The notes under the pieces: generated by a model
Told to the model about the DNA's origin: nothing
Seen by the model: only the letters and a program-made list of their open reading frames with translations
Databases searched by the model: none
Source: Owenia fusiformis
Taxonomy: Eukaryota; Annelida; Polychaeta; Sabellida; Oweniidae
Direction of reading: 5' to 3'
Length of the DNA: 64,000 bases
Assembly (NCBI GenBank): GCA_903813345.2
Contig: CAIIXF020000007.1
Coordinates: 30,848,698 to 30,912,697, forward strand
Made by a program: the position numbers and the translations under genes
Shown here: positions 1 through 64,000 of the stretch, piece by piece
How the letters are laid out: each line of letters starts with the position of its first letter
Position numbering within the stretch: the first letter of the stretch is position 1

Positions 1-299
1 ATGTCTTATATTACTAGAAAAAAGAGATAACTGGCTCTAAAACAACATAGACTTATATAGCTATTAATATTACTATTTTAATTTAAGGGGAAGTTGTTTT
101 CATAAAATGTCATTTTGGTGTTGTTTTCCTGAATTATTTTCTGTAATACATTAAATACAACAATGCCGTTTCTATTCACAATTAAAGGGATGCTTGTGTA
201 AGAAGTAGAATGAGTCTTGCCTAAAATAACAGTTATACAAGTAGTTACTGCATGCATAAACAAAGCATTAACATGACAAAATGTCACCACCTAGTTGCT

Positions 300-780
300 C
301 ACAATATTATGAGTTCAATCTTAAGTCAGATTTGAATTTCTGAGAACATGTTTGTTTGAACTTGTAATTTTGAAAAAACTAATTGGTCAACTTGAAGCAA
401 GTTGAAATAAAAACTTTTTTACCCCGAGAAGGCCATTGATGGTGAAATCTCAAATCTCAAGTCAGATGTGAACTTCTGAGAACTTGTAGATGATTTTGCA
501 AAAAAGGTCAATTTGAAGTAAGATGAGAAGGTCACTGAAGGTCAAATCTTTTTTGATCTTGAGAATGTCATTGAAGGTCAAATCTATAGCCAGATTTGAA
601 CTTCTGAGAACTTGAAGATGATTTTGAAAAAAGATTGGTCAATTTGAAGCAAGTTGAAAAAATAACTTTTTACCTTTTTTGACCTTGAGAAGGTCATCGA
701 AGGTCAAATCCAAAATCAGATTTCTGATAACTTCTGATAACTTGTAGATGATTTTGAAAAAAATTGGAAGTCAGTCTAAA
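300..780. repeat. Imperfect ~140-bp tandem repeat
   Basis: Blocks containing 'cagatttgaacttctgag', 'gatgattttgaaaaaa' and 'gaaggtcaaatc' recur about four times with indels. It looks like an old minisatellite. Confidence 0.6.
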
Positions 781-1624
781 CAGTATTTGTTTAAAGTTAT
801 TGGAAGTTGTAAGAATTTGTTACAAATGCCGACCGCCAATGGTAAAAAGTTGCACATTTGGATTTAGGTTAAAAGATTACATCTACTAAGCATCTCTTTA
901 AATAAAACACTAATAAGTTACATTTATTCAACTTAACAACCAAAATGAAATTTTTGTCAAAGAAACTCAAAATAAAAAGCAAGTATCAAATCAAATCTTA
1001 TAATGGAATTAAATTAGCCTCCTAAATAAATATAATAAAAAGGGAATAAATCAATACTGAATAAATATGTACAGAACTAAATATTTAGGCCTATATAAAA
1101 TTACTTAAATGGAGACTTAATAATCAATTAGCAATATTGTGACCATGACCAGGTACAAAAAAATGAGGCAAAAAATATGTTGAAAACATGTTGACCTTTC
1201 TACCTATCTATTATATAGTAAATAAAAAATAGATAGAAAGGTATCAACTTCTCTTTTACCTCTATACTTTTCTTACTCTGGCCATGGCCTAAGGTTGATT
1301 CTTTACATCATGGTCATGTCCAACCATCATTCTTTTTTAAATGACAACTTACATACTTAAATCATAATTTATGACCATTTAAAAAAGACCCTTTATTATA
1401 GTGTTAGTACTAACTCTGTATAGATGTCCTGAAGCACCTCTGTGATAATAAATTCAGAGAAAAGTTCACCAAAGATCCCCATGTTAATCATGCTATGGTT
1501 GCTAAAAGTAAAAAGAGTGATATAAGAAGAATATGCAAAGATGTCTACAAAGCAAAACTCAAAAGAAGAAACACTAAAGATAATTAAGAGGATTTGTAGT
1601 TTGCAACAAGTACCTCTTCATCCT

Positions 1625-2060
1625 CTTATTCTTTTTTTAAACAGAGGATATTCTTTTTTTAATCAGAGGATATTCTTTTTTTAAACAGAGGATATTCTTT
1701 TTTAAACAGAGGATATTCTTTTTATCCGATGGATACTGAATATATATCGGAATAAAACCACAAGATAATTTTGATATGTGCCATTAAGATCATATCCTGC
1801 TCATATGACATCCTAAAAATTGTATCCGACTCATATGTTGTCTTAAAAATAGTAAACGTCGGATACGATTTATTAGTTTTGGATTTGGGGACAAATTTCC
1901 ATTAGTTTTGATTTTTGGTGGTTTTCATTTTTATCCACTCTTGGATATTGCAGATCTCCACTCATTTGCTGCGCTTATTCATGGAGATGGGTGATATCCA
2001 CACATGGATAAAAATGGTATCCCTCAAAAATCATAGGATATCCTCTATTTAAACAGTGAA
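1625..2060. repeat. Possible inverted-repeat element with GGATATTC repeats
   Basis: Left part: about four 22-24 bp units of 'aaacagaggatattcttttt'. Right end: 'aggatatcctctatttaaac', the inverse of the left unit. In between are repeated 'catatgacatcct'/'catatgttgtct' words. A MITE-like element is possible; no target duplication was found. Confidence 0.4.
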
Positions 2061-2255
2061 CAGAAGAGGAACATTCACTTAATGCTATAAATATAATTGG
2101 TAAGATTTAAAAAAGAAACAAAGAAGCAATGAAAAAATACAAAATGGGTGAGCTAAAAATATGACTTGATTCCCAAAGAGTAAGAGCCAAATAATTTCAG
2201 ACAATGACTATAACGTGCATCATGACTTTTTCCTGACCATGACAGAAGGTATATA

Positions 2256-2261
2256 TTTATT
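2256..2261 (-). promoter_or_regulatory. Candidate polyadenylation signal for myosin III
   Basis: AATAAA on the minus strand, about 106 nt downstream of the proposed stop codon. The hexamer is common in AT-rich DNA, so its value rests on its position. Confidence 0.35.
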
Positions 2262-2366
2262 ATCAATCCATTATCTCCGAGAAAAGTAAGTATCAAAACA
2301 ATAATACTTAAGGTGATAGGATTCCAGATAGCGAAGGGACAAACCATCAACAATCATACTTCATGA

Positions 2367-2433
2367 TCATGAATTTGTCGTCATTTTCACCATAAGGGGT
2401 CGACTTGGTCTTCTTTCAGTATCTTGAAAATCA
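2367..2433 (-). CDS. MYO3: Probable last exon of myosin III
   Basis: One base completing a serine, then 21 codons ([20 protein letters not shown] plus Ser) and TGA at 2367-2369. The acceptor is a CAG at 2434-2436 with a weak pyrimidine tract. Support is the fitting phase, the basic tail-like composition and an AATAAA signal about 106 nt past the stop. It could instead be chance, with the true end elsewhere below 3300. Confidence 0.45.
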
Positions 2434-5400
2434 CTGGATGCACGTCTCCAAGCATATTCAATTTTGCATCAAATATTATATAGCCCATACTTTCTTACAC
2501 AGGTAGGTATATATACCACAATGCAACTCCATCCCACAACATAAATAATACATTCCCACAATACCACACTTTCTTACACAGGCAGGTGTATATATACCAC
2601 AATGCAACTCTATCCCACAACATAAATAATACAATCCCACAATGCCACACTTTCTTACACAGGCAGGTGTATATATACCACAATGCAACTCTATCCCACA
2701 ACATAAACAATACAATCCCACAATGCCACACTTTCTCACACAGGTAGGTGTATATATACCACAATGCAACTCCATCCCACAACATAAACAATACGATCCC
2801 ACAATGCCACACTTTCTTACACAGGCAGGTGTATATATACCACAATGCAACTCTATCCCACAACATAAACAATACATTCCCACAATGCCACACTTTCTTA
2901 CACAGGCAGGTGTATATATACCACAATGCAACTCCATCCCACAACATAAATAATACAAAACAAATCCCACAGTGCCATGCTTTTTTACACAGGAAGGTGT
3001 ATATATCCCACAATGCCAGGGTACAATCACATCAAAGGGAAATAAGGTTTTTGATAATATATTCTAAATTCACTTATAATTCTACAAACCTGCCATCTCT
3101 CACAACCGTTTCATAATATAATTTATTCTTGCCCGTCACTAATTCCTTCAGTTTGCTTATAAAAGATATAAAAAATAAAACAAAAATAAAAATCAAAGCT
3201 ATATGAAGGACACGATGCAATCAAAATCATTATCTAAAAGACTACTCAAAAATCAAATCTATAAGCTTATTATGAAATGACCCAAATATGTTAGTATAAG
3301 TCTACCTTATTTTCTTTGCTGGTCGTGTTTCCTCTTGTATCTGCAAGAAAAATAAAATGTTTACAAAATATTCAAAATATTTATAGTTATTCAGTAAAGG
3401 GCCAATAATTTCAGATAGAAGACTACATTGTATTTCAATTAATGATAAGTGATATTGGAGTGGTTTATTATATATGATTAATATTTTATGTCTATGGCTA
3501 CCTATGCGAGACACTTGCAAGTAAGATTTGATCTAAAATAGGCTGAATATTATTTTGTATATATTTTTATTTTATTTCATATATTATAACATTTAGTATC
3601 ATATTATGTATATCAACTGTTATTGGTTGATGTGACAACACAAACTGTCCTTAATGCCCTTATTCACAGCCAAAATAATGCAAAGATGACAAGCAGACCC
3701 TACCTTACTGTAGTAAGCATCATCTTCTTTGGTCCATGGCACTTTCTTGTCACCTAGTCTCTGTATTTGTTTGACTCTCTCATCACTAAGTCCTGTGTGT
3801 GCTTCACCATTTGTTACTAAGACCTCCTCTGTAAGTGTCTCACCAGTCTCATTCTGGATTAAAGGACTGTGGGAGTCTTCAGCCTCCTGTGCAAATGCAG
3901 TTGGTTCTGGGGTCTATAATACAGTGATAAACATTTTTAGATTTTGTGTGTAAGTAGGGCCACTATAAAGAGACTAATGATGGCCTCACCCTCTCAAGGA
4001 AGCAGTTCTTCCTATGCCTGCTGTGTTCAACACAACAAGATATACCAATTATGTCATCACAAATTCTTTCTCTGTGAGTAAAAGAATTCTAGTCTACCCT
4101 ATATATGGAGCCTGTATGGACTAGTGGTGCAACTCGAATGCCAGTACTCGCCACTCACTCGTTGAACCTGTCCAAGATAGTTACTCGAGTACGTTTTTTC
4201 AAACTCGAGTAGGCATGTTTTATTATGAAGTGTTTTAAACCCCGGGAATGATCATTTTTGGATGCACTGAACGAAACAAAGTATCGATTCCGGAAACAAA
4301 ATGAAAATATTTAAAAACAAACAAACAAACACAATTATGGCATGAATAACTACATTTATTCTCACTAAATTGATACAAACTATATATAACATCAATAACA
4401 TATAGAAGAAACAAAGAAATTGTATCTATTTGGTCTTCAAACAGTCGACTAGGTGAGCTTTTTATTTTTTTTAAATTTTTCCCTCATTTTTGCGAGTGGT
4501 ACTCGATTACAGTGGAATTTTCACACTTTCTACTCGAGTAGCATTTTTCTTGCGAGTTGCACCACTAGTATGGACTGGAACTTGCTAGAGACAACATTAC
4601 TTCAAAGGCTATACAGACAGTAGTATGCTGTTTTGATTGTATGAGTTTTTATCATGTAATGCTAACACTATATACAAAGTACAAAGTTTGTCATTAGACA
4701 AATTGGTGCAATACCTCCTTCTGTTAATGTTATTATGGCTTATTCATGCCATGCATTTTCTTGAACAACTGATGCATCTTCAAATCATGGCACATCTAGA
4801 TTCACCTTCATGCTTATCAAATCAGACTTAAGTTAAGATTGTTGTTCTGTTTTTAATACTTGGCTTTGGGGCACACATTCCAAAAACCTAAGCTGCGTGC
4901 GCATGTTAGTAAAATTCCAAAGCCCTGCTTATTTTAAGCAAATAATCAAACAGGCTTGCTTGATGTAAAGTAAGAAATCAGAAAAGCTTGCATGATATAA
5001 GTAAGCATTCCATCACAGGTGAACATGTTAAAAGTAAGTATTCAAAAAGGTTTGCATGTTGTAAGTAAGCATTTCGAAAGGTTAACATGTTAAATAAAGT
5101 ATTCCAAAAGTTGTGCACATCATAAGTGATCATTCCATAAGGCTTGCATGTTAAAGAAAGCATTCCAAAAGGATTGCAGATTATAAGTAAGCATACCAAA
5201 AGGCTTGTGTGTTTTAGGAAATCATTCCAAAAGGCTTGTATGTTATAAGTAAGCATTCCAAAAGGTTTGCATGTTAAAGAAAGCATTCCAAAAGGCTTGT
5301 GTATTTTAAGTAAGCATTCCAACGGCTTGTATGTTATAAGTAAGCATTCAAAAAGGTTTGCATGTTAAAGTAAGCATTCTGACGGCTTGCATGTTAAGTA

Positions 5401-8400
5401 ACCATTCCCAAAGACATATGCTACTTACATCTACCAGTAAACCATTAGCCTGTTGTTCTATCATATGAGGCAAGACTTGTGTGTTAGTTTTGAGCAATGA
5501 GGACCTGGCCTCATTGTTATAGTGCTCCGCCTGAATGAAATGTATGATATTAGCTAAGAATATGAGTATGAAGAGATCTATAAAAAGAAGAATTTAAGGA
5601 ATCGATTATTTTATACAGAATATAAATTATCATTCTGTCAAGAATTGAAACAATCATTATCTCATGATGAGTTTAAATGATCCTTCAATCGTGAATTTAA
5701 ATGACAGTTGATATCAAGAATACCAGACAAATGATGAAGCAATTTTTTTTAAAATCCAGATAAAAAATTAGATGACAGATTGCAGGAATACCAACTCTCA
5801 AGTCAGTGGCAATTTACGTAAGCCTAAAATGTAGATGAATGATGGTAAGAATCAAAGAGCAGACTTAAATTTTTATTTTCAACACCATAAGTATATAAAA
5901 ATGCTAAATGCTTATCTATTCTATGCTGCCTATTGAAGTGCAACATAGACATTGAGCATCTTTGTTATACTTAAATAGTACAGGGAACACTGAGAAAATA
6001 TAACAAACAAAATTTTTTAAAAAATTTTAAAAATCAAAAAGATGGCCTCAAGATGGCTCTTGACACACCAAACTACACTTTTATATTAAATTTCAGAGCA
6101 GGCTGGTTAATAAATTGGTAAAAAATTTAATTACAATTTTAGACATCTAATTGAGCGAAGATAAAACTAAGAGAGAACTACATTTTTGTACATTTTTTTG
6201 TACATTTTTGTGATAAGTATGTGGGTAAGATGTTGAAAACTGACAATACCTGCTGTGAGAAGTATATCAGCTGTGTTTCCTTTTGAGATTGGTATGATTT
6301 TAGTGCCTTATAGCTGTTTTGTTGACTCCAACGTCTGACATGTTTCTGTATCGTTGTAGCTGCCTGGTCGACCCGTGTTAAACGTCGTTGTTTCATAGCT
6401 TGCATTCTGGCTCGTACCAGAAACCCTCTTATCACTAAGGAAGGAAATTTGAGAATTAATGCATTATCACACCAACAATTGAAAATTTCTTGTACTGGTA
6501 CAAGAACAATTTAAGAACTCAAGTAGCATTAAAACAAGATCTAGAAATTGGTGATTACACACCCAGAGTAGCAAATACCACCTAAAAAATGTTTTGCTGG
6601 TAAATAGTGTTTGGAGATGACACAATATTATGACGTGATAATAATGAGCGAAAAGGTTAACAAAACGTTGAATAATAGTGTTCAACTTATATGTTGGAGT
6701 ATGCTCGCCTGATTGTATTTTTTCTTCAGACTAACAAAAAAAGTATGAACCTTTGTTGACAGTCAAATTTACATCCTTCCACTATAGACCTTTGGTTAAA
6801 GCTTTCAAAGTTGGGAATTAATTTAAATATCAATAAATGTCACATAGATTCCCAAAAAGGTTTTGTTCCTGACATTAAATGATCATACATTGTTCTTTCC
6901 ATAAAAATTCTTCTACAAAACAATCCTACAAAGTACTGCAAATCCCTTTTAAATAAAAATGATTAGATTTAAAACCTCCCAAATTGACTCATATTGGATA
7001 GATAATAATGCTTTGAAAGGTAAATTTCTCTATAAATACATGTTTATTTAGAAAAACAAAGATAGATTCAATACATTTTAGCAAAAATTCTGTTTTTAAA
7101 ATCTCTTAGATAGTGACCAGATCAGCTTGACCTTGGATTTTTAACACAGGCCATCAATTTCACTCCCAAATATGGAAGGCACAGAAATAGAGCTGTCAAT
7201 CAAAAAGTAAACTGTGTCAAAGGGAAAGTTATATTTAACTTTGATTGTTGGTCAGATATGTGTTAAGTATTTTCAGACTCAGAATTGAGGTTTCATTAAT
7301 AAGCTCAAAATTGAACTTATAAAAAACTAAATGTGTACAGGTCATTGTGACCTATTTATAATAAGATTTTAAAATATCCATTGATTTTTGATCAACTGAC
7401 TTATAAAATGCTAATTTTTATTTATATGTCTTGTACTTGAATATTTTGTGAAAATGTTTCAGGAATACATTTTTATCATAAATCATTCCCCACACCGCAT
7501 ATAATTTTGCTGATTTCAAATATCTTGCTACCTTTTTAAAAGATTGTAAAATTCCATGACTATTTTTGCAATTATTGAGAAAATAAATGAAAGAAACACT
7601 CGATAATGAATCTTCTAAGAATAAGGGCATGGTTTAAAAGAGAAAAATGTTTATATTATTTTAATTTGGATATTGAGTAAGCATCAGGCTTTTGGGTATA
7701 TTATGTGGAAATGATGCTAAGGTGTAGCAATTTTTTGTACCATTATCAATAATATGATTATTTTACACAGGACTTGTAGTCTATTGAGTGTATATGTCAT
7801 TTGGAGAAAAAAGCATATGTATTCTATCTATCAACTTACAGGCTTGCAGTCGAACTATTTTGTATAGTTTACTATGCTGAGCTTTTTTGTAGCTTTTTCT
7901 TTGGAAGTAACCTCTTAGATTTGCCTGGATTATGACGGCAGATTTATGTCGCTTTTCTATGACTGGTTGATATTTCTGTCTTGTCAGATAGCCTCGAATA
8001 CCTGTAATAAATAAATATTAGAAGAGTGAATTAAATAATTAAATAGCAACAAAAGATTTAGAATGAAAAACTTTATTTTCAGCAAACATTAAGAGAAAGC
8101 TGCTCTGGGTTACCATCATCCTTATAAATCATAATAATATTCCTAGCCAGTATTAAAACATACAAATTGCCTATAAGCTTTACATTTAATGTCAACTTGA
8201 TCTTTCGTAATAATGGAGACTATGGCATTTGTATTAATATTTTTTTGAACAACCCTCGTCAACCCTCATAAATATTACAATCTAAATCCATCCCTTGAAT
8301 AAGGTATGAACAGATGAGCCATCATATTTTGAATGTGTTATATATCATCTGATTCTAACATATTATCTGATTCTATCGTTATATTAACTAATTCTACCAT

Positions 8401-11400
8401 TGTATTATCTGATTCTACCATTATATTAACTGATTCTAGCAGTAGGTTAAGATATTACACTTTTTACTAATTCTTAAGTACATTTGTAAGTTTATACTTA
8501 TAGGTCTGTAGTTACTCTGAAACATATCCACTAAATTAAAGAATAAATTAAAGAAAAAACCTGTAACACTGTATTACAAACTATATGTCATCAGTAGGTT
8601 TAATTAATCCTAAACTTACCAAAAGTTCAAAGACTATTTGTAGACTGTCATATACACAAGAAGTCTATGAATTACATTATATAATATTGCTCCATGCAAT
8701 GTTTGGTGCTATTTAAAAACTTTCACCAAAAAGAATTTATACTAATGTCTACCAAGGTTACATTTTACAACACATGTTACTGTGTCCTTTATACTTAACT
8801 ACACGTAATTTCAAAGGCGACATTTATAACCTAATCTAGATTAGTGATGAATTAATTTATTATTAACTACTCGTAAGATGATCTAGTCGTAAGTATATTT
8901 TAGAAGTGGAGTGAATTAATAAATTTTATACTAAATATACTTTTAAATTCTCAATTGACAGTTTAGCTGCTTGATAAGTTAAACTTGTTTATTTTAAGAT
9001 AACATTCTTGAAAATCTATCAACCTTAATTGTGCTGTATTGAGTTTAGGTAAATCAGTATTGTTAATAATTAAACTTAATTACAGTAAGTCATGGGGAGT
9101 TCTGGACAAGCAAAACATAGGTAAGTTCTGGACTAGTAAGTCCTGATGAGTTTTGGACTAGTAAGTCCTTATGAGTTCTGAACTAGTCAAGTTTTGGACT
9201 TGTAAGTCCTGGGGAGTTTTGGACTATTAAGTCCTAATGAGTTCTGAACTAGTCAAATCCAAGAGTTTTGGACTAGTAAGTCCTTGTGAGTTATGGACTA
9301 ATAAGTAGTGGGGAGTTTTGAACTAGTGATCTGAACGTAGTACTAGTACATGTATCAAATTTATATTATTTTTTCACATCTTATGTCTGTTCTTGAGCGT
9401 AAAATATTAGAGTGCTAAGTTATTTCCCCTTTCAAAGATCCAACAATATTAAGTGGCTTTTAATTCAAATCTTAGTACATACATGTTTGAATGACTGTTG
9501 CAGCTACTTTTCTCTTCTTGGTACTTCTCATATAAATCTTCCTTGCTACATAGCCTCTTAGGAATGATTGTAAAATAACAGCACTGTGTTGACGTTTAGC
9601 TACAAGTTTCTTGAATCTTTGCTTCTGGAGCCACATCCTCATCACTGACTGTGCCAGTACAATCTTCTGCTGGTGTTCCTCAAACTTCCTCGATAGCTCC
9701 TCAATGTGGTAATACTTCAAGAATACCTAAATCAAAGAGATAGTAATACTTCAAGAATACCTAAAGTACAGAGATGTGGTAGTAATTCAAGGTTTGAAAG
9801 GTGCAGAATGGTCTTATAGTACCTGAAGCACAGAAAGTATGGCTTGAGGATAATGGCCTTACCCAGTTTACTCCAACATACTGTATAAGTGGTATTTAAT
9901 CCGAGCGGTTAATTTGCCGAATGGTCAAATTTTATCAATTTCCTAATTTTAATTTTCCTAATGACAAGAAACTTCCCATTTGATAACATTATGAAGGCAA
10001 TATTTCCGACATTTAATTTTCTGAGCCTGTTAAAAATTAGGCAATAGGCAAATTAAATGATTAGGCAAAATTACCACTTATACAGTATTTGTTTGCACTC
10101 ACTGAGGTCTATGTATAATAACACAAGAACACTTGATAACAACTTTTATGAAGAAAATATTAATGATCATTTTTCATTAAAATACATGCTTTGCTAAATT
10201 GCCACATAATCATGAGGTTGTTCTTAAAATCATTGATGGTTGTTCTCACCTTTGTCTTCCCAATAGCCCAGTCCTTAAGACCAATCCTTGTAAGCAGTGT
10301 TCTACAGCTGTCCTTGGAAACGACCACCTTCTCAAGCCAGTTAAAAGCAAGCACATAATACCTGAAATAAAACAATTCTACATGTGTATAAAGAATACAA
10401 TGCATAAACTCAAAATGAAAAAGCAGCTCTGTGATCATATTGCAAATGAGAAACAGAACTGAAAAAGGAAGTGTGTGCAACTAAGTATGATGTGTAGTCT
10501 TCTATAGATAATGTCTTTTAAATGAGCTCAAAATTTAACATTAATGTTCTTAATATTCAAAAGCTATATCTATTCTGTTGAGTAGCCAATGCATCTGATC
10601 TTACCTCTTGAGGAACTCTGATATAGGGACCCTATGTGAGTATCCCATACGCCTGATCTTGGTGGTTTCCAACACCCCAGTGTAGCGCAATTGAAGTAAG
10701 ACTTTGTCAGTGTCATACAACCCTGCAGCATTCTCAACATTGGGTCTGATACACCTGCAAAAGTCAATTACAAATAATATACAAGAAATCAATATGCAAA
10801 ATGGCACCACCTGCCAGTTGTTACAGACACCAGACTCCAAACGCTGAACACCAACCACCGAACGCCATCCACAAAAAAGTTGGAGACTATAATAATATGT
10901 CACCACTTCTGGAGCATGTTAAACTAGCAGTGCACCCATTGATGGGTGTCAAATCCTTGATGTACAATTTCTGAATTTATAGACCTTCATGGGAATTTTT
11001 GTTCCCATAAGGTTTAATATCCTTTAAAACTAATACTTTAAGAATCATCTATATTCTAAGATAATATAATTGATCTTTGAGCCTGAAGTCTCGTATATTG
11101 AACTTTAAGGGCACTCTGGTATTTTACCTAAATCTATCAAAACATCAATATACCTTTTGATGACAATTCAGGTCAATGATATGTTTAGGATTCTCAATAG
11201 CTGATCTATATCACATTGTATTAAATACCTACCTAACAAAATGAGGAGTACCAGCCACCATCTTTGAGAGGAGGTCCATAAGTGAATAGCGGAAATATGT
11301 CGCCACTGTTTGCTGAGACCTTGTTTGACTTGCATTGGCAGATCCACCCTGCAATTACAAGATGAAACTATTACTCGCCAGACATGATAAATTTACGATA

Positions 11401-14400
11401 AAGGCATCACAATCTTTGAACAAATGAGTGTTTTTTATTCTTTCATTTGACTTTCATTTGGTTAATCTTTATAGCGTGGAAATGTTTATTCGAAATCCTC
11501 AAAAGAATCATAACCAATATGCAACAATTAGTGTGAGTATTGAATGCAGTATTTGATTTGTTGGTAATTCTCAACATTTATTACTAACTTATACCCATAC
11601 CTTGCTCCCATGGGCACTCCTGATAGAGAAGGTAGAACCCGTTGAACTGTTTGGTGAGTTGATTGTACTAGATGGCGTACTTGTACTTCCCCAGGCCAGG
11701 GCACCTAAATACATTACAATAATACAGGGTGTCCAAAAAAAACAGGACCGTAAGAAAGTTGAATAACTCGGTCAATTGTGCATATTTTGCCTTGAAATTT
11801 TAGAATTATTTAGGTCATTCAATGTGAATTTTGTTCTGAAAGTTTGATGATAATCTGTTTATTGTGTCAAAAACTAGTCCTTTACAAAACATACTCAAAG
11901 GGCACTTCTCATCTCTATGCACAAACGAATCCTGCGAACAAAGTTGTTAATGACCCTGACCTATTCACATAAATGCGGATGGTAATAATTAGGGTAGTTA
12001 TTGCCCTCTTAAGATTGTTAGGGGTTTGTCAGTATTCACACTGGCTTTGAGAAATCCTCAAAGATAAAAGTTTGGGGGATTTAGATCTAGCGAATGAGCT
12101 GCCCATATGGTTTTCGTTCTGCAACTGATTTGCTAACCACCAAAGCATTGCCTAAACCATATCAGCATATCATTTGCAGTCTCGGTATGGTATTGGCTTG
12201 TTGAAACCACTGCTTAATTATCTCCTTAGATGTCCCTTCTGGTGTTTAGTGACCTCCAAAACTTGGTGAGAACTTACTGGTCCTTGTTCATGGTGATAGC
12301 ACGTCCTCAGTCACCTTAGAACCAAAAGGGACCGATGATTCCATGTTTCCTCATTGCCACCCAGGCAGTGCATTGTTCAGAATGCAATGGATGCTGCAAC
12401 ACTTCATCAGGAGGATGTAAGCCCCAGTAACAATTGTTCTTGGAACAAACGTGTCCATTCAGATAGACATGTGTGTAGGAGGATCATCAACAACTTCGTT
12501 CGCCAGATTGAATTATGCATAGAGATGAAAGGTGCACATTTGGGGCATGTTTTGTAAGGAGCTGTAGTTTTTGACTCAATCGGTAGATTGTTATCAAACT
12601 TTGACAACAAAATTCACATTGAATGAAAGAAATAAGGCAAAGTATGCAAAATTGACCGAGTTATTCAACTTTTTTACGGTCCTGTTTTTTTTTGGACACC
12701 CTGTATTACAGCAAAACCTGTGAAGTGAAACACTCTAGAAATGGAACACCTCTGCAAGTGGAACACTTTTCAGAGTTCCAAGATGAATCTCTATAAGTGG
12801 AACATCTCACATGTTGAACACTTCTTGGAGGTACTATTACACACATTCACTTGTTATTCCTGTACCTAAATTATTTGAAATAGGGGTTATTTACTATTAC
12901 AAACACTGTTACAGGCAAGGACGTTTCATTTTTACATTTAGAGTACAGTGTATATCTTGTACCGAATTACATATCAACTGATATTGTAACAAGAACAATA
13001 GATACAATAATATAATTGTTTGATCAACCCCATAGTACAAACAGGACATTCACCATTCAAGCATAACTATAATTATTACATTTTATATTCAAAATATGTG
13101 CATATGTACATGTATGTGCGTTCCGTTAAAAAATAAGAAAAATAAGAAAAAGTATAAAAGTTATCAGTGTAAGTTGTTAATAAATGCAGTAATGGAATCG
13201 AAGAGTAAAAAACTTTGGCATCAGATTACAAATCGTTGAACAATCCAACAAATAAAACATTAGCACGTAATATGCACTTCTTCAAGTCGAGTCCATCCAG
13301 TTTTTCAACATTCCAAGCACTTTTCCAGTAATTAAGGACCAAAGTTGTCGTAGTGATCCCCCTGGAATATTTTGAATTAAAACTAAACCGCCCCACTCCC
13401 CCCCTCCCTTAGCAAAAGTTGGCTATGGGCCTGTGGCTGCTTGATTTCTCTGATTTGAAGATTTAATACACACTTTACTGTCAGTTTACTTGGTAGAATG
13501 ATTGCACCCATTTTTAAATACAAGAATATGTGTATAAGCATATAACAGTATTGTTTACAATATCACACCAAGTACATGATAGTTTAATGTACACTGCGTT
13601 GACATCTAAATTCTACAGTAGGAATCCCATGATACATTGTGATTATCTAAGAATGTGATATGTGCGTTATAACTAGAGACAACTGCCCTAACTAGAGACA
13701 ACTAACAAATTACATGGCGTTCCAACTTCGTTTCCAAGCATACTAATGATTAAGACATAAGACATTATATAGAGCACACAGTAAAACCTGTATTATCTAA
13801 CACCCGAACCTACTCCCATATAATTAGTAGATTCTCCAATTGCTAGGCACAAGGCACATCAGGTTTCACTGTGAGAGCAGATTTTATGACATGCTCACAC
13901 TTAACACACAGAACGAACTTCACAAAATGAACATCTAATTTACCAAGAGTATAGTATTCTTTTCTCAATGCTAATCCCCCTGTATGAGATAAAATGAATA
14001 CCATGTAATTATGATACAAAATACAAGTACGAAAGGCTGTAAGTGGAACACCTCTGTAAAAACAATACATCTGTATATGGAACACTTCAAAGTCCAATGA
14101 CCTCTGTAAGGGGAACACCTCCCAGGTGGAACACTTTTTAGAGGTACCAAAGGTGTTTCACTTAAACAGATTTTATTGTATACAGCTTCATACTTGAGCT
14201 AAAACTATGTGAGCAGTCAGGGGAACAACAGTGAGGATAGTGTTAATGACTATAATTGTAAATTGCTGTAAAAAAGGTAGAAAAAAAATATGACTGCATA
14301 TCTAATGTAAACAGAAATAATTATTTTAAGTCTTTTGAATTAAGAGACAACAGTACGCTAAGAAAAAATCTTAAAAAATATCTAAAAAATATCAAAAAAG

Positions 14401-17400
14401 TTGAAAGTGACAAAATGTTGGAAAAAAAGTTGCTAGAAATAGTTCCAAAAATGTGAAAATTTAATACAGATGCCAAATGCTAATGCTGCCTGTCAAATAT
14501 CAGTGAAAAAATGGTGGTAACATAAATATGAACACTTTGACGATCATATAAATATGATACTTAACTAGAGGCTTACTAAACATAACACTTTTAAGTACAA
14601 AATAAACCTCAATCACAATAAAACATTAAAATAATCTATAGGTAGTAATGTCCTTAGTAACAAGTAACTAGTAACGTGACATGGCACTAGACTCATGTTT
14701 AATTCAAACACAATCATCCATATATGTGTGGGGCGCTTACCTGTTTTGGTGAGGGGATTCTGGAAAAGTGTGCGTACGAGTGAGATTTCTGACATACGGA
14801 GAAGATTCACAATTTCTGGAGGTAGGCGATCTCGATTTTTCTCAAGGAATTTCACAGCATCATATTCAACCTGCATGTACAGTACATTGAAATTCGAGAG
14901 TTATTATTGCAATATATGGACAAATATTTCGGTTAAAGATCTTAGATCACAAGAATGAACTGTTGGCTGTTAATTTGGAATCTGCTATTTCTAGGAATTA
15001 TGATCTGACATTCGAACATGACTGTATTCACGCCTTCTATAATCTGTAAAAAAAGTCAACATTTCACCCGGGGTATATTGGCGAACAATGCCCCTGGTAA
15101 TACGAGTAATGTGTGACGTCATAACGGCGGGCCATAGTAATGGTGGACCATAATGAATATTCGAAACATTTTGGTGAATTTTCATTTTCGAATCGTAATA
15201 TAGACCCCAGAGCAGGTGTAATATCGTCAAATACACCTCTTAGGGCTAGGCACAAAAGCTTTCGAAAACTTTTGTGCCTAGCCCTGCGGGGTGTATTCGA
15301 CGACATTACCCCTACTCTTCGGTCTATATTTCTTAATTCTATCACTATGACAACTTCTTAATTGTGACATAATAAGCATAGTACATACCCGCCCTGCATA
15401 ATGTTCAACCTTGAAGCTTAGTGAACCATCCCCTTTAGCTGGGGTGTAATAAGGAGACCTGATGTTGTTAGAAAACTTGTCTGAAAACAAGTAAAATGAC
15501 AATATAGGATGGGGCAATGCATCCATACAAAATAATTGAATGTGCAACAGGTAATTGGTATTGCATGGAATAATTCGTTTAATGATATCATTGCTAGGCA
15601 TTGACTTTGATCAGAATCCAAGAACACAGGCAATACCGAGTGCAACATGACTTTTATCCTATGCCAAGTAGAGTTTTAGTGATATAAGTTGGTAAGATAT
15701 ATCCTGTATCCTGATTTTGAGGTTTCTATATCCAGAACCTCCATATCTCCCGCTTTGGTGCATATCTTCCCGCCTCCGGTGCATATCTTCACACTCCCGG
15801 TAATGCAATAAAATGACTTTGCATCTGACTGATTTGTTTATTTTTACACCTTGTACTATTGAAATGGCCATATGCCCCTGAAAACTCTACTTGGTATTGG
15901 ATAACGCAATTATGTACGGTTGGTTTGGATATTGGGTTCATCCCTCGTGATATATCCTATGGTCCCTCAGGTAGATACGCATATCTCCCTCTGGATAAAC
16001 CCCATATCCAAAACCTCACAGTACATAACCCTTATTTGTCGATTCAAAAGTTGAGAGGTGTGAAATATATACATACTGGGATTCTAGCTATGCTGTAATA
16101 ATTGTATGTACTATTTTAAGCTTGATCAATATTTCATCTTCAGGAGTGAGCGCATACATACTTCATGGTTTCACATAATGGTCATAAAACATACCTATCA
16201 GGGATTGATCTGTGGCTTTAGGGAAATGGCTTTCCTCATCAAGTAAAGCTAGCAGCCCGACTGGTTTAGTAAGAAACATATCAAGCACTGGTCTATTATC
16301 AATGAATTCCACATCAGTGGCTTCTATGCCCTCATTCTTGTATTCTTGCTGGAATGCGCAATTAATTAGAGGTTATGTCACTATCGTGGCATATATGCCC
16401 GAGGTCTCAGTGATATATGGCCCGACCTTGGGAGGGACATTGATCTCTGAGAACCGAGGGCATATGTGCCACGATAGTGACATAAACGATTTATAACATA
16501 CCTATGATGATGTAGACTGGTCAGAGAGTACCGTTTTCTTATAGAATTGACAAACAAATGGTTTGAAAACGATTGAAATGAGTTTAGAAAAATTGCTCGC
16601 GCAGTTTTATCTTCGATTGATTGGTTGTGACGTCAGCGCCTTGACCAATCAGAAAGTTAGCGGGCGCGGGCTTTTCAAAACTTATATTGGCCCGCTGTCT
16701 TGTGTACACTTTGCACTATACATCATCATAGGTATGTTATAATATAAGTTATAACATACCTCTGATGATGTATAGTGCAAAGTGTACACAAGACAGCGGG
16801 CCAATATAAGTTTTGAAAAGCCCGCGCCCGCTAACTTTCTGATTGGTCAAGGCGCTGACGTCATAACCAATCAATCGAAGATAAAACTGCACGAGCAATT
16901 TTTTTAAACTCATTTTAATCATGTTCAAACCATTTGTTTGTCAATTCTATAAGAAAACGGTACTCTCTGACCAGTCTACATCATCATAGGTATGTTATAA
17001 ATCGTTTATGTCACTATCGTGGCACATATGCCCTCGGTTCTCAGAGATCAATGTCCCTCCCAAGGTCGGGCCATATACCACTGAGACCTCGGGCATATAT
17101 GCCACGATAGTGACATAACCTCTAATTATTGAATGATTTGAAGTGCAATACAGGATATATTCTTCTCGAGAAATTCTGTATTGGAACAAGACGAAGTGTG
17201 ATCGCGTGATCTTAGGCCAATGCATTTTACTAAGGAAATAATCCCTAAGAAATATTCTGTATTCTCTGTATTGTTACTGAGATTGTCCCCTCCGTACCAA
17301 TATTTTCTTTATTGCTATTGAGATGAACACTGGGGATAATCTCAGAAGCAATACAGATTGGTACAGCACAAAAACTGACCAATCAGAGGGCTTCATTTTA

Positions 17401-20400
17401 CACATCATACGATAAATAAAAATATAACATGTTAGTTAGTTCATCATCATAATGCAGTACAGCAGAATCTGTATATCTCAGCAGCTCTCTAACTCGGTTT
17501 AACTCCACTTGATATGAACACTATGTTTCTGAACAAGCAACGTTGGAGCCCCAGTCCCAAATTAGAAAGGTTTTATTTCAAGTTAAAATGAAAAACATTT
17601 ATCACTCACCATTTCCCAGGCAAAAATGTGCTGGTTGAAGTAATACTGGATCTGCTCATTGGCAATGTTAATGCACAACTGTTCAAATGAGTTGGTGCTA
17701 AAGTTCTCAAATCCAAATATATCCAGAATGCCTATGACTTGGGAGTCAGTTGGGCTGCAAGTAGAATGTAGCAATTATAACTTCAAGTTGCCATGGCAAT
17801 GGGGATCCTAGTATAAGACGTATGGAGGGCAGAGTGAAGAACCTGACATACTTAGCTTTAATTTGGTATACAAATGGTGAATTATTGATAGGTGGGTCAT
17901 TTTTTGGGTCGTGTTCCATTACTACTTACTACTTACTCTTATCTTGTGCATAAAATTCATTTAGCAAAATGAACAGAAATTAGTAAAGAGAAACGACACT
18001 AGCTCATTAGTATGGGTAAGGATCCATGTTTAAATTTTCACATTTTTACATTCTTGGTTTTTTACCCCATTTAGATTTTCAAATGTAAGTAAGAATATGT
18101 ATACCTGTCAGTTGCCTTCTTTGGCTTCAGCAATGCATTGATTTTATTGACAATCCAACTGAAGAGTCGTCCATATAAGACTTTAGCCATAGAATCCCTT
18201 GCATCTACTGCCTCCTCTACTTTGTTGTTGCGTATGATGGTCTCCCCTCTAGCAACCATGCCCATTGTGGTTAATGACTCATTCAGCTCCTTGGAGTTAA
18301 TTCCAAGCATACTGGCAACTGAAATGTTGTAGGTATATGTAGGTATATTCAGGACTTCATTCGGGAATATACTGGTACATTTCAGTGTTCATTAACTGCT
18401 ATCAATGTGTACTAGTCAGAGAATTACATGTGGCCGTTACCTCTGCTTGATACTGACCAGTGATACAGCCAACTATTGTTTTGGACTAAGAAGCCACAAT
18501 ATCTTCACACACAAAGGTGTGCTGCAAAGGTGTACTACAGACACCCCTTGTCAATGTCGCATGAATGACTTACAAACAGATTTTTAATCTGGAGTCTGAT
18601 AAAAACTTTCAAAAATACATACCAATTTTTAGCAGTTCAGGATTGGCTACAGAACAGGACTGTTCATACTTCATCTCTCGTTCTTTGAAATTGATATTTC
18701 CAATATGGAGTATAGATGAGAGAATCTTATAAACAGATTCTACTTCCTGGAAAATTAAAATGAACATATAAATTCTGTGATTTGTAGGTACGGTGAAACC
18801 TGTAAAGTGGAACACCTCTGTTAGTTGAACACTTCAGATTCCCAAGACCAGTATATCTTAACACCTTTTGAATCTGAACACCTTTCAATGGAAATGCTTT
18901 TTTGTCATTTCAGACCACAGGTTTTACTTATTTTTATCCTTTGATTTATTGATTTGATAATCTATGTATGATACACTGTAATATATACGTATTTTGACTT
19001 TACCTGTGATTTGAACCCTATCATTTCGAAGCAATGTTGAACAGCTCGGAACTTGACCCGGTTGATTGAGACAGAGGAGACATCTATAATGTCTTTGTTG
19101 TAACTATTCATGTATCTAAAATGACAAAGGTATGTTCTTGCTGTACACACTGTTTGTGGAAGATTTCAATTAATAGATATTTATATAGATCTAAATGTAG
19201 ATACATAAAATAAATGTACCCAAATTGCATTGAATAAAAAGTGGAACATGTTTTAAACAGTTAGACTACAAAATAACAGTGGTCACATGACCCTTTTATT
19301 TACTCATTGCTCAAATTGCATATTTTACTTGTTGTTCTCCAGTTCCCTGACTTAGCAAATTCACCAACAATTGAATACCTGAAATCTTTCTTGACATCCA
19401 AGTGATATTTCCCATCCTTATCGTCATGTGCTAACCCATCATAGATGTAGTAGAATATGTGGAAGTTCTCTTCTTTCCTACAAAAAAAGCAAAAGTAAGT
19501 TACAATTCTTATTTCATTAATAGGACAATGCATGTTAGTTGGAATTGATCAAAGATACAAAATTATGTTTGTTATATAGTGGCTATTTGTTTCAATATGT
19601 ATGCATGTAACCTATACACTTACTGGTTTTGGTGGATTACTCTTGATTTCTCCAGTAAATATTCTGACATTTTGGCTGAAAATAAGCAATATACAGTTTA
19701 AGACAATAGGTTAGGGCAGTATGATATTAGCTGTCCTGTAGTAGATTTGAACTATATCCCTTGCACTTTTTTGGGAAATGGTCTTAGACAGAACTATTGT
19801 GAAAATCAGTCAAGATTACATAAGGCTCCTGGTCATTAGCTCAGGAATGTATACATTCAGTTATTGTAGAGAAGTATGACTGAACATACAGTCATTCATT
19901 ATAAACCATGTTCATTTAAACTAACCAATCTAATCTATAATCCACTTAAATAACGAGCACATACCTCCCGTGACCTTGCCATATGGTGTGAAGGTCATTT
20001 CTAGATATTTGCCAAAACGGCTACTATTATCATTGATCACAGTCTTTGCATTGCCAAATGCCTCTATAAGAGGGTTCACTTGCAAGATTCTATCCTCTAA
20101 TGTCCTATTGGGAGCCTGAAATGAATAAGTCATCATTAAAAACACATAAAGCTTATTTTTACAGATTCAGTGTTTATAATTTAGGATTTTATTATTCTCA
20201 ACTTATAACCAAGGTATGCATAGACCCTAATTAACAAAAAATTGTCTTCAAATTTAATATCTCTTTCAAAACCATCTACTACCGTCAAGTCCATTTATCA
20301 TTAATTCCAGCTCTGATGTGAAAATCATTACAACAGCTTATTTCTGCAGATTCAATGTTCCTAATTTTGGTTTTATTGAGCTCGACTTATCTAATTGATT

Positions 20401-23400
20401 TATATCCAACTTTTATCAATTTGCCTTACTTCAAAGGCTCATTATAATAACATAAATAATTTCAATTAAAGGACTCGTCTTTGACACATTCCTTCAGATC
20501 ATGTCTCACGCAGATCTTGCTTCTCTTCAAAACGGCCTCATATAAAGTTTAAAAGTACATTACTAAAGTGTAAAACAAAAATTAGTGCAGCAAAGAGAAA
20601 ACAAGCAAAATGTGGTCTTTTTTTAAATATGCATGTGTAATAGTACGAGCATCTAAAAAGTCAAGCTTTAAACTGAATATGGCACAATAATATGCTAAAG
20701 ACACTTTGATGTAATTACTGTACTACTACTGCAGTATACATTCCAAACTCACTCTTGCAGGTCTTCAATTTTCTGCTGTATCTTGGTGATTTTCACAATA
20801 TCACATTGTCACTTACCATCATGGTCTCATACCTTCCAACCCTGTTTGTTAAAGTATGGGTGACAGATCATAAGGCCCATTTTGTGAGACTAATTGTTTC
20901 AGTCGTCCTAATGTAAAAGGGAGCAGATACTCGCACAGCCTAACACAAAACCCTCCCTAGCAATGTTATTTATTGCACTAGGGCTAGTTGTTGCACTAGG
21001 AATATATACTCACCCTCCCTAGCAGGGTTAGTTATTGCACTATGAATGTACACTCACCCAGCCTCACTATCTATCAGGATTACTTGTAAAAGAATGAACA
21101 TATACTCACCCTCCCTAACAGGGTTAGTTGTTGCACTAGAAAATTAGCACTTTCTGTTTTGCCAGCTCCACTCTCGCCAGAGATGACTATACACTAAAAC
21201 ACACAACAGAGAGAAAAGAGCGTTAGAATTACTGTAAGCAACGTGCAATTTCCCAAGCCATTGTGCATTATGTTAAAGCTAAAGGGAGTGCAAATTCCCA
21301 GGTGTATACACTATTAGAAAAATCCATCTTGGCATGTCTCGAAAATTGAGGATCATCGCCTTCATATTGTTGACTTTAGTGGGACAGTGGATTCAACACT
21401 TAATAGCCTATATAGCAGGTCAAGGATACACTTGCTAATATTAAAGAAAAAAATGATATTAGAGACAGAATTCAGCCACCGTTCAGAAGATGCGTTTCAC
21501 AGAATCAGGAGTAACACTATCCACAATCAAATGTGTCAACAAAATAAAGCTTAAAACAAATACATGGTTTGAAGTAAAACTCTGTTCAAAGCAGTTTTTA
21601 AAAGCATTTTTGTCCTATATGTCAACATGTTTTGGATAACATTTAATTGTGTCGTCCTGTATAATGCAAGCTCACATAAGATACAGATACAATATTAACA
21701 ATACAGGGTGGTCACAAATGGGGGCTACCTTCCCAAGGAACATAAACTGCTGAACTAGAAAAGCAGCTGTCATTGTTTTGCCAGAGCCGGACTCTCCACT
21801 TATCACTACAGTCTAAAAATCAATAAAAACAAGTTAGCATACATTAGTACATGTACCTGTAAAAAACTATTAACCTCTTGACTACCTGGAGTGACAAGAT
21901 TTCTCGTCACCTCAGAAATGACCCTGAAACCCAGTGACGAGAAAATCTGTCACAAAATTTATCACTAAAATTGCTCTTATTTGAACAATTTTCATCCAAT
22001 TAACACAAAAATTGTTTTAAAATGTGTAGATATGATCTCTGTCGTCTAATTTTCCTAAGTTGAGCATCTGAAGTTGTATAAGTATGTAGTATAATGTCAA
22101 AAGGTGGCAAAAATGAAAAAATCTCTGGTTTCAACTGATTTTAGAGCCTGGGATTCAAGAGGTTAAGAAGAACACCTCTGTAAGCGGAACACCTACATTA
22201 GTGGAAGACATTTTAGAGTCCAAGGACTGACATTCTTGTTAAATACACCTCTGTAAGTACAGCACCTCTCATGTGGAACAAGAGGTACCAAATGTATTCC
22301 ATTTACACAGGTTTTACAGTATGTTGATTTTGTATTTATGATGAAACTATTTCATAGTACATGTATGAAAACTTCGTATAATATTGATACATATTAAACT
22401 ACATGTAGTTAATGAATTGGTGGTAAAATCAAATCAAAATCCTTGGATATTGTTTAATCATCCAAATATTTGCTTACTAAAAATTGTTTGAGCAAATTTT
22501 GAAAAAGGTGGAATTCTATATGACAGATCAAGTTATACCATTAACCATTAATTTTCATTTATTTTATGCATATTTTATACAATTTTATTATTTTTTTAAA
22601 TTTCTGATCAAGTTAAACCATATATGTAACATTTGTACCTGATTATGTTTGTGATGCATCATCATTTGGAAACTTTGGTCTGCTATTGCAAATATATGTG
22701 GTGGATGGTCTGGCTTGCCACAATTGCTGTAAAGCTTGCTATACTGTAAATTAAAAAATATGACAAATATATATCATATACTGTTAATGGAAATATGGCA
22801 AGTTTTATTACATGCACAGATTATGTTTCCAGCATACATTTTTATCCAATACTTGAACGAGTTTGAGGTAAACCAATCAGGTACATAAAATGATGTATTT
22901 TCAACAGCAGGTAGAATAAAGCTTTATGACCCGGCAAAGTAGACGGATAAAATTATTTTTGGATATAAATATTCATTGGAAAAAATAAATAAAAGAGAAC
23001 ATAGTACTGAAACACATTAGCCTAGGATGATAGGATAAACAGTAGCAGATAGATCATCCTATATTCGGTTCAGAATAATGGGATTACCCTTGTATTGGGC
23101 ATATATATTACCCTTGTATTGGCCATATAATATATTAAGAATGACAAACATTCCACTGAGATAATAAATCCCAAGATACAATTCATAAATGATATAACTA
23201 CCTCATCACTGTATATAGAGAGAGGAGTGAAGGGGTTTACAGCAAGTAGTATATCTCCAATATATGTGTAGATCTGCCCCTTCATGTATCGCTGAAACAG
23301 GTGGGTGACGATCCCTTCCTGGAAATATGCCAAAAAATCTAACTTGAGCATAGGCTTGATATACACAATGTCAAGTGTCTTTTCATATATGAACTACTCC

Positions 23401-26400
23401 AAATGTTCACATGTAGATGGCATGTGTGAATGGACTTGTGAATGGAATATAGACCTTATTGTAAATAGCCTTTATTTAAGAAAAATACTTCACGATCATG
23501 CCTCTTAGCTCATGGATTTGGGAAATATCATTAGGCCGTAAGAAGATTCTTTGTTTTGCGTCCCCTTGCTTGCATGATTTTGAGTAAATCAGAAAAAAAC
23601 AAACACATCCAGATAGCAACCACAAGGGTTTGAAAGTAACATCGCATTTCGTTCAATCAGATTCAGACGAAATGGCGGATAAATTGATGTGCATCAAAAT
23701 TGACAGTGTTATTGATTACTTTGGCATACATTGTGTGTTTTCTTATTTTTACCCTTGAATAACACCTATATTTAAATATATTGTATAAAATGTATAGATC
23801 TGTGTTTGCATCACTGCAAATTGGTATGTCATCCCTTTTAATGCCCATAAAATGTATACATTTCTAAGCAAACAAGTTTGTGTTTTTTCTTGAGTTTGTG
23901 TTTGTTTTCCTTGTACCCTTGCATGATTTGGATTTTGCCAGGACACAAAACAAAGAATCTAATTCTTATAGCAGCTTACACTTCTTTGTCATATGTCCCA
24001 CTGATAATCCCCTCAAAACAGTGTTTCCAACTGAACATTTCAAACTAAACATTTCCTACTGAACATTCCCTTCTTCTACATGTTACATTCATACCAAGAT
24101 CACTTTAAGATTTAATCATATAGCTCGATGTTATATCCAACCTCACTGAGATCCTCAAGGAGGGCCAAATCATCATATGAATCAATTGCTTCATGACGTG
24201 ACTTCCTCAGCTTGCCATGTTTGGTCGTCACCTCTGGCTCATGTATCACCTTCCCCATGGCTTTCACCAGGTTCTGGAGCTGCCTCTTGATCTACAAATA
24301 AGATTATATCAAAAACAGGGTGTCCCAAAAGAAACAGTATGCTGCTGACATGTTGTAAATTCTGCACCAATTGTTTTCGATTTTTTAAAACAAGGTGTTG
24401 GATGCTTCAAATACATCAATTAAATACATGTATACACAAAGACAAAGAATACTCAGGCTCTACAGAACAAAGCTACATTACTGATATAAGACACTCATCC
24501 TAGTATGCTGTGATTCTGCACTGCTAAAGAAAAATTGCAGAATTTTGGATTTCCAAATTTTTGCAGAATTTGATTTTTGGGACAGAATTTTGGGGAAAAC
24601 ATGATTTTTCCAGTCAATCATCTCATCTCTCATGTGTCACTCACCAAGACACCTAATGCCAGAAGTTTGTCGTGCAAAATTTGGGGTGGAATATCAGATT
24701 TCATACAGAATTTGGTGCAGAATTTGCATTTTTCTCATCAATAAAACTAGGATGTGTGTGATAATATATATATATATATATATGTACATAGTACTATATA
24801 TATACAAATTGTTGAACATAAAAGACAGACATAAATATCTCAGATAATTAATCTAAACATAAGACATTTAATTATATTGCATTTAATGAATGATTCTCCA
24901 CCTACAGTAGTATCCTTTAAACCAATCACAGCAAATAATGATAAAACATGCTTGTCATATTTCTGAAACATTTGTGTTAATTGATGCTATATTTCTGAAA
25001 AATCCGTGTTAAATGATGCTATATTTCCCGAAACATTCGTGTTAAATGATGCTATATTTCTGAAACATTCTTGTTAAATGATGCTATATTTCTGAAACAT
25101 TCTTGTTAAATGATGATATATTTTAGAAACATTCTTGTTAAATGATGCTACATTTCTGAAACATTCGTGTTAAATGATGCTATATTTCTGAAACATTCGT
25201 GTTAAATGATGCTATATTTCTGAAACATTCGTGTTAAATGATGCTATATTTCTGAAACATTAGTGTTAAATGATGCTATATTTTTGAAACATTCTTGTTA
25301 ACATCCTCCTATCCAGAATCCGTACCTCCTTCTTCCCCCTGCTATAACCAATTTGGAACCGCCCGATTAAACTAAATCACGTGATCTAATTATGCGCACT
25401 GACTTATACAGGATTTCTGTCGCAGTGTTGCGACAGCCAATCAGATTGCGAGTTCTTAATCGGGGGAATGCTGACTGCTTATCGCAGGGTGCAAAGAAGG
25501 AAGAATATATTCTGGATTTTGAAGCCCTGTGGTCGGAGGATGTCTTGTTAAATGATTTTCATACAAGAATAAACGAAAGAAAAAAGTGAAAATCCCAAAG
25601 ATGAGCAATTACTGTTAATTTGTAGAATGACAACACCTTAAACAACTTGTTTATTTCAATCAGATTCATCATAGACATAAACATATTTGAATCAATCTTA
25701 GAGTTAAAAGTAAACAAAAGCACTCATATTTTATTAGATAAAGTAGAATTAGTGTCTTATATTAAGAAAAGAGATTCCTGGTTATGCTAAATCCATAGAT
25801 CACATATCACAAGTAAAAGCCTGTATTATCTGTTGAAACCCCTATAAAACATATTAGCTCATGCTCGCGTCTTGTTATGCATAATGTTATTCCTATGTAT
25901 GTTATTTCTTATTATTGAAATATCCCTGCTTACATCCATTTTGTGGCGTCTTTATTATCGTCCTGGTGCACTAAAAATTGATGTAAATGTTTGCTTGTTA
26001 GGTCATTTAACCCTTGGGTGTCTAGGAAATATATCCTTCACTAATTTTCTCTTTTTATGAATGGACATGTTGATTTTATACACAAAACATACAGATATGT
26101 TAAACAAATACTCAACCTAAACTCATCCATTGAATTTGTAAATTAATTCATTATTTCATTATTAAATTGCTAACTTCACCTCTGGAAGTGAAAGGGTTAA
26201 AGCTATATATTTAATAGCTGTCTCTCCTTAGTAAAGCTAAGTTTCAACACGTCCTGAGGCAATTTGACATGAAAAGATGGATTTACCATATGTATATACT
26301 GATACATGTTCATTGTTTGGTCTGTAAGTCCCCAAAACAGTCCTAAAACCCATATGGAATTATCACAAGGCCTTTTTCTGAAATACTGTGCATTGTTAAT

Positions 26401-29400
26401 GTTTAGTTCGATATCAGAAAACCCATGTGGAACGGCTTTTCTGAAACACTGTACAAATGCTTGCTTCTCAATAAGGGAGAGACAATTGAGTTGTCATTTA
26501 TTCATAATAATAATTCCATAGAATTTTCAGTTGATGGGCTATTTCCTGAAAACCATTAAGTCCTATCATGGTTGATATATTTCAGTAAATACAACATTAA
26601 TATTCAGCTGTCAGGTTGCAACCAACTCAGAAATTAGCTACCCTCGTGATATTTACAGTCATAAAAAGTCCAAATAGCTAAATCAACCAGCTACTGATAT
26701 TTCTACAAATTATGCAAATAACTGTGATGTCTGTTTATCTTATTCTTTGCTAATTGAACTCTTTTTAGCACTCTCATTACAAGATTTTCCACTTAGAAGT
26801 TTAAGTTAAGGTTGGAGTTGAGGTTTCATTTGAGGTTTAAGTTGAGGTTGGAGTTGCGGTTTCATTTGAGTTACGGCAACTCATTCAACTCACCTCTGTA
26901 GTATCTTCGGGGACTTGAGTAATGAATGGGTGTGACAGAAGACTAGACACAAATGGACGACTTTCAAAATCTTTCACCAAGCACCTGAAAGTAGATAAAA
27001 TATAAAATATTAGGGAGTTTAAGCTTGCATATAAAATCGAAACGCCAACCTATACGTATGACCAATCACCCATACAAATGCATCGCTTAAATATTTTCCA
27101 TTCACGTTTAGGTTGTTAAAAACTCTCTATTGTATTGTATTGTATTCTTTATTTACCTCTAATATAAGAGAGTTACAATTGTACATTAATTGTGAATTAA
27201 TACATAAATAAGAAAGTAGATAAATTATTTGCTCATGTTTATATATTTTGAAAATCGCCCATCCAAATTTATCGCTTAAATATTTTCCATTCACGTTAAG
27301 GTTGTTAAAAACTCTCTATTGTTTTCCTCAAATATGAGACCAGTATGAATGTATAAGTGTGCTCATGAGGAGGAAAAGTAAAATATGATATGAATTTAAA
27401 ACTGGAAACTGAAAGACCCAACATTCAATAACTTCAATAAGTGAACAATATAAACATATGAACAATAATACTTCATCATAATATTAAAAAAATGCAAAAA
27501 CTGCATGAGGTTGAATAATATAATCAACAGAACATGTATTTCTTTATGTTTTCAAACTACTGGAGGACTGTTTAGTAGGGGAACCTTGGGACTAGAAAAT
27601 GTCAATGCAAAACCTTAAAACTAATTTAGATGGTCGGTGTGTTTTTAGACAGCATTTACTAGATGCACACTCATCAAGTGTAACTTGTTAAAATTTCAAT
27701 AATAGAAGCATTAATAAAAGTACATGTAACTTACAAAGTGTGTCAAATGGCTTACATGTATGTACCCCCCCCCCCCACAGTATGAACTAGAGTGGGTAAC
27801 TCTACATGAATTATATCATTAGAAAGAACTTTCAATTCTGACCACAGATTCCCATTGACATTCTTTTAATTTACTCATATTTGAAGAATACAGGTAAATG
27901 TCATGTTTAATACTGCAAGTATCGTTACATAAAATACAAATGTGACCTCCATCTAAAATACAAACATATAATTTTACGCAACAAACCTCCTATAAGACTA
28001 TTACTCAAGTAAGGAAAATAGTCCAAACCGGATTTCCTAGAAGTACCACTCTTGTAGAAGAAACACGGAACTACATTATACTGCCATATAACCAAATATT
28101 GCAATAGAGTAGTTTTGGGTGTTTTCTAAAATTTGTCAGACATGAGTAATAATGTGTAGACTGTTATACCATATAAACATATCTCTGAAAGTTATAACAA
28201 TAGTAATAAAACTCATTCAGACATCATTTGTATATTCAAATCCCAAAGGCACATAATACAGAATATATAATAAATCTAAATAAAACAAATATTGACATAC
28301 CTATGAACTGAATCTCTCTGATTTAGCTAGACTAAATGATCATCATGACAAAATAATAACACAATATAAGATAAAAGACCTTGCATAATTTAAATGGCCT
28401 TCCAAAGTAAATCATTTCTTGTGTTGATCATTTCAAATAGTACCAAAAAATTCTGCAATAAACACAAGATCACCTTTCACACCAAAATGATTAAATGCAC
28501 ATTTTTATGCTAATTACCTAAAATTAATGTATCATTCTAAGAAAAATATACATAAATCATGAATTTTTGAAAGGGTTGGGATGAGAGATTTCACCAGGCA
28601 ACATGAGTGCAAAACTTTGAGTTTTTTAATATTCTTATCAAAGTACATTGTTTAATTTGGTACTTTGATCTTGTCAAGTGAGTCATTTGACATACATGCT
28701 CAATGCTGAAATACATAGAATTCAAAGATACCTACAAGTATGCGGTCTATACTTTCATAACTGGTGTTTTTGTATGTTTATATACTGTATTATACAGAAC
28801 ACATGTAAAAACATGTATAGTGACCCATATGTCGGAGTCGGAGAGACAGATATGATTATGAGTCAATAATAGATATTTAGACTGCCATGTTATGCTTATC
28901 AAGAATATAGTAGCATGTTCAAGCAATTGCAATTTTAGATACTGTAAATTTTCAAGGTTCCCTAATTTTCACTATATTCGCTGAAGAGGCTAGACAGTGA
29001 AATTAAAGGCATAGTGAATATTTGATTTAACATTGAATTCAATTGAATATTTCTTCAAACAGTCAAATTAAATGCCCATGAAACATTTCAGACTGATAAA
29101 ATAGTGAATTTTTTTGTCAGTGAAAATTTGGGCTTTTACAGTATTAAAGATAGATGGTTTAAGTTAGCTAGTTTAAGTTGACTAACCTCAATTCATCTTC
29201 CTTCCTCTATATGAAATTCATATAAATTAGGATATTTCGTTGAATTTTTGAATATAATGAATTTTATGACTTCAAAATATCAGTTAATTTATTTTTATAG
29301 GTATACTTATTTCCGATCTCTCGACCTCTTAGAATTACATTGAAATAAACCCTAATAGTAATAATCTACATACCTAAATAATAAAATGTTTCCTAATACC

Positions 29401-32400
29401 TTCAATCATTGTACTGACTGTATACTCTTAGTCTTATAATGCATATAGGGTCTAAGGTAAGGTCCTACAAGTTAGACCATGGGAAGGAAGTATGTGTACA
29501 GTGTTGTAGGAGTATTGACATAAGATGGAAACTTTATACACTTTAAATAGTAAAATCAACAAGCTCAACAGGTTTACGAGTCAGGTACAATCAACTGCAT
29601 AACAAATCGTGATTTCAATTTTCACATATTTCTACATTTTTTTTCACATACTAGTACAGGGCGTTCAATAAGTATTGCTAATTTTGCTATAACTTTTGTT
29701 CTATTTCTTTTTTCTACGTGAAACTTTCACAACATAAGGTACATATATCTGACTTTATCCTATGAAAGTTTCAAGACAATCAAATCAGTATTAACAAGGT
29801 TATGGTTACTAAGGTAACCAATATCATGGTTATGCGGGGCAAATTCTTGACGTCACTTTGGACGACATTTTGAGTGTTGAAACCAGTATCATTTAATGCC
29901 GTTTAACTCTTGGGATATGCAGTGCAGTTATAAACTAGATAATGGCAACTCCGCGGAGTAGCAAATCCCAACGAACAAAATATCAATTACCGAATTCCAA
30001 TCAATTATACTCATTATTACTTTGGTTAAAATTGAAAAATTTAGATTTTAGAATTGCGAATTCCTGCAAAGCAGCCATTTTGAATTTCCTGAGGTACAAA
30101 TTTGAGTATTATATAGCCATACGTTGAAGGGATCGAAAAATTATTGCGAAATCGTACATTAGATGGCCATTTTGAATTTTACGAGGCTCGAATAAGAAAA
30201 AAGATACAATATTTGCAATCTACTCTTAATTGCCTTTCATTTGAGTATAATAAACCTATACTTCAGAAAGATCTACAAATTAGCGAAAATTTCTGTTTTC
30301 CTGACCCCCCATACACAGCCCCTGGGGGTCAGGATGAAAAACACAGAATATATGTGAAATAGATAGATGTTGCAAATATACTACCAAAATTTCAAAAAAT
30401 AATATTAAATGCTTTGGTTTAGAATGGAAAATTTATGATTTTTGTGAAAAAGTCCCGTCATTTTTAAAGCGGCGGCCATCTTGAAAAAATCCATTTTGAA
30501 TTTTCTGAGGTACAAATCTGAAAAATAATACCATAATTGTTATCTACTCCAAAATTCCTTCAATTTGAGTATTATATAGCCATACTTTGAAGGGATCGAA
30601 AAATCATTGCGAAATCGTACATTAGACGGCCATTTTGAATTTAACGAGGCTCGAATCAGAAAAAAGATACAATATTTGCAATCTACTCTTAATTGCCTTT
30701 CATTTGAGTATAATAAAGCTATACTTCAGAAAGATCTAAAAATTATCGAAAATTTCTGTTTTCCTGACCGGCCCCTGGGGGTCAGGATGAAAAACAAGGA
30801 ATATATGTGAAATAGATAGATGTTGTGAATATACTACTAAAATTTCAAACAATAATATTAATTACTTTGGTTTCGAATGAAAAATTTATGATTTTTGCGA
30901 AAAAGTCCTGTCATTTTTAAAGTGGCGGCCATCTTGAAAAAATTTTTTTTGTGTAAAACTTTTCATCAATATACATCTTTCCACCAAATATGAAGAAAAT
31001 CTGTCTACTAATATTTGAGTTATCTTCCGGACGGACGGACGGACGGACGGACGGATGGACGGACGGACGGAGGGCTTCACTATATCCCTACCGAACTTCG
31101 TTCGTTGGGATAATAATCCTTTCCAGAGTCACTTCATGATCCACATTAACTTCATGAGGTGCTCAGAATAGGCAGGCACCCTTATCATCAATGCACATTT
31201 GCTGTCTTGTGACCCACTGTGATACACATTTTTGAAGCCACCCTTAAAGTTTGTGGCTAGGGAGGTGTTCACTGTAGACATCAGCTGGTTGAGATTTTGG
31301 TGCGATATTCCTCTCAGATCCCTTTTCACTGGGGCAAATACAACAAAATCAAGCGAGGCTTCAACTGGAAAATATGCTCTGGAGGGCAATGCTTCCATGC
31401 CAATCTCTGTTATTGTATTTAGGAGAATAGAGGATCTGTGAGCAGGGGCGTTATCCTGGTGGACCGTATAGGTCAATATTGCTCTTTGAGGACGTTGAAG
31501 TGTGTGGCTAGGGATGTACAGTGTTCACTGCAGACATCCGCTGATTGAGATTCTAGTGCCATATTCCTCTCAGATCTCTTCACCGCTGTTAGATAATTCA
31601 TATAATTCAAACTGACAACATCAAGATTTGACCATATCAACAGTTTTTATTCATCAGAGTGTTTATTTGATGTATAACAATAATTCATCATGTAAACCCT
31701 TAAGGTTGCCCCGTGTATCCGTGACAATGGTTACCCTAGAGACTATAAGACTATTACTCAAGTAAGGAAAATAGTCCAAACCGGATTTCCTAAAGTACCA
31801 CTCTTGTAGAAGAAACACGGAACTACATTATACTGCCATATAACCAAATATTGCAATAGAGTAGTTTTGGGTGTTTTCTAAAATTTGTCAGACATGAGTA
31901 ATAATGTGTAGACTGTTATACCATATAAACATATCTCTGAAAGTTATAACAATAATAATAAAACTCATTCAGACATCATTTGTATATTCAAATCCCAAAG
32001 GCACATAATACAGAATATATAATAAATCTAAATAAAACAAATATTGACATACCTATGAACTGAATCTCTCTGATTTAGCTAGACTAAATGATCATCATGA
32101 CAAAATAATAACACAATATAAGATAAAAGACCTTGCATAATTTAAATGGCCTTCCAAAGTAAATCATTTCTTGTGTTGATCATTTCAAATAGTACCAAAA
32201 AATTCTGCAATAAACACAAGATCACCTTTCACACCAAAATGATTAAATGCACATTTTTATGCTAATTACCTAAAATTAATGTATCATTCTAAGAAAAATA
32301 TACATAAATCATGAATTTTTGAAAGGGTTGGGATGAGAGATTTCACCAGGCAACATGACTGCAAAACTTTGAGTTTTTTAATATTCTTATCAAAGTACAT

Positions 32401-35400
32401 TGTTTAATTTGGTACTTTGATCTTGTCAAGTGAGTCATTTGACATACATGCTCAATGCTGAAATACATAGAATTCAAAGATACCTACAAGTATGCGGTCT
32501 ATACTTTCATAACTGGTGTTTTTGTATGTTTATATACTGTATTATACAGAACACATGTAAAAACATGTATAGTGACCCATATGTCGGAGTCGGAGAGACA
32601 GATATGATTATGAGTCAATAATAGATATTTAGACTGCCATGTTATGCTTATCAAGAATATAGTAGCATGTTCAAGCAATTGCAATTTTAGATACTGTAAA
32701 TTTTCAAGGTTCCCTAATTTTCACTATATTCGCTGAAGAGGCTAGACAGTGAAATTAAAGGCATAGTGAATATTTGATTTAACATTGAATTCAATTGAAT
32801 ATTTCTTCAAACAGTCAAATTAAATGCCCATGAAACATTTCAGACTGATAAAATAGTGAATTTTTTTGTCAGTGAAAATTTGGGCTTTTACAGTATTAAA
32901 GATAGATGGTTTAAGTTAGCTAGTTTAAGTTGACTAACCTCAATTCATCTTCCTTCCTCTATATGAAATTCATATAAATTAGGATATTTCGTTGAATTTT
33001 TGAATATAATGAATTTTATGACTTCAAAATATCAGTTAATTTATTTTTATAGGTATACTTATTTCCGATCTCTCGACCTCTTAGAATTACATTGAAATAA
33101 ACCCTAATAGTAATAATCTACATACCTAAATAATAAAATGTTTCCTAATACCTTCAATCATTGTACTGACTGTATACTCTTAGTCTTATAATGCATATAG
33201 GGTCTAAGGTAAGGTCCTACAAGTTAGACCATGGGAAGGAAATATGTGTACAGTGTTGTAGGAGTATTGACATAAGATGGAAACTTTATACACTTTAAAT
33301 AGTAAAATCAACAAGCTCAACAGGTTTACGAGTCAGGTACAATCAACTGCATAACAAATCGTGATTTCAATTTTCACATATTTCTACATTTTTTTTTCAC
33401 ATACTAGTACAGGGCGTTCAATAAGTATTGCTAATTTTGCTATAACTTTTGTTCTATTTCTTTTTTCTACGTGAAACTTTCACAACATAAGGTACATATA
33501 TCTGACTTTATCCTATAAAAGTTTCAAGACAATCAAATCAGTATTAACAAGGTTATGGCTACTAAGGTAACCAATATCATGGTTATGCGGGGCAAATTCT
33601 TGACGTCACTTTGGACGACATTTTGGGTGTTGAAAGCAGTATCATTTAATGCCGTTTAACTCTTGGGATATGCAGTGCAGTTATAAACTAGATAATGGCA
33701 ACTCCACGGAGTAGCAAATCCCAACGAACAAAATATCAATTACCGAATTCCAATCAATTATACTCATTATTACTTTGGTTAAAATTGAAAAATTTAGATT
33801 TTAGAATTGCGAATTCCTGCAAAGCAGCCATTTTGAATTTCCTGAGGTACAAATTTGAGTATCATATAGCCATACGTTGAAGGGATCGAAAAATTATTGC
33901 GAAATCGTACATTAGATGGCCATTTTGAATTTTACGAGGCTCGAATAAGAAAAAAGATACAATATTTGCAATCTACTCTTAATTGCCTTTCATTTGAGTA
34001 TAATAAACCTATACTTCAGAAAGATCTACAAATTAGCGAAAATTTCTGTTTTCCTGACCCCCCATACACAGCCCCTGGGGGTCAGGATGAAAAACACAGA
34101 ATATATGTGAAATAGATAGATGTTGCAAATATACTACCAAAATTTCAAACAATAATATTAAATACTTTGGTTTAGAATGGAAAATTTATGATTTTTGCGA
34201 AAAAGTCCCGTCATTTTTAAAGCGGCGGCCATCTTGAATTAATCCATTTTGAATTTTCTGAGGTACAAATCTGAAAAATAATACCATAATTGTTATCTAC
34301 TCCAAAATTCCTTCAATTTGAGTATTATATAGCCATACTTTGAAGGGATCGAAAAATCATTGCGAAATCGTACATTAGACGGCCATTTTGAATTTTACGA
34401 GGCTCGAATCAGAAAAAAGATACAATATTTGCAATCTACTCTTAATTGCCTTTCATTTGAGTATAATAAAGCTATACTTCAGAAAGATCTAAAAATTATC
34501 GAAAATTTCTGTTTTCCTGACCCCCCCATACACGGCCCCTGGGGGTCAGGATGAAAAACAAGGAATATATGTGAAAAAGATAGATGTTGTGAATATACTA
34601 CTAAAATTTCAAACAATAATATTAATTACTTTGGTTTAGAATGAAAAATTTATGATTTTTGCGAAAAAGTCCTGTCATTTTTAAAGTGGCGGCCATCTTG
34701 AAAAAATTTTTTTTGCGTAAAACTTTTCATCAATATACATCTTTCCACCAAATATGAAGAAAATCTGTCTACTAATATTTGAGTTATCTTCCGGACGGAC
34801 GGACGGACTGACTGACTGACGGACTGACGGACGGACGGACGGACGGACGGACGGACGGAGGGCTTCACTATATCCCTACCGAACTTCGTTCGTTGGGATA
34901 ATAATCCTTTCCAGAGTCACTTCATGATCCACATTAACTTCATGAGGTGCTCAGAATAGGCAGGCACCCTTATCATCAATGCACATTTGCTGTCTTGTGA
35001 CCCACTGTGATACACATTTTTGAAGCCACCCTTAAAGTTTGTGGCTAGGGAGGTGTTCACTGCAGACATCAGCTGGTTGAGATTCTGGTGCGATATTCCT
35101 CTCAGATCCCTTTTCACTGGGGCAAATACAACAAAATCAAGCGAGGCTTCAACTGGAAAACATGCTCTGGAGGGCAATGCTTCCATGCCAATCTCTGTTA
35201 TTGTATTTAGGAGAATAGAGGATCTGTGAGCAGGGGCGTTATCCTGGTGGACCGTATAGGTCAATATTGCTCTTTGAGGACGTTGAAGTGTGTGGCTAGG
35301 GATGTACAGTGTTCACTGCAGACATCCGCTGATTGAGATTCTAGTGCCATATTCCTCTCAGATCTCTTCACCGCTGTTAGATAATTCATATAATTCAAAC

Positions 35401-38400
35401 TGACAACATCAAGATTTGACCATATCAACAGTTTTTATTCATCAGAGTGTTTATTTGATGTATAACAATAATTCATCATGTAAACCCTTAAGGTTGCCCC
35501 GTGTATCCGTGACAATGGTTACCCTAGTAACCATAACTTTGTCAATACTAAGTCGGTTGTCCAGAAATTTGGATAAAATAAGGTCAGATATGTGTTGCTT
35601 ATGTTGTAAAAGTTTCACGAAGAAATATGCAAAATAACAAAAGTTATAACAAAATTAGCAATACTTATTGAACGCCCTGTATAAATGCATTTGAGATTTC
35701 CAGAAATATTTCTTTTCAAGTCATGTTAACTTTCATTTACCGTTGTGTCTACTGTGGTCTATATCTGTGGTAAAAGTTCTTTCTTTAACCTCCAGTATTT
35801 TCCTTATTTCATCTTATATTATTTGATCTAGATTGAAATCAAAATAAATGATTTGAAAAAATGTCACTTTATGACAATTCCAAGGTCAGATATAAGCTCC
35901 TGACAAAATAAAGGTAGTTTTAAAAATGACTGGTTCAATTAATGGAGAGTCAAAAGACAAAGTTAATGCTGACCTTTGACATTAAATATCAATCTTTTTT
36001 AAATTTATTTCATGAATTAATTTCAATGGTGTGTCTGAACCATAGAGATGAATGGTAATATCACCTTAAATCAAAGGTTAGATATATCAGATAAATCCTG
36101 ACAATTTGTAGGATGATTTCTAAAAAATTTGTTGAAAAATAAACTTTTGACCTTCAATATCTCAAAATCTAAGCATAATTTCTAAAGACCACATACAAAA
36201 AATGTATTATCTGCAAATCACAGTTCTTTCAGTAAATTGGTACAATCATTCCATTTTGTATGATATAATAATGTATACCAGAGACATCTTTATATGGTAT
36301 CGGATCAAAGTTATTGTAAAAAAAATCACCATAATGTGAGATTTGTATACTCATAATGGAAATTTATAATCCCATGTTTCCCACTAAAATCTTTAAAAAA
36401 ATTATCTAATTTTTCCAATTTTTCAAGGTTCTTTTCAAAAAACAAGACAAATGTATTGAACATTTTTTGATGAGAAAAAATGTTCAGTGTCGGTAGGTGT
36501 TCACTAACAGAGAGGGTAATTTATACAGAAGTCAGTAAAGTATGTGCAAAGGAAGGGTGTCTACAAGAGACAGTTGTTCACTATGACGTTTTAACTAAAT
36601 TGGTAAATGTAAGACACAAATGTACTATACTATTTCACTACTTCTAATACTCTATAAAGCATGATTCATGATCTGGTTCATTTTTTTGAAATAAGTGTAA
36701 AATTTGTTACCCATAGTCAATCCATATTCTTAATGAGTCATCCCATACAGTACTATTAGGCCATCAGCCTGGGGGGTTGGTCGGTATCAAATTAGGGGAA
36801 TAATCGCCATAGTGATTTTTGGGAAGATTAAGACCTCAAAAGTAAGAAAATATGTGATAGCATTGTAACAGTTGTAGCTAAATGGGTGTTATCACCCATT
36901 TTTCAAAATGGCCGCCGGTGCACGTGTCACAATATAAGAGTGGGTTTATCTAAGCACATTGAGATGCAAAAACTGTGATTTTAGGACCTATGTCTAGGTT
37001 TTAGGGGTCAAGGATTTCATTTATGTTTAAATCTAAGTCATCAAATAATTGTTTCCTACAGAAATCCAAGATGGCCGCCAAAATGGGTGCAGAAATGAAT
37101 ATGTAACTACTGTTAATGCTCAAGAAACACTTAAGAACAGTGATTTTGGACCCCATGTCTACATTTAGGGGTCAAGGATTTGATTTATGTCTAAATCTGA
37201 GTCATCAGATAATTACTTTTCATAGAATTCCAAGATGGCCACCAAAATGGATGCCAAATCAAATATGTAACTACTGATTTAAGCTCAAGGAACAGTTAAA
37301 ACAGTGATTTTGGAGATGATATCTGGGTTTTAAGGGTCAAGGATTTCATTTATGTCTAAATCTGAATCATCAAACAATTACTTTATATAGAAATCCAAGA
37401 TGGCCACCAAAATGGGTGCCAAAATGAATATTTAATTGATTGATTTAAGCTCAAAGAACAGTTGAAAACAGTGATTTTTGAGACAATGTCTAGGTTTAAA
37501 CGGTCAAGGATTAGACTTTTGTCTAAATCTAAGTCATCAAACAATTACTTTATGCAGAAATCCAAGATGGCCATCAAAATGGGTGCCAAAATGAATATTT
37601 AACTATTGATTTTAGCTCAAAGAACAGTTAAGAACAGTGATTTTGGAGACAATGACTAGGTTTTAGGGGTCAAGGGTTTCATCTAAATCTGAGTCATCAA
37701 GCAATTGCTTTTCATAGAAATCCAAGATGGTCACCAAAATAGGTGCCAATAACAAAAAATGTTGATTTAAGCTCAAAGAACAGTTTATAACAGTAATTTG
37801 AGACCATGTCAAGATTTTTGGTGTCAAGAATTTAAGTTATGTCTACAACTATAATTAATTCCTTTATTTGGATCCAAGATGGCTTCCAACATTGCTGCCG
37901 AAGTGAAAATAAGATTAATCATCTAAACATATAGAGGAGTTAGAACATTAAGTTTGTCTTTAATAAAATCAGCAAACATTTTATCATCTAAACATATAGA
38001 GGAGTTAGAACATTAAGTTTGTCTTTAATAAAATCAGCAAACATTTTATTTATATGGGTATCCAAGATGGCCTCCAAAATGGTTGCCAAAATGAATTCAT
38101 ATAACTATCCATTTATCCACATAGATCACCAAGAACAATAATTTGGGAAGCAATGTTTACTTTAAGGAGGTCATGAATTCCAGTTACATAGAGCTATGCC
38201 AATCTGTGATTAACATCAGAATTCAAGATGGATGTCAAAGTGATAATATTATGCAGCCATTTTGGTGGCCATCTTGGATATCAAAATAAAGGAATTATTT
38301 TATGACTAAATTCAAAATTGAAATTCTTGGCCTCTTAAACCTGGACACGGTCTTCAAAATCACTGTCCTTACCTATTCTTTGAGCTTAGATCAATAGTTA

Positions 38401-41400
38401 CATATTCATTTCAGCACCCATTTTGGTGGCCATCTTGGATTTCTATAAAAAGTATTTATTTGATTACTTAGATTTAGACATTAATGAAATCTTTGGCCCC
38501 TACAAAATAGACAGAGTCTATAAAATTACTGTTCTTAACTGTTATTTCACCTTAAATCAATAGTTACATATTCATTTTGGCATCCATTTTGGTGGCCATC
38601 TTGGATTTCTATAAAAAGTAATTGTTTGATCACTTAGATTTAGACATAAGTCTAATCCTTGACCCTTTAAACCCAGACATTGTTTCAAAAATCACTGTTC
38701 TCAACTGTTCTTTGAGCTTAAATCAATCAGTTAAATATTCATTTTGGCACCCATTTTGGTGGCCATCTTGGATTTCTATATAAAGTAATTGTTTGATGAC
38801 TCAGATTTAGACATAAGTCAAATCCTTGACCCTTAAAACCAAGACATGATCTCTGAAATCACTGTATATTCTTTGAGCTTAAATCAATAGTTACAGTGCA
38901 TATTCTTTTTGGCACCCATTCTGGTGGCCATCTTGTAATTCTATGAAAAGGTAATTATTTGATGACTCCCATTTAGACATAAATGAAATCCTTAACTCTA
39001 GAACTGTGACATTATCTCAAAAATCACTGTTCTTAACTCTCCTTCGAGCTTAAAGCAATGGTTACATACCAGTATTCCTTTTGGCATCCATTTTGGTGGC
39101 CATCTTGTATCTCTATGAAAAGGTAATTATTTGATGAATCCCATTTAGACATAAATGAGATCCTTGACTCTAGAACTGTGAGATGGTCTCCAAAATCACT
39201 GTTCTGAACTGTTCTTCGAGCTTAAATCAATCTTTACATACCGGTATTCGTTTTGGGACCCATTTTGGTGGCCATCTTGGATTTCTATAAGAAGTAATTG
39301 TTTGATGACTTCGATTTTGGCATAAATGAAATCATTGACCACTAAAACCTAAACTTAGGCCCTAAAATCACAGTTTCTGCATCTCTGAATACTTAGATAT
39401 ACCCACTCTTATATTGTAACACGTGCACTGGCGGCCATTTTGAAAAATGGGTGATAACACCCATTTAGCTACAACTGTTGCAATGCTATCACATATTTTC
39501 TTACTCTAGAGGTCTTAACCTTCCCAAAAATCACTATGGCGATTATTCCCCTGATTTGATACCGATAACCTAAATTTTGGGGTGAAGCTGATGGCCTATA
39601 TTTCTAAGTCCTACCTTCTTATAAAATCTTTGAAATCATCAGACCATTTTGGTGGGTTTTTCATCAAGGGTGGAGAATCTCGTGGAATTCTAAACAGTGC
39701 TCTCATTGGATGCATATCAGCCAATGGGGCTTCTCCATCTGCTAGTTCAATGGCAGTTATGCCGAGAGACCATACGTCGCAACGGCTGTCATAGTTATAG
39801 TCCATTTGCTGCTCACAGGCGATCACCTGAAAATGACATCACAATGTAAAATCTGCTTGTGGCAATGGTCTCAAAGCGAAATGTCAAATAAATGTAAAAC
39901 AAATGGCATGAACAAAGTCACAACACGTAATAGCTCCCAAAAAGTAAACAAAATCTGATGACATATTAGGCAAGATGAAATTATAAAGAGCTTAGAGAAA
40001 AATAGAGTCAATAAGCATAATCAGGTCCATGTAATTAGTTCAATGCTAAGAAGTAATGAGCAGAGAAACATTTCTATACTCACTTCAGGAGCCATCCAGA
40101 AAGGAGTTCCCACAGAAGTATATCTTCTGCCTTTCGTTTCTTCCATATGTCCAGATACACCTAAAAATGAAAAAATAATAATGAACTTCACTTACATTAT
40201 TGTATATTATTAGTCAAAAAATGTCCATATATAACAGTTTTGACTTTTTACTGCCTAAAATGACCACTTAAATGGGCTTTAAAAATACTTCGCTTAAGTG
40301 TAATTTACAGGTCTAATTGCCAGGTAATCATAGATATTTTATATCTAGGTCAAGATCAAGGGTAAAACTTGTTTTCAATTCAATTTAATTGATTTATAAT
40401 TTCATCATACAACATTATATACATTACTAAGGGCTGTACACATCATCAAATCAAGTTCAAATCAATCTGTTTTTTCTCACTTTGTCTTTATACTTCATAT
40501 TTTGAAGAAAATGCCTATTTCTCCATAATGTGGCAAAGCAGGAGTTGGGACAAATGGCATAGATTTCCAGTATGGACCCCAATAAAATGGATATTAGAAT
40601 AATCCATACAACAAGTAATTTTCATTTATTTTTGATTTAATTTCTTAAATAATTGACTTCGATACTATATCCAAATATTATTATTTGATACAAAACAACA
40701 TCTCAATTATTAATACTTGTATGTATACACAAAACAAACTTGTTTCTAATGATCTATCAAAAAGACATCAAGCCAGTCTAAAAGTTATAAATGATAATTC
40801 TGTATTGTGCTGGGAGGCCTTAATGACTGTATAAAGCTTCCGACACTCCTCAAAACAACAATTTGAAAGGTAACTAATGCTACTAATAGTCATTACATTG
40901 CCATGTCAACATCACAAAAAGCTAATCAAAAGAAAAAAACAAAGAGAGCATTGACGTAATATTGCCAATGATGTAAATAAATCATGACTAAAGGCTGCCT
41001 ATTAGGTAGATATACGGTTTTAACTGAGTTTGTCATGCCAGATATCCCAATATACAGTATATTGTCTTACTCCGAGTTTGTTTTTGGTACAATCGTAACT
41101 TACAATTCCAAGAAAACCATTGTCTATATTTTGACGAACAGTGACTTGTGACTAAATAATAAGTAACGACAATTTCAAAAATGTATTTATGCAGTAAAAT
41201 GGGAATTAAATTTTCAAAATTTGGGGGCCAATTTTTTTTTACCTGACTCAAAATTTGGGCCCCCCCTTGTTAGCTTTTGGATCCGCAACTGTTATGTAAA
41301 CGTTGTACGTAAGAGGAGTGCACATTTTTATGCACATGGACTTGAAGAGAGTCTACACATTACTAATATTGCACCAAGTCTTTTTTTAAATAATAAGGTC

Positions 41401-44400
41401 GTGTATCATGGGCACGATTATTTCTTTTTCAGTTGTATCATTAGCCCCTGTGTATTCAACACATCTAACCACTTTAACATGCTTGACTTCATAGAGGTTA
41501 AATACTACTTTTATGCAGAAAACATTTTAATAATACTTATTGAGATTTAACATATTGGCAGACAATAGGCAATATAAACTTATTGACAGACAATAGGCAA
41601 TACAAAAATATTGACAGTTCATGGAATATATATACATATTGGCAGACAATAGGCAATATAAACTTATTGACAGACAATGGGCAATCAAAAATATTGACAG
41701 TTCATGGACAAAATATACATATTGGCAGACAATAGGCAATATAAACGTATTGACAGACAATGGGCAATCAAAAATATTGACAGTTCATGGACAATATATA
41801 CAAATTGGCAGACAATAGGCAATATAAACATGTTGACAGACAATATTTTTTGTCTGTTTTTTCATGAGTATGATGCTTCTGATAGATTTAAAATGTGGGG
41901 GTAATTGGTTCCAAATATCAGGTATAGAATAAGATAGCATTGATTTTCCATAGTTTGTACGAATTTTGGGTTTGTCGAAAGTTTTCTTGTTTCTTGTATC
42001 ATAATTATGTCTATTTTCAACTGTTTGGAAGAAATCTGGAAATATTTGTTTGTAATTATCCTTGTCATTGATCCATTTAAACATGAATATATATCTTTGT
42101 TGCTTATTTATCTGAAATATGTTCAGGATTTTTAGATCATGAAAAAGAGGTAAAGATTGAGCTCTAAAGTCGCTATTTGTTGCAATTCTTACAAATTGTT
42201 TCTGAGAACGATGAAGAGTATTAAGCAATGTACAGCCTGCTTCGCCCCAGATTATATTTCCATAAATAAGATATGAGTAAATTAGAGAGTAATATATACT
42301 AAGTAAGCTTTTGGCATTCAATAAATGTTTAACTTTGTATAATATACCAATGGTTCTTGATATTTTCATGTTTACTGCTGTAATGTGATTCTTCCAGGTA
42401 AGATTCTGATCAATTATAATTCCTAAAAAGTTTATATGTGTCACTTGCTCAAGTATTTTATTATTCACAATGACTGATATATCATTTTTATTATATTGCT
42501 TTTGTCTAGACTTTTTGTATAAACGTATTGACAGACAATAGGCAATATAAACATGTTGACAGACAATGGGCAATACAAAAATATTGACAGTTCATGGACA
42601 ATACATACATATTGACAGACAATAGGCAATATAAACTTATTGACAGACAATAGGCAATACAAAAATATTGACAGTTCATGGACAATATACACATATTGGC
42701 AGACGATAGGCAATATAAACTTATTGACAGACAATGGACAATACCAGAATATATTCAGTTCATGGACAATATATACATATTGGCAGACAATAGGCAATAA
42801 AAACATGTTGACAGACAATGGGCAATGCAAAAATATTGACAGTTCATGGACAATATATACATATTGGCAGACAATAGGCAATATAGAATTATTGACAGAC
42901 AATAGGCAATATAAACATGTTCACAGACAATGGGCAATACAAAAATATTGACAGTTCATGGACAATATATACATATTGGCAGACAATAGGCAATATAAAC
43001 TTATTGAGACAATAGGCAATATAAACATGTTCACAGACAATGGGCAATACAAAAATATTGACAGTTCATGGACAATATATACATATTGGCAGACAATGGG
43101 CAATATAACCTTATTGACAGACAATAAGCAACATAAACATGTTGACAGACAATGGGAAATACAAAAATATTGACAGTTCATGGACAATATATACATATTG
43201 GCAGACAATGGGCAATATAAACTTATTGACAGACAATAGGCATTATAAACATGTTGACAGACAATGGGCAATACAAAAATATTGGCAGACAATAGGCAAT
43301 ATAAATACTGAATACATATTCTCTGGAGCGTGTATTATTGTATTATTAACACCTCAAATCTAACAATGAAAACCTTTCTAAACATCACTTAATAGGATTG
43401 CTTACAAATAATAACCATTGCAGAATCTCGTGCAAATAAATGACTAATCGAGGATTTGCGCTTTATTCTCTGTGATTGATCTACTTACTGTAATAATGTG
43501 GATTTAAAAGGTACTTACCAAAGTCTATTATTCTTATATCTGCATTGTTGTTTAGTAGTATATTATGTCCTTTGATATCCCTATGGATGACATAATTGTT
43601 GTGAAGATGCTGGAGAGCCTGAAAAGATGTTTGGAAAATTATACTTATCTTCCTTGAATGGGGGGAAGGTGGATTTCCATGGTGAAAGTTGGGTCATATT
43701 GATAGAACATTGAATAGTAAAAATTATTAATAAAAAAGGCATTATGCAAAATGTTCATGCGTAAATGCCATCTAGTGGCAATTACTATAAGTGATTAGAA
43801 TAAACGAAAATTCAAGATAGAACATGCAGTTTTATCGATAACAGTGTTTCTTTTGAAATATGCCTTTTGAAATAATTTAAACAATTACAAAGAATTTCAT
43901 CGGCGAGAAAGGTAACAACTTAAAATTAATCTCAGATTACAAGTTTTTGTGAAACATGCGCAGCCCTCTTAAGACATTCAAAAGATCAACGCTGCATAAG
44001 CATAACCAAAATTAGACGGAAAATGTAAGTTGTTGAACTGTTTTAAACTTATTAACTATTTTATTTGTTATGTCCCGTTCCGTCCCAAATATCCCGTCCC
44101 GAAACAGATAAATCTTGTCCCGTCAAGATTTTCTCGCGGGACAGATTTTTTAAACCCAGTGCCCAAAATTCGCGGGATTTTGCGGGACATCTACTAAATT
44201 CGCGGGGTTTTGCCGGACATTTAAGGGATTTGCGTGATTGCGCTAATAGGAGATTTTTTTTATCAAATTCGCGGGATTTCGCGGGACCATTCGAGGGACA
44301 AACACCCTAATTGCGGGACAGTTAACAGGTGTACCACCAAAAACTTCATAGAGGGACAGATTTTTTAGACAAAGTGCCCTAAATTTGCGGGATTTCACGG

Positions 44401-47400
44401 GACATCCACCTAAATTTGCAGAATGTCCCGGGACATTCAAGGGATTTGCGTGATTGGGACTAATGTAAAAGCGTGTAGAAGTACTTAAATCAAACTTTCA
44501 GATACTGATTAATCAAATATAATGCACCGTTACATTGTAACTTAAATAAACGTCAATTTCACAAAATACGCATAGGAATATTACTAAACTTTATTGTAAT
44601 TTATCAAAAACAAAAACCATGCTTCAGGTGTGATTACCGTAATCTAACACGAAATTCAAAAATTCGGAACAATACTTTGCACTACTGGCGTCGGGACCAA
44701 CTATGAAACGCTTACCCCCATAATGTTATATATTAAAATGTACCTATTCATATACTGTAGGCTTTCAATTGAAAGCCCATGATATAGGGGTTCGATTAAT
44801 CTACATCAAATTATAGGGAATGAGGTTAATTTTCTAGATAGGGTTTGTATAAAAACCGGGTACCAGGTAGTAAATCCTCCATGCTGGGTTCAAACTTGGT
44901 ACCCGGTCGAAAAAAACCAAAAAACGAAATATACGAATACACAACATAATCAGATCATTAGAAAACGTGTAAGATTTGTTTTGAATTTACAAAAATGTAT
45001 GTAACTTCCTTCAAAATTGAGCTAGAAGCTTCAAATAAAAAGCATTTTAAGGCTCTTTTCTTCCTCTATCATCTTGGTCATATTTCCACTGGTAATGAAG
45101 GGGGGGGGGGTGCGATCGCACCCCCTCCTGGCTACGCCAATGACATTGTAAGACGATTTGAAAAACAAGACAAATCAATCTTACTCTATTTTCAATAGTT
45201 CGTATGTTGGTACGTGAATTGTTTTGATTATGATTTAAATCTGTAAATAGCTATCGTTGCTTTAGCAGAGAGGTGACGTTTGTTAATTTGCATGATGCAA
45301 CATGTAAGATTTTGATTTTTAATCATAATTTAAGTTATCCCAATTTATGACAAAATGTCCACTGAATTGTAAATTGTTATGTCTTACAATGTCATAGGCG
45401 TAGCCAGGAGAGGGTGCGATGGTGCGATCGCACCCCCCCCCATAACCAATGAAAATATGGCCATAATGATAGAGGAAGAAAAGTGCCTTAAAATATGCTT
45501 TTTATTTGAAGCTTCTAGCTCAATTTTGAATCATGTTACATACATTTTTGCAAATTCAAAACAAATCTTACACGTTTTCTCATAATCTAATTATGTTATA
45601 TATTCGTATTTTTCGTTTTTTGGGTACCCGTTTTTTTTTGACCGGGTACCGGGTACCAAGTTTGAACCCAGCATGGAGGATTTACTACCCGGTACCCGGT
45701 TTTTTATACAAACCCTTTCTAGATATCAGCGTACATTTATTGTAACTCGCGTTTGCTAACATTTGCTCAGTTCTGAGATGAAGGCCACACGGGTAGTAAA
45801 AAGGCCAACGTTGGAACTATTTGTGACCTACATCCCTATTTTCGTAATTAAAATGAAAGTTGAACCCTTCCCCTTTATTTTGATACCAAACAACAGCATG
45901 CTAGGTACTTAAAATTAGGTAAACTTTACTCCTCAAAAGTGCAAAAACTTAGCTTCTTATATAAGATAAGATAATCAAAATATAGGACGTGTCGCAAAAA
46001 GCTCGCGCACGCATTGTTACACATTTTGTGGCGTAATCCAGAGGATCCTCGCTTTTAACATGATAGAATGTGACGTTTTTGAGAAAAATGTACACACATG
46101 AAAATCCTTTCGTCCTCCACATTTACCTCTATATCTTAAAACATTTTAGACGAATAACTCTGATATCATATATATATTGTTAATGGGCTAGGAGCATCAT
46201 AAAACACGAATCAATTGATATTTTAGGTGAAATGAATATACGTGTTGCTGTGCCTGAAAATAGGCGAATGGCGTAAATTAGCCCTATTTTAATGACTTTT
46301 GAAAACCTTTCGTCCTCCACTTTTCCACATACAACAGAAAACACATACTTTTGTGAACAAAATCAACTATTTATTAATAATCTAGAGTTAAGGAGCAAAA
46401 TAATCATGTATGATTTATTAAAAATTGATCTCGTATTTTTTGTTTAATGTACACCTGAAAAGTTGAAGGTACCAAAAAATGAGCAAAAAAGGTCGCTGTC
46501 AACAGATTCTATTTTTCAGACTCTATGACGTCACAATATGAGACGCTTACTAAAATTCATCCTTTGAATTAAAACTTCCATCTACCTTTATCAAGACGAA
46601 AAATAAGTATAATAGTCATATATTGTTTGAGTTATGAGCGTTTAAAGACGAAAAATAATTCAAAATGTAACGTGTCAACATGGGATATTTGCCAAATGTT
46701 TTGGTAAAAAACTCTTTTTTAAAAACGAACACGCAAAAAATGTGAACGGAGTGTAGTTGATCTAAAATCTTCATCGAAACAGCTTTAAAATGATATATAA
46801 CTTTAATAAGAATATTATCTTATAATCCGGGGAATCAAAGTTACATTCACGCGATACCCTTAAAAAACAAATGCGCCACCTTTTTGCGACACGTCTAGGG
46901 GATTGCAACAATTTCGGAAATTCGCGGAGGTCAAAGCCACATTTTGCGGGACTTCGCGGGACAATGCAGGACACGCGAATTAGCCTAATTTTGATCAAAT
47001 CAGGGATAATCCCGCCATTCGCGGGACACTTGACAGCTCTGCATCTCTACCGAATACCAACTTCCAAACACCAACCACGGAACATCATCCAAAAAAAGTT
47101 GGAGACCAATTTTGATGGAGATAAAAAAAATATAATATTCTGGTTTCTTACCCAACTGTTACAATATACTCAAGATGGCAATGTATTTTCCCCTTGCATT
47201 CAACAACAAATCAATTACATGGTACATGTACATACATGTACATGTATATCGATGCAGAATAGATTCCGAAGTGTTTACATATACAATCTGCTGCTAATTG
47301 ATTTTCTTTCATTTCCATAGTGTAGATACGTAGCATATAACATCAATAAAATAATGGCTAATTGTTATCTTTACCATCATTAGTTGCATCATTGATCAAC

Positions 47401-50400
47401 TAGAACAGCAAGGTTATTGTCTTAGAAACCAGTCTTACATAACTACAGCACAATCAAAGGGTAGGTTGTGCAAATACACATACATATTGAATTTAATTGC
47501 TACATTGTTAAATTTATCATCTAATCGGGGTCAACCCAGTTGTCCGAAACCCAGTTGTCCGAAACCCAGTTTTCCGAAACCCAGTTGTCCGAAACCCAGT
47601 TCTCCGAAAATTAGGGGATCTTATTTGAAAAATACAATTTTTTTAAACGAATAAGATCATTTAGACATATTTTTAAACGAATCTCGTTGTCGCAACCTCT
47701 GCGAATCACAACATAACATTGGAATAACGTTGACATCATTGCAAAATTAGGCTAAATATGCTAAGTCAAGACGTTAATTCTTTAATGTTTAGCCTACGAA
47801 AGTTCATATACAGGTGATACACATGTTCAAACAAACAAAGTTAAATTATGTTATTCTCATTGTAAAATGGCGTTTACACAACATACATAGATAGGGGTCT
47901 ACAATTTTTAAACCAATTTTCTTTATGGCCCATGGGCCTTTTTTGAGAGGGAACAACATTTTTCCAATGGGTGATGAGCGTTCATAAAAGGAAAATAGCT
48001 TTCCCAAGCCAGTGGGCATTTATTTAGTAAAGTTGACATGTACATCTTTTGAAACCAAAACTTATTCTTCATTTACGTACTCTGTTCGAGAAATAGAGAT
48101 TAAATTAAAAGGATGAAGAGAGTACATGGCGAAAATGAAACTTCTTGCGAATGGGAGAACATCCATTTTGACACGAGGACAGCCTGCCTTCGTTTCCAGT
48201 TGATCCCAAGTGATTAAGTTAAGAATGTTTTGTTCTTTTACGATTTGATAAAATACAGAGACTAAGAAATTAAATGCGACGAAATATTTTGACAACGTAA
48301 TATGTATACTGTTTTATTCTTAAAGTACTATATGCGTAAACTTATTTTATCTGTTTCAAAATGATTCATTTTATTTTGCCTATATAAAAGAGATTGAAGA
48401 AGATAAAATAAACTGTTCCGTAATATATATTGTGTTTTGATAACCTTTTTTTAGAATCACAATGTAAAATAAATCCCCCGTTCCTGCCATTCTGGTAATT
48501 CAAAGTAAGAGAGAGAGATCTATGAACATCAGAATGCGTCCATGCCATTAATTTGGCCAAATACATTGCATGAAACCGGCCTAAGCTTAGTATGTCTCCC
48601 CTTTCTCTGGTAAATTATGACTATATTTTTCGGAGTAATTGGTTTCGGGCAAGTGGGTTTCGGACAAGTGGGTTTCGGACAACTGGGTTTCGGACAACTG
48701 GGTTTCGGACAACTGGGGTGCACCCCATCTAATCAATAGACATAATCCAGCTAGACAGTGATGATAAATTGAATTGATATATAATAATGCAATTTACAAA
48801 TTAAAATCCCAAAAATAAAACTAGAGAATTGTTCAACAAGAAAGAGAATCTTAAATATAACAATAACTACAATTTTGGCTTCCATTGGCTCACATGGTGC
48901 AGGGGCGGATCTGGGACCAACAAGGGGGAGGGCCCAAACTTCTGGTCCGAGAAAAACTCTTCCGCGCTTGCGCAGGAAAAAATTTTGAAATTTTGAGGCC
49001 CATTTTCTTCATAATTTGGTCTAAGATGAAAAAATAAGGCCTTAGAAGGCCCATTTATGACAAAAAAGGCCCACTTTTTGGGGCCTTAAGGCCTTTTTTG
49101 GTCCCAGATTTATTTTGAGCCCAATTCTTTTTCTGGGCCCCCCCCCCAGATCCGCCAGTGTGGTGAGCCAGAAAATAGATTTTAAATTTCTAAAACATAA
49201 AGTTGAAAGAGTGCAAAATAACACTTTTTATAATGGATACATCTTGCATAAATAGTACTATGTTACAAAAATATACTCACGAGTAGTGTTTCCTTGAGTA
49301 TATGGGCAATTAGTAGTTCATCCAGGTGCTGCCCCCTATCTATGCAGCTCTTTGCGAGCTCTGTAACTGACCCCGATGCACAAAGCTGAAACAGTGAGAC
49401 CCCAATTCTATAATTTATTACAACTATATGGTTTGGGACCTGAACTATGTAATAAGACAATTTATCCCAAACTTGCACAATATTAATATGTATGCACAAT
49501 GGCCAAAGAGAAAGGACATCAAATTGGTCAGAACACAGCAAGAAAAAGAAGTAACAAGGCACAGACGTGAACAATATCGTACCTAAAACACAGCAGTGTG
49601 ACAGTGAAGAATTTAGGACGGAAAATCCAAAATGGCCACCTTAAAATTAACCCAGAATGCCCAAAAACTAATCAGTTGTTAACTTTGATATGTAGAAACA
49701 TCCCTGTAAATTTCAAATGAATCCATCAAATGGTTTGGCTGAAAACCTGTAGACAAGTCTTGAAAGTGAAGATTTTAGGACGGAAAATCCAAAATGGCCA
49801 CCTTAAAATTAACCCAGAATGCCCAAAAACTAATCAGTTCTTAACTTTGATACGTAGAAACATCCCTGAAAATTTTAGATGAATCCGTCAAATGGTTTGG
49901 CTGGAAACCTGTAGACAAGTCTTGAAAGTGAAGATTTTAGGACGGAAAATCCAAAATGGCCACCTTAAAATTTACCCAGAATGCCCAAAAACTAATCAGT
50001 TCTTAACTTTGATACGTAGAGACATTCCTGAAAATTTCAGATGAATCCGTCAAATGGTTTGGCTGGAAACCTGTAGACAAGTCTTGAAAGTGAAGATTTT
50101 AGGACGGAAAATCCAAAATGGCCACCTTAAAATTTACCCAGAATGCCCAAAAACTAATCAGTTCTTAACTTTGATACGTGGAAACATTCCTGAAAATTTC
50201 AGATGAATCTGTCAAATGGTTTGGCTGGAAACCTGTAGACAAGCTGATGTGAGACGACGCCCGCCCGCCGCCCGCCCGCCCGCCAAGCTGACGACAATAT
50301 CGTACCTTTATTAGGTACGATAAGACAATATCGTACCTTTATTAGGTACGATAAAAAGAAGGAAAACAAGCCCCAACTACCAAAAAAATAAACAGTTATA

Positions 50401-51362
50401 TGTAATAAATAAATTAATGATTATAAAAGTAACTGAAGTCAAACTCGCTGGTTTGTTGGTTTGTGCCACGAATCTTTGGTAACCACATGCAAGAGATGAC
50501 ATAAATGACCTTATATTTTATTCTGCAGATAACCAAAGATTTCAATACCTTTAGAACTTCAGTGTTTTCACAGTAATTATAAAAATCAGATATTAATGGT
50601 TTATACAGGTTTGATCAATAAAGTTACATTATCTATACCACTAACTTGATTAAATCTATAGTAGGTGGCTTTAATCTAGAACAGATCTATTGACCAATCC
50701 CGCTTTGCTATATATACCTCCATGCCAAGCCAGATCTGATCAGCACCAAGGGGATCTAACTTTAGATATATTCCTTTGAACTTCACAATATTGGGGTGGT
50801 TCCCTAAATCACGTAGGATGATGTATTCCTCCTCAATTTCTTCCATGATTTCGTGCAGAGATTCAAGTACTTTCATAGCCACAATTTCCCCTGAAATAAG
50901 TTGATGCAATTCAATAATATATAATGATATAATATATTTAAGAGATCAGGAATGTTATACAGATTGTCAATATTTCTACAATCTGACATTCTACTTAAAA
51001 GTCCTCCTCATCATTTTGTAAAACTTTTATCTTTTACTGACATTTTAACTTTCATTGCATGATTATATTTGTCACAAAAATTCCCCAAAATTGAATAACC
51101 AAAACTACTTCTATATCTACAGAGGAATTACAAAATACATGTATACAAAAGCATACAAAATTTTATTTGCATATTGAATATTTGCAAAATCTTTCTAAGT
51201 GTGTTGCATAGAACATTTTGTACCTGTTTCTTTATGTCTTGCAGAGAAAACCTCCCCATATGTGCCCATACCAATCCTTTCCTCCAGTTCCCATGTATTG
51301 GTGGGGTCAGGTAGGTTGTTGATGTCTATCACCTTGGTATACTCACTGTATAGTCTGGCCAT
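2367..51362 (-). CDS. MYO3: Myosin III gene (kinase-myosin fusion), whole coding span including introns
   Basis: An actin-based motor with an N-terminal protein kinase, the class III myosin family (vertebrate MYO3A/MYO3B, fly NINAC). Family members work in actin protrusions of photoreceptors and hair cells. Thirty-three exons, including one alternative pair, were joined by eye. All introns have GT-AG ends and phases agree throughout. The product is about 1370 residues, close to human MYO3B as I recall it. Kinase: residues ~28-295, with GMGTYG loop, Lys53, HRDIKGHN (151-158), DFG (171-173) and APE (196-198). Motor: ~340-1036, with GESGAGKT (429-436), switch I NDNSSRFG (479-486) and switch II DIFGFE (713-718). 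Neck: IQ motifs ~1055-1215. The tail is short. All catalytic residues I could check are present, so kinase and motor both look active. The last exon is the least certain part. Confidence 0.95.
2485..3017. repeat. 81-bp minisatellite, about 6.5 copies
   Basis: Each unit has 'ccacactttcttacacaggc', then 'gtgtatatataccacaatgc', then 'atcccacaacataaa'. Units are about 90 percent alike. Because 81 is a multiple of 3, every frame that lacks a stop in one unit stays open, producing long spurious ORFs on both strands. It lies in the last intron of myosin III. Confidence 0.9.
3306..3340 (-). CDS. MYO3: Myosin III exon 31: small tail exon
   Basis: 35 nt: [11 protein letters not shown] plus two bases. 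The acceptor TTTTTCTTGCAG is strong and the donor is GTAGAC. Phase fits exon 30 and the proposed last exon. Confidence 0.65.
3704..3913 (-). CDS. MYO3: Myosin III exon 30: acidic tail segment
   Basis: 70 codons, phase 0. Rich in Glu, Asp and Thr, ending [15 protein letters not shown]. Open frame with good splice sites. The composition is typical of the poorly conserved class III tail; I see no named domain. Confidence 0.8.
4122..4567. mobile_element. hAT-type MITE, 446 bp
   Basis: Ends TAGTGGTGCAACTCG and its inverse, flanked by a perfect 8-bp target duplication GTATGGAC (4114-4121 and 4568-4575). It has no coding capacity. An 8-bp duplication and this terminus fit hAT elements. It sits in the myosin III intron between exons 29 and 30. 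Confidence 0.85.
4890..5410. repeat. ~40-bp minisatellite
   Basis: About eleven imperfect copies of a unit like 'gtaagcattccaaaaggctt' plus 'gcatgttata'. It ends about 20 bp from exon 29's donor. Confidence 0.85.
5429..5530 (-). CDS. MYO3: Myosin III exon 29: tail
   Basis: 34 codons, phase 0 at both ends: [18 protein letters not shown] then ending NGLLVD. AG acceptor and GTAAGT donor. I see no known motif. Being phase 0 and 102 nt, it could be skipped without changing frame. Confidence 0.8.
5531..6249. other. Intron 28 of myosin III
   Basis: Plain AT-rich intron sequence; nothing else seen. Confidence 0.5.
6250..6434 (-). CDS. MYO3: Myosin III exon 28: last IQ motifs and start of tail
   Basis: 61 codons after a split leucine. 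It completes IQ5 ([10 protein letters not shown]) and contains a weaker IQ6 ([16 protein letters not shown]). The rest is Lys/Gln-rich, ending IYFSQQ. Confidence 0.92.
6435..7839. other. Intron 27 of myosin III
   Basis: AT-rich intron sequence with no repeat or coding signal that I can support. Confidence 0.5.
7840..8001 (-). CDS. MYO3: Myosin III exon 27: IQ motifs
   Basis: 162 nt: 53 codons with a split codon at each end, phase 1 on both sides. It completes IQ3 ([10 protein letters not shown]), contains IQ4 ([15 protein letters not shown]) and starts IQ5 (VRLQA). Both ends cut an IQ motif at the same codon, suggesting the exon arose by duplication. Confidence 0.92.
8345..8445. repeat. Short ~24-bp tandem repeat
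   Basis: About four copies of a 'tatctgattctaccattata'-like unit inside intron 26. Confidence 0.55.
9085..9335. repeat. ~27-bp minisatellite
   Basis: About nine imperfect copies built on 'gagttttggactagtaagtc'. It lies in intron 26. Confidence 0.8.
9483..9726 (-). CDS. MYO3: Myosin III exon 26: end of motor and first IQ motifs
   Basis: 81 codons plus one base. [15 protein letters not shown] finishes the motor. Two IQ motifs follow ([27 protein letters not shown]) and a third starts at VIQT, where the exon stops in phase 1. IQ motifs bind calmodulin-type light chains. Confidence 0.94.
9879..10087. mobile_element. MITE with ACTGTATAAGTGGTA termini
   Basis: About 209 bp. The left end TACTGTATAAGTGGTA is matched by its inverse TACCACTTATACAGTA at the right end. 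The internal sequence is AT-rich and partly self-complementary (aaattaaatg words). The ends carry TA, so a TA duplication as in Tc1/mariner-like MITEs is possible. Confidence 0.75.
10250..10361 (-). CDS. MYO3: Myosin III exon 25: converter
   Basis: 37 codons after a split arginine: [27 protein letters not shown]. This is the converter domain; WA.GKTKVFLK continues into exon 26. Confidence 0.95.
10605..10754 (-). CDS. MYO3: Myosin III exon 24: SH1/SH2 helix region
   Basis: 49 codons with split ends: [47 protein letters not shown]. This is the force-transmitting reactive-thiol helix region; LRYTG.LET..IRR is diagnostic for class III. Confidence 0.96.
11233..11348 (-). CDS. MYO3: Myosin III exon 23
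   Basis: 38 codons plus two bases. A short Ser/Gln-rich lead is followed by [20 protein letters not shown] and GTPHFVR, the conserved '[14 protein letters not shown]' helix and the start of the CIRPN motif. Confidence 0.95.
11601..11704 (-). CDS. MYO3: Myosin III exon 22: Ser/Thr-rich loop 2 insert
   Basis: 34 codons after a split glycine. It is made almost entirely of Ser, Thr, Gly, Pro and Asn (for example [17 protein letters not shown]) and ends AHGSK. Its place fits surface loop 2, which touches actin. The acceptor AG lies about 19 nt from the end of a mariner-type element. The human protein has a different, more charged loop here. Skipping the exon would break frame. Confidence 0.85.
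11725..12703 (-). mobile_element. Degenerate Tc1/mariner-type DNA transposon, 979 bp
   Basis: Terminal inverted repeats of about 210 bp begin CAGGGTGTCCAAAAAAAA, flanked by TA on both sides (TA 11723-11724 and 12704-12705). On the minus strand the middle keeps traces of a transposase of the IS630-Tc1-mariner superfamily. A 'GIIGPFWF' block lies near 12320-12335. A '[15 protein letters not shown]' block lies near 12055-12105 and corresponds to the usual W..RSPDL.P.DFFLW motif. Stops interrupt it and much of the gene is missing, so it is inactive. It lies in intron 21, its end about 19 nt from exon 22's acceptor. Confidence 0.85.
12711..12850. repeat. Dispersed 'GGAACACCTCTG' repeat, copy 1
   Basis: Starts 'gcaaaacctgtgaagtg' and has repeated 'agtggaacac' words. 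It shares these with copies near 13.8, 18.8, 22.2 and 56.8 kb. It directly abuts the mariner-type element. Confidence 0.55.
12851..13780. other. Intron 21 sequence
   Basis: AT-rich, with an A-rich patch near 13125-13155. 'ggctatgggcctg' at 13421-13433 matches the end of the MITE at 53043-53250 and is probably a relic of that family. Confidence 0.4.
13782..14180. mobile_element. MITE-like copy of the 'ACAGTAAAACCTGT' family
   Basis: The left end ACAGTAAAACCTGT pairs with a decayed inverse near 14170. The right part carries the 'ggaacacct' words typical of this dispersed family. It has no coding capacity. Confidence 0.45.
14741..14870 (-). CDS. MYO3: Myosin III exon 21
   Basis: 43 codons plus one base: [42 protein letters not shown]. 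This is the 'FLEKNRD.LP.D...L' motif at the start of the actin-binding lower 50-kDa region. Confidence 0.95.
15199..15328. mobile_element. 130-bp hairpin MITE
   Basis: Near-perfect palindrome from TATAGACC to GGTCTATA, centre about 15263, with the inner arms 'gggctaggcacaaaag' and 'cttttgtgcctagccc'. Both strands therefore encode almost the same peptide by chance. Located in intron 20. Confidence 0.8.
15389..15480 (-). CDS. MYO3: Myosin III exon 20
   Basis: 30 codons after a split aspartate: [16 protein letters not shown], then [11 protein letters not shown]. This is the 'F.I.HYAG.V' strand of the lower 50-kDa domain; the valine comes from exon 21. Confidence 0.94.
15660..16050. repeat. Repeated 'gcatatctcccg' words, partly inverted
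   Basis: Several copies of 'ggtgcatatcttc' and 'gatatatcct' in both orientations, with 'ccaagtagagttttagtgat' near the left end and 'ctctacttggtattgg' in the middle as an inverse pair. Probably a decayed fold-back element of intron 19. Confidence 0.4.
16195..16348 (-). CDS. MYO3: Myosin III exon 19
   Basis: 51 codons plus one base. It contains [24 protein letters not shown] and FPKATDQSL, as in human MYO3A. Its acceptor AG (16349-16350) is only about 12 nt from a 766-bp fold-back element, so most of the branch and pyrimidine-tract region is element sequence. Confidence 0.95.
16363..17128. mobile_element. 766-bp fold-back element (near-perfect palindrome)
   Basis: Two arms of about 380 bp, centre near 16745, beginning TAATTAGAGGTTATG and ending with its inverse. 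Each arm is composite. It carries an inner inverted pair GTTATGTCACTATCGTGGCA (16372 and about 16470). It also carries a second inverted pair TTATAACATACCTATGATGA (about 16492 and 16740). No coding capacity. It fills most of intron 18 and ends about 12 nt from exon 19's acceptor. Confidence 0.9.
17610..17754 (-). CDS. MYO3: Myosin III exon 18: switch II and relay helix
   Basis: 48 codons after a split serine. Switch II DIFGFE is at residues 713-718, followed by the relay helix [20 protein letters not shown]. Donor GTGAGT. Confidence 0.96.
18105..18318 (-). CDS. MYO3: Myosin III exon 17
   Basis: 70 codons plus split ends. It reads [19 protein letters not shown], then [19 protein letters not shown] and [18 protein letters not shown], all standard motor motifs including the long helix before switch II. 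Confidence 0.95.
18623..18746 (-). CDS. MYO3: Myosin III exon 16
   Basis: 41 codons plus one base. [16 protein letters not shown] is the conserved 'I..ILAAILHLGNI.F' motif. Donor GTATGT. Confidence 0.94.
18793..18935. repeat. Dispersed 'GGAACACCTCTG' repeat, copy 3
   Basis: 'gaaacctgtaaagtggaaca' at the left and 'cacaggttttact' at the right form short inverted ends. Lies in intron 15. Confidence 0.55.
19004..19115 (-). CDS. MYO3: Myosin III exon 15
   Basis: 37 codons after a split arginine: [15 protein letters not shown], then [16 protein letters not shown], the family's 'F..QCFKVIGFT' helix of the upper 50-kDa domain. Donor GTAAAG. Confidence 0.93.
19379..19477 (-). CDS. MYO3: Myosin III exon 14
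   Basis: 99 nt, 32 codons plus split ends. [16 protein letters not shown] matches the ENFHIFYY motif of the upper 50-kDa region. Acceptor TTTTTTTGTAG. Confidence 0.94.
19624..19675 (-). CDS. MYO3: Myosin III exon 13
   Basis: A 52-nt exon: 16 full codons with split codons at both ends. It reads [16 protein letters not shown], the conserved [14 protein letters not shown] element of the motor. Phases fit exons 12 and 14. Confidence 0.93.
19965..20115 (-). CDS. MYO3: Myosin III exon 12: switch I
   Basis: 50 codons plus one base. It begins [20 protein letters not shown] and has switch [10 protein letters not shown] (residues 479-487) then YLEMTF. Donor GTATGT. Confidence 0.95.
20116..20940. other. 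Intron between exons 11b and 12, 3' part
   Basis: AT-rich sequence; nothing recognised. The 5' part of the same intron holds the exon-end repeats listed next. Confidence 0.5.
20947..21109 (-). repeat. Degraded copies of exon 11b's 3' end with splice donors
   Basis: On the minus strand the sequence GTGCAACAACTAACCCTGTT AGGGAGG|GTGAGT (the real exon end) recurs in altered form. One copy has its donor at 21013. A more diverged one has its donor at 21057. A third, at about 20950-20995, keeps the AGGGAGG but continues GTTTTG. They are too short to encode a P-loop, so they are tail-plus-donor fragments rather than full exons. Confidence 0.7.
21110..21193 (-). CDS. MYO3: Myosin III exon 11b: canonical P-loop exon
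   Basis: 84 nt, 28 codons, phase 0. It encodes [19 protein letters not shown] and ends LTLLGR, almost the same as human MYO3A in this stretch. The donor is the strong GTGAGT. At least three degraded copies of its 3' end lie in the next 160 nt, two of them with a GTGAGT donor. Confidence 0.95.
21194..21728. other. Intron between the two alternative P-loop exons
   Basis: 535 nt with no coding signal. I looked for obvious complementary docking sequences and saw none by eye. A CAGGGTGG word near 21709 recalls mariner ends. Confidence 0.5.
21729..21812 (-). CDS. MYO3: Myosin III exon 11a: alternative P-loop exon (divergent copy)
   Basis: 84 nt, 28 codons, phase 0 at both ends, with AG acceptor and GTAGCC donor. 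It encodes [19 protein letters not shown] and ends FMFLGK. This is the motor's P-loop, but it reads GSGKTM where the canonical exon reads GAGKTE. It has the same length and phase as exon 11b, 535 nt downstream. Using both would put two P-loops in tandem, so the pair is read as mutually exclusive. The frame is open and the ATP-binding residues are kept, so it does not look like a dead relic. Confidence 0.85.
22165..22322. repeat. Dispersed 'GGAACACCTCTG' repeat, copy 4
   Basis: 'aagaacacctctgtaagcgg' and further 'acacctctgtaag' units, ending 'acacaggttttacagt', the family's right end. Confidence 0.6.
22639..22743 (-). CDS. MYO3: Myosin III exon 10: motor segment before the P-loop
   Basis: 35 codons, phase 0 at both ends. 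[15 protein letters not shown] is the conserved 'PPHIFAMAD' motif. The last codons (KHNQ) must join a P-loop exon, and two candidates follow, both phase 0. Confidence 0.94.
23202..23318 (-). CDS. MYO3: Myosin III exon 9: start of motor domain
   Basis: 39 codons, phase 0. It carries the motor hallmark [14 protein letters not shown] (nucleotide-binding region before the purine loop). The donor is GTAGTT, a little off consensus. Confidence 0.94.
23319..24141. other. Intron 8 of myosin III
   Basis: No second gene seen. It contains a repeated 'gtttgtgttt' word region near 23870-23910. Confidence 0.45.
24142..24291 (-). CDS. MYO3: Myosin III exon 8: linker between kinase and motor
   Basis: 50 codons, phase 0 at both ends. 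It starts [16 protein letters not shown] and ends [11 protein letters not shown], matching the 'DDLATLEILDE' motif that opens the motor in human MYO3A. Confidence 0.92.
24762..24784. repeat. TA microsatellite
   Basis: About ten TA dinucleotides in intron 7. Confidence 0.8.
24961..25293. repeat. 32-bp minisatellite
   Basis: About ten copies of 'tttctgaaacattcgtgtta' plus 'aatgatgctata'. A MITE is inserted in its last unit. Confidence 0.88.
25302..25543. mobile_element. hAT-type MITE, 242 bp, inside the 32-bp satellite
   Basis: Ends CATCCTCC and GGAGGATG(T), flanked by the perfect 8-bp duplication CTTGTTAA (25294-25301 and 25544-25551), which is a piece of the satellite unit. Longer imperfect inverted similarity follows (ccttcttccccctg / cagggtgcaaagaagg). 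No coding capacity. Confidence 0.8.
25552..26800. other. Intron 7, middle part
   Basis: AT-rich sequence in which I see no gene or clear repeat. Confidence 0.5.
26803..26874. repeat. Two-copy ~36-bp direct repeat
   Basis: 'ttgaggttggagttgaggtt' plus 'tcatttgag' occurs twice, 20 bp from exon 7's donor. Confidence 0.7.
26894..26984 (-). CDS. MYO3: Myosin III exon 7: end of kinase domain
   Basis: 30 codons after a split arginine: [20 protein letters not shown], then a short stretch. This is the alpha-I helix region with the conserved RP pair. It is separated from exon 6 by a 12.6-kb intron, the largest in the gene. Confidence 0.93.
27062..27323. repeat. Direct repeat pair, ~65 bp
   Basis: 'atcgcttaaatattttccat' followed by 'tcacgtttaggttgttaaaa' occurs at about 27083-27134 and again at about 27270-27323, separated by about 135 bp with TTGTA repeats. 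Confidence 0.75.
28938..29146. mobile_element. MITE-like element with ATACTGTAAA ends (repeated at 32691-32899)
   Basis: 'atactgtaaattttcaagg' at the left and 'gaaaatttgggcttttacag' with TATT at the right form inverted ends. Internal 'atagtgaat' words recur. Present in both duplication copies. Confidence 0.45.
29657..31739 (-). mobile_element. Mariner element, copy 1 (right end lost to duplication)
   Basis: The left end CAGGGCGTTCAATAAGTATT follows a TA. Minus-strand 31129-31476 encodes the C-terminal part of a mariner transposase: [10 protein letters not shown], the KRDLRG motif and a [11 protein letters not shown] end like the family's 'KCI...G.YFE'. The catalytic N-terminal part is absent, and a piece of the C-terminal region is repeated at about 31500-31600. 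A pearl-like element is nested within. Inactive. Confidence 0.85.
29935..31112. mobile_element. Pearl-like / Helentron-like element nested in mariner, copy 1
   Basis: Starts 'aactagataatggcaactcc'. It contains two copies of a ~280-bp core ('ttgcgaaatcgtacattaga'; about 30092 and 30555), then a GGAC tetranucleotide microsatellite (31030-31070), then a terminal region 'gggcttcactatatccctac' and 'cgaacttcgttcgttgggat'. Core repeats plus an ACGG-type microsatellite plus a hairpin end match the layout I recall for mollusc pearl elements. No Rep/helicase gene, so non-autonomous. Confidence 0.65.
31743..35527. repeat. 3.75-kb tandem duplication, copy 2
   Basis: Direct second copy. Sequence continues past its end into the intact right end of the mariner, so this copy holds the original right junction and copy 1's end is the duplication breakpoint. 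Confidence 0.95.
33410..35679 (-). mobile_element. Mariner element, copy 2 (both ends present)
   Basis: Both ends are seen: CAGGGCGTTCAATAAGTATT at the left and its inverse AATACTTATTGAACGCCCTG at the right, with TA on both sides (33408-33409, 35680-35681). Inner terminal regions pair further (aaagttataac; gttactaaggtaacc near each end). The transposase fragment is at 34917-35264 on the minus strand. It carries the same nested element as copy 1. Confidence 0.88.
33688..34901. mobile_element. Pearl-like / Helentron-like element nested in mariner, copy 2
   Basis: Same structure as in copy 1. The microsatellite (34794-34859) is longer and mixes GGAC with TGAC units, the main difference between the two duplication copies. 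Confidence 0.65.
35690..36750. other. Intron 6 sequence between mariner and fold-back element
   Basis: AT-rich intron sequence with no feature I can support. Confidence 0.45.
36757..39598. mobile_element. 2.84-kb fold-back element with internal tandem repeats
   Basis: The left end TAGGCCATCAGC is matched by GCTGATGGCCTA at the right. The outer ~200 bp of each arm pair closely ('gtgatagcattgtaacagtt' and inverse). Each arm then carries six to seven ~180-bp units built on 'aaatccaagatggccaccaa' / 'atgggtgcc', inverted in the right arm. Centre near 38.24 kb. No coding capacity. The right end is about 14 nt from exon 6's donor. Confidence 0.9.
37918..38047. repeat. Perfect 65-bp tandem duplication
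   Basis: The unit 'atcatctaaacatatagagg' through 'cagcaaacatttt' occurs twice back to back (37918-37982, 37983-38047) inside the left arm of the fold-back element; it has no partner in the right arm. Confidence 0.9.
39615..39826 (-). CDS. MYO3: Myosin III exon 6: kinase C-lobe
   Basis: 70 codons plus two bases. It begins [13 protein letters not shown] and includes [12 protein letters not shown] (alpha-F) and [11 protein letters not shown], close to the human MYO3A order. The donor GT at 39613-39614 is only about 14 nt from the end of a 2.84-kb fold-back element in the intron. Confidence 0.95.
40084..40160 (-). CDS. MYO3: Myosin III exon 5: kinase activation segment
   Basis: 25 codons after the split glycine of DFG. 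It contains the STE20/GCK signature [11 protein letters not shown] (residues 188-198) with likely activation-loop Thr/Ser sites before it. Phase 1 in, phase 0 out, donor GTGAGT. Confidence 0.95.
40161..41540. other. Intron 4, right part next to exon 5
   Basis: No repeats or coding signal beyond a C-run near 41262. Near 41225-41275 'caaaatttgggggccaattt' faces 'ctcaaaatttgggcccccc', probably a decayed MITE. Confidence 0.4.
41545..43312. repeat. 28-bp satellite with 84/112-bp higher-order units
   Basis: The monomer is about 'attgacagacaataggcaat' plus 'ataaactt' (28 bp). Variants follow each other in fixed order: a 'ggcagacaatagg' type, a 'ttattgacagac' type and an 'acagttcatggacaat' type. This makes 84-bp (3-mer) and 112-bp (4-mer) units, together well over 30 monomers. 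It is interrupted at about 41845-42520 by a LINE fragment. Because 84 is a multiple of 3, long meaningless ORFs occur on both strands. Confidence 0.92.
41845..42520 (-). mobile_element. LINE reverse-transcriptase C-terminal fragment inside the satellite
   Basis: About 220 residues open on the minus strand. [20 protein letters not shown] is the end of the RT thumb, followed by a '[20 protein letters not shown]' block and '[10 protein letters not shown]' / '[10 protein letters not shown]', typical of CR1/Jockey-type non-LTR elements. The polymerase core and the 3' UTR are both missing. Satellite monomers abut it on both sides and the frame runs on into them. Confidence 0.85.
43519..43618 (-). 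CDS. MYO3: Myosin III exon 4: kinase catalytic loop and DFG
   Basis: 33 codons plus one base. HRDIKGHN (residues 151-158) holds the catalytic aspartate and the metal-binding asparagine; the exon ends inside the DFG triplet. Donor GTAAGT. It lies just beyond the large 28-bp satellite in the next intron. Confidence 0.95.
43619..44050. other. Intron 3, part next to exon 4
   Basis: No feature seen. Confidence 0.4.
44070..44470. repeat. 'GCGGGATTTTGCGGGACA' repeat region
   Basis: Two ~180-bp blocks with recurring 'ttcgcgggattt', 'gggacat' and 'cagattttttaaac'/'cagattttttagac' words, GC-richer than the surroundings. A related piece lies at 46.9-47.05 kb. Confidence 0.6.
44841..45715. mobile_element. 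875-bp fold-back element with 10-bp target duplication
   Basis: Arms of about 300 bp start GGGTTTGTATAAAAACCGGG and are inverted at the right end. They are flanked by a perfect 10-bp duplication TTTCTAGATA (44831-44840, 45716-45725). The inner arms carry 'gtgcgatcgcaccccc', 'ggctacgcc' and 'gattgtaagac'-like blocks that also pair. A 9-10 bp duplication with long inverted repeats suggests a Mutator-like or fold-back type. No transposase. Confidence 0.88.
45983..46897. mobile_element. Non-autonomous DNA transposon with GACGTGTCGCAAAAA ends
   Basis: Left TAG(G)ACGTGTCGCAAAAA and right TTTTTGCGACACGTCTA. Inside, 'cctttcgtcctccac' occurs twice (46099, 46304). No long coding frame. About 915 bp. 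Confidence 0.7.
46900..47110. repeat. Second 'CGCGGG' block and 'ACACCAACCAC' repeat
   Basis: 'acttcgcgggacaatgcagg' and 'ccattcgcgggacactt' relate to 44.1-44.5 kb. 'caaacaccaaccacggaaca' with 'aaaaaagttggagac' (47076-47106) is nearly repeated at 10840-10890 in intron 23. Confidence 0.5.
47527..48726. mobile_element. hAT-like non-autonomous element with inverted 15-bp minisatellites
   Basis: 1200 bp, flanked by the 8-bp duplication ATCTAATC (47519-47526, 48727-48734). The ends GGGGT...ACCCC are followed inward by tandem copies of CCCAGTTGTCCGAAA (about five at the left, about five inverted at the right). The middle ~1 kb has no convincing coding region. Confidence 0.88.
48900..49160. mobile_element. 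MITE with GGCGGATCTGGG ends
   Basis: Left CAGGGGCGGATCTGGGACC, right inverse CCCCCAGATCCGCCAGTG; TGGTG on both sides may be a 5-bp duplication. The interior has 'aaggcccattt' words. The GGCGGATC terminus is common in hAT-like MITEs. Confidence 0.75.
49281..49385 (-). CDS. MYO3: Myosin III exon 3: kinase hinge region
   Basis: 35 codons, phase 0 at both ends, donor [16 protein letters not shown] matches the hinge and alpha-D segment (CSGGSVTDL in the human protein). [11 protein letters not shown] is alpha-E. Confidence 0.95.
49571..50353. mobile_element. Second pearl-like element with four ~160-bp core repeats
   Basis: Starts ACAATATCGTACCTAAAA. Four core copies follow ('gaagattttaggacggaaaa' / 'tccaaaatggccacctt'), then a GCCC microsatellite (50260-50284). 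It ends with two copies of 'acaatatcgtacctttatta' plus 'ggtacgata', which folds into a hairpin. Same plan as the GGAC-type element, different sequence. Lies in intron 2. Confidence 0.7.
50354..50717. other. Intron 2 remainder
   Basis: Nothing recognised. Confidence 0.4.
50718..50890 (-). CDS. MYO3: Myosin III exon 2: kinase N-lobe
   Basis: Residues 47-104. VAMKVL supplies the catalytic lysine (Lys53), and [10 protein letters not shown] is the alpha-C helix with its salt-bridge glutamate. [11 protein letters not shown] follows, as in MYO3 and other STE20 kinases. Clean AG acceptor and GT donor; phase 1 in, phase 0 out. Confidence 0.95.
50891..51223. other. Intron 1
   Basis: 333 nt, AT-rich, no feature seen. 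Confidence 0.5.
51224..51362 (-). CDS. MYO3: Myosin III exon 1: start codon and kinase glycine-rich loop
   Basis: The start is the ATG at 51362, in a strong initiation context (GCAACCATGG). The exon continues upstream to an acceptor AG at 51375-51376, so 12 nt of leader share this exon and a non-coding 5' exon must lie further upstream; I could not place it. The 46 codons start MARLYSEY, pass [11 protein letters not shown] (the family's strand before the kinase) and reach the ATP-binding loop GMGTYGEV at residues 31-38. The exon ends in phase 1 at a GT donor. Confidence 0.92.
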
Positions 51363-51374
51363 GGTTGCTTCTTC
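51358..51374 (-). promoter_or_regulatory. Translation start context of myosin III
   Basis: GCAACCATGGCC has a purine at -3 and G at +4, a strong eukaryotic initiation context. An acceptor AG immediately upstream of this exon shows that the leader is spliced. Confidence 0.7.
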
Positions 51375-51552
51375 CTGAAAAATACAGCATTTACTGTTTA
51401 CTTGGTAGTGTCATATATTAATTGACATAAATGTTAAAATAATCCTGTTTTGATATGTCAAGAAGCATTGATATTTTTTAATCTTTTCATTCATACTTTC
51501 CTTTGAAGCATTTACACACGAATTCCAGGTTAATGAGAACAGTAAAATATAT

Positions 51553-51795
51553 CAACTAGATAACAGCAATGCCAAAGCGTAGCAAATCCAACCTAACGGT
51601 CATGGCTGCCATTTTTAAAAAATCCTTCAACTACTTTTTCAGTTATAGCTAATATGTGTAATATATACTTATAAGTAGGAACATATAAAATTTCAACAAA
51701 ATCGAACACAAGTATATGCGTACCCAGACTGACAGAGGCACGGACGGAGGCTTTCCTTATGTCCCTCTGAACTTTGTTTGATGGGATAATTATTT
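51553..51795. mobile_element. Short pearl-like copy upstream of myosin III
   Basis: 'aactagataacagcaatgcc' start, degenerate 'gactgacagaggcacggacg' microsatellite, and 'cctctgaactttgtttgatg' terminus: the ends of the 29.9-kb element without its core. Confidence 0.6.
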
Positions 51796-51799
51796 GCCT

Positions 51800-53040
51800 C
51801 AGAAAATGACACATATAAAACAATTCTAGATGGTGAGACTGCATAGGTGCAATGTAATTGTTTATAATAAAGGTGTATGGTATAATTAGTAATTGTCATG
51901 TAATGAATATGACTAGTCGCAATATATCCATGATTCATGTATGCATCTATTCTCCATATATTTCTGGTTAATTGACTATTCTAGAAACTATTCTAGAATA
52001 GTCATTCTTTATAAAACTGTTTACTTTTTGTCAACATTTCTCTTTCTGAAAACCTGTTCAATAAGTGTTACACATTTCCAAAGTTTTCCATTTTTAAAAT
52101 TGTTAGTAAAATATTCCCAAGCCATGATTACTGTTAAAGTGACCTCTACCCTTTGTATCTATTTGCATTAAAATATAGTTTTATCTACACTCTTCCATGT
52201 CATTGTTAACCAAGTATTGACCAACATTTAAACATTATAAAAAAAATGTTTCTTTCTGCTCACAGCTGAAAAAATGACAACATGAAAAGTTTGAATTGAT
52301 ATGACCTGTGGTATGATGGCCAATGACCATCAGTAGTAGGGGCAGGTCTTCTTAACTATAAAATTCTCTAACCTTCTGAGAGGTTAGCTTGGAACTTAAC
52401 TCTACACAGAGGGTAAGTGGCCTCCTTAAATATAACACCTGTAATTTGAGGTAAATTTGATGAGCAATCCATTGATGATGAAGATAATTAATATAACAAA
52501 ACCATCTTAAAAGAAGTCTGAACCCATGGTTCTTTATGTTCTGATGGTAAAAGGTACAGTCTATTACCTTAAAACTGAACTTCTCAAACAAGGCAAACGA
52601 TCTACTTTTGTTCATACGTGGCGAAAAAGTCAACAGGCCATGCAATAGATTTTCTTATGTTCCCTCTTAACTTACTCCTATTGTCTATAGAATAGAATAT
52701 TGATGATAATTACAAGATCTGGGAAATTTACAAGACAATGTATGGGCAATTTCTTATTCAACCTAAGACTAATATCTCCCGTACACAGCCGCTGAATATT
52801 TAACAATGCAAAACCAACAGTGAGTAATTACTACAATTCATTTCAATTAAAGACACTTTCTATTTTCATCTCAATGTAATCTCACAGTAATAATCCACGA
52901 TTCTACAGCTAATCAATTATTTTGTATATACAAACATTGAGTGAAGGAATTCCATGTGTTAATATGCAATTTGTATTAATCATGGAATATATCTGTTATT
53001 CACTGATTAGAATAAATATAAGTATAATTAATGGAAAGAT
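51800..53040. other. Upstream region of myosin III
   Basis: No coding exon found. A 5' non-coding exon and promoter of myosin III should lie here or further right, but no signal is strong enough to place them. 'tttcttatgttccctcttaa' near 52652 may be another decayed pearl end. Confidence 0.4.
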
Positions 53041-53042
53041 AT

Positions 53043-53250
53043 CAGGCCCGTAGCCCGGGGGTGGGGTTCGATGGGTTCAAGCGAACTCCCCCCCCCCAGC
53101 CAAAAATTCTTTTAAAATCATGCAGTTTTTCACCATTCTGAGCACTCTGTTAGTGTTTTGGGCCATTTTTGGACCAAAATTGTCAAAAGCGAACCTACCT
53201 GGAATTTATCAAAAAGTGAACCCCCATAGCAAATCCTGGCTATGGGCCTG
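53043..53250. mobile_element. MITE with CAGGCCCGTAGCC ends
   Basis: Left CAGGCCCGTAGCC, right GGCTATGGGCCTG; GATAT on both sides is a probable 5-bp duplication. C-rich patch inside. Related ends occur at 13421 and 54255. Confidence 0.75.
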
Positions 53251-54006
53251 GATATTGTTGATTTATCCCATGGTTACAAGGATATAGATCGAATATCAGG
53301 TGAAGATATATCTGATATGTGGATCAAGATATCATATTTTAGCAAACAATCGCCAAACCATCGAAAATCCTGAAACTTCACCTTTAAAAGACGAAATTGA
53401 TTTGTCAAAATAAAATTGTCCTCAATACATTGTCATATTCAAAATCTAGAATTGGAAATGAGGTTTAGAAAAACTATGTACGTGTATACTTTTCTTTAAT
53501 GGCATGATTTCCATATTGTAAAGATTTCTCATAGAGCAATACATTTTAAGTCATGATGGTTTCATTAATAACAATGGTATTTCTATTATCCCCATTAGAG
53601 TCATTGGCACTGAAGTTAACATGGCGGAGATTCTATTTGATTTGAGATCTATCCAAATGCATGACCAAGTATAAGTGAACAACATGTAAAAGACAATCAA
53701 TAAGGCCATTGATTGAAATAAATGTTCTTACTAATTGTTTTACATGGATCCATATACCAAGCAATCTATTACAGATATAGGTAACGATTATAACCTTATG
53801 TCCCCTGAAGTTGAATCACTGATAAAGCAAATTACTAAATGGATGAATATATGAATATCAGATAGGATTAAATTAACTGAGGTAAAACTCGCCTCTGACT
53901 TATATTTTCCTTTGAGATCTGGTTAAGGTTACCCTTTGCATTTGTTCGTTCTTAAAAGAGAGCTTAGGTTGTTTATGACTAGACTCTGTGCGCAGGGTAG
54001 GTTAAG

Positions 54007-54090
54007 GTAATTCTGGAATTTTGCTGCATTCCTCAATTGAGTCACATGAGGATTGCAGCAAAATTCCGAACATGCAGACTAACCTTAAGG
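54007..54090. repeat. Hairpin sequence
   Basis: 'tctggaattttgctgcattc' pairs with 'gattgcagcaaaattccgaa', and 'ggttaaggt' with 'accttaa' outside it. A small MITE-like hairpin. Confidence 0.6.
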
Positions 54091-54099
54091 ATGGTATTC

Positions 54100-54270
54100 A
54101 GGTTCGTTGCCAGTATAATCCAGGGGGTTTCACTTTTCCTGCTGGGATTTTCTAGGGAGGGGGTCACAAAAAATGTACCATTTCATATGTCAATAATGCA
54201 AGAAATTACAGTTTTTTACTATTCAATATTCTGCACTCCCCCTCCCCCCTCATGGCTATGGGCTAGGTAT
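54100..54270. repeat. Relic related to the CAGGCCCGTAGCC MITE
   Basis: 'ccagggggtttcact' at the left and 'cccctcatggctatgggct' at the right, with a C-rich interior like the copy at 53.05 kb. Confidence 0.4.
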
Positions 54271-54933
54271 CTTACCTTATCCACTTATGACCAAGCACAA
54301 GTTCCAAGTGTTCCGGAGTTGTTCTTCACATGTTTGATCCCTCTCCCAGTATAACACTGGACTTTGGAGGTTATTTCTGATGGTTATATCTATTTTATAT
54401 CCACCACGCTGATGTCATCATTGTTTCTGAAAATAGAGAGTAAAAAAGAAAAATAGAGCTTGAAGATACAAAAATTCAAAAATGTTTCCTCATTTGATAG
54501 CATATGTGCAGGGACAATCACAAAACATACTAATATTTGGAAAAAAGCAATAAATACATGTATGTAAAAGGAAGATATACGATAAATTAATGGATAAACA
54601 TAATTTTTGGTGTACAAATTATTTTTCGACCATTATTTGGGAGGAGGGGGCATTTTCATTTTAAGGGGGAGTCTCTTTCAGGTTTGGCAGCCATGTCGAC
54701 TCGTGATTCTACGTGATAGTAGTATATTATTTCAGTCATGAAATACCTTTATGGATCAAGATGATTAAGTTTATACATCCTAATAGGTATTACGTTACGG
54801 ATTGTAAAATCAAACGCTAATAAGGCCAACCTTATATATAGACTGTAATATACATGTATACGTATAGTACAAGGACAAGCTTATGTACAAAATGCATGTA
54901 CATGTATATTATTAGTATAGACTTATATCTACA

Positions 54934-55173
54934 GGGCTCTCACCGGGAAATATTTAGGGTGTCGTGGATTGGTGGAAACATCTTCAGAATACTGTTCAAT
55001 CCTGATAAATCATATTTATGTTATATTTTACCCATTTTACATGCTATTATTGTATATTCAAATTATTCAAATTTAGACTGTGGAAAGAATCATGATTTGC
55101 CAATAGCATGCGGTGTGAGCTAAATATAACGTGGTGCTGCGCCACATTCTAAAAGCCTAGCGAGAGCCCTGAG
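54934..55173. mobile_element. MITE with CAGGGCTCTC ends
   Basis: 'cagggctctcaccggg' at the left and 'ctagcgagagccctg' at the right. About 240 bp. No clear target duplication. Confidence 0.65.
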
Positions 55174-55179
55174 ATAAGT

Positions 55180-56790
55180 CTAACAAGGAAAAAAAAGTAT
55201 GATTTCACCTCTTCACAAATGAAATACAAGTTAACTCAAGTAAAATCATGCTTAATGCTTTAAGCATGGCATTACTGAAGTCAATAGTTAGTACTTCAAT
55301 AGCTATAAATGACAAATAAAAATCCATTTTGTAAGTTATCATCTCTTAACACAATGCTCGCTGTATCAGAAATACAATAAATTACAATATTTCTTATTTT
55401 TAGTGGACTGGTTAAGCTAAGGTGAAGATAAATACTTGCAAAACAGTTGGAAATGTCTCAAAAAGTCTCGAATCCTAATTCAACTGAAACGAGCTCAATA
55501 AATTAAAATGACAGACCTCACTTTCAATGATCCAAAATTTTCAAATTCATTTTGTTTGTTGCAAACCTTCACTATACCTCTTTGATAATTCTAAAATAAT
55601 TCTAAAATTCCCGGGGCTCGATCTCAATAAGCTATAAAATGATTCCGATCTGTAATACTGAATCAACAATGCCAAATCTTTCATAGAACATAAATGATAA
55701 TGATTTCCATTGATTTAACCATAGAAATTTGTAATTAATGTAGCATTTAATTTCTTTTTAGGCAAAAAGCTAGGGAATTTCTACGGAGCAACAAATTGTA
55801 ATATGTCAAAAGGTTGATAATCACTGGGGGTTAAACATCACTACCATTTTCAAGATTGTGGTTTCAAAATTTTCTAAAATCGCTTCAAATAAATCTATGT
55901 TAATCTCTGGCGACTTAACCTATATCATAGCTTGTTATTTAATAACAAGATAAAGAAATGTCGAAGGAGCTTGTTTTTAGTGATTAAAACATCACATTGA
56001 CATGTGGTATTCATAAAGACAGTGAAAATTTTAAAAGCGGGGAAATTTTTAGAATGGTAAAGTTCGCGGAAATTTTAAGATCTGGATGAGGTACGTTAGA
56101 GGAGGCATGGATTGCAGTGAACGAGGGCTAGGAGCTTGTCAATGATTACAAAATGAACATCTCATTTACATGCTTTTTGAGGGCTTGATAGATCCTAAAA
56201 TATATTGAGGTTGGTTGACAAAAAGATTTTTGAAGAAGATCATAATGATGTAATCCTGGGGATGTGATTTACATTATAATTAAAAATATTAATATGATAA
56301 CATATGATTTTATAAATAAACATACGTATATTGTATATTATAACGTATATTATATTATAATGATGTGGTCCATCTAACATTATATGTTGCAATTTGCAAT
56401 TAATAAACATATCAATGACATCACTTATATTCATTATTGATCATGTTTATAACAAGATAGCAGTTATATAACTTTCTTAATGTTCAGATATAACAACATT
56501 TAATGTCCCTTTTCAATTTGGTCTGAGGTTGTGAATTAAGGTGGCTCAACTTGAATTTTAACTTTAAAATGAGTAATCACGATACCGCATACACTGTATA
56601 TTCCCCTGTGGTCAGCATATATGTCTGACATAAAAATGACATTACAAATATTTATTCTACAGCAAATTGTGAATTCTTTTGCAACTATTATAATGATCAT
56701 ACCACACTCAAAAATACTAGAGTATTATAATAGGGAAAAATGAATTAATGGTTTAACTTAACAACTGGCAAATGCAGTAATGATGACAGT
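55180..56790. other. Intergenic AT-rich sequence
   Basis: No gene or clear repeat recognised on either strand. Confidence 0.45.
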
Positions 56791-56799
56791 TTGCTAAAT

Positions 56800-56958
56800 G
56801 GAAAACCTGTCTTAGTGAACACCTTTACTAATGAACACCTGTCTCTAGTAGAAACCCATTCTCTATACATACTCTACTGACTTTTGTACAAATTTTTCTC
56901 TAGTGAACACCTACCAACACAACACAAAAAATGTTCAATATACACAGGTTTTACTGTA
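56800..56958. repeat. Dispersed 'aaaacctgt...acaggttttact' repeat, copy 5
   Basis: 'ggaaaacctgtcttagtgaa' at the left, 'gaacacct' units inside, 'acacaggttttactgtac' at the right. Confidence 0.6.
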
Positions 56959-56959
56959 C

Positions 56960-59900
56960 ATGCAAATGACCTGGGAATATATCATTAATTATTTTTCAAG
57001 TCGAAGAGCTGAAACTAAAATACCTTTAGCATTTATATATACACTGTATAACTACAATAGACCTTACTGTCATTACTTAACACCTGTGATAAGCAAAATT
57101 GATTAGGCTGATATAATAACTTGAGCAAGTAATTAAATATCGAATTAAAAGTGAATAATACTAAAGTGCAGAAGGTAATTACATTATTATCATATAAGTA
57201 AAATATAGTTTTTACTTTTTATGAATTGAAAAATAGAACAGAGACTAGACAGTGGCAATGCAAGGGCATAGCATATGGACTTTTTTCTGCTTAATAAGTG
57301 TAAATAGACTAGATGCGAGTAGAAATGATCTTGATTTAGGTCATTAAATATTCAAAATTCAGTCAAAGTGAAATCATTTAATATTTTTTGAAAATGTGAC
57401 TTCCAGTTCGAGTTGATTCCTCATAGATATTATGTTACAAAATCACAAAAAGTGAAATATCTTTTCTTGTATTTGGCATATAAAATTTTCTTTTACTAGA
57501 CATATTTCAATTTGCATAACTATTAGATACATAAAGGTTATGTGAAAATTGAACCACTAAAACAGATGTAATTTAAGTTAAAGGGAACTTTCTACTAATA
57601 TACCCGCCATGCTATCTGACCCAAACGAGCCACATGGTGGTGAAACTGGTAACTACCTACTCGCATTTGCGTTATTGACTTACATATTCACATATCGTAC
57701 ATTTGTTAGTTTATTTTAGTTTATTTGTATTGTTGTTTGCATTTCTCTGTTGGTAAATTGCATGTCTTTTCATTGTTTATTTTCGTTAATTTAAATATTT
57801 TCCTTATTTCCTATATGCATAAATAATATCTGATAACTAAATTACTGTCAGGAATTCATATGTACAAAAATTGCATTTACGACTTCATTACGTCTTCAAA
57901 TATCAGAAACTATATTTACAAACAAAACATCGTCAACAGGTTAATATTCTTTGTTTGGAGATATTACCAATGCCACTGAACTGATCAATTTCTGTCAGCC
58001 TAAAATACCTGTCGCAGACATGAGAAATTGCTTCCAATAATTCAAGTTTTATAAGGTTAAAATGACTTTTAACCATTATTCACATTTTTTATTGAATGTA
58101 AACAAGATGGCTTGATTTCTAAGCCTTCTAAGTTATTTTATTTACAAATGCATAATTGGTCTCGAAAGTACAATCAATCTTCTAATGTAAAACAGCTACT
58201 TGAGAATCGTGCTACATAATATACACAAACGTGTACATTTTCAAAGCTTCTCAAATCTAGAATATGTGGCCTATGGCTTATTCTGGAATTATATATTTTA
58301 TATATTTTCATATGATAATATTATTTTTAATCCATATTCGTTTTAGAAAAAATTGAATTGAATTGCTAAATTTTTATTATTATTAATATTAGTTGTAGTT
58401 CCGGGGTTGTAGTTATGCCATACATGCAAATCTGTTTTAAAAGTATCCAAATGATATTCGATTCTCTCCAAAAACAACAAGGTTAAATCAAAGAAATAAA
58501 AAGTGTCATTTTAGGTAATACAAGATCACTTTGATTTCAAAAATTATTAGGGTAATTAACAGTGGGTAGGATGTCATGTCCCGTTAACGATTGGCTTATC
58601 TTAATCTCATTCATATAAATCCAAGCCCTTCAAAATCAAGTTATTGGCTTAAGTCAATCACACCTCAAAAAAAAACAATAGGATGTTCAAGTCATGTAAC
58701 AAATAGTTTCATGTTCCTTGCACTATTATGAGACAGTAAATCTTCATTCAAACTTTACGCAAAAACACTGTTCCTTAGACATCAAATTTAAAGATACAGA
58801 ACGGGATTACATGTAACTGACCTGAAGAAACATTGACATCTACAAAGGTAAACAGATGAAGATATCACCTTATTGTAAATGGATATCACAGATTGGTGGT
58901 TCATTTTCATCTGACACTGACATTATAAATCTAACCTTGATATTGCAATATGACATTTCAGATATATTATACTGAATTCTCAGTTTTAATTACTTAAAAA
59001 TGTATCGTGATGAACTATTTGTTTTCAATATTTGACAAGTAATTTTCACAACTAGTTTGGTTCATCTAACCATGAACAAATGATAAGCAAATGATATTCA
59101 GAATTTATTGGTGAATATAAAGTATACTTGGTTAATTTCCAGGATCTAATCAGGTACTATTGAATACTTACAATAAGATAATGCATTAGTTTCAAACAGT
59201 ATCATCAAATATGCAGAATAATAACACAATGATAACGTAGCATATTAATCGCTAAATTACTCGAACATGTCAACATCCAGTTAATTTTCCTAATGAGTAT
59301 TTCATGTTGCCATATTCAAACATTTCATCGTTAAAAAGATTTTACTTAAGTTGAACAAGAAGGATGTTCAGGTATAAAAAATCTTAACATAAGCAGACAT
59401 GTTTCTCATCTGTGTAATTCAATATATTATTTGTATACTTCAGTATACATTATTTCAATTATTCACCTATGAGCAGGTTAACAAGTTACAACTCTAATCT
59501 GGCAATCATATTGAAAGGCTTGTTTCTTTTTAAAGTCATTTCATAAGTAATTTTTGTATTAGTTATAGCTATGTCATGTTATCTTCAATATCATTGCATA
59601 CCAGCATAAACAAGCTGCCTAATTTGATTAATAGTTTGTCCAAAACGGATAATAATGGTGATAAGATCAAATCTTACAAATATTGATGTGATAAAATGGC
59701 AGCGATTTAATTTTGAATTTCATTATCACACTACTGAAAATCAGATAAAAGTCACAAATTAAAATTATTGATAACTGTTTGGTTAATCATTTGACATTGA
59801 CATCACAAAAAGAATAGATGAGTGCTAAATTTGATCACCCAATTTGAAGATTGTTAAAATATTTTAATAACTTTCTCAATTATAATGAATGCATTCTAGA

Positions 59901-60520
59901 ATTTTATGAATGGATGAAGGGTTCAATGCATGACACAGTAGTATACAAATTTAGCACCCTTGACTTTGTGATTTGGATGAATGTGGCCTTTTCCATCTTA
60001 GAATGCTGCTGCATAAGATTATCCAAAATATGTAAAGCCTACTTAGATGGAAAATGTATCCCTCATCCTTGATGGTGTTGATGCTATTGAGTACATTTAC
60101 ACCATTGGTTTCTGCACTGATCACATTATATTCAAAACAGAATTCAAGATTTAGTCATAATTGAAAATGTTATTCCTAAACTACAGGGTTGAATTTTATT
60201 GTCATCCAGTATTCAGATAAAAGACATGTAAAAAATCCAACTTTCCTGATGCTTTATTCCCTTTTCCCATACACCATACTAGAGTAGACTCCTTGACAGA
60301 ACTGTTATGGCAGAGAGCTTCAATCAGTTTAAGATTAATCCAAGGGCTGACTACCCGACACCCATGTATTAAATTTTATAACTATATTTTAATCTTTTAA
60401 TCGTTTAAATGCAATAACACAGTTTTGAATTGATAACATATGACATTTGTGTTCTATCTATTTCATTACATTATCACGCAATAAAGCCACTAAATCTTGA
60501 ATATAAATGATTAAATTATG
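56960..60520. other. Intergenic AT-rich sequence
   Basis: About 3.5 kb without a supportable gene. A weak match to the pearl-like start ('agactagacagtggcaatgc') is at 57243. Confidence 0.45.
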
Positions 60521-60524
60521 ATGA

Positions 60525-61075
60525 TGACTGTACATGTTTTGCCCGATGTGTTGTGCAAAGTTCCAATGTCAATTCAATGATCAATTAGTGAGACATGGAT
60601 GATACTAAAATAAACCCAGGTGTCTCCATTACCTTGGTGGACACTGTCCTTTGGTGTCGGACACCTAGGTGTCATACAGTGTCGGACACCTAGGTGTCAT
60701 ACTATCCTGTATACAAATGATGACTGTACATGTGCCACAATGTCAATTCAATCAAAACCCCATCATTCAATTCAATATTCAACAAAAATTAGTGAGACAG
60801 TGGGTGATAAACCCAGGTGTCTCAATTACCTTGGTGGACACTGTTCTTTGGTGTCGGACACCTAGGTGTCATACAGTGTCGGACACCTAGGTGTCATACT
60901 ATCCTGTATACAAATGATGACTGTACATGTGCCACAATGTCAATTCAATCAAAACCCCATCATTCAATTCAATATTCAACAAAAATTAGTGAGACAAGAC
61001 AGTGGGTGATAAACCCAGGTGTCTCCATTACTTTGGAGGACACTTTGGTTTTCTATCGGCCACCTAGCTGTCTCA
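60525..61075. repeat. ~197-bp tandem repeat with palindromic GACACCTAGGTGTC
   Basis: About two and a half copies. Each has 'gatgactgtacatgt', 'caatgtcaattcaat', 'attagtgagac', 'aaacccaggtgtct' and two palindromes GACACCTAGGTGTC (60660-60704 and 60857-60901); the last copy is diverged. Confidence 0.88.
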
Positions 61076-61079
61076 CTAT

Positions 61080-61930
61080 GTTATTTCAGTTTTCACTGTA
61101 GATTTACAAACAAGATAAATGACGTGCTACGTTATCAATGACAGGAGTATAAAACTATAAATATAAAAGCATGCTTTTCTCACATATTTTTCTTACTACT
61201 TCAAGCTAGATTTGTGTGCGTTGTATACTTTATAAAGTGTAAAGCAAGAAACCAAAGTGTACATTAACTATTGAACTGTAATACTTACTAATTTTCAGTA
61301 AAATCCACGCTTAATCGAAGTCGTATACTGTAATGATAAACGAGTCCTCTCATACAAAATATTTGTGTACATTTGTGGGGTGTGGTGTCTTTCAATGAGC
61401 GCCACCTATAACTTAACCATTTTGGTATAACTGTGTGTGTGAACATTCACTTTAATTTAGAGCTTATCCTGAAGAGTATATTCTATAAAAATTTGATTTT
61501 TCATGATAAAATATATTTCTGATCCTGAAAGATCATTATCTTTTGGTGGGGAATAATTTTTGTAAAGAATATTTCTACCAAACCGTACATGTCGCAGTCA
61601 AATTATTCTACTTCCGGGTTCGTGGAAATGCTGAGTTGGAAAATTGAACATGCATAAATCGAAGAATATCTTCATATTGTTGACATGTTTATTCATAATA
61701 TTCAGGTAAATCAATAACATATAGATCAATCATCACCACATCACCTGTGTTTGTCAAAACCACGGTGTTTTGACGGTTGAAGTTAGATTTTTTGTAAAAT
61801 GTAAAACGAAACTTGATTTGATTTTGAAATTGAATTGATAAAAGTCTAATAAATTCGGTGAGATCAATGGAATGTGAATAGCATGTGTGTAGAATAAACC
61901 ATAAGCTAATGTTGAAACTATATTTTCCAG
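61080..61930. other. Region upstream of the right-hand gene
   Basis: The promoter and start codon of the plus-strand gene should lie here. I see no long frame. A GC-richer patch with 'cttccgggttcgtgg' (61611-61626), an ETS-like word often found in housekeeping promoters, is a weak hint. Confidence 0.3.
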
Positions 61931-61976
61931 TGCTAAAGTGGTGCGAGGAGACAGTGCGACGAAGTCATCGGCAAAG
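61931..61976 (+). CDS. Candidate 5' exon of the right-hand gene
   Basis: 46 nt between TTTTCCAG and GGTAAG. Read in the frame of the next exon it gives AKVVRGDSATKSSAK. An in-frame TAA lies shortly upstream and there is no in-frame ATG, so if real it is internal and the start codon is in an exon I could not find. Confidence 0.45.
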
Positions 61977-63056
61977 GTAAGACCTCTTGGGCTAGGGGGT
62001 CTTCAGTGTCGTTTGTGATAAACCTGCTGTAATCTTTATGTTTACTTACGCAGAGACCTGAAAAGTGGATTGGAAACTTGAAGACTCTTGTCTCGGCCTT
62101 ATTTTGCTGCTAGAGGTGCTAATGTACAGTGCTGATATATTATAATTAAGGGTGCGTTTTCAAACTAAACAGAGTGCTCCTATCAAAAGGAATTTGCCTA
62201 CATACCCCTGAGACTCTTATCTGATAGATAGAATGCACAAATAAAAAAAAGTTTTGCTATTATAGGTAAAAAGTTCTCTTGAAATTTCGAAGTGATTTTA
62301 CCTGTTAATTCTGTCCATGGTCCGCCATTTTTGCGGAAGTTACACTGAAAAGCAAACTCCATGAAACGAAACGAAATCACTAGAAAAAAACATGGCACAC
62401 ATTGTGCGCATGTGCAGCAAAGTTTAGACCAATCAGATTATTTGATTATTTTGCGCACATGAATTATTTGCTTCTGAGCACTTACAAGCTTACCACAATA
62501 AACAAAGCTGGCAGAGACTACCCTTAGCCTACTTCATTTTGGCAAAATTTCAGCTCAAACTCGTGACAAATGCATTATGCATACGCTGGTGTGAAGCCTT
62601 GGAGACACTCATTTTAGTAAATATGATTTATGGGGTATACTTTTCTGCAGTTTGTGGGAGTTTGGGACATTAAATGTTAAAATTCAAGAAAATATGCCAA
62701 TTAAACGACTGATCAATTAATATATACCAGCACTGTATAAAGGAAAGACTCTAAATTTATCGTTATTAGATTTGAGATCAAAAGATCATTTTCATCTGGA
62801 CTGAGACTAACATAAAATTTTATGATGGTCTCAGATCTGGATAATCAGTTTTGTCACCATCTCTTTAAAATATGACTATAATCTTATCAATTGACTTTTC
62901 GAAGTTAGTGAGTATTCCAACCAATAGTTGCGCAAACTCTAAATACAAATTGTTATTTTTTACAGTATGTCATAGGACCTGCTTGCCTTAGTGTTTTACA
63001 TTTTCTTATGAAGGATAAACTTTAAACTTGTACATGTCTAAACTTCTGTATTTTAG
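61977..63056 (+). other. Intron of the right-hand gene
   Basis: Bounded by GTAAGA and TTTTAG. No other feature seen. Confidence 0.4.
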
Positions 63057-63174
63057 GGAGATGAAGGTTCTTCAAACACAACATGGATTGTTACTGCTGT
63101 GTTTGGCGTTCTCACCATCGTAGCTTTGGGCTCAGTTTGTTCAAAGAGAAATCAACAAACACCACCACCAAGAG
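63057..63174 (+). CDS. Right-hand gene, exon with membrane segment
   Basis: 118 nt, phase 0 in and phase 1 out. It reads GDEGSSNTTW, then about 17 hydrophobic residues (IVTAVFGVLTIVALGSV), then CSKRNQQTPPPR. This is one transmembrane helix followed by basic residues, so by the positive-inside rule the long C-terminal part is probably cytosolic. NTT is a possible N-glycosylation site on the short outer side. An in-frame TAG directly precedes the acceptor, so the exon must be spliced. Confidence 0.75.
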
Positions 63175-63426
63175 GTATATTTTACATATTTTATCATTTG
63201 ATTGCATTAAATACCATTCCATTAATGAAATGAGAAATCAAATTGCTTGTTTATATACTTTGTATTGCCAAAAAGTAACCATATCAGTTTAATGGAGCAA
63301 ACACTTTATATTAAGTTTTGGAATGTATGTCAAAGAAAGATGATCTTTCATGTCATGTGACCCAGTTTTGACCAGTCAAACAATTCCAAGCATGTTATTA
63401 GAATGGTATTATTAAATATTTTTCAG

Positions 63427-64000
63427 TTGCTAAGGAGTCTGTTAGAGAGGCCAGATTAGCAAGGTTTCAACCTTCTAACACACAACAAAATAATTCAGAA
63501 AAGAAAAGAGATCAAAATGGTAGTCCAGAGACTCAAATTAAAAAACCAAAAGCCAAACCTCAACTAAATATTGAAATAAGGGATCCAGGAAAGGGTCAGA
63601 ATAAAATCACCGGAGATTCAAATGATGGAACTTGTAGTGAAAAATCTGTTAAATTCGATATTGATACAGCAGAAAAGACTCTAAAGAGGGAACCTCCAAA
63701 AAGAGCAGAACTTAATGTCAGAAATTCAGAGAAACAGTCATGCGGCACTTCAAGCCATGATTACGATTCAGAATATGATGAAGCTATTCTTGCAGCTATT
63801 AATGATCTTAATCTTGACAATGAAGCTGTTGTGACATCAATTGACAGCCAGACACCGGGATTAGGTGTTGACTCTGGGGATGGATCTCAGTTTGTTTTCC
63901 CCAGTATTGAATCTCAACCAACGTCCACAATAACAGAAGAAGTATCTGTATCCACAACTAAAAGTACACCGTCCAGCTTAAAAAGTCAAGTGCCAAAAGA
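63427..64000 (+). CDS. Right-hand gene, long polar exon (runs off window end)
   Basis: Acceptor TTTTTCAG at the left; the frame is open for 191 codons to the window edge. It starts VAKESVREARLARFQPSN, then a Lys/Gln/Asn-rich stretch, then an acidic patch SSHDYDSEYDEAILAAINDL and a Ser/Thr-rich part. Such composition suggests an intrinsically disordered cytosolic region with a short amphipathic helix at EAILAAINDL. The REARLARF start loosely recalls the N-terminus of UBE4-type proteins, but I would not name the gene on that. Product unknown. Confidence 0.75.

Follow-up and report, generated by a model that had tools for sequence, protein, structure and literature searches.

Mutually exclusive exons at the ATP-binding loop of a myosin motor have so far been described for class II. 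In the muscle myosin heavy chain (Mhc) genes of scallops, Crassostrea (Mhc2), Aplysia, Biomphalaria, Lottia (Mhc6), Daphnia and Palaeoptera, the exclusive exons of 'cluster-2' comprise the P-loop, the helix that follows it and loop 1, and in the scallops it is chiefly loop 1 that varies among the exons of clusters 2 and 3 (PMC3912159). The cluster-2 exons of Daphnia have identical P-loops (PMC2257972). Another class II gene, Mhc2 of the ctenophore Mnemiopsis, also has alternative exons beside the ATP site, but the stretch they encode begins within the helix that follows the P-loop and takes in loop 1 and switch-1 (PMC3912159). The first-pass annotation of the DNA analysed here had cited exclusive exons as a known feature of muscle myosins, and P-loop pairs are indeed published for class II, molluscs included (PMC3912159).

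In class III, where a kinase is joined to the motor, vertebrates supply two motors from two genes, MYO3A and MYO3B. Drosophila NINAC, of the same class, has a P-loop that departs from the consensus, and the variation among its isoforms lies in the tail and spares the P-loop. Among the matches listed from open-licence full text, we found neither a P-loop exon pair in MYO3A or MYO3B nor any report of such a pair in a class III myosin. According to PMC5583752, many myosins have splice variants, and the data set of that study retained, from every exclusive cluster, the 5' exon alone; such data sets may therefore hold an unpublished record of the pair described below. Myo3a/b expression and exclusive-exon totals in oyster are mentioned separately in PMC6611504.

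The window (64,000 nucleotides of a contig of the annelid Owenia fusiformis) carries on its minus strand a gene predicted to encode a class III myosin. Exons 1–21 (14741..51362, minus strand, ATG at 51362) were joined by splice signals and phase into a conceptual protein of 875 amino acids without a stop, in which exons 1–7 form the kinase domain and the motor begins with exon 8. Pfam recognizes both Pkinase (E 3.2e-60) and Myosin_head (E 1e-173) in this one chain, an arrangement that points to a class III myosin with an N-terminal Ser/Thr kinase fused to the motor and agrees with the original assignment to myosin III. Over 866 residues the protein is 54–55% identical to a provisional template sequence of human MYO3A. 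The end of the motor and the neck (9475..11704, minus strand) are modelled less firmly. They comprise a loop-2-like candidate for exon 22 (11704-11601, minus strand), for which a strict scan listed no candidates and a relaxed one three, as well as exons 23–25 and exon 26. An IQ motif in exon 26 (E 1.4e-8) represents the neck that class III requires after the motor; the 3' end of this exon is provisional, position 9475 being the end of the open frame only.

Between exon 10 (22639..22743) and exon 12 (19965..20115, loop 1 to switch-1) of this gene lie two versions of exon 11, termed 11a (21729..21812) and 11b (21110..21193) and separated by an intron of 535 nt (21194..21728; all on the minus strand). 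Each is 84 nt long, open and of phase 0 at both ends, each has an AG acceptor and a GT donor, and CTAAC branch-point-like motifs are located at -22 and -30 of the two acceptors. The motif GESGxGKT is kept in both exons: 11b has the canonical GESGAGKTE and 11a the variant GESGSGKTM, with the eight codons of the loop, as counted from the exon starts, at 21155..21178 and 21774..21797 (minus strand), respectively. The second half of the 28-residue block reads FMFLGK in 11a versus LTLLGR in 11b. In total, 18 of the 28 residues and 52 of the 84 bases are identical, and 10 of the 18 shared residues are written with different codons. The first-pass annotation had thus placed the pair on the correct strand and at the correct coordinates, and had rightly credited both exons with proper splice sites, intact phosphate-binding residues and the quoted difference in the second half of the block. 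Mutually exclusive exons are predicted from the same length, the same phase, the same type of splice sites and homology (PMC3228551). Equal length, the same phase, compatible splice sites and homologous peptides for the same structural element are what 11a and 11b display, and this was counted in favor of an exclusive pair. We consider it probable that the two exons are an old tandem duplicate that was kept as an alternative pair, giving the gene two motors with different kinetics.

The peptide of exons 10, 11a and 12 has its best PDB matches among myosins, and five of these alignments delimit the block as the strand before the P-loop, the P-loop itself and the helix behind it, ending at the edge of loop 1 as placed by the position of the loop-1 insertions of muscle myosins. 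The 10 residues that differ between 11a and 11b all lie in this block, and loop 1 and switch-1 are untouched. Relative to 11b, 11a replaces A by S within the P-loop and E by M directly behind it, and further changes fall in the helix (LTLLGR to FMFLGK). Like the cluster-2 exons, the pair encodes the P-loop and the following helix of a myosin motor, but it sits in a kinase-myosin and not in a class II muscle gene, it stops at the edge of loop 1 instead of covering it, and its copies vary the P-loop itself, unlike the scallop exons with their loop-1 differences and the Daphnia exons with their identical loops. Thus, 11a and 11b work like cluster-2 without being members of it. The resemblance to Mnemiopsis Mhc2 ends at the position beside the ATP site. 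What is new is the myosin class and the altered P-loop signature, in which S stands for A and M for E, whereas the type of pair was already known. The gene shares the kinase and motor with vertebrate MYO3A and MYO3B, but two exons would take the place of the two vertebrate genes. With NINAC it shares the class and, in 11a, a non-consensus P-loop, yet in NINAC the isoforms vary the tail and in this gene they would vary the P-loop.

Neither of the signature residues of 11a appears to be incompatible with a functional motor. At the position of its M, the chains of muscle myosin II and myosin Vc among the five PDB alignments carry V, a hydrophobic residue (GKTV), and GESGSGKT is the normal sequence of class IX myosins. 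For these reasons, 11a looks like a working, differently tuned ATP pocket rather than a dead one. It is the more divergent version: compared with the MYO3A template, 5 of the 28 block residues differ in 11b versus 10 of 28 in 11a.

A tblastn search of the window with 22 exon peptides (1–10, 11a, 11b and 12–21) matched 11a and 11b to each other with E 1.5e-8, while the best off-target match of any other exon had E 0.047. Within the window, the search thus detected no duplicate of the other 20 exon positions among exons 1–21 and no third copy of exon 11. Aligned to each other, the exons score 51 versus a shuffled mean of 17, a value reached by none of 300 shuffles, while the 150-nt flanks of the two copies are no more alike than shuffled sequence (their likeness was reached in 272 and 298 of 300 shuffles). 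The similarity is thus confined to the exons. This bears on the suspicion that two alleles or paralogues were merged in the assembly, which would leave an artefactual second copy: with only 52 of 84 bases identical, unrelated flanks and no other exon of 1–21 duplicated, such an artefact is scarcely credible.

Between the two exons, silent change exceeds amino-acid change according to the NG86 method (dN 0.39, dS 1.30), which was counted as a sign of selection on the pair; the corresponding dN/dS values were 0.50/0.73 by LWL85 and 0.38/6.3 by maximum likelihood (ML). Neutral relics were simulated by letting one copy drift while the other was kept, at four distances with 5000 runs each, and a run was scored when it retained an open frame, the P-loop motif and at least 18 of 28 residues at no more than 52 of 84 identical bases. 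None of the 5000 relics at any of the four distances did so. The observed 52 of 84 bases falls between the second and the third simulated distance (means 56.0 and 48.6), and once the limit on base identity was lifted, 11.7%, 0.8%, 0 and 0 of the runs passed, from the shortest to the longest distance. The simulation was run without indels or loss of splice sites, an omission that favors the relic hypothesis. This simple simulation supports selection on the protein encoded by 11a, and both copies look selected.

These results weigh on the reading that an exon duplication left 11a behind as a decaying relic. Such decay could account for its weaker donor (see below) and for its poorer fit to the Myosin_head profile, where it scores 15.9 bits compared with 24.9 bits for 11b; the best single Pfam match of 11a is nSTAND3, another P-loop family, below the cut-off of that model. 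A relic would, however, hardly have kept an open frame, AG and GT, a branch-point-like motif and the P-loop all at once, nor 18 of 28 residues despite heavily changed silent sites, a combination that no neutral run reproduced, and we regard this explanation as very unlikely. The weak donor and the worse profile fit of 11a nonetheless count against the two-motor reading that we prefer.

Regarding the choice between the exons, every outcome keeps the reading frame, but inclusion of both would add, and skipping of both would delete, 28 residues at the ATP site. The use of one of the two is thus the only sensible outcome for the protein, as the first-pass annotation had expected from the repeat or removal of the same block, and the exons are predicted to be mutually exclusive. 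The preserved frame would also permit mRNAs that always include both exons and encode a protein with a tandem P-loop block. This would insert a second strand, P-loop and helix into a conserved fold, in which the five PDB alignments have a single block between the parts encoded by exons 10 and 12; constitutive double inclusion thus appears extremely improbable.

No built-in device that would enforce exclusion was found among RNA pairing, spacing, U12/U2 incompatibility and frame-based decay. For competing RNA structures, the best intron–intron pairings in 60-nt windows did not exceed those of shuffled sequence, as 6, 7 and 16 of 20 shuffles matched them. Steric blocking was ruled out because the 535-nt intron between the exons is too long, a U12/U2 clash because both donors look U2-type, and frame-based mRNA decay because mRNAs with both exons or neither stay in frame. 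Absence of such a device does not exclude an exclusive pair, as known pairs can use trans-acting factors. When splice sites were scored with a small matrix built from the gene's own sites, the donor of 11a (3.36) ranked third-lowest of 25 and the acceptor of 11b lowest of 24. Weak sites are common in regulated exons, and one weak site per exon would suit a choice made by trans-acting factors.

The same data can be read differently: 11b may be the main exon and 11a a minor or tissue-restricted one that is not strictly exclusive, so that some mRNAs contain both exons or neither and give rise to motors that are dead or dominant-negative although the kinase still works. The weak donor of 11a, its greater distance from the myosin profile, the lack of an exclusion device among those considered and the open frame of every exon combination would all fit this scenario. 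On the other hand, the fact that 11a has preserved its P-loop and looks selected implies that its protein is useful, which in turn requires one-of-two splicing in at least some cells. We judge this scenario unlikely, if clearly less so than the relic.

In the intron following 11b, the 3' end of that exon recurs as two decayed copies (20937..21049, minus strand). The nearer one (21004-21042) is 95% identical over 39 nt and includes an exact copy of the 11b donor (AGG/GTGAGTATAT) with the last exon-like base at 21014, whereas the farther one (20950-20981) is 84% identical over 31–32 nt and has no copy of the donor. Splicing at the copied donor (21014) would read in-frame stops. One could speculate that the copies act as decoy donors that lower the use of 11b; alternatively, they might be the start of a small tandem repeat. 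Intron 10 harbors two inverted-repeat pairs near 11a (21870-21889/22147-22166 and 21891-21910/21934-21953) with 20-nt arms that are 85% complementary, perhaps small elements.

Under the preferred reading, a single exon of this class III gene would have been duplicated in tandem long ago, and each mRNA would receive either 11a or 11b. The swap would change the strand, P-loop and helix, and all other parts of the motor, loop 1 and switch-1 included, would stay as they are. It could yield two catalytically competent MYO3 motors that differ in ATP and ADP kinetics, in line with the different ATP turnover proposed in the first-pass annotation, and, as a consequence, in gliding speed and in the growth rate of actin protrusions.

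One position of the block is of particular relevance in this respect. We take human MYO3A residue 442 to be position 17 of the block, as mapped on the provisional MYO3A template. Residues 442 and 697 of this template agree with the numbering in PMC10801316. By this mapping, the equivalent of residue 442 is Ala in 11a (codon 17, 21762..21764) and Asn in 11b (codon 17, 21143..21145, both minus strand). As reported by Cirilo and colleagues, the human variant H442N, which is linked to deafness and described as near the P-loop, raises kcat from 2.44 to 6.50 per s and gliding from 70 to 163 nm/s, a motor about 2.5-fold faster, and filopodia extend ~3x faster with it (PMC10801316). The exon swap would thus touch a site that is known to govern how fast a class III motor moves, and this overlap helps the idea of a kinetic difference. 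The parallel lies in a change within the same block, near the P-loop, that alters ATPase and speed, but H442N is a point variant (H/N; PMC10801316), while the splice pair combines A/N with nine other changes. Since the human H is absent from both exons and nine further residues differ, H442N cannot tell which isoform would be the faster one. A more specific proposal, which we put forward tentatively and with less conviction than the pair itself, is that splicing selects the ATP pocket: through the P-loop and the equivalent of residue 442, a single MYO3 gene might provide a faster and a slower (or clamp-like) motor at protrusion tips.

If this were the case, protrusion growth in, for example, photoreceptor microvilli and mechanosensory stereocilia could be set by one gene, where vertebrates have two. 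As far as the matches listed from the open-licence literature show, no alternative exon has yet been known to alter the P-loop signature in an unconventional myosin, and the pair would be the first; P-loop exon pairs, so far described in muscle myosins, would also exist in an unconventional one. Provided that both exons are used, they would represent a swap experiment by nature, with the ATP pocket of a class III motor as its target.

Relatives were sought with a two-row motor alignment, which confirmed none of 48 pattern matches in viral_contigs and none of 291 in genome_contigs. A switch-1 pattern gave no match in viral_contigs and one in genome_contigs (L001), a myosin with the canonical GESGAGKTE that is 30–40% identical over its pieces. 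This myosin gene (L001:5128-6797) has intron-like gaps, and the contig that carries it, labelled as a pond MAG of Verrucomicrobiaceae, is probably eukaryotic contamination.

Several repeats were observed elsewhere in the window. The large intron between exons 6 and 7 contains two copies of a 139-nt-period repeat (30491-30743 and 34244-34496), each then followed by a CGGA run and ~3.75 kb apart, an arrangement that suggests either a segmental duplication or one element present twice. Two satellite arrays with units of 165/166 nt (36968-37845 and 38253-39375) share one intron, and by eye their units appear to be reverse complements of each other. An open frame of 268 amino acids (41785-42591, minus strand) resembles the end of a LINE reverse transcriptase by eye, with no Pfam match at E 0.01, and overlaps a 28-nt satellite at both ends. 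Finally, a 162-nt satellite of four copies with 96% match (49599-50243) is located ~200 bases upstream of exon 3.
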